Shown: one piece after another, positions 1-64,000 of the stretch
Position numbering within the stretch: the first letter of the stretch is position 1
Layout: each line of letters starts with the position of its first letter
NCBI GenBank assembly: GCA_009829735.1
Contig: CM020620.1
Coordinates: forward strand, 18,248,354 to 18,312,353
Length of the DNA: 64,000 nt
Source: Pyropia yezoensis
Lineage: Eukaryota > Rhodophyta > Bangiophyceae > Bangiales > Bangiaceae
Reading direction: 5' to 3'
The notes under the pieces: model-generated
Seen by the model: only the letters and a program-made list of their open reading frames with translations
Databases searched by the model: none
Told to the model about the DNA's origin: nothing
Made by a program: the position numbers and the translations under genes

Positions 1-2455
1 CAATCCGAAGATCCTTCCAGCACCTTTGACATCAATGCGATCAAAATGGGAGAAGCTGAAGACAAGAATGACGTCCAAGAGATTCTCAACGAGTACGCCG
101 ACGTCTTCCCGGAAGAGCTTCCCGATGGACTTCCTCCTGAACGCAGTCACAAGTTTAGCGTCAAGCTTACGGAGGACGCTCAACCACGTCGCAGTGGCAT
201 TTATCGCCTATCTGAATGGGAACTCGATGAACTCAAGACACAACTTGCAACCCTCATACGAACGGGGTTCATCCAACCAAGTGCCTCACCGTGGGGCTCT
301 TCTGTACTCTTTGCCGCAAAGAAGGACGGTGGCTGGCGAATGTGCATCGATTATCGAGCATTGAACAAAGCCACTATCAAGAACGCATATCCCTTACCAA
401 GAATTGACGACATCTTCGACCAACTGCGAAAGGCCAAGTACTTCACGAAGATCGACCTCCGATCAGGTTACCACCAGATCCGGCTTGACCCTGATACTAT
501 CCCACTGACGGCGTTCCGAACAAAATACGGGTTCTACGAATTTACCGTGCTACCCTTTGGGCTAACAAATGCCCCCGCGGTCTTCATGAACCTAATGAAT
601 GACGTCTTCCGACCCTATCTCTACGAGTTTATCTGCGTCTACCTCCACGACATCCTGGTCTACAGTGAAGCTTACGAAGATCATCTAAAGCACCTAAGGC
701 AAGCCCTGGACAAGCTGCGAGAGCATAAGCTCTACGCCAAACTCAGCCAATGCCAATTTGCGCGAACAACTGTGGACTACCTCGGCCATGTCATTTCCAA
801 CGAAGGCTTCTCTATGGAGGACTACAAGGTCCAAGCCATTCGATCATGGGCAACGCCACAGAGCAAAAAAGATGTGCGATCTTTCCTCGGCATGGTCAAC
901 TTCTATCGTCGATTTATTAAGGGAATGGCATCCGTGGCTGCACCCCTCACAGGGCTTACTGGAAACGTCGACTTCGAATGGAACTCTGACGCCCAGAAGG
1001 CTTTTGAGCAACTACAAACCCTGACGACAAATGCACCAGTACTGAGGCCATTCGACAAGAGGTACCCAATCTTCGTCTCCACAGATGCCAGTGGGTATGC
1101 TGTTGGCGCTGTCCTTGAACAAGATGACGGAAAAGGACGACGCCCAGTGGCCTACTTCTCATTGACGCTGAACATCCACGAACAGCGCTACAGTATCCGT
1201 GAGCGCGAACTGATCGCAGTTGTACAAGCCATTCGACACTGGCGCTGCTACCTCCATGGACGGTCGTTCGAGGTGCACACCGACCATGAGTCCCTAAGGT
1301 ACTTGAAAACCCAAGAGAAGCTCAACGACCGCCAAGTCAAGTGGCTAGAGCTGTTGGAGCAATTCGATTTCAAGATCATCCCCATCAAGGGCACTTCCAA
1401 CCCCGTAGCTGATGCTCTTTCAAGGCAACCACAAGACGCCCCCGATAAGCACGCTCCCAATCAAGATCTCCTTAGTCGCGTGCTAACCAAGACCATCGAA
1501 AGCCTACCCAAGAAAACTGAAATCAACAACCTCATGACCATAAGCCAAAGTGATCAAGACCTTGCCACCCTAGACCAAGAGTACAACGCGGATCCCGAGT
1601 TTGCCGACCTAGTCAAAGACCCGGTATCTCCCTACCGGCTTCACATGAGGTTGTTGAAACGAGGTGACCGTACGTGCATCCCCGTTGGTACTCTACGCCA
1701 AAGACTACTCCATGACTACCACGACATCCCAAGCCAAGGACATATGGGAGTTAAGAAAACCACCAACGCTATTGCTTCCAAATACTACTGGAAGACAATG
1801 CGGAAGGACATCCAAAGATACGTACAATCATGTGATTTGTGCCAGCGGAACAAAGCTGGCACCCATTCACCTCTGGGTCACCTCAAACCACTAGATCCAC
1901 CGAACCAACGATGGGCAAGAGTCTCCATGGACTTTATCACCCCTCTTCCACTGACCCAAAGGGGCCACAATGGCATTTACGTCATTGTGGACAGACTGTC
2001 GAAGATGATTCGACTAGCACCAATGAAGCCCGACTGTACTGCACCAGTCGTAGCGCAACTCTACCATGATCACGTCTACCGTCATCACGGTCTACCATCC
2101 GACGTCGTCTGCGACCGAGACCGTATCTTCTTCTCCAGCTTCTGGCAGTCGCTCACCGAAATTCTCAAGGTCAAGATCAAGGCATCTTCAGCCTATCATC
2201 CCCAGACGGACGGACAAACCGAGATCATGAACAAGAAGATTGAAGAAATCCTGCGAAACTTCGTGAACCATCATCAGGGTGATTGGGACCTCTTCCTTGT
2301 TGCTGCAGAAGTAGCTTACAACCGGTCACCCAATGCGGTCACGACGTACTCCCCATTCTTCCTGAACTACGGCTTTGAACTAAGGACAGTACCTGTCGAC
2401 ATCGTCGAGAGCAAGGAATCGAAACTACCAGCAGTCTCAGATTGGCTAAGCAGTC
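1..2455 (+). pseudogene. pol: Element A pol, 5' part (RT, RNase H, integrase), interrupted
   Basis: The frame is open from the window edge. Domains in order are reverse transcriptase (about 250-1000), RNase H (about 1070-1330, beginning at a TDASG motif) and integrase with an HHCC zinc finger (about 1700-1860) and a D,D,E core (about 1920-2260). The RT active-site box reads YLHD instead of YLDD: codon 646-648 is cac where gac is expected, so one catalytic aspartate is missing and this copy cannot be an active RT. The integrase residues look intact. The frame is broken at 2455 by the B1 LTR. I see no frameshift before that point, so the B insertion is the main lesion. Confidence 0.9.
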
Positions 2456-2924
2456 TGTGGCAGTATTGACCCCCAGGTAGGGGGGCAACACGTGCCATGC
2501 AAGGGGCGGCAGGCCACTAGCCTGATCCGTTCCTCCCCCTGCATTTGGGTCCATATTCCCTAAGTTTGGGATAGTTAGCTTAGTAGTAAATCCAACTTGG
2601 ATTTGAGGGTTTTCTGCATTTATCGTCTTGAATTTTCGTGTGGCCCGGTGGGCAGGTGCTGGGGTGGGAGATTCTGAGTGGCGAGATTCTGAGTGGACCC
2701 TGGGGGGATAAGGGGAGGGACAGCGGGGCTTGGCCCTGCGTCCCCATCCCGACCAAGAAACTGTTGGACCACACACCATCCTCTTGTTTGTCCGTGGGGG
2801 GTTTGCCCCACAACAGGGACAGAGTGTGTGCGACTTGCACTTCTTCCGGTTCCCCCGACACGGGAGGCAGCCCTAGCACACCGCCCCAACTTGGGTGCCG
2901 TGTGTGCTTGTGGTTTTTGCCAGA
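2456..2924 (+). repeat. B1 5' LTR (469 bp)
   Basis: It starts TGTGGCA and ends GCCAGA, one base changed from the family end GCCACA, so the termini form a 7-bp inverted repeat in the family consensus. It differs from the 3' LTR at 36080-36548 at only two positions that I can see. It contains a near-perfect palindrome around 2588-2604 and two copies of GATTCTGAGTGG near 2680. Confidence 0.92.
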
Positions 2925-2926
2925 TT

Positions 2927-2944
2927 TGGTGGAGCAGCAGGGGA
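2927..2944 (+). promoter_or_regulatory. Primer-binding site of B1
   Basis: TGGTGGAGCAGCAGGGGA lies 2 nt after the LTR. Read as a tRNA 3' end it gives CCA, discriminator A, acceptor strand CTGCTCC and a T-stem strand CCCTG, a plausible tRNA fold with the conserved C at position 61. I cannot name the isotype. The same 18 nt follow the LTR in family C. Confidence 0.75.
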
Positions 2945-2946
2945 TA

Positions 2947-2976
2947 GAGGTAAACTTTACCTCCGGGTGCACCCGG
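2947..2976 (+). other. Two adjoining perfect hairpins in the B leader
   Basis: GAGGTAAA and TTTACCTC flank a single C (2947-2963). They are followed at once by the 14-bp palindrome CCGGGTGCACCCGG (2963-2976). They sit directly 3' of the primer-binding site and are kept in B2 and B3. In Ty3/retroviral RNAs such leader stems often serve packaging or dimerisation; that role is inference here. Confidence 0.6.
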
Positions 2977-3043
2977 GTGTAGGGGGCCCTCTGTCTCAGA
3001 GGAACGGTGGTCTTGGACCGTGTCATACGGATCGTCAGCCAAC

Positions 3044-4990
3044 ATGGCTAGCTCGGACCCCCCGTCGTCCGGGGAGTACACGGGTGACGCACGTACTTCA
3101 GTGCCTTTGAATACTGGTGAGACACAGGTGGGTTTACCTGGGGTCGCAGAGGGACTAGAGGTCCCTCAAGCCAGCAGGACTGGAAGTACGGGCGGGCAAC
3201 AGGCCACCCCGACTCAGTCGGGAGTTCACTCGGGTGACACTTCTGATGTGGGTGGGCCGAAGTCTGGCCACCGCGTGGTATACTCAACGGGAACGTCCCA
3301 AGGGGTGAGGACTGTCCCCGCGGGTTCCACTCGGGTTGGAGCCAACTTTGGCTTGGAGTCGTCGCCAACTAGGCTTTCGGAGGACGGTGGACCTCCGTTG
3401 GTCGGCGATGGGCTCGCGCCCATGCCCCCGGTTGAGACCCCTGAGGAACGTGGTTACCCCTCAGGTGGACTCCCGGAGGCGGACCGAGACTCAACTGGAG
3501 TCGTCAATCCACTCCTCGCGGAAACTGTCCGTCGGGAGGCGACCAATGTGTTGCGGCAGACTTTGCCGGACCTGGTGGTCACGATGACGAATACTATTCT
3601 GAATCAGATTGTGGCGAGTTTGCCAGATGGCCTTAATGTCCAGACCGGATTGGGGCTTTCGAGCCCGCAGGCGCAGGGGGAATCCCCCCTTACGCCTATC
3701 TCTGGTCGCCCCGAACTGGGGGCGACACCTGTGACTCCCAACGAGGGAGCCACACCATACTCGGTGGGGCGTTCGCCCTTCACGGGGGAGTTCCCCCCGG
3801 AAACGCCGGCGGCTACACCAAGCGCGCCGCGCCGGACTACAGGCACTGAGAGTGAACTTACCCCAGTGCCACAGCGGCTGTTCCCTCAACGTGAGGTGCC
3901 GCCCAAGATCCAGGTAGCCAACCCGGTCTACCAGAGGATCTTTGACTGTGAGACCTACGCCCTCCACAACAAGTCGGTGGCGTATGGTCCTGACCAGGCC
4001 CGAGCCATGGGCCGTGCCAAGAAGAATGCACTTCATTCTTTTGGGCACAAAGCGGAGTGGGACGGAACTCCCCCCCTCCGTGTCTTTGAGTTCCTACGTC
4101 GTTTCACAAAAGCCTGTGACGACAATGCCATAAGTGAAGGCATGGCTTTTTACATGCTACAGGAGTTTACGAAGGGCGACCTACGGACAGAACTTATGTC
4201 CGTCATGCCCAGCTCCTCAAGTGGAGGCGCTGGGGAGGTGACGTCCTATTTGGAGCTCGTCAACTGGTTGTTGAGAGCCATGGTTGATGAGGCAGCGTTG
4301 GCTTCTCAAGTCGAGGAGTTTACGCAAGCCCATCAGGAAGAGGCGGAGGACGAGTTGTCCTTTGCGGAGCGAGTCCGTAAGCTCAACAATCTTTGTGGGT
4401 TTCTTCATCCACAAGCTGTGGTGAAGAGTCGGTTTGTGGAGGGACTCCATTGGTCAGTCCGGATGGAGACCCGGGAGCATAACACTACCCGGGCGACCCT
4501 GGCCGAGTTGGCCAGGTTCGCCTATCGCAGAGGCGAGGCCTACCGCAAGTTTCGGGAGGAACAACGCCAGGAGCGTCAGGCCGAGTTGGCCAAGGAACGG
4601 GAGGAGGCGCGCCAGGCCAGAGAGTTGAGAGAGGCACGCCGAATCCGCAAGGAGAGGGTGGTAGCTCCCGTGGGAACTTCCCAGGGTATCCCTTCGTCTT
4701 CCCCAGTCGGGAAGACCCCTCCCGGACCGGACCATCGGTGTTGGAACTGCAACTCCGATGGTCACTGGGCATATGATTGCCCCAAGTTGAGTAAACGCAT
4801 CCAACAACTTGTTAGGAATGCGAGTAAAAAGTCGGCTACGAACGAAGTACGTTCACGCCGCGAGGGTGGGTCTCGACCGGTCGTTGCGGTCGCCACACCC
4901 TCGGCGGAGGAGGCGGACACGTCGTCCTCGGACTCGTCGTCTTCCTCCCCGCCCTCAGATTCGGACGCCAAGTCGGCGGGAAACGAATGA
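3044..4990 (+). CDS. gag: B1 Gag polyprotein (648 aa)
   Basis: The start is the ATG at 3044 in a good context (CCAACATGGC). The upstream in-frame GTG at 3020 is unlikely to serve in a eukaryote. The N-terminal 270 residues are Pro/Ser/Gly/Thr-rich and look disordered. A capsid-like helical region follows (about 280-480), then a Glu/Arg-rich coiled coil (about 490-555) and a CCHC zinc knuckle at about 566-580 (CWNCNSDGHWAYDCP). The tail is acidic and serine-rich and ends GNE. The stop codon overlaps the pol start as ATGA, and pol lies in the -1 frame. Gag packages the element RNA in cytoplasmic particles. The capsid region is assigned by position only. Confidence 0.9.
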   Translation: MASSDPPSSGEYTGDARTSVPLNTGETQVGLPGVAEGLEVPQASRTGSTGGQQATPTQSGVHSGDTSDVGGPKSGHRVVYSTGTSQGVRTVPAGSTRVGANFGLESSPTRLSEDGGPPLVGDGLAPMPPVETPEERGYPSGGLPEADRDSTGVVNPLLAETVRREATNVLRQTLPDLVVTMTNTILNQIVASLPDGLNVQTGLGLSSPQAQGESPLTPISGRPELGATPVTPNEGATPYSVGRSPFTGEFPPETPAATPSAPRRTTGTESELTPVPQRLFPQREVPPKIQVANPVYQRIFDCETYALHNKSVAYGPDQARAMGRAKKNALHSFGHKAEWDGTPPLRVFEFLRRFTKACDDNAISEGMAFYMLQEFTKGDLRTELMSVMPSSSSGGAGEVTSYLELVNWLLRAMVDEAALASQVEEFTQAHQEEAEDELSFAERVRKLNNLCGFLHPQAVVKSRFVEGLHWSVRMETREHNTTRATLAELARFAYRRGEAYRKFREEQRQERQAELAKEREEARQARELREARRIRKERVVAPVGTSQGIPSSSPVGKTPPGPDHRCWNCNSDGHWAYDCPKLSKRIQQLVRNASKKSATNEVRSRREGGSRPVVAVATPSAEEADTSSSDSSSSSPPSDSDAKSAGNE

Positions 4991-7900
4991 CCGTTGGGGC
5001 TGGTCGTCCGAAGCTCACAACGGCAGCCTCGGCCAAGTGGGCCAGGAGGACGAACCAACCGTGCCGGATACTGCGGCGACCTAAGGGAGTCCGCCCACCT
5101 CGGGTAGGACTCCCCAAGAACGTAAACCCACGTCGGGTCATCGCGGTGCTGACGGGTGAGAACTTCCAGGTGGCTGGACGGGTGCAACTTGCCCCCGGCC
5201 GTGCATGCTGTACCCGTATCGTACTTGATACCGGGTCAGGAGCCTCCTTGATACGCAAGTCGCTATTACCAAAGGAGGTGAATCTCCCACGCTGGAGGTC
5301 CAAAGCTGACCATATGATTGACATCAATGGTGGGGTACTTCCCATCGTTGGTGCCGTGACCCTACCAACTAGGTTGGGGACCCATGAGGTCGACGTGACC
5401 TATGGCGTAGTTGAGAATATATCGGTACCCCTGCTTCTGGGTACCCCTTATGTTGTTACACAAGTGCCTTTGATTTGTGGCCCTGAGTACTGGGTCAAGT
5501 TGATGAATGGGGAGACTATCCCCATCCTTGGTAAGGGAAAGTCTGTGGCTCCTGTGACAGTCTCACAGTCGAAGCCTGTTTGCTCTGTGAGGGAAGGGCT
5601 TACTGCTACCCTGCGTTTAGCCCGCAAAGTCACGTTGTCCCCCAACTCGGTGGCGCACGTTGATGTTGTAACTGATTTTACGGGGAACGGGTTGGTGCAC
5701 CCTCACCCCCGTCTTGCTCGCAAGCACCAAGTGCATGTTGCCCTTGGCACGATGGACTCCAAAGCCGGAGTCCCGTGGAGGATCCAGGTGATGAACCTGA
5801 GCCCGACGCCCAAGTACTTCAAGTCGGGAGCCAAGTTCGGCTATATCGACCAACACGAGGGACCGGTAGTAGCGGTCACCCTCAACGCGGGCGCAAGTAG
5901 CGACCCGAAGTCCGGAAAGGAGAAGCATCAAACCAAGTCGGCCGCCTCTCCTCGACCCCATGTGAACATGGAGGGTGTCCCCCCCAGGTTGATGGTTCAA
6001 GTTGAACGCCTCTTGGACCAATATCACAAGCTGTGGGATGGTCAATTGGGACTCATGAGAGCCACCCAACACCGGATCGAGTTGAAGCCCGGTGCACCCC
6101 CTATACGCCAACAACCGTATAGGGGAGGACCTCGTTCAAGGGCCCTCGTTAAGGAGCAAGTTGCTCGCATGGAGGCCCTCGATGTGATCGAGGCCAGCAA
6201 CGCCGAGTGGGCGAGTCCGGTGGTTATCGTCCCCAAAGTTGATGGGACCCCCCGGTTTTGTATCGACTACCGTAAGCTCAACGAGAGCACGGTGAAGGAC
6301 AGTTATCCCCTACCTAGGATGGATGACTGTCTGGACTCTCTGGGGGAGGCAAACGTGTTCTCTACCCTGGACTGTAACGCGGGGTACTGGCAAATTCCCA
6401 TTGCCCCGGAGGACAGGCATAAAACTACCTTTACCTGTCACTGTGGTACCTACCAGTGCAAGCGCCTACCGTTTGGTCTGTGTAACGCGCCGGCAACTTT
6501 CCAGCGCGCTATGGACATGATTCTGGCCGGAGTACGGTGGCAGATCTGTCTTGTGTACCTAGACGATATCATTGTGTTCTCCCGAAGTCCGGAGGAACAC
6601 ATTGGCCATCTTGGCCAGGTGTTCAAGCTACTTGCTGACGCCGGTGTGTCACTGAAGGCGAGTAAGTGCCACCTCTTTACTCAAGAGGTGGAGTACTTGG
6701 GACATGTTGTCCATCCGGGGCGTCTCAGTGTTAACGAGAAGAACTTGAGGGCCATTCGTAAGGCTCAGTACCCCCGGACCCAGACCCAGATGAGGAGCTT
6801 CCTCGGGATGTGTAACGTGTACCGACGTTTCACCAAGGGCTTCGCCAAGGTGGCGAAGCCGTTGAATGAGCTAGTGAGCTCAACGCTACCGAAGAACCTG
6901 CCTCCCCCAAGTCGGGTGGAGCAGGAATCCTTTGAGACTCTTCGGGACCTTCTGCTGAAGCCCCCCATCTTGGCTATTCCCAGGTTGGGAGGCCACTACA
7001 TCCTGGATGTGGACGCTAGCTACGACCAACTTGGTTGTGTGTTGCTTCAGCAGCAGCCGGACAAGGAGTACTTGCCGGTGGGATACTTTAGTAAGGGGCT
7101 GAACTCGTTCGAGAAGAACTACGGAGTCACCGAGTTGGAAGGACTCGCAGTGGTGTGGGCGGTGACGTCACTTCGTCACTACCTGGAGGGTGAGAAGTTC
7201 CTCATCCGCTGTGACCACCGCGCGTTGCAGTTCATCTTTAAGACGGACTGTACGAACACTCGTCTCAACCGGTGGAGGGTGCGACTGGCACCCTTCAACT
7301 TTGACATTGAGTACCGACCTGGCAGGCAACATGCCCTTGCCGACGGCCTCTCTCGGGTACCTACCGAGGGGCTGGACACTAACCCAGTCGATGAGGACAT
7401 CCCCATCGTGGGGGTAGTCACGCGCTCGGGTCAGGCGTTGAACCCCGAGGCGCCAGGGAACAAGAAGTACTTGCCCCTGTCCCTGGACGAGGTGGTGAAG
7501 GCCCAGGCCGAGGATTCCTTCTGCAAGTCGCAGAGGGATATACTGGATACGGTGGTTGAGACGCGCTTCTTTCTGGGAGACGATGGCCTCCTCATGAGGA
7601 GGGGGGTATTCCAGGGGACCGAACAACTTGTCGTCCCCGCATCCCTCAAGGACAGTATCCTTGAGAGGGAGCACAACGCTCCCACGGGTGGACATCTGGG
7701 GTCTAGTAAGCTGTACCAGACCCTGAGGACCAGGTACTACTGGCCGTCCATGGTGGTGGACATCTACAGTTGGGTGGCTGCCTGCACAAGTTGTGCACAG
7801 AATCGTCTGATGGAACGGCGGCCTAGTACGGCTATGCTATTGTTCCCGGCCAAGGAGCCCTTCGCCGCGTTGGCGATGGACATCCTTGGGCCACTGCCCG

Positions 7901-8970
7901 TGACCGAGGAGGGCAACCAGTACCTCCTGGTCATCTGTGACCGCTTCACGAAACTTACGCGAGCGATCCCACTGGCAGAGATCACGGCCATGTCGGTCGT
8001 GTCAGCCTTCCTAGATCACTGGGTTGCCCCGTATGGCATCCCAGATAGTACACTATCGGACAATGGACCGCAATTTGCGTCTGAACTGTTTCAGGGAGTG
8101 CTGGATATGTTGGGGGTTAAGGCAAACTATGCCACCCCCTACCACCCACAAACTAATGGGCAGGTGGAGCGCTTCAACAAAACTATTGTTAGGCAGCTAC
8201 GCCACTATGTGAGTGAGCACGTAAAGACGTGGGACCAATACATTTCTATCCTTACTACTGCCTACAATTCGCAGGTTCACTCATCTACAGGGGAAGTACC
8301 CCTCGCTTTTGTGACCCCCCGTCGCGTGCGGTCTATTGCCGTGCGGCGGTCGCTCCCAACTAGGGAGGATGGTGGCAGTACGCCTACTCCTACTGAGAGT
8401 AAGGCGGAGTTCGCCGCTAGGCTTGAAAACCTCATCCCTAAAGTCAGGGCTGAGATGGACAAAGCACAAAAGCGCTACAAGCGTACCTTTGACAAAAAGG
8501 TGCGCAATGCTAAACATGTCCCCGAGCAGGGTGACTGGGTGCTGGTACACTCGCACACCCCAACTGGGGGTAAGCTGGTATTCCAGACGAAGGGACCGTA
8601 CCAGGTCCTTCGTACTGATGGGCGGCGCTTCACCATCGAAAGTGACGATGGGGTCCGCACAGTGAACGGACAGGACGTGGTCAAAATTGCACCACCGCCT
8701 GCAGGAGACCCAGCTTGGGCGCGTGCGTTGGAATCGTGGCGCCTCCCCTCACTGCCTGCGGCCAAGCAGGGCCCACAGGAGTACGTGTTCGATAAGTTCA
8801 TCGACCACGGATGGGATGAAGACACTGACCGCCTCATGTTGAGGGTGCGTTGGTTTGGCTACAAAGCCAAGGATGATACGTGGGAGTATGTGGAGGACCT
8901 TCCCGCTGAGAAGGTCCGGGCGTACTGTGCCCGGAATGAGATAGACCCTAACAGCCCTCCCTCAACGTGA
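4987..8970 (+). CDS. pol: B1 Pol polyprotein (PR-RT-RH-IN-chromodomain, 1327 aa)
   Basis: It starts at an ATG that shares two bases with the gag stop. Aspartic protease has DTGSG at residue 81. Reverse transcriptase has YLDD at 524-527. RNase H carries LDVDAS and an intact ELEGLA region. Integrase has a zinc finger (H896, H903, C933, C936) and a D965-D1025-E1061 core with the D,D(35)E spacing. A chromodomain-like module (about 1268-1320) ends the protein, making this a chromovirus likely to target modified chromatin. All catalytic residues I checked are present and the frame is open. The stop codon lies inside a hairpin (arms TCCCTCA/TGAGGGA, 8958-8974). The frame continues for 111 bp short of the convergent antisense ORF. 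Confidence 0.93.
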   Translation: MTVGAGRPKLTTAASAKWARRTNQPCRILRRPKGVRPPRVGLPKNVNPRRVIAVLTGENFQVAGRVQLAPGRACCTRIVLDTGSGASLIRKSLLPKEVNLPRWRSKADHMIDINGGVLPIVGAVTLPTRLGTHEVDVTYGVVENISVPLLLGTPYVVTQVPLICGPEYWVKLMNGETIPILGKGKSVAPVTVSQSKPVCSVREGLTATLRLARKVTLSPNSVAHVDVVTDFTGNGLVHPHPRLARKHQVHVALGTMDSKAGVPWRIQVMNLSPTPKYFKSGAKFGYIDQHEGPVVAVTLNAGASSDPKSGKEKHQTKSAASPRPHVNMEGVPPRLMVQVERLLDQYHKLWDGQLGLMRATQHRIELKPGAPPIRQQPYRGGPRSRALVKEQVARMEALDVIEASNAEWASPVVIVPKVDGTPRFCIDYRKLNESTVKDSYPLPRMDDCLDSLGEANVFSTLDCNAGYWQIPIAPEDRHKTTFTCHCGTYQCKRLPFGLCNAPATFQRAMDMILAGVRWQICLVYLDDIIVFSRSPEEHIGHLGQVFKLLADAGVSLKASKCHLFTQEVEYLGHVVHPGRLSVNEKNLRAIRKAQYPRTQTQMRSFLGMCNVYRRFTKGFAKVAKPLNELVSSTLPKNLPPPSRVEQESFETLRDLLLKPPILAIPRLGGHYILDVDASYDQLGCVLLQQQPDKEYLPVGYFSKGLNSFEKNYGVTELEGLAVVWAVTSLRHYLEGEKFLIRCDHRALQFIFKTDCTNTRLNRWRVRLAPFNFDIEYRPGRQHALADGLSRVPTEGLDTNPVDEDIPIVGVVTRSGQALNPEAPGNKKYLPLSLDEVVKAQAEDSFCKSQRDILDTVVETRFFLGDDGLLMRRGVFQGTEQLVVPASLKDSILEREHNAPTGGHLGSSKLYQTLRTRYYWPSMVVDIYSWVAACTSCAQNRLMERRPSTAMLLFPAKEPFAALAMDILGPLPVTEEGNQYLLVICDRFTKLTRAIPLAEITAMSVVSAFLDHWVAPYGIPDSTLSDNGPQFASELFQGVLDMLGVKANYATPYHPQTNGQVERFNKTIVRQLRHYVSEHVKTWDQYISILTTAYNSQVHSSTGEVPLAFVTPRRVRSIAVRRSLPTREDGGSTPTPTESKAEFAARLENLIPKVRAEMDKAQKRYKRTFDKKVRNAKHVPEQGDWVLVHSHTPTGGKLVFQTKGPYQVLRTDGRRFTIESDDGVRTVNGQDVVKIAPPPAGDPAWARALESWRLPSLPAAKQGPQEYVFDKFIDHGWDEDTDRLMLRVRWFGYKAKDDTWEYVEDLPAEKVRAYCARNEIDPNSPPST

Positions 8971-9081
8971 GGGAAGGCCGAGTAACAGTGCCAAGAGAGT
9001 GCTTCAAGTCGAAGTGGTACGCAGAGTGGCTTTTAACTACAGCCCTAACCCTCACACTCTCACAACAAAGGCAGCTGCCAA

Positions 9082-11029
9082 CTAGGCACGCATGCTAGAC
9101 TCTCCCACTCCACGGCCCTCGCCCTCACGTGGAGGCGAGCGGCGAGACCCACGCCGATAACGGTCTCCACTTGTTGAAGGGGGCGGCGGCTCCAAGTCGG
9201 AACCGTCGCGTCCCTCACGGTCGCGCAAGTGGCGCCGACCGTGGCCATTCTTCTGCCTGGTCTTGCGCGCAAGTTTGCGACGCAGACGCTGGACAGACTC
9301 CGTCTCCGACGGGGTAGAGGACTCCGAAACGGAATAAGACAACTCGTCTTCCGATACGGAAGGAGAGCGCCGCGAGTGTCGGCGACGACGGCGAGGAGGC
9401 GAGTATGCCCGGCTCGCGCGACGTTTGCCACGCCCAAGTGGGGCTGGCTGGGGCATAATAGCCCCAATGCGAGCCAACTCGGCTGTCATAAACTCCGCCA
9501 CCGACTCGCAACTCGCGGTCGCCACTGCAGTACGAACGCGCTCCTCAAGTTGAGGAGTCTCGGAACTCTGTAGGGTTGCGGTCGACGCGGCCAACCAGGA
9601 AATGGTGCGCACCAACGTGGTGATCATCATCTCTGAGGTTAGAGGCGTGGGCGGCAACACCAACTTGGGGTATACCGTCAGGAGGGTGGCCCCCAAGTTG
9701 GGGGACACCGGGGTGGAAGACTCCACGGCCCACGCTGATCGGGATGTTCCCGTGAGGTTGGAAAGGAACAGGAGGAAGCGGAGGGGCCCGCCGAGGTGGC
9801 GGTACCCGGGTGTAACTACGACCCCGACTTGGGGCCCCCGCAGTGGGTTGAGTCATATGGTCATCATAGGACGGCACGGCCATAACTATGGGCTTGTCCG
9901 GGGGTGGCGCAGTGTGGCGATCCACCCCCGGGGCATACGGGTAGTCCCCGATGACCAACCCCTCTCGTAGGACCACACGGCCGTCGTGAAGTTCACGAGC
10001 GACCCACACGAACTGGCGAAGTGCGCCATCGTCCTTGGGCCCACGAGTGGGGCGGCGCAACTTGTGCTCAATGCTCTCCCACTCGATAAACTTATGGAGC
10101 CGGAGCATCTCCTCAAGTAGAGTGAGTTGTCCTGATGAGCACCCCTCAGCAACTAGCTGAGGGTGAGCTGTTCCAAACCTTGGAGGAGCCGGAGGGGGAG
10201 ATGCCAGAGCATCCCCCGCCGCTGAACACAGGACACCCAGGTCGACATGACCTCGAGGAGCCACTGGGTGGCCAACATGGCCCACACCAGGTGATCAGGG
10301 GCAGCCGTCAACATGACGGAGCCGAAGTGGTCAAGCAACCGTGGCAACAACGCCGGGAACCCGTAGGGGACCTCAACTTGAGGCCACCACTCGGGCTTCT
10401 TCGGATAGTACTGCTCCTTAATGGCAGCAGACTGTTGAGGAAACTTCAAGTTGAGCCGAGGTCACCAAGTAGGGGACCTCGCCGGAAGTCGTTTCTCCAT
10501 CCGCACATCAAAGTGATGAGTGTGCGGATCGGCCTCGTGGAGGTACGGTGGGCGAGTTGCCACAGCGTCCCACGTGAAGGTCGGCAAGTCGCCGGGACCC
10601 GGGATAGTTCCCCCGCGGTCCACCATGGCCTTGGCACGCTGAACGTCCTCAACCTCCTCATCGTCCAGGAGGCAAACTGGTCCGTCCTGAAGCCGGCAGG
10701 GAACCCGACCCTACGGGGATACTTCTCCCGTAGGCGGTCCCATACCCGGCCCATCCGCTGCGCCAAGTCGGCCACAGCGAAGAACAGTCAGCCCCTCCTC
10801 ATAGAGAGGCCAAGCGGGGTAAAACCACCGCCCCAAGGCCTCACGCGGGACAAACTTGTCCCGCCTCCGGGGGAGACCCCGCCGTCAACCCAAAGCCGGG
10901 TGACGCGGGAGTCCCGTCCCCCGGAGCGATCGCGGAGCCCCCGCCGGAAGTCCCGGCGGGTGCTGCCCCGTAGGAGGTGTCCTCCATGCGCTCGTCAAGA
11001 GAGTCCGTCTCCACTCCCGGAGTCGCCAT
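9082..11029 (-). pseudogene. B1 antisense ORF, broken by several frameshifts
   Basis: This is the same ORF that is intact at 33798-35741 and 52202-54145 (647 aa). By analogy it starts at 11029. The span is not a multiple of three and is read in at least five overlapping pieces (about 10841-11029, 10446-10775, 10153-10449, 9545-10285, 9082-9726). Most breaks are single-base changes, and they cluster toward the contig end next to the gap, so I think they are largely sequencing errors. The second reading of this element (44285-46229) has only one break, at a different place. Confidence 0.75.
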
Positions 11030-11365
11030 GCTCTCCCCAAGTTGGGGAGAGACGCTCTGGCTATCGCAGCACGAGACCCGCCTCGAGTTGAGGGGGACTC
11101 GGATCGTGGGTATTACGGGTGGCCTCCCCAGCGTGGGGCGGCCCAGTGGAAGGTGAAGGGGAGGTGGTGGTGATGGTGAAGTGTGAACTGAGGAGAGCAA
11201 GCTGCCGAGTGGGCAAGCTTGAGGAGAGGGGCGGTCAACGTGACCGCCTCCACATCCGTGTTACGTACTCGATGGGGACAGCAAGTCGCGCCCCCAACGC
11301 CGAGACGTGCGTTTACGCACCCCCTCACAGGGCCGACCGGGTCGGTCGGAACTGAGGAGAGGGAG

Positions 11366-11613
11366 TGTGGCAGTATTGACCCCCAGGGTAGGGGGCAACA
11401 CGTGCCATGCAAGGGCGGCAGGCCACTAGCCTGATCCGTTCCTCCCCCTGCATTTGGGTCCATATTCCCTAAGTTTGGGATAGTTAGCTTAGTAGTAAAT
11501 CCAACTTGGATTTGAGGGGTTTCTGCATTTATCGTCTTGAATTTTCGTGTGGCCCGGTGGGCAGGTGCTGGGGTGGGAGATTCTGAGTGGCGAGATTCTG
11601 AGTGGACCCTGGG
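11366..11613 (+). repeat. B1 3' LTR, truncated by the gap
   Basis: The first 248 bp of the family-B LTR follow a GAGGAGAGGGAG purine tract. Two small length changes against other copies (CCCCAGGG and one G fewer in the next run) suggest unpolished sequence. The same LTR is complete at 43478-43946. Confidence 0.88.
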
Positions 11614-12113
11614 NNNNNNNNNNNNNNNNNNNNNNNNNNNNNNNNNNNNNNNNNNNNNNNNNNNNNNNNNNNNNNNNNNNNNNNNNNNNNNNNNNNNNNN
11701 NNNNNNNNNNNNNNNNNNNNNNNNNNNNNNNNNNNNNNNNNNNNNNNNNNNNNNNNNNNNNNNNNNNNNNNNNNNNNNNNNNNNNNNNNNNNNNNNNNNN
11801 NNNNNNNNNNNNNNNNNNNNNNNNNNNNNNNNNNNNNNNNNNNNNNNNNNNNNNNNNNNNNNNNNNNNNNNNNNNNNNNNNNNNNNNNNNNNNNNNNNNN
11901 NNNNNNNNNNNNNNNNNNNNNNNNNNNNNNNNNNNNNNNNNNNNNNNNNNNNNNNNNNNNNNNNNNNNNNNNNNNNNNNNNNNNNNNNNNNNNNNNNNNN
12001 NNNNNNNNNNNNNNNNNNNNNNNNNNNNNNNNNNNNNNNNNNNNNNNNNNNNNNNNNNNNNNNNNNNNNNNNNNNNNNNNNNNNNNNNNNNNNNNNNNNN
12101 NNNNNNNNNNNNN
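11614..12113. other. Assembly gap of exactly 500 N
   Basis: A run of 500 N. The round length suggests a placeholder for a gap of unknown size. Sequence to its left is plus-strand B1 in the 3' LTR; sequence to its right is minus-strand B2 at the end of its antisense ORF. Confidence 0.97.
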
Positions 12114-12240
12114 TAGCATGCGTGCCTAGTTGGCAGCTGCCTTTGTTGTGAGAGTGTGAGGGTTAGGGCTGTAGTTTAAAGCCACTCTGCGTACCACTTC
12201 GACTTGAAGCACTCTCTTGGCACTGTTGCTCGGCCTTCCC

Positions 12241-15200
12241 TCACGTTGAGGGAGGGCTGTTAGGGTCTATCTCGTTCCGGGCACAGTACGCCCGGACCTT
12301 CTCAGCAGGAAGGTCCTCCACATACTCCCACGTATCATCCTTGGCTTTGTAGCCAAACCAACGCACCCTCAACATGAGGCGGTCAGTATCCTCATCCCAG
12401 CCGTGGTCGATGAACTTGTCGAACACGTACTCCTGCGGGCCCTGTTTGGCTGCAGGCAGCGAGGGCAGGCGCCACGTTTTCAAAGCACGCGCCCAAGCTG
12501 GGTCGCCTGCAGGCGGTGGTGCAACTTTGACCACGTCCTGTCCGTTCACTGTGCGGACCCCATCGTCACTTTCGATGGTGAAGCGCCGCCCATCAGTACG
12601 AAGGACCTGGTACGGCCCCTTCGTCTGGAACACCAACTTACCCCCAGTTGGGGTGTGTGAGTGGACCAATACCCAGTCACCCTGCTCGGGGACATGCTTG
12701 GCGTTGCGCACCTTTTTTGTCAAAGGTACGCTTGTAGCGCTTTTGTGCTTTGTCCATCTCAGCCCTGACTTTAGGGATGAGGTTTTCAAGCCTAGCAGCG
12801 AACTCCGCCTTACTCTCAGTAGGAGTGGGCGTACTGCCACCATCCTCCCTAGTTGGGAGCGGCCGCCGCACGGCAATAGACCGCACGCGACGGGGGGTCA
12901 CAAAAGCGAGGGGTACTTCCCCGGTAGATGAGTGAACCTGCGAATTGTAGGCAGTGGTCAGAATAGAAATGTATTGGTCCCACGTCTTCACGTGCTCACT
13001 CACATAATGGCGCAGCTGCCTAACAATAGTTTTGTTGAAGCGCTCCACCTGCCCATTAGTTTGTGGGTGGTAGGGGGTGGCATAGTTTGCCTTAACCCCC
13101 AACATATCCAGCACTCCTTGAAACAGTACAGACGCAAATTGCGGTCCATTGTCTGATAGTGTACTATCCGGAATGCCATACGCGGCAACCCAGTGATCTA
13201 GGAAGGCTGACACGACCGACATGGCCGTGATCTCTGCCAGTGGGATCGCTCGCGTAAGTTTCGTGAAGCGGTCACAGATGACCAGGAGGTACTGGTTGCC
13301 CTCCTCGGTCACTGGCAGTGGCCCAAGGATGTCCATCGCCAACGCGGCGAAGGGCTCCTTGGCCGGGAACAATAGCATAGCCGTAGTAGGCCGCCGTTCC
13401 ATCAGACGGTTCTGTGCACAACTTGTGCAGGCAGCCACCCAACTGTAGATGTCCACCACCATGGACGGCCAGTAGTACCTGGTCCTCAGGGTCTGGTACA
13501 GTTTACTAGACCCCAGGTGTCCACCCGTGGGAGCGTTATGCTCCCTCTCAAGGATACTGTCCTTGAGGGATGCGGGGACGACAAGTTGTTCGGTCCCCTG
13601 GAATACCCCCCTCCTCATGAGGAGGCCATCGTCTCCCAGGAAGAACCGCGTCTCCGCCACTGTATCCAGGGTATCCCTCTGCGACTTGCAGAAGGGATCC
13701 TCGGCCTGGGCCTTCACTACTTCGTCCAGGGACAGGGGCAAGTACTTCTTGTTCCCTGGCGCCTCGGGATTCAACGCCTGACCCGAGCGCGTGACTACCC
13801 CCACGATGGGGATGTCCTCATCGACTGGGGTGGTGTCCAGTCCCTCGGTAGGTACCCGAGAGAGGCCGTCGGCAAGGGCATGTTGCCTGCCAGGTCGGTA
13901 CTCAATATCAAAGTTGAAGGGTGCAAGTCGCACCCTCCACCGGTTGAGACGAGTGTTCGTACAGTCCGTCTTGAAGATGAACTGCAACGCGCGGTGGTCA
14001 CAGCGGATGAGGAACTTCTCACCCTCTAGGTAGTGACGAAGTGACGTCACCGCCCATACCACTGCGAGTCCTTCCAACTCGGTGACTCCGTAGTTCTTCT
14101 CGGCCGAGTTTAGCCCCTTGCTGAAGTATCCCACCGGCAAGTACTCCTTGTCCGGCTGTTGCTGAAGCAACACACAACCAAGTTGGTCGTAGCTAGCGTC
14201 CACATCCAGGATGTAGTGGCCTCCCAACCTGGGAATAGCCAGGATAGGGGGCTTCAGCAGAAGGTCCCGAAGAGTCTCAAAGGATTCCTGCTCCACCCGA
14301 CTTGGGGGAGGCAGGTTCTTCGGTAGCGTTGAGCTCACTAACTCATTCAACGGCTTCGCCACTTTGGCGAAGCCCTTAGTGAAACGTCGGTACACGTTAC
14401 ACATCCCGAGGAAGCTCCTCATCTGGGTCTGGGTCCGGGGGTACTGAGCCTTGCGGATGGCCCTCAAGTTTTTCTCGTTGACACTGAGACGCCCCGGACG
14501 GACAACATGTCCCAAGTACTCCACCTCTTGAGTGAAGAGGTGGCACTTACTCGCCTTCAGTGACACTCCGGCGTCAGCAAGTAGCTTGAACACCTGGCCA
14601 AGATGGCCAATGTGTTCCTCCGGACTTCGGGAGAACACAATGATATCGTCTAGGTACACGAGACAGATCTGCCACCGTACTCCGGCCAGAATCATGTCCA
14701 TAGCGCGCTGGAAAGTTGCCGGCGCGTTACACAGGCCAAACGGTAGGCGCTTGCACTGGTAGGTACCACAGTGACAGGTAAAGGTAGTTTTATGCCTGTC
14801 CTCCGGGGCAATGGGAATTTGCCAGTACCCCGCGTTACAGTCCAGGGTAGAGAACACGTTTGCCTCCCCCAGAGAGTCCAGACAGTCATCCATCCGAGGT
14901 AGGGGATAACTATCCTTCACTGTGCTCTCGTTGAGCTTACGGTAGTCGATACAAAACCGGGGGGTCCCATCAACTTTGGGGACGATCACCACCGGACTCG
15001 CCCACTCGGCGTTGCTGGCCTCGATCACATCGAGGGCCTCCATGCGAGCAACTTGCTCCTTAACGAGGGCCCTTGAACGGGGTCCCCCCCTATACGGTTG
15101 TTGGCGTATAGGGGGCGCACCGGGTTTCAACTCGATCCGGTGTTGGGTAGCTCTCATGAGTCCCAATTGACCATCCCACAACTTGTGATATTGGTCCAAG

Positions 15201-16225
15201 AGGCGTTCAACTTGAACCCTCAACCTGGGTGGGACACCCTCCATGTTTACCTGGGGCCGAGGAGAGGCGGCCGACTTGGCTTGTTGCTTCTCCTTTCCGG
15301 ACTTCGGGTCGCTACTTGCGCCCGCGCTGAGGGTGACCGCTACTACCGGTCCCTCGTGTTGGTCGATATAGCCGAACTTGGCTCCCGACTTGAAGTACTT
15401 GGGCGTCGGGCTCAGGTTCATCACCTGGATCCTCCACGGGACTCCGGCTTTGGAGTCCATCGTGCCAAGGGCAACATGCACTTGGTGCTTGCGAGCAAGA
15501 CGGGGGTTAGGGTGCACCAACCCGTTCCCCGCATAATCAGTTACAACATCCACGTGCGCCACCGAGTTGGGGGGCAACGTGACTTTACGGGCTAAACGCA
15601 GAGTAGCAGTAAACCCTTCCCTCACAGAACAAACAGGCTTCGACTGTGAAACTGTCACAGGAGCCACAGACTTTCCCTTACCAAGGATGGGGATAGTCTC
15701 CCCATTCATCAACTTGACCCAGTACTCAGGGCCACAAATCAAAGGCACTTGTGTTACGACATAAGGGGTACCCAGAAGCAGGGGTACCGATATATTCTCA
15801 ACTACACCATAGGTCACGTCGACCTCATGGGTCCCCAACCGAGTTGGTAGGGTCACGGCACCAACGATGGGAAGTACCCCACCATTGATATCGATCAGAT
15901 GGTCAGCTTTAGACTTCCAGCGTTGGAGCCTCATCCCCTTTGGTAATAGCGACTTGCGTATCAAGGAGGCTCCTGACCCGGTATCAAGTACGATACGGAC
16001 ACAACAGGCGCGGCCGGGGGCTAGTTGCACCCGTCCAGCCACCTGGAAGTTCTCACCCGTCAGCACCGCGATGACCCGACGTGGGTTTACGTTCTTGGGA
16101 AGTCCCACCCGAGGTGGGCGGACTCCCTTAGGTCGCCGCAGTATCCGACACGGTTGGTTCGTCCTCTTGGCCCACTTGGCCGAGGCTGCCGTTGTGAGCT
16201 TCGGACGACCAGCTCCAACGGTCAT
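12241..16225 (-). pseudogene. pol: B2 Pol, one frameshift near the C-terminus
   Basis: The domains and catalytic residues are those of B1 Pol. The ATG at 16225 overlaps the gag stop. The frame is open to about 12714, where a run of six T replaces five in the other copies and shifts the frame; the correct frame continues from there to the stop at 12241. The break is in a homopolymer 600 bp from a contig end and is absent from the second reading of the same element (48765-52090), so it is probably a sequence error and the gene may be intact. Confidence 0.85.
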
Positions 16226-18168
16226 TCGTTTCCCGCCGACTTGGCGTCCGAATCTGAGGGCGAAGGGGACGACGACGAGTCCGAGGACGACGTGTCCGCC
16301 CCCTCCGTCGAGGGTGTGGCGACCGCCACCACTGGTCGAGACCCACCCTCGCGGCGTGAACGCACTTCGTTCGTAGCCGACTTCTTACTCGCATTCCTAA
16401 CAAGCTGTTGGATGCGTTTACTCAACTTGGGGCAATCATATGCCCAGTGACCATCGGAGTTGCAGTTCCAACACCGATGATCAGTTCCCGGAGGGGTCTT
16501 CCCAACTGGGGAAGACGACGAGGTACCTTGGGAAGTTCCCACGGCAGCTACCACCCTCTCCTTGCGGATTCGGCGTGCCTCTCGCAACTCTCTGGCCTGG
16601 CGCGCCTCTTCCCGTTCCTTGGCCAACTCGGCCTGACGCTCCTGGCGTTGTTCCTCCCGCAACTTGCGGTAGGCCTCGCCTCTGCGGTAGGCGAACCTAG
16701 CCAACTCGGCCAGGGTCGCCCGGGCAGTGTTATGCTCCCGGGTCTCCATCCGGACTGACCAGTGGAGTCCTTCCACAAACCGACTCTTCACCACAGCTTG
16801 TGGATGAAGAAACCCACAAAGATTGTTGAGCTTACGGACTCGCTCCGCAAAGGACAACTCGTCCTCCGCCTCTTCCTGATGGGCTTGCGTAAACTCCTCG
16901 ACTTGAGAAGCCAACGCCGCTTCATCAACCATGGCCCTCAACAACCAGTTGACGAGCTCCAAATAGGACGTCACCTCCCCAGCGCCTCCACTTGAGGAGC
17001 TGGGCATGACGGACATAAGTTCTGTCCGCAGGTCTCCCTTCGTAAACTCCTGTAGCATGTAAAAAGCCATGCCTTCACTTATGGCATTGTCGTCACAGGC
17101 TTTTGTGAAACGACGTAGGAACTCAAAGACACGGAGGGGGGGAGTTCCATCCCACTCCGCTTTGTGCCCAAAAGAGTGAAGTGCATTCTTCTTGGCACGG
17201 CCCATGGCTCGGGCCTGGTCAGGACCATACGCCACCGACTTGTTGTGGAGGGCGTAGGTCTCACAGTCAAAGATCCTCTGGTAGACCGGGTTGGCTACCT
17301 GGATCTTGGGCGGCACCTCACGTTGAGGGAACAGCCGCTGTGGCACTGGGGTAAGTCCACCCTCAGTGCCTGTAGTCTGGTACGGCGAGCTTGGTGTAGC
17401 CGCCGGCGTTTCCGAGGGGAACTCCCCCGTGAAGGGCGTACGCCCCACCGCGTATGGTGTGGCTCCCTCGTTGGGAGTCACAGGTGTCGCCCCCAGTTCG
17501 GGGCGACCCGAGATAGGCGTGGGGAGGGATTCCCCCTGCGCCTGTGGGCTCGAAAGCCCCAATCCGGTCTGGACATTCAGGCCATCTGGCAAACTCGCTA
17601 CAATCTGATTCAGAATAGTATTCGTCATCGTGACCACCAGGTCCGGCAAAGTCTGCCGCAACACATTGGTCGCCTCCCGACGGACAGTTTCCGCGAGGAG
17701 TGGATTGACGACTCCAGTTGAGTCTCGGTCCGCCTCCGGGAGTCCACCTGAGGGGTAACCACGTTCCTCAGGGGTCTCAACCGGGGGCATGGGCGCGAGC
17801 CCATCGCCGACCAACGGAGGTCCGCCGTCCTCCGAAAGCCTAGTTGGCGATGGCTCCATGCCAAAGTTGGCTCCAACCCGAGTGGAACTCGCGGGGACAG
17901 TCCTCACCCCTTGGGACGTTCCCGTTGAGTATACCACGCGGTGGCCAGACTTCGGCCCACCCACGTCAGAAGTGTCACCCGAGTGAACTCCCGACTGAGT
18001 CGGGGTGGCCTGTTGCCCGCCCGCACTTCCAGTCCTGCTGGCTTGAGGGACCTCTAGTCCCTCTGCGACCCCAGGTAAACCCACCTGTGTCTCACCAGTA
18101 TTCAAAGGCACTGAAGTACGTGCGTCACCCGTGTACTCCCCGGACGACGGGGGGTCCGAGCTAGCCAT
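16222..18168 (-). CDS. gag: B2 Gag polyprotein (648 aa)
   Basis: It has the same length and layout as B1 Gag: disordered N-terminus, capsid-like region, charged coiled coil, CCHC knuckle and acidic serine tail ending GNE. The start is the ATG at 18168 and the stop overlaps the pol ATG. It differs from B1 at scattered residues, including GGLTPVP in place of SELTPVP and VAAVGTSQG in place of VAPVGTSQG. The frame is fully open, so this copy may be competent. Confidence 0.9.
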   Translation of the reverse strand: MASSDPPSSGEYTGDARTSVPLNTGETQVGLPGVAEGLEVPQASRTGSAGGQQATPTQSGVHSGDTSDVGGPKSGHRVVYSTGTSQGVRTVPASSTRVGANFGMEPSPTRLSEDGGPPLVGDGLAPMPPVETPEERGYPSGGLPEADRDSTGVVNPLLAETVRREATNVLRQTLPDLVVTMTNTILNQIVASLPDGLNVQTGLGLSSPQAQGESLPTPISGRPELGATPVTPNEGATPYAVGRTPFTGEFPSETPAATPSSPYQTTGTEGGLTPVPQRLFPQREVPPKIQVANPVYQRIFDCETYALHNKSVAYGPDQARAMGRAKKNALHSFGHKAEWDGTPPLRVFEFLRRFTKACDDNAISEGMAFYMLQEFTKGDLRTELMSVMPSSSSGGAGEVTSYLELVNWLLRAMVDEAALASQVEEFTQAHQEEAEDELSFAERVRKLNNLCGFLHPQAVVKSRFVEGLHWSVRMETREHNTARATLAELARFAYRRGEAYRKLREEQRQERQAELAKEREEARQARELREARRIRKERVVAAVGTSQGTSSSSPVGKTPPGTDHRCWNCNSDGHWAYDCPKLSKRIQQLVRNASKKSATNEVRSRREGGSRPVVAVATPSTEGADTSSSDSSSSPSPSDSDAKSAGNE

Positions 18169-18287
18169 GTTGGCTAACGATCCGTATGACACGGTCCAAG
18201 TCCACCGTTCCTCTGAGACAGAGGGCCCCCTACACCCGGGTGCACCCGGAGGTAAAGTTTACCTCTGTCCCCTGCTGCTCCACCAAA

Positions 18288-18755
18288 TGTGGCAAAAACC
18301 ACATGCACACACGGCACCCAAGTTGGGGCGGTGTGCAAGGGCTGCCTCCCGTGTCGGGGGAACCGGAAGAAGTGCAAGTCGCACACACTCTATCCCTGTT
18401 GTGGGGCAATCCCCCCACGGACAAACAAGAAGATGGTGTGTGGTCCAACAGTTTCTTGGTCGGGACGGGGACGCAGGGCCAAGCCCCGCTGTCCCTCCCC
18501 TTATCCCCCCAGGGTCCACTCAGAATCTCGCCACTCAGAATCTCCCACCCCAGCACCTGCCCACCGGGCCACACGAAAATTCAAGACGATAAATGCAGAA
18601 AACCCTCAAATCCAAGTTGGATTTACTACTAAGCTAACTATCCCGAACTTAGGGAATATGGACCCAAATGCAGGGGGAGGAACGGATCAGGCTAGTGGCC
18701 TGCCGCCCCTTGCATGGCACGTGTTGCCCCCTACCTGGGGGTCAATACTGCCACA
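18288..18755 (-). repeat. B2 5' LTR (468 bp)
   Basis: It runs TGTGGCA to GCCACA on the minus strand and is followed by the 5-bp ACACC duplication (18756-18760). It shares the variants TTCGGG, GGGATAGAG and CATCTTCTTG with the LTR at 54489-54956. Six differences between those two LTRs all fall in the last 45 bp. Confidence 0.9.
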
Positions 18756-18847
18756 ACACCCTCGGCGGAGGAGGCGGACACGTCGTCCTCGGACTCGTCG
18801 TCTTCCTCCCCGCCCTCAGATTCGGACGCCAAGTCGGCGGGAAACGA

Positions 18848-21800
18848 ATGACCGTTGGGGCTGGTCGTCCGAAGCTCACAACGGCAGCCTCGGCCAAGTG
18901 GGCCAGGAGGACGAACCAACCGTGCCGGATACTGCGGCGACCTAAGGGAGTCCGCCCACCTCGGGTAGGACTCCCCAAGAACGTAAACCCACGTCGGGTC
19001 ATCGCGGTGCTGACGGGTGAGAACTTCCAGGTGGCTGGACGGGTGCAACTTGCCCCCGGCCGTGCATGCTGTACCCGTATCGTACTTGATACCGGGTCAG
19101 GAGCCTCCTTGATACGCAAGTCGCTATTACCAAAGGAGGTGAATCTCCAACGCTGGAGGTCCAAAGCTGACCATATGATTGACATCAATGGTGGGGTACT
19201 TCCCATCGTTGGTGCCGTGACCCTACCAACTAGGTTGGGGACCCATGAGGTCGACGTGACCTATGGCGTAGTTGAGAATATATCGGTACCCCTGCTTCTG
19301 GGTACCCCTTATGTTGTTACACAAGTGCCTTTGATTTGTGGCCCTGAGTACTGGGTCAAGTTGATGAATGGGGAGACTATCCCCATCCTTGGTAAGGGAA
19401 AGTCTGTGGCTCCTGTGACAGTCTCACAGTCGAAGCCTGTTTGCTCTGTGAGGGAAGGGCTTACTGCTACCCTGCGTTTAGCCCGCAAAGTCACGTTGTC
19501 CCCCAACTCGGTGGCGCACGTTGATGTTGTAACTGATTTTACGGGGAACGGGTTGGTGCACCCTCACCCCCGTCTTGCTCGCAAGCACCAAGTGCATGTT
19601 GCCCTTGGCACGATGGACTCCAAAGCCGGAGTCCCGTGGAGGATCCAGGTGATGAACCTGAGCCCGACGCCCAAGTACTTCAAGTCGGGAGCCAAGTTCG
19701 GCTATATCGACCAACACGAGGGACCGGTAGTAGCGGTCACCCTCAACGCGGGCGCAAGTAGCGACCCGAAGTCCGGAAAGGAGAAGCATCAAACCAAGTC
19801 GGCCGCCTCTCCTCGACCCCATGTGAACATGGAGGGTGTCCCCCCCAGGTTGAGGGTTCAAGTTGAACGCCTCTTGGACCAATATCACAAGCTGTGGGAT
19901 GGTCAATTGGGACTCATGAGAGCCACCCAACACCGGATCGAGTTGAAGCCCGGTGCACCCCCTATACGCCATCAACCGTATAGGGGAGGACCTCGTTCAA
20001 GGGCCCTCGTTAAGGAGCAAGTTGCTCGCATGGAGGCCCTCGATGTGATCGAGGCCAGCAACGCCGAGTGGGCGAGTCCGGTGGTTATCGTCCCCAAAGT
20101 TGATGGGACCCCCCGGTTTTGTATCGACTACCGTAAGCTCAACGAGAGCACGGTGAAGGACAGTTATCCCCTACCTAGGATGGACGACTGTCTGGACTCT
20201 CTGGGGGAGGCAAACGTGTTCTCTACCCTGGACTGTAACGCGGGGTACTGGCAAATTCCCATTGCCCCGGAGGACAGGCATAAAACTACCTTTACCTGTC
20301 ACTGTGGTACCTACCAGTGCAAGCGCCTACCGTTTGGTCTGTGTAACGCGCCGGCAACTTTCCAGCGCGCTATGGACATGATTCTGGCCGGAGTACGGTG
20401 GCAGATCTGTCTTGTGTACCTAGACGATATCATTGTGTTCTCCCGAAGTCCGGAGGAACACATTGGCCATCTTGGCCAGGTGTTCAAGCTACTTGCTGAC
20501 GCCGGTGTGTCACTGAAGGCGAGTAAGTGCCACCTCTTTACTCAAGAGGTGGAGTACTTGGGACATGTTGTCCATCCGGGGCGTCTCAGTGTTAACGAGA
20601 AGAACTTGAGGGCCATTCGTAAGGCTCAGTACCCCCGGACCCAGACCCAGATGAGGAGCTTCCTCGGGATGTGTAACGTGTACCGACGTTTCACCAAGGG
20701 CTTCGCCAAGGTGGCGAAGCCGTTGAATGAGCTAGTGAGCTCAACGCTACCGAAGAACCTGCCTCCCCCAAGTCGGGTGGAGCAGGAATCCTTTGAGACT
20801 CTTCGGGACCTTCTGCTGAAGCCCCCCATCTTGGCTATTCCCAGGTTGGGAGGCCACTACATCCTGGATGTGGACGCTAGCTACGACCAACTTGGTTGTG
20901 TGTTGCTTCAGCAGCAGCCGGACAAGGAGTACTTGCCGGTGGGATACTTTAGTAAGGGGCTGAACTCGTTCGAGAAGAACTACGGAGTCACCGAGTTGGA
21001 AGGACTCGCAGTGGTGTGGGCGGTGACGTCACTTCGTCACTACCTGAAGGGTGAGAAGTTCCTCATCCGCTGTGACCACCGCGCGTTGCAGTTCATCTTT
21101 AAGACGGACTGTACGAACACTCGTCTCAACCGGTGGAGGGTGCGACTGGCACCCTTCAACTTTGACATTGAGTACCGACCTGGCAGGCAACATGCCCTTG
21201 CCGACGGCCTCTCTCGGGTACCTACCGAGGGGCTGGACACTAACCCAGTCGATGAGGACATCCCCATCGTGGGGGTAGTCACGCGCTCGGGTCAGGCGTT
21301 GAACCCCGAGGCGCCAGGGAACAAGAAGTACTTGCCCCTGTCCCTGGACGAGGTGGTGAAGGCCCAGGCCGAGGATTCCTTCTGCAAGTCGCAGAGGGAT
21401 ATACTGGATACGGTGGTTGAGACGCGCTTCTTTCTGGGAGACGATGGCCTCCTCATGAGGAGGGGGGTATTCCAGGGGACCGAACAACTTGTCGTCCCCG
21501 CATCCCTCAAGGACAGTATCCTTGAGAGGGAGCACAACGCTCCCACGGGTGGACATCTGGGGTCTAGTAAGCTGTACCAGACCCTGAGGACCAGGTACTA
21601 CTGGCCGTCCATGGTGGTGGACATCTACAGTTGGGTGGCTGCCTGCACAAGTTGTGCACAGAATCGTCTGATGGAACGGCGGCCTAGTACGGCTATGCTA
21701 TTGTTCCCGGCCAAGGAGCCCTTCGCCGCGTTGGCGATGGACATCCTTGGGCCACTGCCCGTGACCGAGGAGGGCAACCAGTACCTCCTGGTCATCTGTG

Positions 21801-22682
21801 ACCGCTTCACGAAACTTACGCGAGCGATCCCACTGGCAGAGATCACGGCCATGTCGGTCGTGTCAGCCTTCCTAGATCACTGGGTTGCCCCGTATGGCAT
21901 CCCAGATAGTACACTATCGGACAAAGGACCGCAATTTGCGTCTGTACTGTTTCAGGGAGTGCTGGATATGTTGGGGGTTAAGGCAAACTATGCCACCCCC
22001 TACCACCCACAAACTAATGGGCAGGTGGAGCGCTTCAACAAAACTATTGTTAGGCAGCTACGCCACTATGTGAGTGAGCACGTAAAGACGTGGGACCAAT
22101 ACATTTCTATCCTTACTACTGCCTACAATTCGCAGGTTCACTCATCTACAGGGGAAGTACCCCTCGCTTTTGTGACCCCCCGTCGCGTGCGGTCTATTGC
22201 CGTGCGGCGGTCGCTCCCAACTAGGGAGGATGGTGGCAGTACGCCTACTCCTACTGAGAGTAAGGCGGAGTTCGCCGCTAGGCTTGAAAACCTCATCCCT
22301 AAAGTCAGGGCTGAGATGGACAAAGCACAAAAGCGCTACAAGCGTACCTTTGACAAAAAGGTGCGCAATGCTAAACATGTCCCCGAGCAGGGTGACTGGG
22401 TGCTGGTACACTCGCACACCCCAACTGGGGGTAAGCTGGTATTCCAGACGAAGGGACCGTACCAGGTCCTTCGTACTGATGGGCGGCGCTTCACCATCGA
22501 AAGTGACGATGGGGTCCGCACAGTGAACGGACAGGACGTGGTCAAAATTGCACCACCGCCTGCAGGAGACCCAGCTTGGGCGCGTGCGTTGGAATCGTGG
22601 CGCCTCCCCTCACTGCCTGCGGCCAAGCAGGGCCCACAGGAGTACGTGTTCGATAAGTTCATCGACCACGGATGGGATGAAG
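18848..22682 (+). pseudogene. pol: B3 Pol, main part, interrupted by element C
   Basis: The ATG at 18848 overlaps the gag stop (gag tail 18756-18851). Protease, RT, RNase H and integrase are in frame and complete, with YLDD and the D,D,E residues present. The integrase motif reads SDKGPQ where B1 and B2 have SDNGPQ. The frame enters the chromodomain (HGWDE) and is cut at 22682 by the family-C LTR. The last codons resume at 33538. With the chromodomain displaced this Pol would end in LTR-encoded residues. Confidence 0.9.
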
Positions 22683-23045
22683 TGTAGCAATATGGTTGTC
22701 CGTATTGTGACCCTAATATTAGGGGGGCTACTTCTAACCCTTAACTTTCAATTTGATAGTTCGTACTGGTCACGGTATCTATAAGTTACGTATGACCAGA
22801 GGGACTTGCATCTTGGGGTGGAGGGTAGTTAGTAGTGTCTCCGAGGGTTTATAACGAGGGGGCCGGTGGCGAATCCACCGCCGGCCAAGGTAGAACAACA
22901 AACCCCTCCCATTTGGGCTCCCATCTTGGTCCCGTGGCTTGCGCTCCAAGGACAGCAACCTTGGCCTCCCGGTGACGTTGGTGCCGATCCCCCTTGGTGA
23001 GTGTTCCCTGAGAGTGGACGCGCGACGGATCCCTATTGTGCTACA
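22683..23045 (+). repeat. C 5' LTR (363 bp)
   Basis: It starts TGTAGCA and ends TGCTACA, a 7-bp terminal inverted repeat. Inside are the 14-bp palindrome CCCTAATATTAGGG (near 22711), a possible TATA box TTTATAA at 22848-22854, and a hairpin GGTGG/CCACC just after it. The TATA assignment is inference. Confidence 0.93.
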
Positions 23046-23046
23046 T

Positions 23047-23064
23047 TGGTGGAGCAGCAGGGGA
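23047..23064 (+). promoter_or_regulatory. Primer-binding site of C
   Basis: TGGTGGAGCAGCAGGGGA begins one base after the LTR and is identical over 18 nt to the site in family B, although the LTRs of the two families are unrelated in sequence. Both families therefore seem to be primed by the same tRNA. Confidence 0.75.
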
Positions 23065-23270
23065 CGGGTTTCCGTCACCCTTGTGGTGACGCCGTCTTCG
23101 GCCCTGGCACACGGATAGGGATCCGGTCCTTTTCTTGTACTCGTGGTGTTGCGACCTGATCGATTGTGTTGAGCTTTTACCTGTGACTGTGACCTACTGT
23201 TACTCTCCCCAATCTACCCCCTCGCTCTCTTATTCGTGGTGGTCGTTGCGTCGGTTGACTGATTGTGACC

Positions 23271-25454
23271 ATGTCTACCCAAGAGACGGGGAACGTTCAA
23301 GATGACGGATCGGCGTCGACGCCGACCCCGGAGGTGACTACGGGAACCGGGATCGGGAACCCGATCGATAACATTGAGACGCCAATGCTTTCCGGTGCCG
23401 GATCGACGTTTGGCACGGCTCGGACGGCAGGAGGCGGGGGCCCGCCTCAACTGTCGTCGACCGACCTCACTCCGCCGCCTCCTTCACCAGGGGATTCCCT
23501 GATGGCATCGTTGGCCCGCATCGAGGCCCGGTTTTCCGGGCTCGACGCCCGTCAAGATCGGACGGAGGACGCAATGGCAGTGTTGATGTCAACACGGCAC
23601 ACGACGGGACCCCGTCGTGTTCCTCCCACACCGGTACGGTTCGAACCGGCCGGACTACTTTCGGAGTCCACCAGGGTCAACCCCGGTGTTGCTACTCCTG
23701 GACAACCCCCGGACACAATGGGGTATGGGTCCGACTCGTCGGCAGAGTTGGAACGGAGTCACACGGAGCGATACGCTCGGAGCACCCGAAGCGGACTCCG
23801 CGGACACGACCCGGCGGATACGTACGCCGGTGGAGAGTCGGTTACTGGGGGAGGAGGTACCCTCTCGCAGTACCCCCACGACGAAGGAGGCCAAGCAACT
23901 CGGGTTCCCGAGGTGCCGACGCCTGAAGTACCATCTTCAGTGGTGGAAGCTATGACCGCGCAGGTAACTGCGAGCCTACTGAAGCGGATGGAGTCCGATG
24001 AGTTCGCTCATCAACTGGCTAAGCGACTGGATATCCAGGACGCTGACACGGAGATCGTCAACGAGGTCTTCCGGTCGGTTCTTACTCCGGAACGTTATCG
24101 TTTGGAGGACCGCTCTACCACCGTATCGGAATCGATGCGTAATACGTCGCATCGGGCGATCCGCTCTATGCAGACCCTTATGAAGGGAGTCCCTATGTTC
24201 GGGGGGCCGAACGGACGCCCGTTGGCAGTCATCGGCTTCTTGACTAGCTTCAAGGCAGCCGCAGACAAGGCGCTCGTTAACGAGGGGCTGGCTCTGGAGA
24301 TCCTCCCGTTCTTTGTTGATGAACGGGTGCGAGGCATTCTTCGCCAGGCATCCCCGATGCCGGGAATGAGGGTCGCGGCCACCCCCATGGATTACCGTGG
24401 GATATTGAAGGAGCTGCTGAGCAGCTACCTCAGTGAGGACAAGTGCGAGGACCACTATCGGGCCCTTCGCACTGCCACCGCCCAGTCCTGGGAGGATGAG
24501 GAGATGTTTGGACGCCGGATCCAAGAGCTCGACTACGAGCTGGGGAAGCTCCTCGGAGAAGGGGAGCTACGGGCCATCCTGTTCGCAGGAGTACCCAACT
24601 ACGTGCGGATATCCGCACGGGGCGCCAACACGGCACGGACGAACTTCAGTCGACTGATGCATATGTGCAAGTCCCTAGGGGACGCCTACCGGGTTCTACA
24701 CCCGGAGTGTGCCTTGGCCCCGAAGCCCAAGGGTGAGGGAGGCAAGCCCAGTCTTACCCCGGTACCGAGCCAAGAGAAGGTGGAACGCAAGGCCGCACCA
24801 GTACTGGTGGCGACCGAACATACCCCTATTGGTGAGGATGACCCTCTAGTCGACCAACAGGGCCACCTGTTGCTACCGGCGACGCCGGTGATTGATGAAC
24901 ATGGTACGGTAGCGTACATCGCCCCGGCTGGAGCCCAGTTCCAGGTCAACGAAGGAACGGGACGGCGCGTCCCGTATGTGCGGACTACGGGGTACTCCCC
25001 GGTGACGGGTAACCCTCACCAACCCTTGCCAACATGGGCGGTGCGCACGGAGGCACCCCCGCAGATTGCGGGCCGACCCAACCGGTTGGGGGAGTCCATG
25101 TTCCGGTTGACCCAAGGACCCAAGGCCTACCAGGGAGCAGGCACTCGGGCGCCCGAGGGAGGCAACCGTAGCTACGGGGCTACCCCGATGCGACCTCAAG
25201 GGGGGACCGGCACGTCCGGGTGTATGTTGTGTGGGGATCCCCAGCACTGGGTGTCTTCCTGCCCACTCATCCCCGAGGAGTCTCGGCGGGCAGCGGCGCA
25301 ACGCAAGGCATCCACCGGGGGGTATCCCGCCCGAGCACCCGGACCCGCACCGGGTAGGCAGCCAGCTCCAGGTGGAGTACTGGCCGTCGAGGGGGCACCT
25401 CCTCAGCCGGATGTCCCGGCGGACAGCACCCTACCAAGGGCGGGAAACGAGTAA
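23271..25454 (+). CDS. gag: C Gag polyprotein (727 aa)
   Basis: The ATG at 23271 is preferred to an in-frame GTG six bases upstream. The N-terminal 220 residues are Thr/Ser/Gly/Pro-rich. A helical capsid-like region follows (about 235-470), and near the C-terminus is a single CCHC knuckle (CMLCGDPQHWVSSCP, around residue 650). The protein ends GNE, as B Gag does. The stop TAA is 8 bp before the pol ATG. Apart from the general layout and the C-terminus, the sequence is clearly diverged from B Gag. Confidence 0.9.
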   Translation: MSTQETGNVQDDGSASTPTPEVTTGTGIGNPIDNIETPMLSGAGSTFGTARTAGGGGPPQLSSTDLTPPPPSPGDSLMASLARIEARFSGLDARQDRTEDAMAVLMSTRHTTGPRRVPPTPVRFEPAGLLSESTRVNPGVATPGQPPDTMGYGSDSSAELERSHTERYARSTRSGLRGHDPADTYAGGESVTGGGGTLSQYPHDEGGQATRVPEVPTPEVPSSVVEAMTAQVTASLLKRMESDEFAHQLAKRLDIQDADTEIVNEVFRSVLTPERYRLEDRSTTVSESMRNTSHRAIRSMQTLMKGVPMFGGPNGRPLAVIGFLTSFKAAADKALVNEGLALEILPFFVDERVRGILRQASPMPGMRVAATPMDYRGILKELLSSYLSEDKCEDHYRALRTATAQSWEDEEMFGRRIQELDYELGKLLGEGELRAILFAGVPNYVRISARGANTARTNFSRLMHMCKSLGDAYRVLHPECALAPKPKGEGGKPSLTPVPSQEKVERKAAPVLVATEHTPIGEDDPLVDQQGHLLLPATPVIDEHGTVAYIAPAGAQFQVNEGTGRRVPYVRTTGYSPVTGNPHQPLPTWAVRTEAPPQIAGRPNRLGESMFRLTQGPKAYQGAGTRAPEGGNRSYGATPMRPQGGTGTSGCMLCGDPQHWVSSCPLIPEESRRAAAQRKASTGGYPARAPGPAPGRQPAPGGVLAVEGAPPQPDVPADSTLPRAGNE

Positions 25455-25462
25455 GAGGAAGG

Positions 25463-28400
25463 ATGACCGGGGGGCGCTGGGGTCACCCAAGCAAGCCACC
25501 CCGGAGTACCGCGGGGAAAGCCCCACGGAGAGCGCGGTTGAGCCGACGCCGCATCAACCCCCGGGTACACCTTCCGGCCCCTACGACACGGCGTCAGGGG
25601 ATTGATGACCACCCTCCAAGGTTGGGAGGAGAGGACGGGAAGCCCCGTCACGTTGAACCAGACAAGGGCCCTGTTCAGGATGCCCGAGCTACACCGGATA
25701 TCGGTGTAGGACATGTGTTGTTTACCTTGGAGAACTTCAAGGTATCAGCCACACTGGGGGTTGACCCCCAGTCGACACGATCGTACTACCCTGTACTGGA
25801 TACAGGGGCTGGACCCAACCTTATCCGGAAGGATACCCTCCCGGACAAGTGGCTTCCACGAGTCAGAGTGACTCGGGGACCCACCATCAAGGACGCGAAT
25901 GGTCGACTCATTCGTACGACCGCAGCGATGTCGCTGCAGGTTACCATCGGGGATCTCACCACGGAAGTTGACTTCCTGGTATGTGAAACGCTATCGGTGC
26001 CCTGCATACTGGGGTGCACCTTCATCAACGTTCACGTTGATGCAATCCGGCCAGGCCGGAGGACCGTCGAGCTTCAAGAAGCCGACGGGACGAAGCGAGG
26101 ACACACGGCTATCGTCAGGGACCTGACGCTACAAGGAAGCCACGTTAACGTGGCTGAGGTGTACGCAAGCGTCGAGCCGAAGACACTTCGGTTGGCCAAG
26201 CGAACTCGCTTTGAGCCGTTGTCAGAGACAGTCCTCCCGGTTAACTGCGACCTCGCAGGCATCTGCAGAGTCCAGTCCAACCTACGGACGTACAAGCGCC
26301 ATGGGTTGACCATGGCCAACGGTCTCATAGACCTCCCAGCAGGAGGGTCGTCCCTCCTAGTGATGGCGAACTACCGCCGTAAGGCAGTCACCCTCCCGAA
26401 GGGAACTATCCTCGGGATTGCCGAACTCTACGAAGGAGATATCCTTACCCCTGATAAGGAAGGTCAAGTGGAACCACTTGAAGTACTGGCGGTCGCCGAG
26501 ACCACCGAGCGACAGCAACCCGATGACGGGAAGCCTAACCCATCGGCGGCTCCGGCGGACCTGCCGCCAAAGGACCAAGAGGCCTTGAAGGCACTGGCCG
26601 AGGCTGACCTCGACCACCTTCCCCCTTCGGTAGCCGAAGGGGTACGACGGATGCTAAGAAAGCATGACGTTATGTGGACAGGCGGGGCCTTGGGGACCAT
26701 TGGGGCAACCCAACATCGTATAGACCTGGTACCAGGCGCACGACCCGCCCGCTCACAACCGCACCGAGCGGGACCTATGCAACGAGAGATCGTTGATGGA
26801 GAAGTGAAGAGGATGAGTGAAGCTAAGGTGATCCGACCTTCGATGTCGGAATGGGGTGCCCCAGTCGTTATTGTGCCCAAGAAGGATCAAACCCCTCGGT
26901 TTTGCATCGATTATCGACGCCTCAACTTGGTTACCAAGAAAGACTCATACCCTTTACCAAGGAAGGATGAATGCATCGACTCCCTGGGGGAGGCTACGGT
27001 GTTTACCACCATCGACTGCAATGCCGGATACTGGCAGATCCCGGTGGCGGACGAGGATATCCCCAAGACGGCATTCGTCTGTCACAGTGGAGTGTACGAG
27101 TTCCTAAGGATGCCCTTCGGATTGTCCAACGCCCCCGCTACATTCCAGCGGGCTATCGACATCATACTGTCTGGGGTGAAGTGGCGTAACTGCCTAGTGT
27201 ACCTCGATGACGTCATCGTCTTCTCACGTAACATGGATGACCATGTACAACATGTTGACGAGGTACTCACCCTCTTGAGGAACGCCGGGGTAACCCTGCG
27301 TCTGAAGAAGTGCGCCTTCTTCCAACAGACGGTCGAATATCTGGGCCACCAGATAACCCCTGGTAAACTAGGGTTGCTCGAAGCCAATACCCGGGCACTC
27401 CGGGATGCCCGGTTCCCTAACACCCAGACGCAGCTCAAGAGCTTCCTGGGAATGTGCAATGTATACCGACGGTTCGTCAAGGACTTCGCTCGGATAGCTA
27501 AACCGTTAACGGTTCTTACGAGCAGTACCTTACCCAAGGTACTCCAACCCCCTTCGCCTAGCGAAGAGGAGGCATTCGAGTCGCTGAAGCGAGCCCTACT
27601 AGCCCCACCCGTCCTTGCGTTACCGCATAGACGGGGTACCTTCGTCATCGATGTCGATGCGTGTGATACACAAGTGGGATGCACCCTGTTACAGGGAGAG
27701 ACGTTGATCGGTACCGATAACGTTATCCCGGACCTACGTCCGGTAGGGTACTTCAGCCGGACACTCAACCCGGCTGAGCGGAACTATAGTGCCACCGAGC
27801 GTGAATGCCTCGGAGTCATATGGGCAGTGCAACTGCTCCGTCCATACCTGGAGGGCTCCAGGTTCATCGTGAGGTCCGACCACGAACCCCTACGATGGCT
27901 CCTCAACCTTGGTGACAAGGATTCCGATAGCCATGGGAGGCTAGCCCGATGGAGGCTGAAGATGGCCGAGCACGACTACCGCACGGTATATAAGGCTGGG
28001 TCAACCCACCACCTCGGAGACGCGTTGTCTCGACTCGACACACCGAGCGGGGATACCCGCCCGGTGGACGAGGACATCCCGGTAGTACCGGTGTGCATGG
28101 TGGGTAATGCTACCCAGGGTATGGCTGACCATACCATGGCACACCTTGCGTGCCCATTGACCCTCGCGGACTTCCGCGAGGCACAGGCCAACGACGATGA
28201 CTGTAGACGTCATCGTGCTAACCTCCTGGCCGGTACGGCCGGCATCTTCTCCGAGAACGAAGACGGACTCATATACCGGCGGGCACCCGCCGATGGACGA
28301 CATCAAGTCGTGGTTCCCGTGTCCTTACGGCAAGCCGTCATGGAACGAGAACATGAGAACCCTACAGCCGGACACCCGGGGGGTTCACGTATGTTCGCAG

Positions 28401-29629
28401 CAATGCGAAGGTTCTTCTACTGGCCAGCAATGGCCGTCGACGTGGTCGACCACGTAAGGGGATGCCACCCCTGTGCGCGTAACCGCATGAGTCTACATAG
28501 GCAGGCGTCGGCCATGAAGCTATTCCCACCCGATGGGCCCAACGAGCAAGTCGCTATCGACATACTCGGGCCACTTCCGGTAACGGAAGAAGGGAACAGG
28601 TACATCCTGGTCATGTCTGACCGATTCACCAAGCTGTCACGAGCGGCAGCCATCCCGAATGATACGGCATACACGATTATGAACGCAGTGGTTGACCACT
28701 GGATCAGTGCATACGGAGTCATGAAGCAACTCCTCTCCGATAACGGAGCAAACCTTACGTCAGCATTCTGCACTAAGGTCCTGGGCATGTTCGGTATCGA
28801 ACCACGTCGGGCATCCGACTACCACCCGCAGTCCAACGGGCAGGTGGAGCGGTTCAACCGCACCATCGTAAAGATGCTACAGTGCTACGTGGCCGAGCAC
28901 ACGAACACTTGGGACAGGCTTCTGTCCGTACTCACCCTGGCATACAATGCCAGGCCACATCGGAGCACAAACACTGCTCCGCTGGAGTGGGTCATGCCAC
29001 TAGGCGTCGGTAACCTGACGCTGCCACCCGGCAGGTGCACTCGGTATGATACACCGAAGGGCCGACCCGCCGAACGCATCCACCTAGCTTGGTTGGCCAA
29101 GCTATCGTGGATGATTCCTAAGCTCAAGGGTGCCCTTGACAGAACACAACTTCGGTATAAGAAGAACTTCGACGCCCGACTACGGGTGCGCAACGCAACC
29201 CTGGTAACAGGTGACTGGGTCTATATCAGACACCAGAAGTTCCGAGGGAACAAGCTTATGCAACCGGTCAAGGGACCGTACCAGATCCTCCACAGAGATG
29301 ACCACTCTGTTATCTTACACTCCGATACGGCGATCCAACGCATCAGTATGAATGATGTCACACCTGCTCCGAAGCCGGAACAGCCTCAGCCGGTACCGGC
29401 TGGGTTGCTACATGAAGCTCTTACAACCCACCGGTCGGATGACCCGGTGGGACCGGATGGGATTCCATACCAAGTAGAGAGCGTGGTCGGACACACCGAC
29501 CCGGACATACCAGGACCCTGGTACGTCAAGGTTATGTGGGTCGGATACGACTCACCCACCTGGGAACAGGCGGCGAATATACCCCGCCAACTACTCATGC
29601 CTTACATGAGGCGACGACGCCTACTGTAA
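25463..29629 (+). CDS. pol: C Pol polyprotein (PR-RT-RH-IN-chromodomain, 1388 aa)
   Basis: Protease has DTGAG at residue 113. RT has YLDD at 580-583. RNase H has IDVDAC and TERECLGVIWA. Integrase has an HHCC finger and D1033, D1093, E1129 with D,D(35)E spacing. A chromodomain closes the protein (YQVESVVGH to YMRRR). All checked catalytic residues are present and the frame is open throughout, so the element may be active. Pol begins at its own ATG downstream of the gag stop in another frame (GTAAGAGGAAGGATG). The coding DNA is unusually dense in perfect short inverted repeats, for example 25753-25772, 26023-26042, 26138-26155 and 26622-26642. Confidence 0.95.
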   Translation: MTGGRWGHPSKPPRSTAGKAPRRARLSRRRINPRVHLPAPTTRRQGIDDHPPRLGGEDGKPRHVEPDKGPVQDARATPDIGVGHVLFTLENFKVSATLGVDPQSTRSYYPVLDTGAGPNLIRKDTLPDKWLPRVRVTRGPTIKDANGRLIRTTAAMSLQVTIGDLTTEVDFLVCETLSVPCILGCTFINVHVDAIRPGRRTVELQEADGTKRGHTAIVRDLTLQGSHVNVAEVYASVEPKTLRLAKRTRFEPLSETVLPVNCDLAGICRVQSNLRTYKRHGLTMANGLIDLPAGGSSLLVMANYRRKAVTLPKGTILGIAELYEGDILTPDKEGQVEPLEVLAVAETTERQQPDDGKPNPSAAPADLPPKDQEALKALAEADLDHLPPSVAEGVRRMLRKHDVMWTGGALGTIGATQHRIDLVPGARPARSQPHRAGPMQREIVDGEVKRMSEAKVIRPSMSEWGAPVVIVPKKDQTPRFCIDYRRLNLVTKKDSYPLPRKDECIDSLGEATVFTTIDCNAGYWQIPVADEDIPKTAFVCHSGVYEFLRMPFGLSNAPATFQRAIDIILSGVKWRNCLVYLDDVIVFSRNMDDHVQHVDEVLTLLRNAGVTLRLKKCAFFQQTVEYLGHQITPGKLGLLEANTRALRDARFPNTQTQLKSFLGMCNVYRRFVKDFARIAKPLTVLTSSTLPKVLQPPSPSEEEAFESLKRALLAPPVLALPHRRGTFVIDVDACDTQVGCTLLQGETLIGTDNVIPDLRPVGYFSRTLNPAERNYSATERECLGVIWAVQLLRPYLEGSRFIVRSDHEPLRWLLNLGDKDSDSHGRLARWRLKMAEHDYRTVYKAGSTHHLGDALSRLDTPSGDTRPVDEDIPVVPVCMVGNATQGMADHTMAHLACPLTLADFREAQANDDDCRRHRANLLAGTAGIFSENEDGLIYRRAPADGRHQVVVPVSLRQAVMEREHENPTAGHPGGSRMFAAMRRFFYWPAMAVDVVDHVRGCHPCARNRMSLHRQASAMKLFPPDGPNEQVAIDILGPLPVTEEGNRYILVMSDRFTKLSRAAAIPNDTAYTIMNAVVDHWISAYGVMKQLLSDNGANLTSAFCTKVLGMFGIEPRRASDYHPQSNGQVERFNRTIVKMLQCYVAEHTNTWDRLLSVLTLAYNARPHRSTNTAPLEWVMPLGVGNLTLPPGRCTRYDTPKGRPAERIHLAWLAKLSWMIPKLKGALDRTQLRYKKNFDARLRVRNATLVTGDWVYIRHQKFRGNKLMQPVKGPYQILHRDDHSVILHSDTAIQRISMNDVTPAPKPEQPQPVPAGLLHEALTTHRSDDPVGPDGIPYQVESVVGHTDPDIPGPWYVKVMWVGYDSPTWEQAANIPRQLLMPYMRRRRLL

Positions 29630-29707
29630 CAACCCAACCGACACCGACTTCGGCTGTTGGGGGGTGAGGCTTATACCTACTAAGTAGGGTGTGACATGGT
29701 TACGGCA

Positions 29708-29827
29708 GACTTAGGTTTCTAAGTCAAATCAGACTTAGGTTTCTAAGTCGAACCAAGCTTAGGTTTCTAAGTCGAACCAAGCTTAGGTAACTAAGTAGAG
29801 CTAAGCTTAGGTAACTAAGTAAAAACC
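29708..29827 (+). repeat. Five tandem 24-bp repeats, each a hairpin, between C pol and the antisense ORF
   Basis: Units start at 29708, 29732, 29756, 29780 and 29804. Each holds an inverted repeat of the form CTTAG-GTTT-CTAAG or CTTAG-GTAA-CTAAG followed by a short A-rich spacer. The block sits where the sense and antisense transcripts must converge, so a role in 3' end formation or transcript insulation is possible but unproven. A second pair of repeats, GGGAGGATRACCTCCCCAAGC, follows near 29899 and 29936. Confidence 0.9.
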
Positions 29828-30134
29828 TGAACCTTAATAAGTTAACTTAAAGGTAAAGGCTAACTCCGATAATATCGAAGTAACTAGGGAGCTTACACGG
29901 GAGGATGACCTCCCCAAGCCAAGACACAAAGTGAGGGAGGATAACCTCCCCAAGCATGAACCAACCGGAAGAAGTTGGGCGGGAGGCAAGGCACCACTGA
30001 GCCAGAAGGGGTACTCCCCAGGGCAGCAAACAGAGGCAAGCAATGCCCCCAGCGGGGGATGAGTTTATACTCACTACTACCCGGCTACCATAAGGGTTGC
30101 CGGGGCCCTCTCCCTCACAAACAAATAGCACTCC

Positions 30135-32582
30135 TCAGTGGGTAGACCCACTGCCCGAGGGAGGCCACTCACGCGTAAGCGCGTATACCTCCGTGCTCCA
30201 CCGGTCGGCAATGTCACGACGGTCGACCACCCGAGTTACCTCGGTGCATAGCTGGACGAGGGTGCTGCGGCCAGCCTCCACGTCCTCCAGAGCTTTCTGG
30301 AGGCGGTCCAGCACGCCACCGAGGCAACGCGCTGACCCAACCAGCGCAGCACCTGGGGGGATATCCCCCCAGCTAACAGAGAGACCCCCACGCATTGCGC
30401 GGGTAACAAGGGCGTCAACGCCTTCATACCAGAGACGGGGACCCCCGTCATGTAGGACAGGGGCGGGAGGTGACACTGGCGCAGCCAGAGGAGCCATAGG
30501 AGCCGACACGGCTACCACCGGAGCCGGTGGCACCTGATACGAGGCCCGGTAGGACCCTACCGAAGGGGCTCCACCGTAACCACGGCGGTACTCCGCCCGA
30601 CGACGGGACACCTCACGCTCCCCACCCACAGAGCCCCACTCTCGGGGACGACGGCCAACCGCCGCCGGCATCGGGTTACCGAACCACGGAGCAAGGACCT
30701 GAAGAGGGTCATGGATAACCATGGGAATACCCAGGTCAGGAACGGCCTCGGTGGACGCCCACCCATGGCAACTAGGCTCACCCGGCTGAGTACGCCGGAC
30801 ACGCAACGAATGACGAGGCAAGGGGGAAGCCCCAGCCTGCGGGTCCCGGTACGGGGGAAGGGCCAACACCCCAGCCCAGTTCACGGCATCGTGAACAGCC
30901 AGCAGGGCTTCGAACTCCCGGGCCAACCCGGTCTTGGCAGCTATCAGATCCACGCCCAACTGCGCGATGTGCCGACGGACACCCGTCGGAAGATGAAACA
31001 GACGACCCTGCCGGCGGACGGACAGCAAGAAGGATGAAGCCTGCCCGAGGGTAACCTCAAGGGTGAAGGTACCCTGCAACGGGTGGACCGGCCGGGAGGC
31101 CAACACACTCCCGAAGTATCGGAGGCAGGAGCCGGTGTCAAACCGGAAAGCAGGGGCGGGTTCCCACCCCTCCTGCCATAGCGGCGGGCGCACGGGAGTA
31201 TATACCGGAGCACGACCGTTGCCGGTCTGCAACGCACACGTTATATCCGTGCGGAACGCATCCGCCATGACACCATGGTTACGTCGCCAACTCGACGCCG
31301 ACTTCAACGCCGCCATGGGCGGGTAGGGAGCCGTCAACGACAGATACGGGGGTACCCCCGGGTAGTAGTCAAAGTCGGGATACCGACCGGTACGGCTCAC
31401 CGTCTCCCCAAACGCAACCGGCTCCGCCGCCGCCGCAATCCCCCGAGCACTAGCCGGGTAGTCAATCTCCCGCGGCAACGCGGGGGCAATCAAGTCGCAG
31501 ACCCCGAAGTTGGGGTCGAGGTAGACCTCACCCCGTCCCAACCGGGTGCGCCAGAGCTGCGCATGCCGGTCGTCCGGCTGACTCAGGATCCAATGGTGTT
31601 CCACCCGGACCGCGTTCGGCTGGTTGACCAGCCGCACCAACTCCCGCTCCCAGCACGGGTCCACCTTGACGCGCCGGGAGGATTCTCCACGGGGATGCAC
31701 CAGGTGGAAGTCCACCCGCATACGCCCATCGGACTCCATCGACTCTTGCACCGTGAGGCCTCGAACCCGAGCCACCAAGTCGGACACCGACATGGCGGGT
31801 TGACCCGCCGCCACGGCGACGCCGCCACCCAACGGGGCAACCCGGGCAGGACCAGGAAGAATCGGGGGCGCCGGGGGACGCACCACCGGCAGAGGGGCCG
31901 ACGTCGGAGATGGACGAGGCCGAGGAGGAAGAAGAAGGGCGGGCGCCCGCCCGGAGTAACTCCCGGTGTCAACCGCCATGGGAGAAGGAGCGTCTTGACC
32001 GCTCGACGCCCGCGGCACCGCAGGTACGGCACCGGCGCCGGCACCACCCGTCGGCGTAGCCCCCGCCTCGGAAGTGGAAGGCACTGGGACAGCCTCCGGA
32101 GCCGGAGCCCCGGCTGTGCGGACACCCGCACCGTCTTGACCCACCGCACCGGGTGTCGCACCGCCACCACCACCCGCGTCAACGTCGGGACCACCTCGAG
32201 GAGTCACCGCCCGGACACCCGGACCACCTTGACCAGCCGGAGTCGGCTGCGGGTCGCCACCTCCGCCGCAGGGCGGACCATCTTGGGGTAGCTGCGGTGA
32301 GCCGGCACCGGCACCAGGCCCCATCCGGGCAGCCGGCAGAGAGGGGGTAGAAGCCGCCACGCGCGGTTGACCGCCGGGTTGACCTCCGGCCGACGGCACC
32401 GTCGTGCCGCTGCACACGGACGACAGTCCTCCGGCCGACAGACGGACGGACACCGCAGGCCCGTCGTCGTCAGACGAGCTCACCCCGTAACGCGCGGCGT
32501 CGGGACCGACAGGCGCGTCGTCCTCCATCTCCTCCCCGATCAGGAGGTCTTCCTCCTCTTCAAGCACCTGGGGATAGGACAT
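30135..32582 (-). CDS. C antisense ORF, 815-aa protein of unknown function
   Basis: The ORF lies between pol and the 3' LTR on the strand opposite gag and pol. The first ATG is at 32582; the open frame extends upstream to 32864 without another ATG. An acidic start (EEEEDLL) leads into a long Pro/Gly/Ala-rich segment (about 40-240), then a folded-looking central region and a C-terminal segment that may form a coiled coil. The central region has the pattern YFGSV, then GRLFHLP about 35 residues on, matching HFGSV and GMLWHLP at the same spacing in the B antisense protein. No zinc knuckle, protease, envelope-like signal peptide or membrane segment is visible. Promoter unknown. Confidence 0.8.
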   Translation of the reverse strand: MSYPQVLEEEEDLLIGEEMEDDAPVGPDAARYGVSSSDDDGPAVSVRLSAGGLSSVCSGTTVPSAGGQPGGQPRVAASTPSLPAARMGPGAGAGSPQLPQDGPPCGGGGDPQPTPAGQGGPGVRAVTPRGGPDVDAGGGGGATPGAVGQDGAGVRTAGAPAPEAVPVPSTSEAGATPTGGAGAGAVPAVPRASSGQDAPSPMAVDTGSYSGRAPALLLPPRPRPSPTSAPLPVVRPPAPPILPGPARVAPLGGGVAVAAGQPAMSVSDLVARVRGLTVQESMESDGRMRVDFHLVHPRGESSRRVKVDPCWERELVRLVNQPNAVRVEHHWILSQPDDRHAQLWRTRLGRGEVYLDPNFGVCDLIAPALPREIDYPASARGIAAAAEPVAFGETVSRTGRYPDFDYYPGVPPYLSLTAPYPPMAALKSASSWRRNHGVMADAFRTDITCALQTGNGRAPVYTPVRPPLWQEGWEPAPAFRFDTGSCLRYFGSVLASRPVHPLQGTFTLEVTLGQASSFLLSVRRQGRLFHLPTGVRRHIAQLGVDLIAAKTGLAREFEALLAVHDAVNWAGVLALPPYRDPQAGASPLPRHSLRVRRTQPGEPSCHGWASTEAVPDLGIPMVIHDPLQVLAPWFGNPMPAAVGRRPREWGSVGGEREVSRRRAEYRRGYGGAPSVGSYRASYQVPPAPVVAVSAPMAPLAAPVSPPAPVLHDGGPRLWYEGVDALVTRAMRGGLSVSWGDIPPGAALVGSARCLGGVLDRLQKALEDVEAGRSTLVQLCTEVTRVVDRRDIADRWSTEVYALTREWPPSGSGSTH

Positions 32583-33169
32583 GATAACGGGTGCGGAGTC
32601 CCCCGCGCCCACAAGCCGTCGACGGCTACAACCCGGTACGGCGGGATAACCGGGACGAGCCAGGGAAGCGCGGACACCCGCGCTTATGACCACAAACGGC
32701 CACGAGAAGCGCCGCAGGCACGCGGGTCGACCCGCGCCCCACGGGGCTACGACCGCGCTCCACCCAGGCACCTGGGCGGGACGAGGCCACACCCACACAC
32801 GGGGTAAGTAAGGGGGGTCACCCCCAACCGCCCCCACGCAACGCGGGCAGCCCCCGCCCCCCACTCAATCGTCCACACGAGAGGGGCCCCCCTACCACCA
32901 GGCACCTGGTGGCGGATCCGCTTGCACCACCCCTCGGAAAGGGGGGGCGTGAACAGCAACCCGCATCGGGAATTTAACGGTCCGGAAAACGGATCGTGTG
33001 TGTGTACCACGCAAAGGGGGGCACCCCCCTGAGACAACCTCGAAAAGGGGTGTCTGTCGCGACGGGGCGCAAAGCCCCACCCGACGGGTAAACGGTCACG
33101 CGACCCACTTACATTCGGTACCCCGAATGCAACTCGACCCGAGGACGGGCCGAATCTAAGGGGGGGATA

Positions 33170-33532
33170 TGTAGCAATATGGTTGTCCGTATTGTGACCC
33201 TAATATTAGGGGGGCTACTTCTAACCCTTAACTTTCAATTTGATAGTTCGTACTGGTCACGGTATCTATAAGTTACGTATGACCAGAGGGACTTGCATCT
33301 TGGGGTGGAGGGTAGTTAGTAGTGTCTCCGAGGGTTTATAACGAGGGGGCCGGTGGCGAATCCACCGCCGGCCAAGGTAGAACAACAAACCCCTCCCATT
33401 TGGGCTCCCATCTTGGTCCCGTGGCTTGCGCTCCAAGGACAGCAACCTTGGCCTCCCGGTGACGTTGGTGCCGATCCCCCTTGGTGAGTGTTCCCTGAGA
33501 GTGGACGCGCGACGGATCCCTATTGTGCTACA
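33170..33532 (+). repeat. C 3' LTR (363 bp)
   Basis: It is preceded by the purine tract AAGGGGGGGATA and followed by the TGAAG duplication (33533-33537). I see no difference from the 5' LTR. Confidence 0.95.
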
Positions 33533-33537
33533 TGAAG

Positions 33538-33686
33538 ACACTGACCGCCTCATGTTGAGGGTGCGTTGGTTTGGCTACAAAGCCAAGGATGATACGTGGG
33601 AGTATGTGGAGGACCTTCCCGCTGAGAAGGTCCGGGCGTACTGTGCCCGGAATGAGATAGACCCTAACAGCCCTCCCTCAACGTGA
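33538..33686 (+). pseudogene. pol: B3 Pol, C-terminal chromodomain codons
   Basis: These codons continue the chromodomain exactly where the frame was lost at 22682, once element C and one TGAAG are discounted. They encode the stretch from DTDRLML to NSPPST. The stop lies in the same hairpin as in B1. Confidence 0.9.
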
Positions 33687-33797
33687 GGGAAGGCCGAGTA
33701 ACAGTGCCAAGAGAGTGCTTCAAGTCGAAGTGGTACGCAGAGTGGCTTTTAACTACAGCCCTAACCCTCACACTCTCACAACAAAGGCAGCTGCCAA

Positions 33798-35741
33798 CTA
33801 GGCACGCATGCTAGACTCTCCCACTCCACGGCCCTCGCCCTCACGTGGAGGCGAGCGGCGAGACCCACGCCGATAACGGTCTCCACTTGTTGAAGGGGGC
33901 GGCGGCTCCAAGTCGGAACCGTCGCGTCCCTCACGGTCGCGCAAGTGGCGCAGACCGTGGCCACTCTTCTGCCTGGTCTTGCGCGCAAGTTTGCGACGCA
34001 GACGCTGGACAGACTCCGTCTCCGACGGGGTAGAGGACTCCGAAACGGAATAAGACAACTCGTCTTCCGATACGGAAGGAGAGCGCCGCGAGTGTCGGCG
34101 ACGACGGCGAGGAGGCGAGTATGCCCGGCTCGCGCGACCTTTGCCACGCCCAAGTTGGGCTGGCTGGGGCATAATAGCCCCTATGCGAGCCAACTCGGCT
34201 GTCATAAACTCCGCCACCGACTCGCAACTCGCGGTCGCCACTGCAGTACGAACGCGCTCCTCAAGTTGAGGAGTCTCGGAACTCTGTAGGGTTGCGGTCG
34301 ACGCGGCCAACCAGGAAATGGTGCGCACCAACGTGGTGATCATCATCTCTGAGGTTAGAGGCGTGGGCGGCAACACCAACTTGGGGTATACCGTCAGGAG
34401 GGTGGCCCCCAAGTTGGGGGACACCGGGGTGGAAGACTCCACGGCCACGCTGATCGGGATGTTCCCGTGAGGTTGGAAAGGAACAGGAGGAAGCGGAGGG
34501 GCCCGCCGAGGTGGCGGTACCCGGGTGTAACTACGACCCCGACTTGGGGCCCCCGCAGTGGGTTGAGTCATATGGTTATCATAGGACGGCACGGCCATAA
34601 CTATGGGCTTGTCCGGGGGTGGCGCAGTGTGGCGATCCACCCCCGGGGCACACGGGTAGTCCCCGATGACCAACCCCTCTCGTAGGACCACACGGCCGTC
34701 GTGAAGTTCACGAGCGACCCACACGAACTGGCGAAGTGCGCCATCGTCCTTGGGCCCACGAGTGGGGCGGCGCAACTTGTGCTCAATGCTCTCCCACTCG
34801 ATAAACTTATGGAGCCGGAGCATCTCCTCAAGTAGAGTGAGTTGTCCTGATGAGCACCCCTCAGCAACTAGCTGAGGGGTGAGCTGTTCCAAACCTTGGA
34901 GGAGCCGGAGGGGGAGATGCCAGAGCATCCCCCGCCGCTGAACACAGGACACCCAGGTCGACATGACCTCGAGGAGCCACTGGGTGGCCAACATGGCCCA
35001 CACCAGGTGATCAGGGGCAGCCGTCAACATGACGGAGCCGAAGTGGTCAAGCAACCGTGGCAACAACGCCGGGAACCCGTAGGGGACCTCAACTTGAGGC
35101 CACCACTCGGGCTTCTTCGGATAGTACTGCTCCTTACTGGCAGCAGACTGTTGAGGAAACTCAAGTTGAGCCGAGGTCACCAAGTAGGGACCTCGCCGGA
35201 AGTCTTTCTCCATCCGCACATCAAAGCGATGAGTGTGCGGATCGGCCTCGTGGAGGTACGGTGGGCGAGTTGCCACAGCGTCCCACGTGAAGGTCGGCAA
35301 GTCGCCGGGACCCGGGATAGTTCCCCCGCGGTCCACCATGGCCTTGGCACGCTGAACGTCCTCAACCTCCTCATCGTCCAGGAAGGCAAACTGGTCCGTC
35401 CTGAAGCCGGCAGGGAACCCGACCCTACGGGGATACTTCTCCCGTAGGCGGTCCCATACCCGGCCCATCGCTGCGCCAAGTCGGCCACAGCGAAGAACAG
35501 TCAGCCCCTCCTCATAGAGAGGCCAAGCGGGGTAAAACCACCGCCCCAAGGCCTCACGCGGGACAACTTGTCCCGCCTCCGGGGGAGACCCCGCCGTCAA
35601 CCCAAAGCCGGGTGACGCGGGAGTCCCGTCCCCCGGAGCGATCGCGGAGCCCCCGCCGGAAGTCCCGGCGGGTGCTGCCCCGTAGGAGGTGTCCTCCATG
35701 CGCTCGTCAAGAGAGTCCGTCTCCACTCCCGGAGTCGCCAT
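33798..35741 (-). CDS. B3 antisense ORF, intact 647-aa protein of unknown function
   Basis: The ATG at 35741 has a good context (GAGAGTCATGGCG); the frame is open further upstream to 35912 without another ATG. It converges on pol, with the two stops 111 bp apart. Residues 1-60 look disordered. A central globular region rich in Trp and Leu follows (roughly 70-400, with HFGSV and GMLWHLP motifs), then a Pro-rich linker. The last 130 residues are Arg/Ser-rich (SPPRRRRRHSRRS), which suggests nuclear localisation or RNA binding. The ORF is also intact in the B copy at 52202-54145 and has a diverged counterpart in C, so it appears to be under selection. Function unknown. Confidence 0.85.
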   Translation of the reverse strand: MATPGVETDSLDERMEDTSYGAAPAGTSGGGSAIAPGDGTPASPGFGLTAGSPPEAGQVVPREALGRWFYPAWPLYEEGLTVLRCGRLGAAMGRVWDRLREKYPRRVGFPAGFRTDQFAFLDDEEVEDVQRAKAMVDRGGTIPGPGDLPTFTWDAVATRPPYLHEADPHTHRFDVRMEKDFRRGPYLVTSAQLEFPQQSAASKEQYYPKKPEWWPQVEVPYGFPALLPRLLDHFGSVMLTAAPDHLVWAMLATQWLLEVMSTWVSCVQRRGMLWHLPLRLLQGLEQLTPQLVAEGCSSGQLTLLEEMLRLHKFIEWESIEHKLRRPTRGPKDDGALRQFVWVARELHDGRVVLREGLVIGDYPCAPGVDRHTAPPPDKPIVMAVPSYDNHMTQPTAGAPSRGRSYTRVPPPRRAPPLPPVPFQPHGNIPISVAVESSTPVSPNLGATLLTVYPKLVLPPTPLTSEMMITTLVRTISWLAASTATLQSSETPQLEERVRTAVATASCESVAEFMTAELARIGAIMPQPAQLGRGKGRASRAYSPPRRRRRHSRRSPSVSEDELSYSVSESSTPSETESVQRLRRKLARKTRQKSGHGLRHLRDREGRDGSDLEPPPPSTSGDRYRRGSRRSPPREGEGRGVGESSMRA

Positions 35742-36079
35742 GACTCTCCCCAAGTTGGGGAGAGACGCTCTGGCTATCGCAGCACGAGACCCGCCTCGAG
35801 TTGAGGGGGACTCGGATCGTGGGTATACGGGTGGCCTCCCCAGCGTGGGGCGGCCCAGTGGAAGGTGAAGGGGAGGTGGTGGTGATGGTGAAGTGTGAAC
35901 TGAGGAGAGCAAGCTGCCGAGTGGGCAAGCTTGAGGAGAGGGGCGTTCAACGTGACCGCCTCCACATCCGTGTTACGTACTCGATGGGGGACAGCAAGTC
36001 GCGCCCCCAACGCCGAGACGTGCGTTTACGCACCCCCTCACAGGGCCGACCGGGTCGGTCGGAACTGAGGAGAGGGGAG

Positions 36080-36548
36080 TGTGGCAGTATTGACCCCCAG
36101 GTAGGGGGGCAACACGTGCCATGCAAGGGGCGGCAGGCCACTAGCCTGATCCGTTCCTCCCCCTGCATTTGGGTCCATATTCCCTAAGTTTGGGATAGTT
36201 AGCTTAGTAGTAAATCCAACTTGGATTTGAGGGTTTTCTGCATTTATCGTCTTGAATTTTCGTGTGGCCCGGTGGGCAGGTGCTGGGGTGGGAGATTCTG
36301 AGTGGCGAGATTCTGAGTGGACCCTGGGGGGATAAGGGGAGGGACAGCGGGGCTTGGCCCTGCGTCCCCGTCCCGACCAAGAAACTGTTGGACCACACAC
36401 CATCCTCTTGTTTGTCCGTGGGGGGTTTGCCCCACAACAGGGACAGAGTGTGTGCGACTTGCACTTCTTCCGGTTCCCCCGACACGGGAGGCAGCCCTAG
36501 CACACCGCCCCAACTTGGGTGCCGTGTGTGCTTGTGGTTTTTGCCACA
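36080..36548 (+). repeat. B3 3' LTR (469 bp)
   Basis: It is preceded by the purine tract GAGGAGAGGGGAG (36067-36079) and followed by CAGTC at 36549-36553 and then element A. Between the antisense ORF start and this LTR are two small palindromes, GTGCGTTTACGCAC and CCGACCGGGTCGG. Confidence 0.95.
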
Positions 36549-36553
36549 CAGTC

Positions 36554-37083
36554 TGCAAAAAGCTCAGGAGACTGCCATGACCGCTATCAAGAAGGCCAAT
36601 GAGACGCGCTCGGCGTACGCTATCCGTCGACGCCGACCATGTACGATCGCTGTCGACGACCTCGTGCTCCTGAGCACCAAGAACCTTATGCCGGACGCCT
36701 TCCAGGGCGCTCGCAAGTTGATGCCCAAGTTTTCGGGACCATACCGAGTCACTGAAAACATCAATGATGTTACGTTCCGTCTGGATCTGCCTCAAGCAGT
36801 CCTTGATCGAAAGGTGCACAACGCCTTTCACGCCAGTCTACTCAAGCCGTACAACGCTGATCCGTATGGTCGACTTCCTCCCGCTCCAGCTCCGGTAGCA
36901 TTTCCGGACGGATCGGTTGAGTACGAAGTGGACTCCATTATTCGGTCACGAAAACGCCGTGGACGACTGCAGTACCTGGTCAAGTGGAAGGGCTGCGATG
37001 TCAGTGAGAACACCTGGCTAACCACGCAAGACCTCGACAACGCACCTGGGGTTCTCGAAGCCTTCCTTCGACGCACGTCCTAA
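36554..37083 (+). pseudogene. pol: Element A pol, 3' part with chromodomain
   Basis: It completes the frame broken at 2455: codon 2455+36554-36555 encodes the expected Leu. The segment holds the end of integrase (the GPYRV and FHASLLKPY motifs typical of Ty3/gypsy) and a clear chromodomain (EYEVDSIIRSRKR, LVKWKG, NTWL) before the stop at 37081. The stop TAA is also the start of the purine tract that precedes the LTR. Confidence 0.92.
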
Positions 37084-37093
37084 GGGGGGGAGG

Positions 37094-37160
37094 TGTAAGG
37101 ATTTCCCCCCTAATCCCATGCCTAATACTTAAGGGATAATATCTGGGACCTCTCCTTACA
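37094..37160 (+). repeat. Probable 3' LTR of element A, only 67 bp
   Basis: It follows a perfect purine tract (AAGGGGGGGAGG) and has an 8-bp terminal inverted repeat, TGTAAGGA to TCCTTACA, of the same style as the B and C LTRs. At 67 bp it would be exceptionally short. The 5' LTR is outside the window, so the right boundary cannot be confirmed, and a longer LTR reaching the TATA-like box at 37692 is the alternative. Confidence 0.45.
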
Positions 37161-38289
37161 GATCCTGCCGAATCAACTCCTGGCAACATGGATCAACTCC
37201 TTGTATTGTGGGGCATGACGCGGTGTACCTTCCAGACGCAAGATGAGTCAGCCGCTGTCTCACGGTGTCTGCCGGCCGCACGACAGCAGCCATCGACAGC
37301 CCATCATGGCCTGTCGAAAGGCGCCACCGTCAGCACCCATGACGAGCCACATCTGCCACAGCTGGCGAGTCCGTTAAAATGTCCTCGCTGCAGCATTGCA
37401 GCGATGTGACTGGCTAGCCGGCTGGCCGATTCGGCCGACTCGATCGAATCGTGGTTACACGCCTCTCGGACCATCGGGCCGACTGGCGTCTGGAGCCGGC
37501 TGGGGCGGCGCCCTAGGCGCCGCACGCCGGACCCCTTCGTTTGGGGCAAACTGGGGCTGCACTCCTTTAGTGCGCACGCCCGCCCATGCTTTGTTCTGAG
37601 AGCCATGCTTTGTTTTTGGGCCGTTTTGTGCCTACCGGTGGAGCGACGGGGAAACGCATGCTTTGGGGTACCTCGGGTGCCCCGACGCGAGTATATAGTG
37701 CGTGAGTGTCGGCGCCACCGGGGGAGACCGGAAGGGCAACCACAGACACAGACCAAAGACGACCTTCACCCTTTGAACCCTCTCGATCACCACCGACGTC
37801 GCGCCGTCCTCTTCCCCAGACCCACCACCGTCACCACCTCCATCCTCTTCCCCGCGCCCTGTCGCTCTATTGGCTGGCACGGGTCGCTGACACCATCACG
37901 AGTACGTTGTGGGCTGCCCAAGTGTGGGTGGTTCCTCACACATTCGCTCCGACAGATATGGTCGGTCCTGACCAACGTGGGCGTCGCCGGGACCGTGAGC
38001 GTTCCGACCTCAGGGTTAGAATGACGCGCGGAGTGGAGGATATGGGGCTGCTTCGCCCGGGTATGGGGCCTATGTTCTGAGGCAGACGGCTTGTGCATGC
38101 GTAAACCTAAGTCACCTGCGACACAAAGTAATAAAACCGAGAAGACAGAATAGCCTACATGAATGTCTCTGCCTCATCCTCCCGCCCAACACTATCACCC
38201 ACACGCTCACCCTCGGATTCGGCACGCGACGATCCGGCACCACTTGCGTCCGTCCCCGGCGCCGCAGGTACAGACGGCGGGAACAGAAT
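37161..38289. other. Unassigned region with a TATA-like box and an AATAAA
   Basis: No recognisable protein is encoded. GTATATAG at about 37690 and AATAAA at about 38131 would bracket a short plus-strand transcript, but the open frames between them start at non-ATG codons and look like chance frames. The stretch 37400-37500 is rich in small palindromes. Confidence 0.4.
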
Positions 38290-39590
38290 TCACTCCAGCT
38301 TCTGCTTCACAGCGGAAATGAAGCGCGGGTCAGCGTCGGTCTCGCGCAGGTTTTTTAAAGTCTCAGAGAGCGTGGCCAGCTCACTAAAGCCAGCCTGCTT
38401 AGTGATAGCTTGGGTAAGGGCCGTTGAATTGGCGGCTTGCGAGGCCATCGCGCCCTGGTCGTCCATCTGCTTGCGCTTGCCGCGGTTCGTGACCATTACG
38501 CGTGTCGCTTGTTCGGGAGGCGTCCGGTCGTCCCCCTCCACGCCATCGCGACCAATATCTGGTGTGACGAGCGTCAAGACGACGTCGTTTCCTTGGAACA
38601 GGTGGAAGCAATAGTCCAGGAGCGTGTCTCCTTTTGAAAGGCGCCCCCACAGGGTGACGTCGTTTTGACATGAGCTAGAGAACTTCTTGAACGCAGGCCA
38701 GAAACACGCCCCCAGCTGAACAGTCATACAGAAGACAAGAAAACACGCCACAAGAAGCCAAACGCCAGCGGGCCACACGTGCGTGAGAGACGGTCACAGC
38801 AGATGACATATCAACGTGGGCCACGACAGATACATTGAGCTCCAAGCAGAAGGGAAAAGCGGTGACGTACATCGGACCATCTCGACCTGAGTGCCTCCTC
38901 GGTACGAATGTGGGGGTGCGTATTGGGGTCGATGGCCCCATCGGTACATCCAGCAGGCACATCAAAAGTCCAGGGGCAGTTAAACATCGGGGTCACAACA
39001 ACCACCCAGACAGACCCGCGAGAGGTCCGCGCATCCTGCTGCTGGCGGGACATCACACCTAGAGACGTCACGACGCCGGCAGCCACCTCAGGCGTGCACA
39101 AAACGTGTGCCAGGCGCGCCTTCTCATGTTTCGTACATGAGGGGGCCCGCGGTGTCGCCTCGCCTCCACGACCAGACGTCGGGTCGACCGCCCTTGAGCC
39201 ACCCCGAGCGGCCGGCGTTCGGGCCACATCCGAAAGCGCCGCGGTCGGCGTCATCAGTCGGTCGCCGGCGTCAGCCTCGGCCGACGATGCGTCTGGCCCG
39301 GTGACAGCCGTGGCCGCCGTCGTGGCCGGCGCGTCGACAGGAGCAGCCGACGATGCGGCCAGCGCAGGCCCGTCATCCGGCGGGGCTGACAGCGGCAGCG
39401 CGCAGCCTTGCGATGCGGGAGGCACCGCCGCCGCCACCGCACCGCCTGGGGCCGGACGGTCGGACGGGGCCCGCAGTGCCACGCCGTTAGCGCGGCAGCG
39501 CTCAACGAGAGCCGCCTTGAAACCGGCAGTCGATAAACCACGTTCGCTCAACAACATCCGCAGCGTGTCAACGGTAATACGTGATGCCAT
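38290..39590 (-). CDS. SAP-domain protein, two exons, 381 aa
   Basis: The ATG at 39590 has a strong context (ACCACAATGG). Residues 3-37 (ITVDTLRMLLSERGLSTAGF onward) fit a SAP DNA-binding motif. A low-complexity Ala/Pro/Ser region follows, then a helical region starting near TKHEKARLAHVL and continuing to RSRWSD. There the frame meets a strong donor (GAT|GTACGT). I propose an intron at 38716-38870 ending TTCAG, which joins RWSD to LGACFWPAFKKF and an open exon to the stop at 38290. The joined pattern (HVRT-like, RWSDL, LLDYCFHLF) recalls the Myb/trihelix-like proteins that often accompany SAP domains in transposon-related genes. It may be a host nuclear protein or a captured transposon gene. 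The intron is inferred, not proven. Confidence 0.6.
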
Positions 39591-40509
39591 TGTGGTCAGA
39601 AGGTGGAAGGATGTGGTTGGGGCGGGGCAGCGGAACGAACGTGGCTCGTGGGGAGGAGGCGGAAAGTTTTTGCCAGAAGGGCAACAACGGACGCCGGCGT
39701 CGAGCGGTGTGGACATACAAAAAATGACCTCTGATCGAGAACAAGTTGCGTGACACCCGAAGGAGTTCACTGGCTCAAATATTGCACCCTCGCATTAAGT
39801 CTTTCGGGGAGCGATGCGGCGCAGCCTCTCAACGTACGCGGCGGCGCCGCGTATGTTGCGTGCCGCGCTGCACCGCGGGGCCCCGCCGCGTGCCGCCAGC
39901 CAATGGGAGTGTCGCATCCCGGGCTGCAGCATCTGCGAACGCGGTCTGCAAACAGGCCTGAGGAGGAGGGCGTGCCATAGCCTGGCAGGCGTTGCTGATG
40001 CGCCCCTGGATGGACCATTTGATTGGCCACTTAAGATGTAGCCCATCTATGTAAGCTACCACTTCTCTAAAGTATCCGCACTTTTTCTCAGCACTGCTAA
40101 AGTAGGCAAAATGTGCAAATTACACTAACCCCGCTCTATCTCTGTCAATTTTTGACAATTGAAGACGAAAGCGTGTGCATTCGACAGCTCTCGATGAGGC
40201 GGATCTGGTGGTGGCGCCAGCTCAAAATGTTCCGGGTCAAAAATAATGAGGTTTCTAAAGTAACCCGCCACAGGTCTTGTCGCGCCGAGTGCGCGCGGGG
40301 CCCAGATGCAAGAGTAGGGCCTGATCTGTAAACTTAGTACGCTACAAACTACTAAAAAGTACACTGTGACGGGGCAGAGGGCGCACAAGCGAGGTCAGTC
40401 GCAGTACATCTTGAGTCTTCCCAAGTCGCCAACTCAGTCCTCATCGGGACGACAAACTGGTAACGGTTGTGGCTGCCAATGCCCTGTTCACCCTGCTCGG
40501 CAGCCTCCC
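39591..40509. other. Upstream region of the SAP gene; no gene seen
   Basis: Several open frames occur but none has a recognisable product. CCAAT-like boxes occur at about 39899 and, inverted, at about 40021. The part 40060-40260 is less GC-rich than its surroundings. The insertion site of element D is at its right edge. Confidence 0.4.
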
Positions 40510-40627
40510 TGTGAATTTGAGCTGTAATTGGCGACTGCCGCCGGTGGGCGGCGGTATATGTGAAGAGATCTGCCCGGACGGGCGGGTCGGCCAAGATCGG
40601 GAGGAAGATAGAGCATCGTTTCTCACA
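40510..40627 (+). repeat. D 5' LTR (118 bp)
   Basis: It starts TGTGAATT and ends CTCACA. A hairpin (GCCGCC-GGTG-GGCGGC) is followed at once by TATAT, so the TATA box sits on the 3' foot of a GC stem. Confidence 0.88.
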
Positions 40628-40822
40628 TGGTAGCTGCCTCATCCTCTCGTCTCTCCTTCTTCCTCGGGCGGTCCGCGTGGAGCGGTCCGTGTTGCTCACC
40701 TGGGGGGTGCTGTTGCCGTGCCTTGGGAGCCCGGCGGTTTTGTGTTCTTCCATTCGTATCGTGTCCTTCTTTCCTCCCCCCCCCCCCCTCCCTTCCCTCC
40801 CTGTGCTTCCCCTACGGCTGCC

Positions 40823-42981
40823 ATGCCGTCTTCATCGGACTCTTCGATGTCCCCCCCTGCCCCGGCTGATGCGCCAACGGTTGAGAGGACCCTGTTCGCT
40901 GATCAAGACGTGCTCCAGGCCGAAACTACGCTACACGTCGCCGCCGATCACGGGCTCGGTGTGAGCCGTGCTGCCGGTGCGGAGGCTCGTCGGGGGTTCG
41001 CACTCCGCGCCGAGATTCACCGTTTGCAGACACCGGTGTCGTCGGCGCGGCGCTCTCGGCGCTTCGGCAGACTGCCATGCCTGCCGTTTCCGCGTCGGCC
41101 GCTACCGCGGCTTCCGCCGAGGAGGCCGTGGCTCTCGTGGTAGACGGCATTTATCGTGGCCCCGCCGATGCTGACGCGCCGGTGGGTATGGTTACGCAGG
41201 GTGGGCTGCTTGCTGACGCCGCCCTCGGGCTCGCCGATGAGGCGAGTAATCTGCCCACCACGCTGGTTGCGTCGGCCGAGCGGGACGAGGACAACCAGGC
41301 ACTGATTGCCCACTCCGTGCTGGTGACCCGCCGTGAGATGTGTGCGCACACGGACGTGGCGGCGTCTATGGCCGGCACCCGCTTTGACCAAGCCAAGGAG
41401 GCCGAACTGCTTGCGTGGATGGTGCAGCGAGCCTACACGGAGGTTCCTTTTGTCGGGCAGCGCGTGCTCAGCACGCGCTGGGTGCTCACAGCCAAGCCCG
41501 CTGCTCTCCCGGGCCTGCTCCCCCGGCTGAAAGCACGCCTTTGCGCACGTGGCAATGAGGAGGCCGACAAGGACCAGATCGACAGCTTATCGCCTAAGGT
41601 TTCTCGCTCTACTGTTCGCCTACTTCTCATCCTCCGGGCAACCAACGGGTGCGTGCCCCACACAGTCGTCGTGTCCACGGCGTTCCTGCAGGGTATGCCC
41701 ATTGACCGTCCGCGCCCCGTGTTTGTCCGTCCCCCCCCGGAGGCTGGACTGCCGCCGGGGGTGATTTGGCAGCTGGCCAAGTGTGTCTACGGTCTTGTGG
41801 AAGCCCCTCGCATGTGGGCTGAACGCGTTCACGTGCTACTGCGCAAAATCGGCGCAGATCGGGCCGCTGGTGACGCCGGCCTTTTCGTCCTGCTTCAAGG
41901 GGGCCAAGTCATCCTCGCGGTGGCGGTCCATGTGGACGACTTTCTCTAAGGCGGCTCGCCGGTCGCCCTGGCCCTCTTTGATCGGGAGCTCATGGCTGCG
42001 TTTTCTGTCGGACCCGTGGAGTCTGGCACATTTGCCTTTACCGGGCTCGCCATCTCTTTTTCTGCGGGTTCGGACTCCTGCCCGGCAAGCGTGTGGGTGA
42101 ACCAGCAGGCGTACGTTGACAGCATCGACGACATCCCTGTGTCGGCAACGCGCGCGCAGACCCTCAGTGCAGCTGTCACGACCGATGAGCTGACTCTCTA
42201 CCGTCGGGCCACGGGTGCGCTGTTGTGGGCGGCTGGTCAGACCCTGCCGCATCTGGCCTGTGGCGCCGCCGTGCTGGCCCGTCACTTTCGGCACGCGCTG
42301 GTGGCTGACCTTGTCCGAGCCAACAAGCTGATTGTGGCGGCACGCTGCGCTCGTGACCTAGGCCTTCGCCTTCGGCCTGTGGGAGCGGGCGCCTGCCTGT
42401 ACCTGTTCACGGACTCCTCCGCCGTCAGCCTGCGGTCTACCGCGGCGCAGACCGGCTTCTCCCTGTTCCTCGGGGCGGCAGCGGGGGTTGTCGCCGCGCG
42501 CGGCACCGCGGCTTCTGCTGCTGACAGCGCAGCCGCTGACCTTGTCGCATGGGGCTCACACCGCCAACGCCGAGTGACCCACAGCTCTTTCGCGGCGGAG
42601 GCGTTCAGTCTACTGCAAGGGCTTCTCGTCGCTTTGGACGTTGCGGACGTGGCCGGGCTATTGATGTACGGCCCTCCGGGGGCCGGCCTTCCTGTGCACG
42701 CCTTCATTGACTCGCGTTCTCTCTACGACTCTCTCACGTCGTCCTCAGCCACTGGCTCGAAGGAGGTTCGGGCGGCCATTGCTGACCTACGTGACCACTT
42801 CCGTCTGGGCACCCTCGCCTCTGTCATCTGGCTTCCGGCGCACCTGCAACTGTCGGACGGCCTCACCAAGCCCAACGGCGCTGGATCTCTGCGGTCGGGG
42901 GTGGCAACGGGGTGGGTCTCACTGCTCAAGGCGTCCTGCATTACCAAGTCGGCCTCGGGTGCCTACGGCACACGCGCCTGA
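40823..42981 (+). pseudogene. D Pol remnant: copia-like RT and RNase H, inactivated
   Basis: An ATG at 40823 opens a short frame, which must shift to the frame running from about 41030 to 42981. RT motifs are recognisable (STRWVLTAKP, KARLCARG, VSTAFLQG, VYGLVEAPRMW, VHVDDFL), as are the copia-type link (YRRATGALLWAA) and RNase H (FTDSSA to SDGLTKP). Three lesions are visible: the frameshift, an in-frame TAA at 41947-41949 just after VDDFL, and Val (gtc, 41668-41670) where motif A should have its catalytic Asp. Gag knuckle, protease and integrase are not recognisable, and there is little room for them between the LTRs. Confidence 0.85.
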
Positions 42982-43149
42982 CGCTGCTCTCGCTTCACGC
43001 TCGTCCTCTCCTCGTCCCCAACCTCTTCGTCCGCCTTGTGCCGTGGCGCCCGCGCTGCCCGGGCTGGAGTACGGGCTCCACAACCCTGGCGTATCTCGGA
43101 ACCGCTCCACTGCCAAGACGCGGATCGGGGTATGGGGAGTGAGGGGGAG

Positions 43150-43267
43150 TGTGAATTGAGACTGTAATTGGCGACCGCCGCCGGTGGGCGGCGGTATATA
43201 TGGATAGATCTGCCAGGACGGGCGAGTCCGCCAAGATCGGGAGGAAGATAGAGCATCGTTTCTCGCA
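43150..43267 (+). repeat. D 3' LTR (118 bp)
   Basis: It has the same length as the 5' copy and about a dozen differences. The hairpin is a perfect 8-bp stem here (CCGCCGCC-GGTG-GGCGGCGG) followed by TATATAT. It ends CTCGCA, one change from CTCACA. Confidence 0.88.
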
Positions 43268-43477
43268 CTCCCCATCATGTTATGTTCTCACCGACGTACT
43301 CCCGCTCGCAGCCACTCTTCCCCGACCCCATCAGACACACCGACTGCAGTCCCCCCCCCCGTCCACGACGACCACCACTCGCCCCGCCGCCACCGTTTAG
43401 CAGTCGCCACGCGGACAGCGGAGCGGCAGTGGGGCCGGGTCTCCGCGCAACCCATCCGAACCTTGCTTCCCCCCCCC
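43268..43477. other. Pyrimidine-rich flank between D and a B LTR
   Basis: No gene is visible. It ends in a C run next to the LTR at 43478. No 5-bp duplication with the flank at 57401 can be read, partly because of the C run. Confidence 0.5.
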
Positions 43478-43946
43478 TGTGGCAAAAACCACAAGCACAC
43501 ACGGCACCCAAGTTGGGGCGGTGTGCTAGGGCTGCCTCCCGTGTCGGGGGAACCGGAAGAAGTGCAAGTCGCACACACTCTGTCCCTGTTGTGGGGCAAA
43601 CCCCCCACGGACAAACAAGAGGATGGTGTGTGGTCCAACAGTTTCTTGGTCGGGACGGGGACGCAGGGCCAAGCCCCGCTGTCCCTCCCCTTATCCCCCC
43701 AGGGTCCACTCAGAATCTCGCCACTCAGAATCTCCCACCCCAGCACCTGCCCACCGGGCCACACGAAAATTCAAGACGATAAATGCAGAAAACCCTCAAA
43801 TCCAAGTTGGATTTACTACTAAGCTAACTATCCCAAACTTAGGGAATATGGACCCAAATGCAGGGGGAGGAACGGATCAGGCTAGTGGCCTGCCGCCCCT
43901 TGCATGGCACGTGTTGCCCCCCTACCTGGGGGTCAATACTGCCACA
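43478..43946 (-). repeat. 3' LTR of the second B1 reading (469 bp)
   Basis: Complete family-B LTR on the minus strand, TGTGGCA to GCCACA. At the two positions that separate the B1 5' LTR from the B3 3' LTR it carries the 3' type. Confidence 0.92.
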
Positions 43947-44284
43947 CTCCCCTCTCCTCAGTTCCGACCGACCCGGTCGGCCCTGTGAGGGGGTGCGTAA
44001 ACGCACGTCTCGGCGTTGGGGGCGCGACTTGCTGTCCCCCATCGAGTACGTAACACGGATGTGGAGGCGGTCACGTTGAACGCCCCTCTCCTCAAGCTTG
44101 CCCACTCGGCAGCTTGCTCTCCTCAGTTCACACTTCACCATCACCACCACCTCCCCTTCACCTTCCACTGGGCCGCCCCACGCTGGGGAGGCCACCCGTA
44201 TACCCACGATCCGAGTCCCCCTCAACTCGAGGCGGGTCTCGTGCTGCGATAGCCAGAGCGTCTCTCCCCAACTTGGGGAGAGTC

Positions 44285-46229
44285 ATGGCGACTCCGGGAG
44301 TGGAGACGGACTCTCTTGACGAGCGCATGGAGGACACCTCCTACGGGGCAGCACCCGCCGCGACTTCCGGCGGGGGCTCCGCGATCGCTCCGGGGGACGG
44401 GACTCCCGCGTCACCCGGCTTTGGGTTGACGGCGGGGTCTCCCCCGGAGGCGGGACAAGTTGTCCCGCGTGAGGCCTTGGGGCGGTGGTTTTACCCCGCT
44501 TGGCCTCTCTATGAGGAGGGGCTGACTGTTCTTCGCTGTGGCCGACTTGGCGCAGCGATGGGCCGGGTATGGGACCGCCTACGGGAGAAGTATCCCCGTA
44601 GGGTCGGGTTCCCTGCCGGCTTCAGGACGGACCAGTTTGCCTTCCTGGACGATGAGGAGGTTGAGGACGTTCAGCGTGCCAAGGCCATGGTGGACCGCGG
44701 GGGAACTATCCCGGGTCCCGGCGACTTGCCGACCTTCACGTGGGACGCTGTGGCAACTCGCCCACCGTACCTCCACGAGGCCGATCCGCACACTCATCAC
44801 TTTGATGTGCGGATGGAGAACGACTTCCGGCGAGGTCCCTACTTGGTGACCTCGGCTCAACTTGAGTTTCCTCAACAGTCTGCTGCCATTAAGGAGCAGT
44901 ACTATCCGAAGAAGCCCGAGTGGTGGCCTCAAGTTGAGGTCCCCTACGGGTTCCCGGCGTTGTTGCCACGGTTGCTTGACCACTTCGGCTCCGTCATGTT
45001 GACGGCTGCCCCTGATCACCTGGTGTGGGCCATGTTGGCCACCCAGTGGCTCCTCGAGGTCATGTCGACCTGGGTGTCCTGTGTTCAGCGGCGGGGGATG
45101 CTCTGGCATCTCCCCCTCCGGCTCCTCCAAGGTTTGGAACAGCTCACCCCTCAGCTAGTTGCTGAGGGGTGCTCATCAGGACAACTCACTCTACTTGAGG
45201 AGATGCTCCGGCTCCATAAGTTTATCGAGTGGGAGAGCATTGAGCACAAGTTGCGCCGCCCCACTCGTGGGCCCAAGGACGATGGCGCACTTCGCCAGTT
45301 CGTGTGGGTCGCTCGTGAACTTCACGACGGCCGTGTGGTCCTACGAGAGGGGTTGGTCATCGGGGACTACCCGTATGCCCCGGGGGTGGATCGCCACACT
45401 GCGCCACCCCCGGACAAGCCCATAGTTATGGCCGTGCCGTCCTATGATGACCATATGACTCAACCCACTGCGGGGGCCCCAAGTCGGGGTCGTAGTTACA
45501 CCCGGGTACCGCCACCTCGGCGGGCCCCTCCGCTTCCTCCTGTTCCTTTCCAACCTCACGGGAACATCCCGATCAGCGTGGCCGTGGAGTCTTCCACCCC
45601 GGTGTCCCCCAACTTGGGGGCCACCCTCCTGACGGTATACCCCAAGTTGGTGTTGCCGCCCACGCCTCTAACCTCAGAGATGATGATCACCACGTTGGTG
45701 CGCACCATTTCCTGGTTGGCCCGCGTCGACCGCAACCCTACAGAGTTCCGAGACTCCTCAACTTGAGGAGCGCGTTCGTACTGCAGTGGCGACCGCGAGT
45801 TGCGAGTCGGTGGCGGAGTTTATGACAGCCGAGTTGGCTCGCATTGGGGCTATTATGCCCCAGCCAGCCCCACTTGGGCGTGGCAAACGTCGCGCGAGCC
45901 GGGCATACTCGCCTCCTCGCCGTCGTCGCCGACACTCGCGGCGCTCTCCTTCCGTATCGGAAGACGAGTTGTCTTATTCCGTTTCGGAGTCCTCTACCCC
46001 GTCGGAGACGGAGTCTGTCCAGCGTCTGCGTCGCAAACTTGCGCGCAAGACCAGGCAGAAGAATGGCCACGGTCGGCGCCACTTGCGCGACCGTGAGGGA
46101 CGCGACGGTTCCGACTTGGAGCCGCCGCCCCCTTCAACAAGTGGAGACCGTTATCGGCGTGGGTCTCGCCGCTCGCCTCCACGTGAGGGCGAGGGCCGTG
46201 GAGTGGGAGAGTCTAGCATGCGTGCCTAG
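44285..46229 (+). pseudogene. Antisense ORF of the second B1 reading, one frameshift
   Basis: It starts at the ATG at 44285. It runs in frame to about 45722, where one extra C in TTGGCCCGCG shifts it; the correct frame continues from 45786 to the stop at 46227. The extra C is not present in the first reading, so a sequence error is likely and the ORF is probably intact in the genome. Confidence 0.8.
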
Positions 46230-46340
46230 TTGGCAGCTGCCTTTGTTGTGAGAGTGTGAGGGTTAGGGCTGTAGTTAAAAGCCACTCTGCGTACCACTTC
46301 GACTTGAAGCACTCTCTTGGCACTGTTACTCGGCCTTCCC

Positions 46341-48264
46341 TCACGTTGAGGGAGGGCTGTTAGGGTCTATCTCATTCCGGGCACAGTACGCCCGGACCTT
46401 CTCAGCGGGAAGGTCCTCCACATACTCCCACGTATCATCCTTGGCTTTGTAGCCAAACCAACGCACCCTCAACATGAGGCGGTCAGTGTCTTCATCCCAT
46501 CCGTGGTCGATGAACTTATCGAACACGTACTCCTGTGGGCCCTGCTTGGCCGCAGGCAGTGAGGGGAGGCGCCACGATTCCAACGCACGCGCCCAAGCTG
46601 GGTCTCCTGCAGGCGGTGGTGCAATTTTGACCACGTCCTGTCCGTTCACTGTGCGGACCCCATCGTCACTTTCGATGGTGAAGCGCCGCCCATCAGTACG
46701 AAGGACCTGGTACGGTCCCTTCGTCTGGAATACCAGCTTACCCCCCAGTTGGGGTGTGCGAGTGTACCAGCACCCAGTCACCCTGCTCGGGGACATGTTT
46801 AGCATTGCGCACCTTTTTGTCAAAGGTACGCTTGTAGCGCTTTTGTGCTTTGTCCATCTCAGCCCTGACTTTAGGGATGAGGTTTTCAAGCCTAGCGGCG
46901 AACTCCGCCTTACTCTCAGTAGGAGTAGGCGTACTGCCACCATCCTCCCTAGTTGGGAGCGACCGCCGCACGGCAATAGACCGCACGCGACGGGGGGTCA
47001 CAAAAGCGAGGGGTACTTCCCCTGTAGATGAGTGAACCTGCGAATTGTAGGCAGTAGTAAGGATAGAAATGTATTGGTCCCACGTCTTTACGTGCTCACT
47101 CACATAGTGGCGTAGCTGCCTAACAATAGTTTTGTTGAAGCGCTCCACCTGCCCATTAGTTTGTGGGTGGTAGGGGGTGGCATAGTTTGCCTTAACCCCC
47201 AACATATCCAGCACTCCCTGAAACAGTTCAGACGCAAATTGCGGTCCATTGTCCGATAGTGTACTATCTGGGATGCCATACGGGGCAACCCAGTGATCTA
47301 GGAAGGCTGACACGACCGACATGGCCGTGATCTCTGCCAGTGGGATCGCTCGCGTAAGTTTCGTGAAGCGGTCACAGATGACCAGGAGGTACTGGTTGCC
47401 CTCCTCGGTCACGGGCAGTGGCCCAAGGATGTCCATCGCCAACGCGGCGAAGGGCTCCTTGGCCGGGAACAATAGGCATAGCCGTACTAGGCCGCCGTTC
47501 CATCAGACGATTCTGTGCACAACTTGTGCAGGCAGCCACCCAACTGTAGATGTCCACCACCATGGACGGCCAGTAGTACCTGGTCCTCAGGGTCTGGTAC
47601 AGCTTACTAGACCCCAGATGTCCACCCGTGGGAGCGTTGTGCTCCCTCTCAAGGATACTGTCCTTGAGGGATGCGGGGACGACAAGTTGTTCGGTCCCCT
47701 GGAATACCCCCCTCCTCATGAGGAGGCCATCGTCTCCCAGAAAGAAGCGCGTCTCAACCACCGTATCCAGTATATCCCTCTGCGACTTGCAGAAGGAATC
47801 CTCGGCCTGGCCTTCACCACCTCGTCCAGGGACAGGGGCAAGTACTTCTTGTTCCCTGGCGCCTCGGGTTCAACGCCTGACCCGAGCGCGTGACTACCCC
47901 CACGATGGGGATGTCCTCATCGACTGGGTTAGTGTCCAGCCCCTCGGTAGGTACCCGAGAGAGGCCGTCGGCAAGGGCATGTTGCCTGCCAGGTCGGTAC
48001 TCAATGTCAAAGTTGAAGGGTGCCAGTCGCACCCTCCACCGGTTGAGACGAGTGTTCGTACAGTCCGTCTTAAAGATGAACTGCAACGCGCGGTGGTCAC
48101 AGCGGATGAGGAACTTCTCACCCTCCAGGTAGTGACGAAGTGACGTCACCGCCCACACCACTGCGAGTCCTTCCAACTCGGTGACTCCGTAGTTCTTCTC
48201 GAACGAGTTCAGCCCCTTACTAAAGTATCCACCGGCAAGTACTCCTTGTCCGGCTGCTGCTGAA
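46341..48264 (-). pseudogene. pol: B1 Pol C-terminal half, second reading, several frameshifts
   Basis: It covers RNase H to chromodomain. One-base changes shift the frame near 46744, 47473, 47806, 47868 and 48229, nearly all in homopolymers and increasing toward the gap. The corresponding frame in the first reading (4987-8970) is open, which argues for assembly error over decay. Confidence 0.82.
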
Positions 48265-48764
48265 NNNNNNNNNNNNNNNNNNNNNNNNNNNNNNNNNNNN
48301 NNNNNNNNNNNNNNNNNNNNNNNNNNNNNNNNNNNNNNNNNNNNNNNNNNNNNNNNNNNNNNNNNNNNNNNNNNNNNNNNNNNNNNNNNNNNNNNNNNNN
48401 NNNNNNNNNNNNNNNNNNNNNNNNNNNNNNNNNNNNNNNNNNNNNNNNNNNNNNNNNNNNNNNNNNNNNNNNNNNNNNNNNNNNNNNNNNNNNNNNNNNN
48501 NNNNNNNNNNNNNNNNNNNNNNNNNNNNNNNNNNNNNNNNNNNNNNNNNNNNNNNNNNNNNNNNNNNNNNNNNNNNNNNNNNNNNNNNNNNNNNNNNNNN
48601 NNNNNNNNNNNNNNNNNNNNNNNNNNNNNNNNNNNNNNNNNNNNNNNNNNNNNNNNNNNNNNNNNNNNNNNNNNNNNNNNNNNNNNNNNNNNNNNNNNNN
48701 NNNNNNNNNNNNNNNNNNNNNNNNNNNNNNNNNNNNNNNNNNNNNNNNNNNNNNNNNNNNNNNN
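48265..48764. other. Assembly gap of exactly 500 N
   Basis: A run of 500 N. Left of it is minus-strand B1-type pol; right of it is plus-strand B2-type pol. As with the first gap the round length suggests an unknown true size. Confidence 0.97.
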
Positions 48765-51700
48765 AACTCGGTGGCGCACGTGGATGTTGTAACTGATTAT
48801 GCGGGGAACGGGTTGGTGCACCCTAACCCCGTCTTGCTCGCAAGCACCAAGTGCATGTTGCCCTTGGCACGATGGACTCCAAAGCCGGAGTCCCGTGGAG
48901 GATCCAGGTGATGAACCTGAGCTCGTCGCCCAAGTACTTCAAGTCGGGAGCCAAGTTCGGCTATATCGACCAACACGAGGGACCGGTAGTAGCGGTCACC
49001 CTCAGCGCGGGCGCAAGTAGCGACCCGAAGTCCGGAAAGGAGAAGCAACAAGCCAAGTCGGCCGCCTCTCCTCGGCCCCAGGTAAACATGGAGGGTGTCC
49101 CACCCAGGTTGAGGGTTCAAGTTGAACGCCTCTTGGACCAATATCACAAGTTGTGGGATGGTCAATTGGGACTCATGAGAGCTACCCAACACCGGATCGA
49201 GTTGAAACCCGGTGCGCCCCCTATACGCCAACAACCGTATAGGGGGGGACCCCGTTCAAGGGCCCTCGTTAAGGAGCAAGTTGCTCGCATGGAGGCCCTC
49301 GATGTGATCGAGGCCAGCAACGCCGAGTGGGCGAGTCCGGTGGTGATCGTCCCCAAAGTTGATGGGACCCCCCGGTTTTGTATCGACTACCGTAAGCTCA
49401 ACGAGAGCACAGTGAAGGATAGTTATCCCCTACCTCGGATGGATGACTGTCTGGACTCTCTGGGGGAGGCAAACGTGTTCTCTACCCTGGACTGTAACGC
49501 GGGGTACTGGGCAAATTCCCATTGCCCCGGAGGACAGGCATAAAACTACCTTTACCTGTCACTGTGGTACCTACCAGTGCAAGCGCCTACCGTTTGGCCT
49601 GTGTAACGCGCCGGCAACTTTCCAGCGCGCTATGGACATGATTCTGGCCGGAGTACGGTGGCAGATCTGTCTCGTGTACCTAGACGATATCATTGTGTTC
49701 TCCCGAAGTCCGGAGGAACACATTGGCCATCTTGGCCAGGTGTTCAAGCTACTTGCTGACGCCGGAGTGTCACTGAAGGCGAGTAAGTGCCACCTCTTCA
49801 CTCAAGAGGTGGAGTACTTGGGACATGTTGTCCGTCCGGGGCGTCTCAGTGTCAACGAGAAAAACTTGAGGGCCATCCGCAAGGCTCAGTACCCCCGGAC
49901 CCAGACCCAGATGAGGAGCTTCCTCGGGATGTGTAACGTGTACCGACGTTTCACTAAGGGCTTCGCCAAAGTGGCGAAGCCGTTGAATGAGTTAGTGAGC
50001 TCAACGCTACCGAAGAACCTGCCTCCCCCAAGTCGGGTGGAGCAGGAATCCTTTGAGACTCTTCGGGACCTTCTGCTGAAGCCCCCTATCCTGGCTATTC
50101 CCAGGTTGGGAGGCCACTACATCCTGGATGTGGACGCTAGCTACGACCAACTTGGTTGTGTGTTGCTTCAGCAACAGCCGGACAAGGAGTACTTGCCGGT
50201 GGGATACTTCAGCAAGGGGCTAAACTCGGCCGAGAAGAACTACGGAGTCACCGAGTTGGAAGGACTCGCAGTGGTATGGGCGGTGACGTCACTTCGTCAC
50301 TACCTAGAGGGTGAGAAGTTCCTCATCCGCTGTGACCACCGCGCGTTGCAGTTCATCTTCAAGACGGACTGTACGAACACTCGTCTCAACCGGTGGAGGG
50401 TGCGACTTGCACCCTTCAACTTTGATATTGAGTACCGACCTGGCAGGCAACATGCCCTTGCCGACGGCCTCTCTCGGGTACCTACCGAGGGACTGGACAC
50501 CACCCCAGTCGATGAGGACATCCCCATCGTGGGGGTAGTCACGCGCTCGGGTCAGGCGTTGAATCCCGAGGCGCCAGGGAACAAGAAGTACTTGCCCCTG
50601 TCCCTGGACGAAGTAGTGAAGGCCCAGGCCGAGGATCCCTTCTGCAAGTCGCAGAGGGATACCCTGGATACAGTGGCGGAGACGCGGTTCTTCCTGGGAG
50701 ACGATGGCCTCCTCATGAGGAGGGGGGTATTCCAGGGGACCGAACAACTTGTCGTCCCCGCATCCCTCAAGGACAGTATCCTTGAGAGGGAGCATAACGC
50801 TCCACGGGTGGACACCTGGGGTCTAGTAAACTGTACCAGACCCTGAGGACCAGGTACTACTGGCCGTCCATGGTGGTGGACATCTACAGTTGGGTGGCTG
50901 CCTGCACAAGTTGTGCACAGAACCGTCTGATGGAACGGCGGCCTACTACGGCTATGCTATTGTTCCCGGCCAAGGAGCCCTTCGCCGCGTTGGCGATGGA
51001 CATCCTTGGGCCACTGCCAGTGACCGAGGAGGGCAACCAGTACCTCCTGGTCATCTGTGACCGCTTCACGAAACTTACGCGAGCGATCCCACTGGCAGAG
51101 ATCACGGCCATGTCGGTCGTGTCAGCCTTCCTAGATCACTGGGTTGCCGCGTATGGCATTCCGGATAGTACACTATCAGACAATGGACCGCAATTTGCGT
51201 CTGTACTGTTTCAAGGAGTGCTGGATATGTTGGGGGTTAAGGCAAACTATGCCACCCCCTACCACCCACAAACTAATGGGCAGGTGGAGCGCTTCAACAA
51301 AACTATTGTTAGGCAGCTGCGCCATTATGTGAGTGAGCACGTGAAGACGTGGGACCAATACATTTCTATTCTGACCACTGCCTACAATTCGCAGGTTCAC
51401 TCATCTACCGGGGAAGTACCCCTCGCTTTTGTGACCCCCCGTCGCGTGCGGTCTATTGCCGTGCGGCGGCCGCTCCCAACTAGGGAGGATGGTGGCAGTA
51501 CGCCCACTCCTACTGAGAGTAAGGCGGAGTTCGCTGCTAGGCTTGAAAACCTCATCCCTAAAGTCAGGGCTGAGATGGACAAAGCACAAAAGCGCTACAA
51601 GCGTACCTTTGACAAAAAGGTGCGCAACGCCAAGCATGTCCCCGAGCAGGGTGACTGGGTATTGGTCCACTCACACACCCCAACTGGGGGTAAGTTGGTG

Positions 51701-52090
51701 TTCCAGACGAAGGGGCCGTACCAGGTCCTTCGTACTGATGGGCGGCGCTTCACCATCGAAAGTGACGATGGGGTCCGCACAGTGAACGGACAGGACGTGG
51801 TCAAAGTTGCACCACCGCCTGCAGGCGACCCAGTTTGGGCGCGTGCTTTGAAAACGTGGCGCCTGCCCTCGCTGCCTGCAGCCAAACAGGGCCCGCAGGA
51901 GTACGTGTTCGACAAGTTCATCGACCACGGCTGGGATGAGGATACTGACCGCCTCATGTTGAGGGTGCGTTGGTTTGGCTACAAAGCCAAGGATGATACG
52001 TGGGAGTATGTGGAGGACCTTCCTGCTGAGAAGGTCCGGGCGTACTGTGCCCGGAACGAGATAGACCCTAACAGCCCTCCCTCAACGTGA
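48765..52090 (+). pseudogene. pol: B2 Pol, second reading, frameshifted
   Basis: It begins just after the protease region and runs to the chromodomain and stop. Frames break near 48829 (a C missing), 49511 (an extra G) and 50803 (a C missing), all in short runs near the contig end. From 50870 on it is clean. RT, RNase H, integrase and chromodomain residues match B2. One coding difference from 12241-16225 is VWARALK for AWARALK. Confidence 0.85.
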
Positions 52091-52201
52091 GGGAAGGCCG
52101 AGCAACAGTGCCAAGAGAGTGCTTCAAGTCGAAGTGGTACGCAGAGTGGCTTTAAACTACAGCCCTAACCCTCACACTCTCACAACAAAGGCAGCTGCCA
52201 A

Positions 52202-54145
52202 CTAGGCACGCATGCTAGACTCTCCCACTCCACGGCCCTCGCCCTCACGTGGAGGCGAGCGGCGAGACCCACGCCGATAACGGTCCCCACTCGTTGGAAG
52301 GGGCGGCGGCTCCAAGTCGGAACCGTCGCGCCCCTCACGGTCGCGCAAGTGGCGCCGACCGTGGCTACTCTTCTGCCTGGTCTTGCGCGCAAGTTTGCGA
52401 CGCAGACGCTGGACAGACTCCGTCTCCGATGGGGTAGAGGACTCCGAGACGGAGTAAGACAACTCGTCTTCCGACACGGAGGGAGAGCGCCGCGAGTGAC
52501 GGCGACGACGGCGAGGAGGCGAGTATGCCCGGCTCGCACGACGCTTGCCACGCCCAAGTGGGGTTGGCTGGGGCATAATAGCCCCAATGCGAGCCAACTC
52601 GGCCGTCATAAACTCCGCCACCGACTCGCAACTCGCGGTCGCCACTGCAGTACGAACGCGCTCCTCAAGTTGAGGAGTCTCGGAACTTTGGAGGGTTGCG
52701 GTCGACGCGGCCAACCAGGAAATGGTGCGCACCAACGTGGTGATCATCATCTCTGAGGTTAGAGGCGTGGGCGGTAACACCAACTTGGGGTATACCGTCA
52801 GGAGGGTGGCCCCCAAGTTGGGAGACACCGGTGTGGATGACTCCACGGCCACGCTGATCGGGATGTTCCCGTGAGGCTGGAAAGGAACAGGAGGAAGCGG
52901 AGGGGCACGCCGAGGTGGCGGTACCCGGGTGTAACTGCGACCCCGACTTGGGGCCCCCGCAGTAGGTTGAGTCATATGGTCATCATATGAGGGCACAGCC
53001 ATAACTATGGGCTTGTCCGGGGGTGGCGCAGTGTGACGATCCACCCCCGGGGCATACGGGTAGTCCCCGATGCCCAACCCCTCTCGTAGGACCACACGGC
53101 CGTCGTGAAGTTCACGAGCGACCCACACGAACTGGCGAAGTGCGCCATCGTCCTTGGGCCCCCGAGTGGGGCGGCGCAACTTGTGCTCAATGCTCTCCCA
53201 CTCGATAAACTTGTGGAGGCGGAGCATCTCCTCAAGTAGAGTGAGTTGTCCTGACGAGCACCCCTCAGCAACTAGCTGAGGGGTGAGCTGTTCCAAACCC
53301 TGGATGAGCCGGAGGGGGAGATGCCAGAGCATCCCCCGCCGCTGAACACATGACACCCAGGTCGACATGACCTCGAGGAGCCACTGGGTGGCCAACATGG
53401 CCCACACCAGATGATCAGGGCCAGCCGTCAACATGACGGAGCCGAAGTGGTCAAGCAACCGTGGCAACAATGCCGGGAACCCGTAGGGGACCTCAACTTG
53501 AGGCCACCACTCGGGCTTCTTCGGGTAGTATTGCTCCTTACTGGCAGCAGACTGCTGAGGAAACTCAAGTTGAGCCGAGGTCACCAAGTAGGGACCTCGC
53601 CGGAAGTCCTTCTCCATCCGCACATCAAAGTGATGAGTGTGCGGATCGGCCTCGTGAAGGTACGGGGGGCGAGTTGCCACCGCGTCCCAAGTGAAGGTCG
53701 GCAAGTCGCCGGGACCCGGGATAGTTCCCCCGCGGTCCACCATGGCCTTGGCCCGCTGCACGTCCTCGACCTCCTCGTCGTCCAGGAAGGCAAACTGGTC
53801 CGTCCTGAAGCCGGCAGGGAACCCGACCCTACGGGGATACTTCTCCCGTAGGCGGTCCCATACCCGACCCATCGCTGCGCCGAGTCGGCCACAGCGAAGA
53901 ACAGTCAACCCCTCCTCATACAGAGGCCAAGCGGGGTAAAACCACCGCCCCAAGGCCTCACGCGGGACAACTTGTCCCGCCTCCGGGGGAGATCCTGCCG
54001 TCAACCCAAAGCCGGGTGACGCGGGAGTCCCACCCCCCGGAGCGATCGCGGAGCCCCCGCCGGAAGTCCCGGCAGGCGCTGCACCGTAGGAGGTGTCCTC
54101 CATACGCTCATCGAGAGAGTCCGTCTCCACTCCCGGAGTCGCCAT
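52202..54145 (-). CDS. B2 antisense ORF, intact 647-aa protein of unknown function
   Basis: It has the same length and start (ATG at 54145, context GAGAGCCATGGCG) as the B3 copy, with scattered substitutions and no indel. Central motifs HFGSV and GMLWHLP and the Arg/Ser-rich tail are preserved. Since B2 and B3 are separate insertions, an unbroken 647-codon frame in both argues that the protein is needed by the element. It converges on pol with a 111-bp spacer. Confidence 0.85.
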   Translation of the reverse strand: MATPGVETDSLDERMEDTSYGAAPAGTSGGGSAIAPGGGTPASPGFGLTAGSPPEAGQVVPREALGRWFYPAWPLYEEGLTVLRCGRLGAAMGRVWDRLREKYPRRVGFPAGFRTDQFAFLDDEEVEDVQRAKAMVDRGGTIPGPGDLPTFTWDAVATRPPYLHEADPHTHHFDVRMEKDFRRGPYLVTSAQLEFPQQSAASKEQYYPKKPEWWPQVEVPYGFPALLPRLLDHFGSVMLTAGPDHLVWAMLATQWLLEVMSTWVSCVQRRGMLWHLPLRLIQGLEQLTPQLVAEGCSSGQLTLLEEMLRLHKFIEWESIEHKLRRPTRGPKDDGALRQFVWVARELHDGRVVLREGLGIGDYPYAPGVDRHTAPPPDKPIVMAVPSYDDHMTQPTAGAPSRGRSYTRVPPPRRAPPLPPVPFQPHGNIPISVAVESSTPVSPNLGATLLTVYPKLVLPPTPLTSEMMITTLVRTISWLAASTATLQSSETPQLEERVRTAVATASCESVAEFMTAELARIGAIMPQPTPLGRGKRRASRAYSPPRRRRRHSRRSPSVSEDELSYSVSESSTPSETESVQRLRRKLARKTRQKSSHGRRHLRDREGRDGSDLEPPPLPTSGDRYRRGSRRSPPREGEGRGVGESSMRA

Positions 54146-54488
54146 GGCTCTCCCCAAGTTGGGGAGAGACGTCCTGGCTATCGCGGCACGAGACCCGCCT
54201 CGAGTTGAGGGGGACTCGGATCGTGGGTAAACGGGTGGCCTCCCCAGCGTGGGGTGGCCCCGTGTAAGGTGGAGGAGAAGTGGTGGTGGTGGTGAGGTGT
54301 GAACCGAGGAGAGCAAGCTGCCAAGTGGGCAAGCTTGAGGAGAGGGGCGGCCAACGTGACCGCCTCCACATCCGCGTTACGTACTCAAGGGGGGACAGCA
54401 AGTCGCGTCCCCCCCCCAACGCCGAGACGTGCGTTTACGCACCCCCTCACAGGGCCGACCGGGTCGGTCGGAACTGAGGAGAGGGGAG

Positions 54489-54956
54489 TGTGGCAGTATT
54501 GACCCCCAGGTAGGGGGCAACACGTGCCATGCAAGGGGCGGCAGGCCACTAGCCTGATCCGTTCCTCCCCCTGCATTTGGGTCCATATTCCCTAAGTTCG
54601 GGATAGTTAGCTTAGTAGTAAATCCAACTTGGATTTGAGGGTTTTCTGCATTTATCGTCTTGAATTTTCGTGTGGCCCGGTGGGCAGGTGCTGGGGTGGG
54701 AGATTCTGAGTGGCGAGATTCTGAGTGGACCCTGGGGGGATAAGGGGAGGGACAGCGGGGCTTGGCCCTGCGTCCCCGTCCCGACCAAGAAACTGTTGGA
54801 CCACACACCATCTTCTTGTTTGTCCGTGGGGGGATTGCCCCACAACAGGGATAGAGTGTGTGCGACTTGCACTTCTTCCGGTTCCCCCGACACGGGAGGC
54901 AGCCCTCGCTCACCGCCCCAACTTGGGTACTGTGTGTGCGAGTGGTTTTTGCCACA
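54489..54956 (+). repeat. B2 3' LTR (468 bp)
   Basis: It is preceded by the purine tract GAGGAGAGGGGAG. It matches the B2 5' LTR except for six changes confined to about 54907-54943. Confidence 0.92.
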
Positions 54957-56812
54957 GGTGTGGCGACCGCAACGACCGGTCGAGACCCACCCTCGCGGCG
55001 TGAACGTACTTCGTTCGTAGCCGACTTTTTACTCGCATTCCTAACAAGTTGTTGGATGCGTTTACTCAACTTGGGGCAATCATATGCCCAGTGACCATCG
55101 GAGTTGCAGTTCCAACACCGATGGTCCGGTCCGGGAGGGGTCTTCCCGACTGGGGAAGACGAAGGGATACCCTGGGAAGCTCCCACGGGAGCTACCACCC
55201 TCTCCTTGCGGATTCGGCGTGCCTCTCTCAACTCTCTGGCCTGGCGCGCCTCCTCCCGTTCCTTGGCCAACTCGGCCTGACGCTCCTGGCGTTGTTCCTC
55301 CCGCAACTTGCGGTAGGCCTCGCCTCTGCGGTAGGCGAACCTGGCCAACTCGGCCAGGGTCGCCCGGGTAGTGTTATGCTCCCGGGTCTCCATCCGGACT
55401 GACCAATGGAGTCCCTCCACAAACCGACTCTTCACCACAGCTTGTGGATGAAGAAACCCACAAAGATTGTTGAGCTTACGGACTCGCTCCGCAAAGGACA
55501 ACTCGTCCTCCGCCTCTTCCTGATGGGCTTGCGTAAACTCCTCGACTTGAGAAGCCAACGCTGCCTCATCAACCATGGCTCTCAACAACCAGTTGACGAG
55601 CTCCAAATAGGACGTCACCTCCCCAGCGCCTCCACTTGAGGAGCTGGGCATGACGGACATAAGTTCTGTCCGTAGGTCGCCCTTCGTAAACTCCTGTAGC
55701 ATGTAAAAAGCCATGCCTTCACTTATGGCATTGTCGTCACAGGCTTTTGTGAAACGACGTAGGAACTCAAAGACACGGAGGGGGGGAGTTCCGTCCCACT
55801 CCGCTTTGTGCCCAAAAGAATGAAGTGCATTCTTCTTGGCACGGCCCATGGCTCGGGCCTGGTCAGGACCATACGCCACCGACTTGTTGTGGAGGGCGTA
55901 GGTCTCACAGTCAAAGATCCTCTGGTAGACCGGGTTGGCTACCTGGATCTTGGGCGGCACCTCACGTTGAGGGAACAGCCGCTGTGGCACTGGGGTAAGT
56001 TCACTCTCAGTGCCTGTAGTCCGGCGCGGCGCGCTTGGTGTAGCCGCCGGCGTTTCCGGGGGGAACTCCCCCGTGAAGGGCGTACGCCCCACCGAGTATG
56101 GTGTGGCTCCCTCGTTGGGAGTCACAGGTGTCGCCCCCAGTTCGGGGCGACCCGAGATAGGCGTGGGGAGGGATTCCCCCTGCGCCTGCGGGCTCGAAAG
56201 CCCCAATCCGGTCTGGACATTCAGGCCATCTGGCAAACTCGCCACAATCTGATTCAGAATAGTATTCGTCATCGTGACCACCAGGTCCGGCAAAGTCTGC
56301 CGCAACACATTGGTCGCCTCCCGACGGACAGTTTCCGCGAGGAGTGGATTGACGACTCCAGTTGAGTCTCGGTCCGCCTCCGGGAGTCCACCTGAGGGGT
56401 AACCACGTTCCTCAGGGGTCTCAACCGGGGGCATGGGCGCGAGCCCATCGCCGACCAACGGAGGTCCACCGTCCTCCGAAAGCCTAGTTGGCGACGACTC
56501 CAAGCCAAAGTTGGCTCCAACCCGAGTGGAACCCGCGGGGACAGTCCTCACCCCTTGGGACGTTCCCGTTGAGTATACCACGCGGTGGCCAGACTTCGGC
56601 CCACCCACATCAGAAGTGTCACCCGAGTGAACTCCCGACTGAGTCGGGGTGGCCTGTTGCCCGCCCGTACTTCCAGTCCTGCTGGCTTGAGGGACCTCTA
56701 GTCCCTCTGCGACCCCAGGTAAACCCACCTGTGTCTCACCAGTATTCAAAGGCACTGAAGTACGTGCGTCACCCGTGTACTCCCCGGACGACGGGGGGTC
56801 CGAGCTAGCCAT
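54957..56812 (-). pseudogene. gag: B3 Gag, N-terminal part, cut by B2
   Basis: From the ATG at 56812 the frame is open through capsid-like region, coiled coil and CCHC knuckle to VAVATP, where the B2 LTR interrupts it. The missing tail (about 30 codons) is at 18756-18851. The join is exact apart from one ACACC. Against B1 Gag it differs at a few residues (LPTPIS for PLTPIS, RKLREE for RKFREE). Confidence 0.88.
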
Positions 56813-56931
56813 GTTGGCTGACGATCCGTATGACACGGTCCAAGACCACCGTTCCTCTGAGACAGAGGGCCCCCTACACCCGGGTGCACCCGGAGGTAAA
56901 GTTTACCTCTATCCCCTGCTGCTCCACCAAA

Positions 56932-57400
56932 TCTGGCAAAAACCACAAGCACACACGGCACCCAAGTTGGGGCGGTGTGCTAGGGCTGCCTCCCGTGTCG
57001 GGGGAACCGGAAGAAGTGCAAGTCGCACACACTCTGTCCCTGTTGTGGGGCAATCCCCCCACGGACAAACAAGAGGATGGTGTGTGGTCCAACAGTTTCT
57101 TGGTCGGGATGGGGACGCAGGGCCAAGCCCCGCTGTCCCTCCCCTTATCCCCCCAGGGTCCACTCAGAATCTCGCCACTCAGAATCTCCCACCCCAGCAC
57201 CTGCCCACCGGGCCACACGAAAATTCAAGACGATAAATGCAGAAAACCCTCAAATCCAAGTTGGATTTACTACTAAGCTAACTATCCCAAACTTAGGGAA
57301 TATGGACCCAAATGCAGGGGGAGGAACGGATCAGGCTAGTGGCCTGCCGCCCCTTGCATGGCACGTGTTGCCCCCCTACCTGGGGGTCAATACTGCCACA
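56932..57400 (-). repeat. B3 5' LTR (469 bp)
   Basis: Minus-strand family-B LTR with the changed end TCTGGC. It shares this base and the CCCCATCCCG base with the B1 5' LTR, while both 3' LTRs have the other base. The primer-binding site lies at 56912-56929. Confidence 0.92.
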
Positions 57401-58197
57401 CCTTCCTCCCCCCCCGCGCACCCCCTCACCCGTCGGCCGTTGCACAAGAGCTGCGCAGCTGTCCATCGCGGCGAGGGCTCCGTCGTGTTCCCCGGACTAC
57501 TTGACGCCGACTGCTTCTCGTTCCTCGTTCGATACCACCGAATGCAGCAGGCGCACCACCTCTATGTGGCCGCCGCCGTCGCTGCCGCCGACAGCACCGT
57601 CGTCTGTGCTGCCGTAAGTGCTGTGCTGCCGTGGCTGCGTCCGCGGCATCGTTGGCGTCGAGGAGGTCGGACGGGGTGAACGCAGTGCCGTGAGTTAAGA
57701 CTTGATAAAACCCTGATGAACCTTGATGTTTGTGTCTAAACCGACGTGGATGTGCCTTTACCTCACCTGTCTGTGTAGCCCGTACCCGTGCGGTCCTTCT
57801 CATGTCTCGTACGTCCACATCCATGTCGGTTATGGCCACAACATCAAGGTTTATCACATTTTCATTTAGGAATCGGCCTGTACGGTACCGTCAGAGGGGG
57901 TGCGTTGACGTTCTTGACAAGTTTTCTGCCCGGAATCGGGCCTGGCAAGCTCGGACGGTGGATCCCGGGTTAAGGGGCACTGCGCAGGCTCAGACGCCCA
58001 CCGAGCTCCAACATTCTTCGAACCAATAGAATCCGACCTGGTCCAGGTTCGTTCAGTAAGTGATGGACAGGGGCGACCTCTCACCCTCCCACAGCAACCG
58101 CTGGCCCACATTTTGGGTCTGAAATCACGCTAGCGCTTGCAGGCACGGGCAGGGGATCGCCGTGGGCATGCGCTTGGATACAAGAAGATAAGAGGTG
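57401..58197. other. Unassigned flank of B3
   Basis: It starts with a pyrimidine tract. The longest plus frame (57730-58029) begins at a non-ATG or weak start and has no recognisable product. Confidence 0.4.
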
Positions 58198-59556
58198 TGA
58201 TTATAATCATTCTCGGCTCGATGACAAATGATTATAAACAACCCTTGAATTTAAATCTTATGGAGCGGTTTTTTCATTATACCCATTGGTCATGATTACA
58301 ATATAGCCCCCAGCACGGCGCAAAGGGGGCTGAGAGCGAAGCTTTTTCAGAGGAGCGCCAAAATACATCCAGTATTCGAGGAGAAAAATTGGCAGTACTG
58401 AGCCGCTATCCGCGTCTCCGCACGCTCACTCTGAGAAAGCCCGCCACGAGGACCCCTCCCAATGCATGTCTCGTCCTCGCTCGGACGACAACCCTCCCCA
58501 TAACACTCGCCCTCACCCTCCCGCCGCACGCCAGCCTCCACTCCGGTGTCTGCAGATCGCACAGCCTGTGCCTGGCGCCCGTCCTCCATTGCTCTGCTCA
58601 GACGTGACGCGCACACCGTTGTCGCGGAAAAAAGAGAGGGAGCGCCGGGCGTGAGCAGAGTAGTCGGGCCTGCCACGGTGGGTGAGGGTGAAGAGAAGGG
58701 AGGCAGACGCCACAAGCGAAAGGTCCGCGGCTGAGGGAGGTGATGGGCTGCGGGGGGTGGTGGTGAAGGACTGCGGGGGGAATGGTGTGGGTACATGACA
58801 CAAACGGCTCCAACCCACGCCGCGTGCTGCGCGGCACCGCATGTGCACAAGTGCACAGAGGTGCGTGGGAGCGCTCGGCAAGAGGGGCCGCAGAACACTC
58901 AAGGAGGGGCGTCCGGAGCACCAGCACCCTGGCTCTGCCCGAGTTGTGGGAGGGGGGGGGACCAGCCCTGGCACTCCGGCGCAGAGGGGGCCGCGGGCGC
59001 CCTCCCGTGGGCCCAGGGGCGTGGAACATGCCTGCGCCCAAACTGTGCGAGGAGGGGGGCCCCGCCGCGTTGGGACCGGTGGGGGCGGCCTCAGAACGTG
59101 GTGCTCGCGCGGGGAGCCATGCCGAGATTCCACATGAGGCTGCCGCGCCTCGCCACACCAAGATTCCACATACGCGGATGTGCGTGCTCCAGCAACAGTA
59201 CTTTTCAAGAAAGACCGAGGAAATTGCAAGTACTTGCTTGGTGAACGGCAAACATCGAACGACGTTCGCCGTCTATTCGCCGTCCAATCATGTCGCAGCG
59301 CCGGAGAACGTGCGGCTCAGAGCTATTCAAGCTTCCCGTGCCCGACCCTCCAATTGACCAATCAGCGCCCCTATTGACGTCAAGCTGAGGGCGACTGTGA
59401 GCCACGAATCGACGTTAAGGGTGTCCATCTCGTATAGTGGCTTCGCTAATAATCATTCAAGTCAACCTAAGTAATATTAAATGCGTCAGCCAATTGTGTA
59501 AGGCCCAAAAAGGCCACAACAGCCGCGTGTGCCACTGGCACGACACGCTGATTTCT

Positions 59557-59715
59557 TTACTCGTACTGTGCCTCAGCAACCGCTATCAGTCGAGAGACCA
59601 GCTCCTGCGCTCCCGCCACACTCGTTACGTCTTCGGCGGCCAGTTCGTCAGTCCCCTCGTCTTCGTCCAGGCCCTGCGCAACCGAGGGTGCGACACTCCC
59701 AGCCGACTGTGCCAT
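59557..59715 (-). CDS. Possible small protein or last exon (52 aa)
   Basis: An ATG at 59715 opens a 52-codon frame to a TAA at 59557. It is acidic in the middle (GLDEDEGTDELAAEDV) and ends in an amphipathic helix (AQELVSRLIAVAEAQYE), which looks more like real protein than the surrounding frames. Upstream on the same strand, near 59945, an open frame encodes KRGRP, an AT-hook-like core. The two could be exons of one gene. No start for the upstream part was found and no family is recognised. Confidence 0.25.
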   Translation of the reverse strand: MAQSAGSVAPSVAQGLDEDEGTDELAAEDVTSVAGAQELVSRLIAVAEAQYE

Positions 59716-60234
59716 CTCACCCGTACCAGTGAAGGAGTCTTTGCCGGGGAAGCAGCCAGGCGCCGATACACGTCAGGGAGCTTTATATTTAACTTGGAGC
59801 AGGCGAGCTAGTCATATGCGTAGCGTCCCGCCTGTCACGACAAGCGGGCCAGGCACTCCTTGCAGGCATTCTTGCGGTTGCATTGTCGGTTGTGAAGTCT
59901 GCGCTGCTCTCTGTCGCCGGCCGACCACGCTTCCAGGGAAGAGGAAATATGGCACTCTGGTCATCAGTTTCGTCTGCCGAGACGCTGCTGCCAGCGGGGG
60001 CTCCCCTGCTTGTTGCACCAAGAGCCGCAGGTACAGCAGGTGCACCTGACACAGACGCGTCAGGGTCGGTCCTAGGGGGAGGAAGCGCCCGGGAATCTAT
60101 TGTCCAAGTGGCGGGTGGGAGGTTGCAATGAGCCGTCTTCGCGGCGGTCGCGGCTGGTGGACAGCGTCGGGACGCCGTTGATGCTCTTGGGGCGATGTCC
60201 AAGTGCCCCCTTTGCTCTGCGAAAGTACTCCGAT

Positions 60235-60327
60235 CGTAGTTAAATATGAATGTCCATGTGATTCTCGTAGTTAAAGCCAAATGCCCATGTGGCTATCATA
60301 GTTATGGCCGAATGCCTAGGTGATTAT
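60235..60327 (+). repeat. Three tandem 31-bp repeats
   Basis: Diverged units start at 60235, 60266 and 60297, each of the form CRTAGTTA(n)GCC(n)AATGYCYATGTG. The last unit runs into the TGATTATAATCA palindrome. Confidence 0.7.
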
Positions 60328-60361
60328 AATCAAAAGGGCCGTGATGATAATGATTATAATT

Positions 60362-62342
60362 ATCGAAATCAACGTTATTGTAATCACTTGAAAATCACCT
60401 GCCACCAATGAAGAAGATAGGCCGTGGCTGACGCTTCACATCCATCTCGTCGGGGCATGTCGCCGTCGTCCTTTTCCGCTAAGTGTGCGAGCGCTCGGAA
60501 AAGCGTGCACAAACTTCGCTATCGTGCTTTTCCGAAAAATGGCGGGTCGGGGTGTTCGGGCGAACAGAACAGCAACCACACGCACACAGTCTCAGGTGGC
60601 CCACGGTGTCTCGTTTGAGAATCTGACCAATGGGAAAGTACTGGGCACTCGGCACGGGGCCCACCCAGTGTATTTCGCGACCCTACCGTGTCACACTCTA
60701 AAAAGTGCCTGCGCCAATCAAGACCTATCGTTTCTGCCGGAGCGGCCGCGGCCGGAGCCGCGATGGTGGTGGACGGCGGCTGGGGGGGTGGGGCGCGATG
60801 GTGGTGGCGGCTGGGGGGGTGGCCACGGAGGGGTGGTGATTGAGTTGGTCCCCCGCGGCGGCTCTGGGTGCCGTGGACGGCGCGGAGGTGACGGGCGTCG
60901 TCGCGGCTGGTGTGACCGCGGCCGACGCTGCGATTGTGTTTGACAGCAGCCGAGGGGTGGAGGCGGCGCGGCTGGTCGGCCCGCTCGCCGTACCCCCCCC
61001 GTCCGCCCCCTCCCGGCCCCCCTCGGTCGCCGTCGGCCGGGGTAGAGGCGACAGGAGTGGGTGGCCTGGCCGTCTTGGCCGCCGCCACCGTCCGATACCA
61101 CCCTTTCTCTCCCTCCACCCCCACCACCCTTGCTTACTCTCCCCCCCCCCCCCGCTCGTGTGCCGCGCCCCCACAGCCACTGCCAATCCGCCCCAGCGTT
61201 GGGGTGAGGTGGTGCGTCGGTCGCGGCCGTCGCGTTGGGCAGCTGCCGCTGTGCTGTCGGGATGGGCGACTGGCTGGGGGGGAAGAGGAGGGGGTGCTGC
61301 GATGAGGGGGGGTATTGAGGGAGGGAAGACGGGGGAGGCGGAGGGGGGGGGGGGCAGTGCTGGGGGTTCGCCCGCACCTGCCCCCCCTCTGGCCTCTCTC
61401 GGTATGTGGTTGGTCCAGGGCTGATGCGCAGGGTGGGGGGCGCAGACGACAAGAGGGAGCGCCCCTCCCCCCCTCCGCCACCCTCCACCGTGTGGCGCCC
61501 CCTGCTGCCGTCCTATCTCGGCCGCGCGCCGTTGCGGGGTCACGTCCCGCTCCGTCCCCGCGACGGCTGCCACGGCAGGGGACGCCGTGGCCGACTCTTC
61601 CCGCGCCCCCCCCTCCCCTCTCTCTGCTCTGCGTCGCGGCTGCCATCAGCGGCGTGTGCGCTCTGCCAGATACGTCCGAGCGCCTGGCTAATGGCAGCTG
61701 GCTCCCTCGCGGCCATGGAGGAGGGTGGGAAGGGCGGGCGAGTTGTTTGGGCGGCAGCGGCGGCGGTGGTGGCGTTGGTGGCGGTTGTGGTAGTGGTGGT
61801 GGCGGTTGTGGCCGTTGTGATGGCGGTTGTGGTGGGGGCGGGAGGGGGGAAGGGGGCGCCGCCCGTGCAGAGGGGGCCGGAAGGCAGGGATGATGCGCCC
61901 TCCGGCGGGAGGGGGCGGCTGGCCGCCCACGCGGCTGCCCGCGCCCGTCCCTGCGCCCGCACCCGTCGGTGACGATGGCTGGGGTTTGAAGTATGGGGGG
62001 GGGGGGGGAGCTGCTGCCGCAGCTGGGGACGCCAGCTGCAGGGGTAGTGGCAGCGGCAGCTGCGGTACCGACGGCGGCAGCGGCGGCGGCGGCGGCAGCG
62101 GCGGCCATGGTGGTTACGGTGGCGGTGGCGGTGGGGATCGTCGTGGTGGCGGCCATGGGGTGTCTGGCGGCGGCTCGCCGGCGGTCGGTGCGGCACGGCG
62201 CTGGGGGGGGCGGCCATCACCGTCGGCCGAGCGGCGGCGAAGTCGCGACGGGGCGCACGCCATGGAGGCCCTTGGCGCCGTCGCGCGGGAGAGAGAGGGG
62301 GTGCCGCGCCGCCCTGGCGGAGGTGCGGCGCTCCCCTCCCAG
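60362..62342. other. Very GC-rich region with G and C runs; no gene assigned
   Basis: Long frames are open on both strands because stop codons are rare at this composition. They encode Gly/Ala/Pro/Arg-rich strings and are not evidence of genes. A 30-bp direct repeat (GCGATGGTGGTGG with a G run) lies at about 60761-60825. One plus frame near 61740-61840 encodes a run of Ala and Val that could be membrane segments of the acyltransferase that follows. Confidence 0.4.
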
Positions 62343-62572
62343 AGTCCCGTCGGCCTCGACGGCATTACCGTTGTGTGGCCAGGGGAGGCGACGGTCTGCT
62401 CCTTGGCCGCCACCGTGGCCGTCATCCTCACCCCGACCGCCCGGGTGGTGCGGGTGCTGCTGAGCCACCCGGCGGCGCGGCTGCTCGGCCGCGTGTCCTA
62501 CTCGACCTACCTCATCCACTGGTCGTTGTGGGTGTTCCTCCACTACGCCTTGTGGCAGGACTGGCCCCGCAG
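62343..62572 (+). pseudogene. Acyltransferase-3 (OafA/NRF-6 type) C-terminal fragment
   Basis: The frame encodes two hydrophobic segments separated by PTARVVRVLLSHPAARLLGR and the signature SYSTYLIHWSLWVFLHY, typical of the late membrane helices of acyltransferase family 3, integral membrane proteins that move acyl groups onto sugars or lipids. The catalytic N-terminal His region and earlier helices are not recognisable upstream. They may be in other exons, lost, or hidden by frameshifts in the homopolymer-rich DNA. The frame stays open downstream but becomes low-complexity. Confidence 0.5.
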
Positions 62573-62999
62573 AGGCGAGGCAGGCGGCGGCCAGAACGGC
62601 AGCGGCTGTCCATGTTTTGGTTGGCGGCCGCGTCCCGCCGCACCGCGCGGGCCCCGCCACGCGCCGCGGCGGCCGCCGCGGCGGGGCGCGAGCACCGCCA
62701 GGCCCTGCCGCTCCCATCCCCCCCCACCACCACCACCCTCCCGCGGCGCTCGAGCCGCGGCGCCAGCCACAGCCACCCCCGCCGCCGCCCCCTCTACCGC
62801 GCGTACCCCCCCCCCCCAGACTGGGACCATGGCCACGGCGGCCGTCGCGCGGGCGACCTGGCCACAGACGCGGCGCGCAGGCAGCGCGCGTCGTGGCACG
62901 CAGACCGCCCCACCCCCCCGCCCCCACCCCCCCCCGCGTGGCGCCGAGCCTACACCCCCCCCCCGGCCCTTCCGCCCCCCTCCCACCCCCGCCCCCCCC

Positions 63000-63432
63000 A
63001 ACCTCTGCCGCCCGCTCCAACAGCAAGTCCGCCACGTGCGCGTGCACGCCGAGCACGCCCGCGACGACCACGTCCACGTCCCCCCCCCCCCCTCCCGGAT
63101 GGCCGCCACCGCGTCGGCAACGAGCGCCGGGATGTCCTCCCGCGCGTGGCGCCCGCGCGACAAAAAGACGGGCAGGACGGGAGCACGCGGCGGGCGCCGG
63201 CGGCGACCGCCGCGGCGAGGCCGTCGGCGATGGAGGGGGCGGCCAGCTCCATGTGCGCCGCGTAGACGGGGCGGCGGGCAGCGTCGCGGGCGGCGACGAG
63301 CGCGGCAAGATCCGTGAGGGCCGCGTTGGCCGCCGCGACCCGCGAGCCGTGGTCGACCAGCAGCAGCGCCGTCGTCGAGGCGGGGGCGGGGGCACCGCCG
63401 GCGGCGGCGGGGGGGGTGGCGGTGGTGACGGT
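63000..63432 (-). pseudogene. sirB: Sirohydrochlorin ferrochelatase (SirB/CbiX type), two frame breaks
   Basis: The product would insert iron into sirohydrochlorin, the last step of siroheme synthesis, in the plastid of plants and algae. Read from 63432 leftward, frame one encodes LLLVDHGSR (metal-binding His), then HMELAAPSIADG. Frame two has PVLPVFLSRGRHAREDIPAL (second metal His). Frame three has DVDVVVAGVLGVHAHVADLLLERA. These motifs are in the family's order and give about 135 residues, the usual size of the short plant-type enzyme. The frames change near 63180 (one base short) and in a G run near 63080. Both sites suit homopolymer sequencing error, so the gene may be intact. No ATG is present before VDHGSR; a 5' exon with a transit peptide is expected but not identified. 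Confidence 0.72.
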
Positions 63433-64000
63433 CGCTCAAGGCTGTTACGTGGGTCGCGCTGGACTCTATCTGTCGCGAATCAGCCGCATTGGCTGCATGC
63501 GCTCGTAGCTACGCCTGTGGAGAGGACACGCCTGCTCATGTCTCAACTGCGCCAAGACAGCAGAGAGCCACGTCCCGCACGACTTCCTCGAAGGTCTCAG
63601 CGCGATCGGCATGGGCCTGAACTGTGCGCAGGCCAAGCCAGACTGAGCAAACGTGTCATCGCACCTGCCAAGGCCTACGGGAACCGGAAGGCCTTGCTCC
63701 GTTGGCGCTTGGGGACCACGCAATTCGGGCTTTACTGCCCGAATACAGCTGCTAAGTTTCAGCAGGTACTCACGTCTGTTGGAAATGAGGTCCCGCCCTA
63801 GTGCAGACCCCAAAAGCTCGGGCGTGCAGGCGTGAAGCACCTTCAAACCGACATAATCCCGCCCGGGTTGTGTGGCTTAGTGCTCGCCCCGTGTGTGCAG
63901 CATAACGCAATCTACGGCCGTAGCGCGCCAGTAAGATAAAACTTGCCCGACGTGCTTTCAAGAGATTTGTTTGGGGAGAAAACGGCTGGTTGTGGTTGTC
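63433..64000. other. Unassigned right edge
   Basis: A minus frame at 63466-63846 is open but resembles no known protein. The first exon of sirB, if separate, should lie here. Confidence 0.35.

Follow-up and report, generated by a model that had tools for sequence, protein, structure and literature searches.

Why should the coding DNA of a retrotransposon in the red alga Pyropia yezoensis be crowded with short, perfect inverted repeats (hereafter, IRs; arms of 7 or more, loops of 0-5)? The locus that raises this question lies in a stretch of 64,000 nucleotides (hereafter, the window), where element C occupies positions 22683-33532. C is a young Ty3/Gypsy element inserted inside a copy of another element, B, which likewise belongs to a Ty3/Gypsy family; C shows gag, a pol with the order RT-RNase H-integrase, LTRs, and a target-site duplication.

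22678..22682 (left copy) and 33533-33537 (right copy), no strand: target-site duplication TGAAG
22683..23045, plus strand: 5' LTR of C, TGT...ACA, zero mismatches to the 3' LTR
23265..25454, plus strand: gag ORF of C, 13 IRs vs. 1.0-2.1 expected
25463..29629, plus strand: pol ORF of C (RT, RNase H, integrase), 29 IRs vs. 1.3-2.2 expected
30135..32864, minus strand: antisense ORF of C (909 aa), 15 IRs vs. 1.6-2.0 expected
33170..33532, plus strand: 3' LTR of C

The gag of C was assigned by its place and its similarity to B gag (24% identical); a CCHC-like knuckle was spotted by eye, and a Pfam search of this protein gave no match. In pol, the protease match falls under its cut-off. The pol proteins of B and C are 41% identical, and a relative of C (L044) shows about 77% identity to it in pol.

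An earlier note on this DNA had reported eleven perfect IRs at 25753-26642, all of which were confirmed with their coordinates and arms, and a twelfth (25789-25807) lies within the same 890 bp. Three later examples that it gave for RNase H and integrase were also found (at 28162, 29085, and 28440), and its background estimate of about one IR per 2 kb agrees with our shuffles. Across C pol (25463-29629), the 29 IRs compare with 1.3 in dinucleotide shuffles (maximum 3 in 100), 2.1 in synonymous shuffles (maximum 6 in 100), and 2.2 in synonymous shuffles that also keep junction dinucleotides (maximum 8 in 60). The excess over codon-preserving shuffles is therefore about 13-fold in pol, and it is 6- to 7-fold in gag. 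In C gag and pol together, 42 IRs vs. 3.9 expected have loops of 0-5 and 8 vs. 1.6 have loops of 6-9, and the excess vanishes at loops of at least 10. Raw counts of 7-bp direct repeats with gaps of 0-5 were 1 in C gag, 0 in C pol, and 5 in the antisense-ORF stretch. The following stem-loops of C pol (no strand assigned) are compared, where indicated, with L040, L041, and L044.

25753..25772: stem-loop ACTGGGGGT TG ACCCCCAGT, unaltered in L040 and L041
26023..26042: stem-loop CATCAACGT TC ACGTTGATG, with one pair disrupted in L040 and L041
26113..26128: stem-loop CGTCAGG GA CCTGACG, retained in family L044
26138..26155: palindrome AGCCACGTT AACGTGGCT
26464..26481: stem-loop TCAAGTGG AA CCACTTGA, absent from L044
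26622..26642: stem-loop CCCCTTCGG TAG CCGAAGGGG
28162..28181: stem-loop CCTCGCGGA CT TCCGCGAGG
28277..28292: stem-loop CGGCGGG CA CCCGCCG, same in C, L040, L041, and L044
28440..28455: palindrome ACGTGGTC GACCACGT, missing from L044, which has a new dyad 11 bp away
29085..29104: stem-loop TAGCTTGG TTGG CCAAGCTA

The arms had been described as unrelated and not copies of one repeat, and this is borne out: the stems differ and only the head (loop and closing sequence) is common, which rules out a single repeated motif. The same type of structure was found in B, and element A served as a negative control.

3020..4990, plus strand: B1 gag, 17 odd-centred stems vs. 3.8 expected (dinucleotide shuffles)
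4987..8970, plus strand: B1 pol, 21 odd-centred stems vs. 6.3 expected and 13 even-centred vs. 6.2
33798..35912, minus strand: antisense ORF (704 aa) of the B copy split by C, 7 IRs vs. 0.9-1.6 expected
46..2469, plus strand: element A pol, 1 IR vs. 0.5-0.9 expected

Among 12 tested B ORFs, nine contain 5-9 IRs, one contains 3, and two short pieces contain 1 and 0 (expected: 0.1-1.6 each). Thus, in the comparison against codon- and dinucleotide-preserving shuffles that had been suggested as a check, C pol, C gag, and most B ORFs exceed expectation and A pol does not. Elsewhere, 40 other ORFs of at least 300 aa from 20 arbitrarily spaced 10-kb stretches contain 166 IRs vs. 129 expected, a surplus derived mostly from two ORFs with 81-82% GC. 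B1 also has a smaller surplus at longer loops (10-15: 6 vs. 2.3; 16-25: 8 vs. 3.9), and a loose stem count gave 56 for B1 and 115 for C. B has fewer perfect repeats than C, yet about equal structure once imperfect stems are counted. Gag, pol, the antisense ORF, and non-coding parts all contain stems, and the hairpins span both families end to end, genes included.

Folding energies separate these families from other sequences of the genome. Compared to dinucleotide shuffles, the plus-strand MFED in 350-nt windows was 14.2% in C gag-pol, 10.8% in the 3' part of C, 15.3% and 14.1% in B, and 16.4% in L044, whereas it was -0.4% in copia and -0.4% and 2.6% in two host-like ORFs. The energies of B and C are far under those of codon-preserving shuffles too, and the minus strand of gag-pol shows an excess similar to that of the plus strand. 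In 45-nt windows with G.U forbidden, all five B- or C-like pol pieces exceeded dinucleotide shuffles by 30-45%, whereas eight other sequences (A, copia, four host-like ORFs, and two other Gypsy fragments) ranged from -5 to 6%. In the first 2004 nt of each pol, the surplus of pairs is confined to spans <20 nt for C and <30 nt for B. Element A gave an MFED of 7.3% on the plus and 2.4% on the minus strand in 350-nt windows, and a folding excess of 4-10% in a separate test. The earlier claim that elements A and D lack the pattern holds for A in repeat count and for copia-like ORFs (the identity of D being uncertain); A does have this slight folding excess.

The heads are specific to each family, differing in both loop size and sequence, and are palindromic or almost so. 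In C, a 4-nt loop is closed by GG/CC (GG-N4-CC), a rule that L044 obeys as well, whereas B has a 5-nt loop, N-A-[C/G]-T-N, which B1 pol follows. Arm covariation beyond column composition was found at 185 GG....CC sites in C (Watson-Crick pairs: 428 vs. 256, sd 13) and at 39 AA.TT sites in B (106 vs. 59), but not at 129 control CC....GG sites in C (161 vs. 164) or at 299 B sites picked solely by the 3-nt centre A[CG]T (461 vs. 466). A weak excess also appeared at two of the control centres, with 419 pairs vs. 384 (sd 15) for T[CG]A in B and 378 vs. 349 (sd 14) for A[CG]T in C. Head-selected pairing stops by offset 9-10, and at stem-selected sites the loop is unpaired (C, offset 0: 0.20; B, offset 1: 0.30-0.35; background about 0.25). 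A plain dimer site in double-stranded DNA is unlikely, because it leaves the free covariation of left and right arms unexplained and because loops of 6-9 nt are also enriched.

On both strands the stems are Watson-Crick, without consistent G.U tolerance. Compared to other mismatches, G.U was not favoured on either strand in mismatch classes or in new changes, so that G.U-tolerant RNA hairpins are unsupported; the leanings conflict, slightly towards A.C in C and slightly towards G.T in B. Forbidding G.U raised the folding excess in all 12 strand tests of B and C, and slightly in A and copia too, although this test alone is weak since a low G.U share partly follows from more Watson-Crick pairs. 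A TG bias at loop centres of the coding strand was not clearly above that of non-stem GG....CC sites. The suggestion of selection for a structured genomic RNA is supported for the structure, as seen in folding and in the constraint on paired sites, and not for the RNA: with G.U not favoured on either strand, genomic RNA is not established as the selected molecule.

Paired sites changed about half as frequently as controls in comparisons that draw repeatedly on a few, related copies. At codon-matched third positions in dyads, observed/expected changes were 0.20-0.88 in 12 of 12 comparisons, with z of -2.0 or lower in eight, and in the 3' region of B a change was seen in 1 of 50 dyad pairs (4 of 59 when the direction is reversed) vs. 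25% of controls. Paired synonymous sites are less variable among close copies; compared to L044 the difference is not significant (p < 0.05 in none of nine third-position tests and in two of six pair tests). Stem sites turn over between subfamilies, and only 4 dyads, out of 19 and 12, are common with L044. The hairpins appear to be preserved by selection, mostly at synonymous sites.

Our leading explanation, held tentatively and at a little under an even chance, is that the stem-loops serve as recognition sites, dispersed along the element, for a nucleic-acid-binding protein that the element encodes, and that selection keeps the array. A variable stem with a conserved head is the signature of protein-read hairpins, from which we infer a protein reader. 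B and C would each carry an element-wide array of short intrastrand stem-loops maintained by selection, and the candidate reader is each family's own Gag (zinc knuckle) or antisense-ORF product. Such a protein would bind dozens of hairpins on the single-stranded element (genomic RNA or cDNA), and binding would compact it, package it, or mark it as self. The model may be likened to the dispersed packaging signals of some viruses (MS2, other viruses, and hepatitis B pregenomic RNA), where many variable stems with one loop feature are likewise spread over a coding genome; coat protein binds those signals, whereas binding of the hairpins of B and C by Gag is a proposal. The lack of a gain from G.U is odd for an RNA target and counts against the protein-reader model. 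So do the missing arm covariation at the 3-nt B centre, the weak excess at two control centres, the comparison with L044, the weak signs of compensation, the small set of related copies, and the poor structure model of the antisense ORF (pLDDT 39).

A rather unlikely rival, though the strongest of those considered, is that compact, locally paired RNA is favoured in general, for stability or to evade RNAi or RNA sensing, with single hairpins unread. The MFED of B and C gag-pol (14-15%) and of L044 (16%) is near the coronavirus level reported in PMC7642675. That paper also describes runs of stem-loops without branching, positions that are poorly conserved, and paired sites with reduced diversity, comparable to the stem-loops, positional turnover, and paired-site constraint found here. 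Similarly, in GORS (genome-scale ordered RNA structure) of positive-strand RNA viruses, small stem-loops follow one another through the coding genome, with MFED of about 15%, turnover of positions, and less diverse paired sites. B and C show an MFED above the published 3% threshold (which A also passes on the plus strand), short-range sequential stem-loops, and, among close copies, paired sites that are less variable, at poorly conserved positions. B and C differ in being LTR retrotransposons without G.U preference, with a similar minus-strand excess and a family-specific head. Generic structure would not lead us to expect the family-specific loop length and loop or closing sequence, nor the absence of a G.U gain and the equal minus-strand excess in gag-pol. 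The role in host silencing that the earlier note suggested is a possibility.

It is unlikely that the hairpins function at the DNA level, in single-stranded DNA (cDNA or the strand displaced in transcription) or as cruciforms, where an antisense-ORF protein would read them and, for example, keep its own family from being silenced, as VANC proteins do through a motif in Arabidopsis. Arms that covary by Watson-Crick rules with no preference for G.U, strand symmetry, and palindromic or nearly palindromic heads are consistent with this explanation, as is the homologous antisense protein encoded by both B and C, which in B has a basic, arginine/serine-rich C-terminal part. Protein searches with the C and the B antisense ORFs found, beyond each other, homologues only in Pyropia vietnamensis among named sources. 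Pfam searches of both gave no match, and the structure model (pLDDT 39) is too poor for a structure search. Against the DNA-level explanation, no DNA-binding fold was found, cruciforms this small seldom form in relaxed DNA, and C and L044 have one head rule although their antisense proteins are only 52-55% identical in the part compared. The plant elements Retand, Grande, and RIRE2 also have an antisense accessory ORF between pol and the 3' LTR in the same orientation, but that of Retand usually has TRP28, whereas those of B and C lack a Pfam match. VANC/VANDAL anti-silencing in Arabidopsis shares a family-specific cis motif repeated often together with an encoded accessory protein; the VANC motifs, though, have a fixed sequence and sit in non-coding tandem repeats, an arrangement not found in B and C, whose stems are variable and mostly within coding sequence. 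An improbable form of the protein-reader model places the hairpin code in DNA and not RNA, as Watson-Crick stems with a family head read on single-stranded DNA by the family's own, possibly antisense-encoded, protein. If so, the element would recognise itself through shape and loop, not through a fixed sequence.

Quite unlikely is a mutational origin by fold-back (snap-back) copying during reverse transcription, with the loop preference set by the enzyme of each family. Quasipalindrome correction and short template switches would yield short, perfect inverted repeats whose loops are small. Such an origin would fit the Watson-Crick pairing, the symmetry between strands, the occurrence in both coding and non-coding DNA, and a loop rule specific to each family. 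Hairpin-copying mutation predicts that about half of the missing single changes return as compensated doubles, and quasipalindrome correction a surplus of compensated changes, which is absent from even dyads and from B. Compensated changes in the pol set were at chance (28 vs. about 29, copy pairs counted in both directions), as were those in even dyads of C-like copies (ratio to controls 0.96-1.10), with single changes about halved; none of 44 changed pairs was compensated between C and L040 (even dyads), and none in B comparisons. Only odd-centred dyads of C pol showed more compensated changes than controls (ratio 2.44), a point in favour of this origin. Signs of the compensatory changes that the earlier note proposed to look for are weak. 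The repair or template-switch cause is thus unsupported, and already disfavoured, as a current process, and halved change, turnover, and weak compensation fit selection better than ongoing hairpin copying. A compositional or codon-structure artefact, suggested by the repeats and odd-parity bias of GC-rich host ORFs, has almost no probability left, being refuted at the level of the three kinds of shuffles described above, which between them preserve codons, protein, and dinucleotides, and by local controls (CC....GG sites, A, copia, and host-like ORFs).

A literature search returned no title, among the matches listed, that describes such retrotransposon hairpins, and none joining palindromes, retrotransposon, and Pyropia. 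In positive-strand RNA viruses, ordered folding across the genome is known, and what it is for is a matter of debate. Here such folding occurs at about coronavirus strength in red-algal LTR retrotransposons, whereas other elements of the same genome lack it or nearly so, and structured and unstructured elements in one host provide a clean contrast. With family-specific heads and indifference to G.U, both the identity of the folding molecule and that of its protein reader become testable.

Element C (22683-33532) is a complete-looking Ty3/Gypsy element inserted inside a copy of element B, a second Gypsy family. Based on its LTRs (2 x 363 bp, 0 mismatches) and a 5-bp duplication (TGAAG), the insertion is recent. 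C encodes gag, pol with RT, RNase H, and integrase, and a long opposite-strand ORF between pol and the 3' LTR. The layout of B is the same, and the two families share 24% identity in their antisense proteins (BLASTP E 8e-10), 24% in gag, and 41% in pol. In the 107-Mb assembly examined (11 contigs, of which three, of 43.6, 34.3, and 29.4 Mb, account for almost the whole length), 150 of 4080 candidate matches to the C RT were scored, and all 150 were 98–99% identical. Tandem short units of GACTTAG-GTTT-CTAAGTC lie directly after C pol (29708-29749), and their number seems to vary among copies. At locus L020, two overlapping protein alignments (4270-5181; 49% and 73%) to the N-terminal 305 residues of C pol possibly reflect a local duplication; this stretch contains 500 N. 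The window itself contains 1000 N in total, near 11-12 kb and 48 kb, which we infer to be two assembly gaps within nested B copies.

All of the eleven perfect inverted repeats (arms of 7 or more, loops of 0-5) that the earlier note had listed in C pol are present, plus a twelfth. The proposed excess in C held against shuffled sequences: C pol contains 29 repeats versus 1.3–2.2 (three kinds of shuffle; single-shuffle maximum 8), gag 13 versus 1.0–2.1, and the antisense ORF 15 versus 1.6–2.0. Among 12 B ORFs, nine contain 5–9 repeats, one contains 3, and two short pieces contain 1 and 0 (expected: 0.1–1.6). Element A, a control that had been described as lacking the pattern, indeed has a single repeat (expected: 0.5–0.9). 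A further 40 ORFs, drawn from 20 stretches of 10 kb at arbitrary spacing, contain 166 repeats versus 129 expected, with the surplus mostly in two ORFs of 81–82% GC. The C excess is limited to loops of ≤9 nt, and the B copy B1 has a smaller surplus at longer loops. Odd-centred stems are also in excess in C pol (21 versus 6.6; e.g., 25859-25875), outside the main C head rule described below. At 36600-43400, odd-centred weak dyads number 28 versus 11.9 in dinucleotide shuffles, which we suppose reflects the codon periodicity of GC-rich coding DNA and calls for caution with dinucleotide-only controls.

The arms are unrelated to each other, as had been claimed; aligning the repeats by their centres revealed a family-specific head (loop plus closing bases). 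In C, the centre falls between two bases, with a 4-nt loop closed by GG/CC, and in B it coincides with a base, and the central three bases are A-[C/G]-T. Because these sites had been selected by pairing, the analysis was repeated with selection by head alone. At 185 GG....CC sites in C, the pair match was 51, 59, 45, 37, 38, and 30% at offsets 4–9 and dropped to 21% at offset 10 (background ~27%). B CAA.TTG sites (n = 17) were similar (88, 71, 59, 47, 41, and 24% from offset 3 on), and pairing was near background for CC....GG and GG...CC in C and for GG....CC in host stretches. Selection by stem alone showed an unpaired loop (C: 0.20 at offset 0 and 0.82 at offset 2; B: 0.30–0.35 at offset 1). 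When partners were shuffled within columns, Watson-Crick pairs fell from 428 to 256 (sd 13) at the C GG....CC sites and from 106 to 59 at the B AA.TT sites. There was no excess for the CC....GG control (161 versus 164) or for the short B centre A[CG]T alone (461 versus 466), and two control centres showed a weak one (~2 sd). Therefore, at head sites the left arm is complementary to the right arm, whatever its sequence.

To compare copies, which came from few families and are mutually related, we analyzed even- and odd-centred dyads separately. C and the C-like copy L040 (pol 91% identical) have 12 of 31 even dyads in common, with 0 compensated changes among 44 changed pairs. Third positions in dyads (dyads from one copy, divergence between two others, codon-matched) showed 0.20–0.88 of the expected changes in 12/12 comparisons, with z ≤ -2.0 in eight, although these comparisons reuse four sequences and lack independence; odd dyads were also low. 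Between B and L013 (86%), 1 of 50 dyad pairs changed, and 4 of 59 in the reverse direction (controls: 25%), and two B pol pieces had 0/8 and 4/25. In the 3' region of C-like copies ~20–28% diverged from C, 15–31% of dyad pairs changed versus 25–39% of controls (below control in 11 comparisons and level with it in the twelfth). Per changed pair, compensated changes there were more frequent than in controls in 12/12, with counts of 1–5 each (e.g., GTCGG/CCGAC in C versus AACCGG/CCGGTT in four other copies). For the related family L044 (pol ~77% identical), 4 dyads are shared, from totals of 19 and 12. Its pair tests showed conservation at p < 0.05 in 2/6 and, for even dyads, compensation in 0/6; odd dyads showed compensation in one direction (p = 0.003; the other, 0.19), and 0/9 third-position tests were significant.

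Pooled over copies and both directions, single changes were 0.44–0.74 of control in C-like even dyads and 0.35–0.67 in B, and transitions at B even dyads (48 pairs) showed no conservation (1.54, 1.12). As to whether compensatory changes keep the arms paired, C pol odd dyads gave the clearest such signal (2.44 x control), and C-like even dyads were at chance (0.96–1.10). Among the causes proposed earlier, a repair or template-switch process that makes the repeats by hairpin copying fits less well than selection. Such mutation predicts compensation for roughly half the single changes that are missing, ~145 in the pol set, but 28 were seen, with ~29 expected by chance. Purifying selection with site turnover fits better.

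Selected RNA stems would be expected to tolerate G.U. At C head sites, G.T, A.C, and other mismatches were similarly depleted (ratios 0.70, 0.77, and 0.74). In leave-one-out counts, C leaned to A.C (0.63, with G.T at 0.44 and others at 0.42) and B to G.T (0.85, against 0.56 and 0.59); we read these opposite leanings as noise. In 45-nt windows, forbidding G.U raised the folding-energy excess over codon shuffles in 12/12 B and C strand tests, to 19–41%; the A and copia excess also rose a little. With G.U allowed (120-nt windows, codon-preserving shuffles), the excess was 6.7–20.5% on the coding strand and 10.0–20.5% on the other (A: 2.2% and 0.8%). Results for 350-nt windows were as follows.

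Folding-energy excess in 350-nt windows over dinucleotide shuffles (plus strand; minus strand)
C gag-pol: 14.2%; 14.9%
C 3' part: 10.8%; 7.0%
B: 15.3% and 14.1%; 14.6% and 13.8%
L044: 16.4%; 14.0%
A: 7.3% (sd of windows 8.0); 2.4%
copia: -0.4%; -2.6%
Two host-like ORFs: -0.4% and 2.6%; -0.5% and 4.2%

Over the first 2004 nt of pol, surplus pairs span <20 nt in C and <30 nt in B, and A has a slight folding excess (4–10%). In a wider set, the excess was 30–45% in five B- or C-like pol pieces and -5 to 6% in eight other stretches, including two other Gypsy fragments (L013, 2%; L014, 1%). The low folding of L013, a broken copy, may reflect decay.

The antisense protein family, found in both B and C as well as in Pyropia vietnamensis, has members in the window at:
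30135-32864, minus strand, antisense protein
33798-35912, minus strand, antisense protein
52202-54316, minus strand, antisense protein

No Pfam match was found for these proteins, and structure prediction gave a poor model. The named relatives of the C antisense ORF are six hypothetical proteins from P. vietnamensis, and the match P0008 from this alga is 49% identical, covering 99% of the query. The B protein has a basic, arginine/serine-rich C-terminal part. B gag has a zinc knuckle by Pfam match, and in C gag a CCHC-like knuckle was seen by eye. Four matches to the antisense ORF (L034-L037; G000:C2:9881144-9892504) lie on one strand at a spacing of exactly 3489 bp, L035-L037 being identical across their 3894 bases; they form a tandem array in which a portion of a C-like element is repeated. 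Among plant elements, Retand is already described as carrying antisense ORFs that lie between pol and the LTR (PMC11963269).

Folding excess (MFED) is given as ~15% for SARS-CoV-2 and 7.5–10.7% for HCV (PMC7642675), and the genome-scale ordered RNA structure described there is alike in strength, sequential stem-loops, turnover, and lower diversity at paired sites. The open-licence literature searched yielded no account of such structure in LTR retrotransposons. Dispersed packaging signals (PMC6281560) resemble B and C in their shared head and variable stems. VANC anti-silencing likewise involves a family-specific repeated cis motif, but the motifs described are fixed and non-coding, unlike the B and C hairpins (PMC5735166). 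The combination of stems that vary and a head that is conserved and specific to each family suggests that the hairpins are read by a putative protein, for which Gag with its knuckle or the antisense protein would be element-encoded candidates. With at least 6 of 7 pairs required, stems number 115 in C and 56 in B1; such large numbers suggest that the stems act collectively, so that individual sites may be gained or lost.
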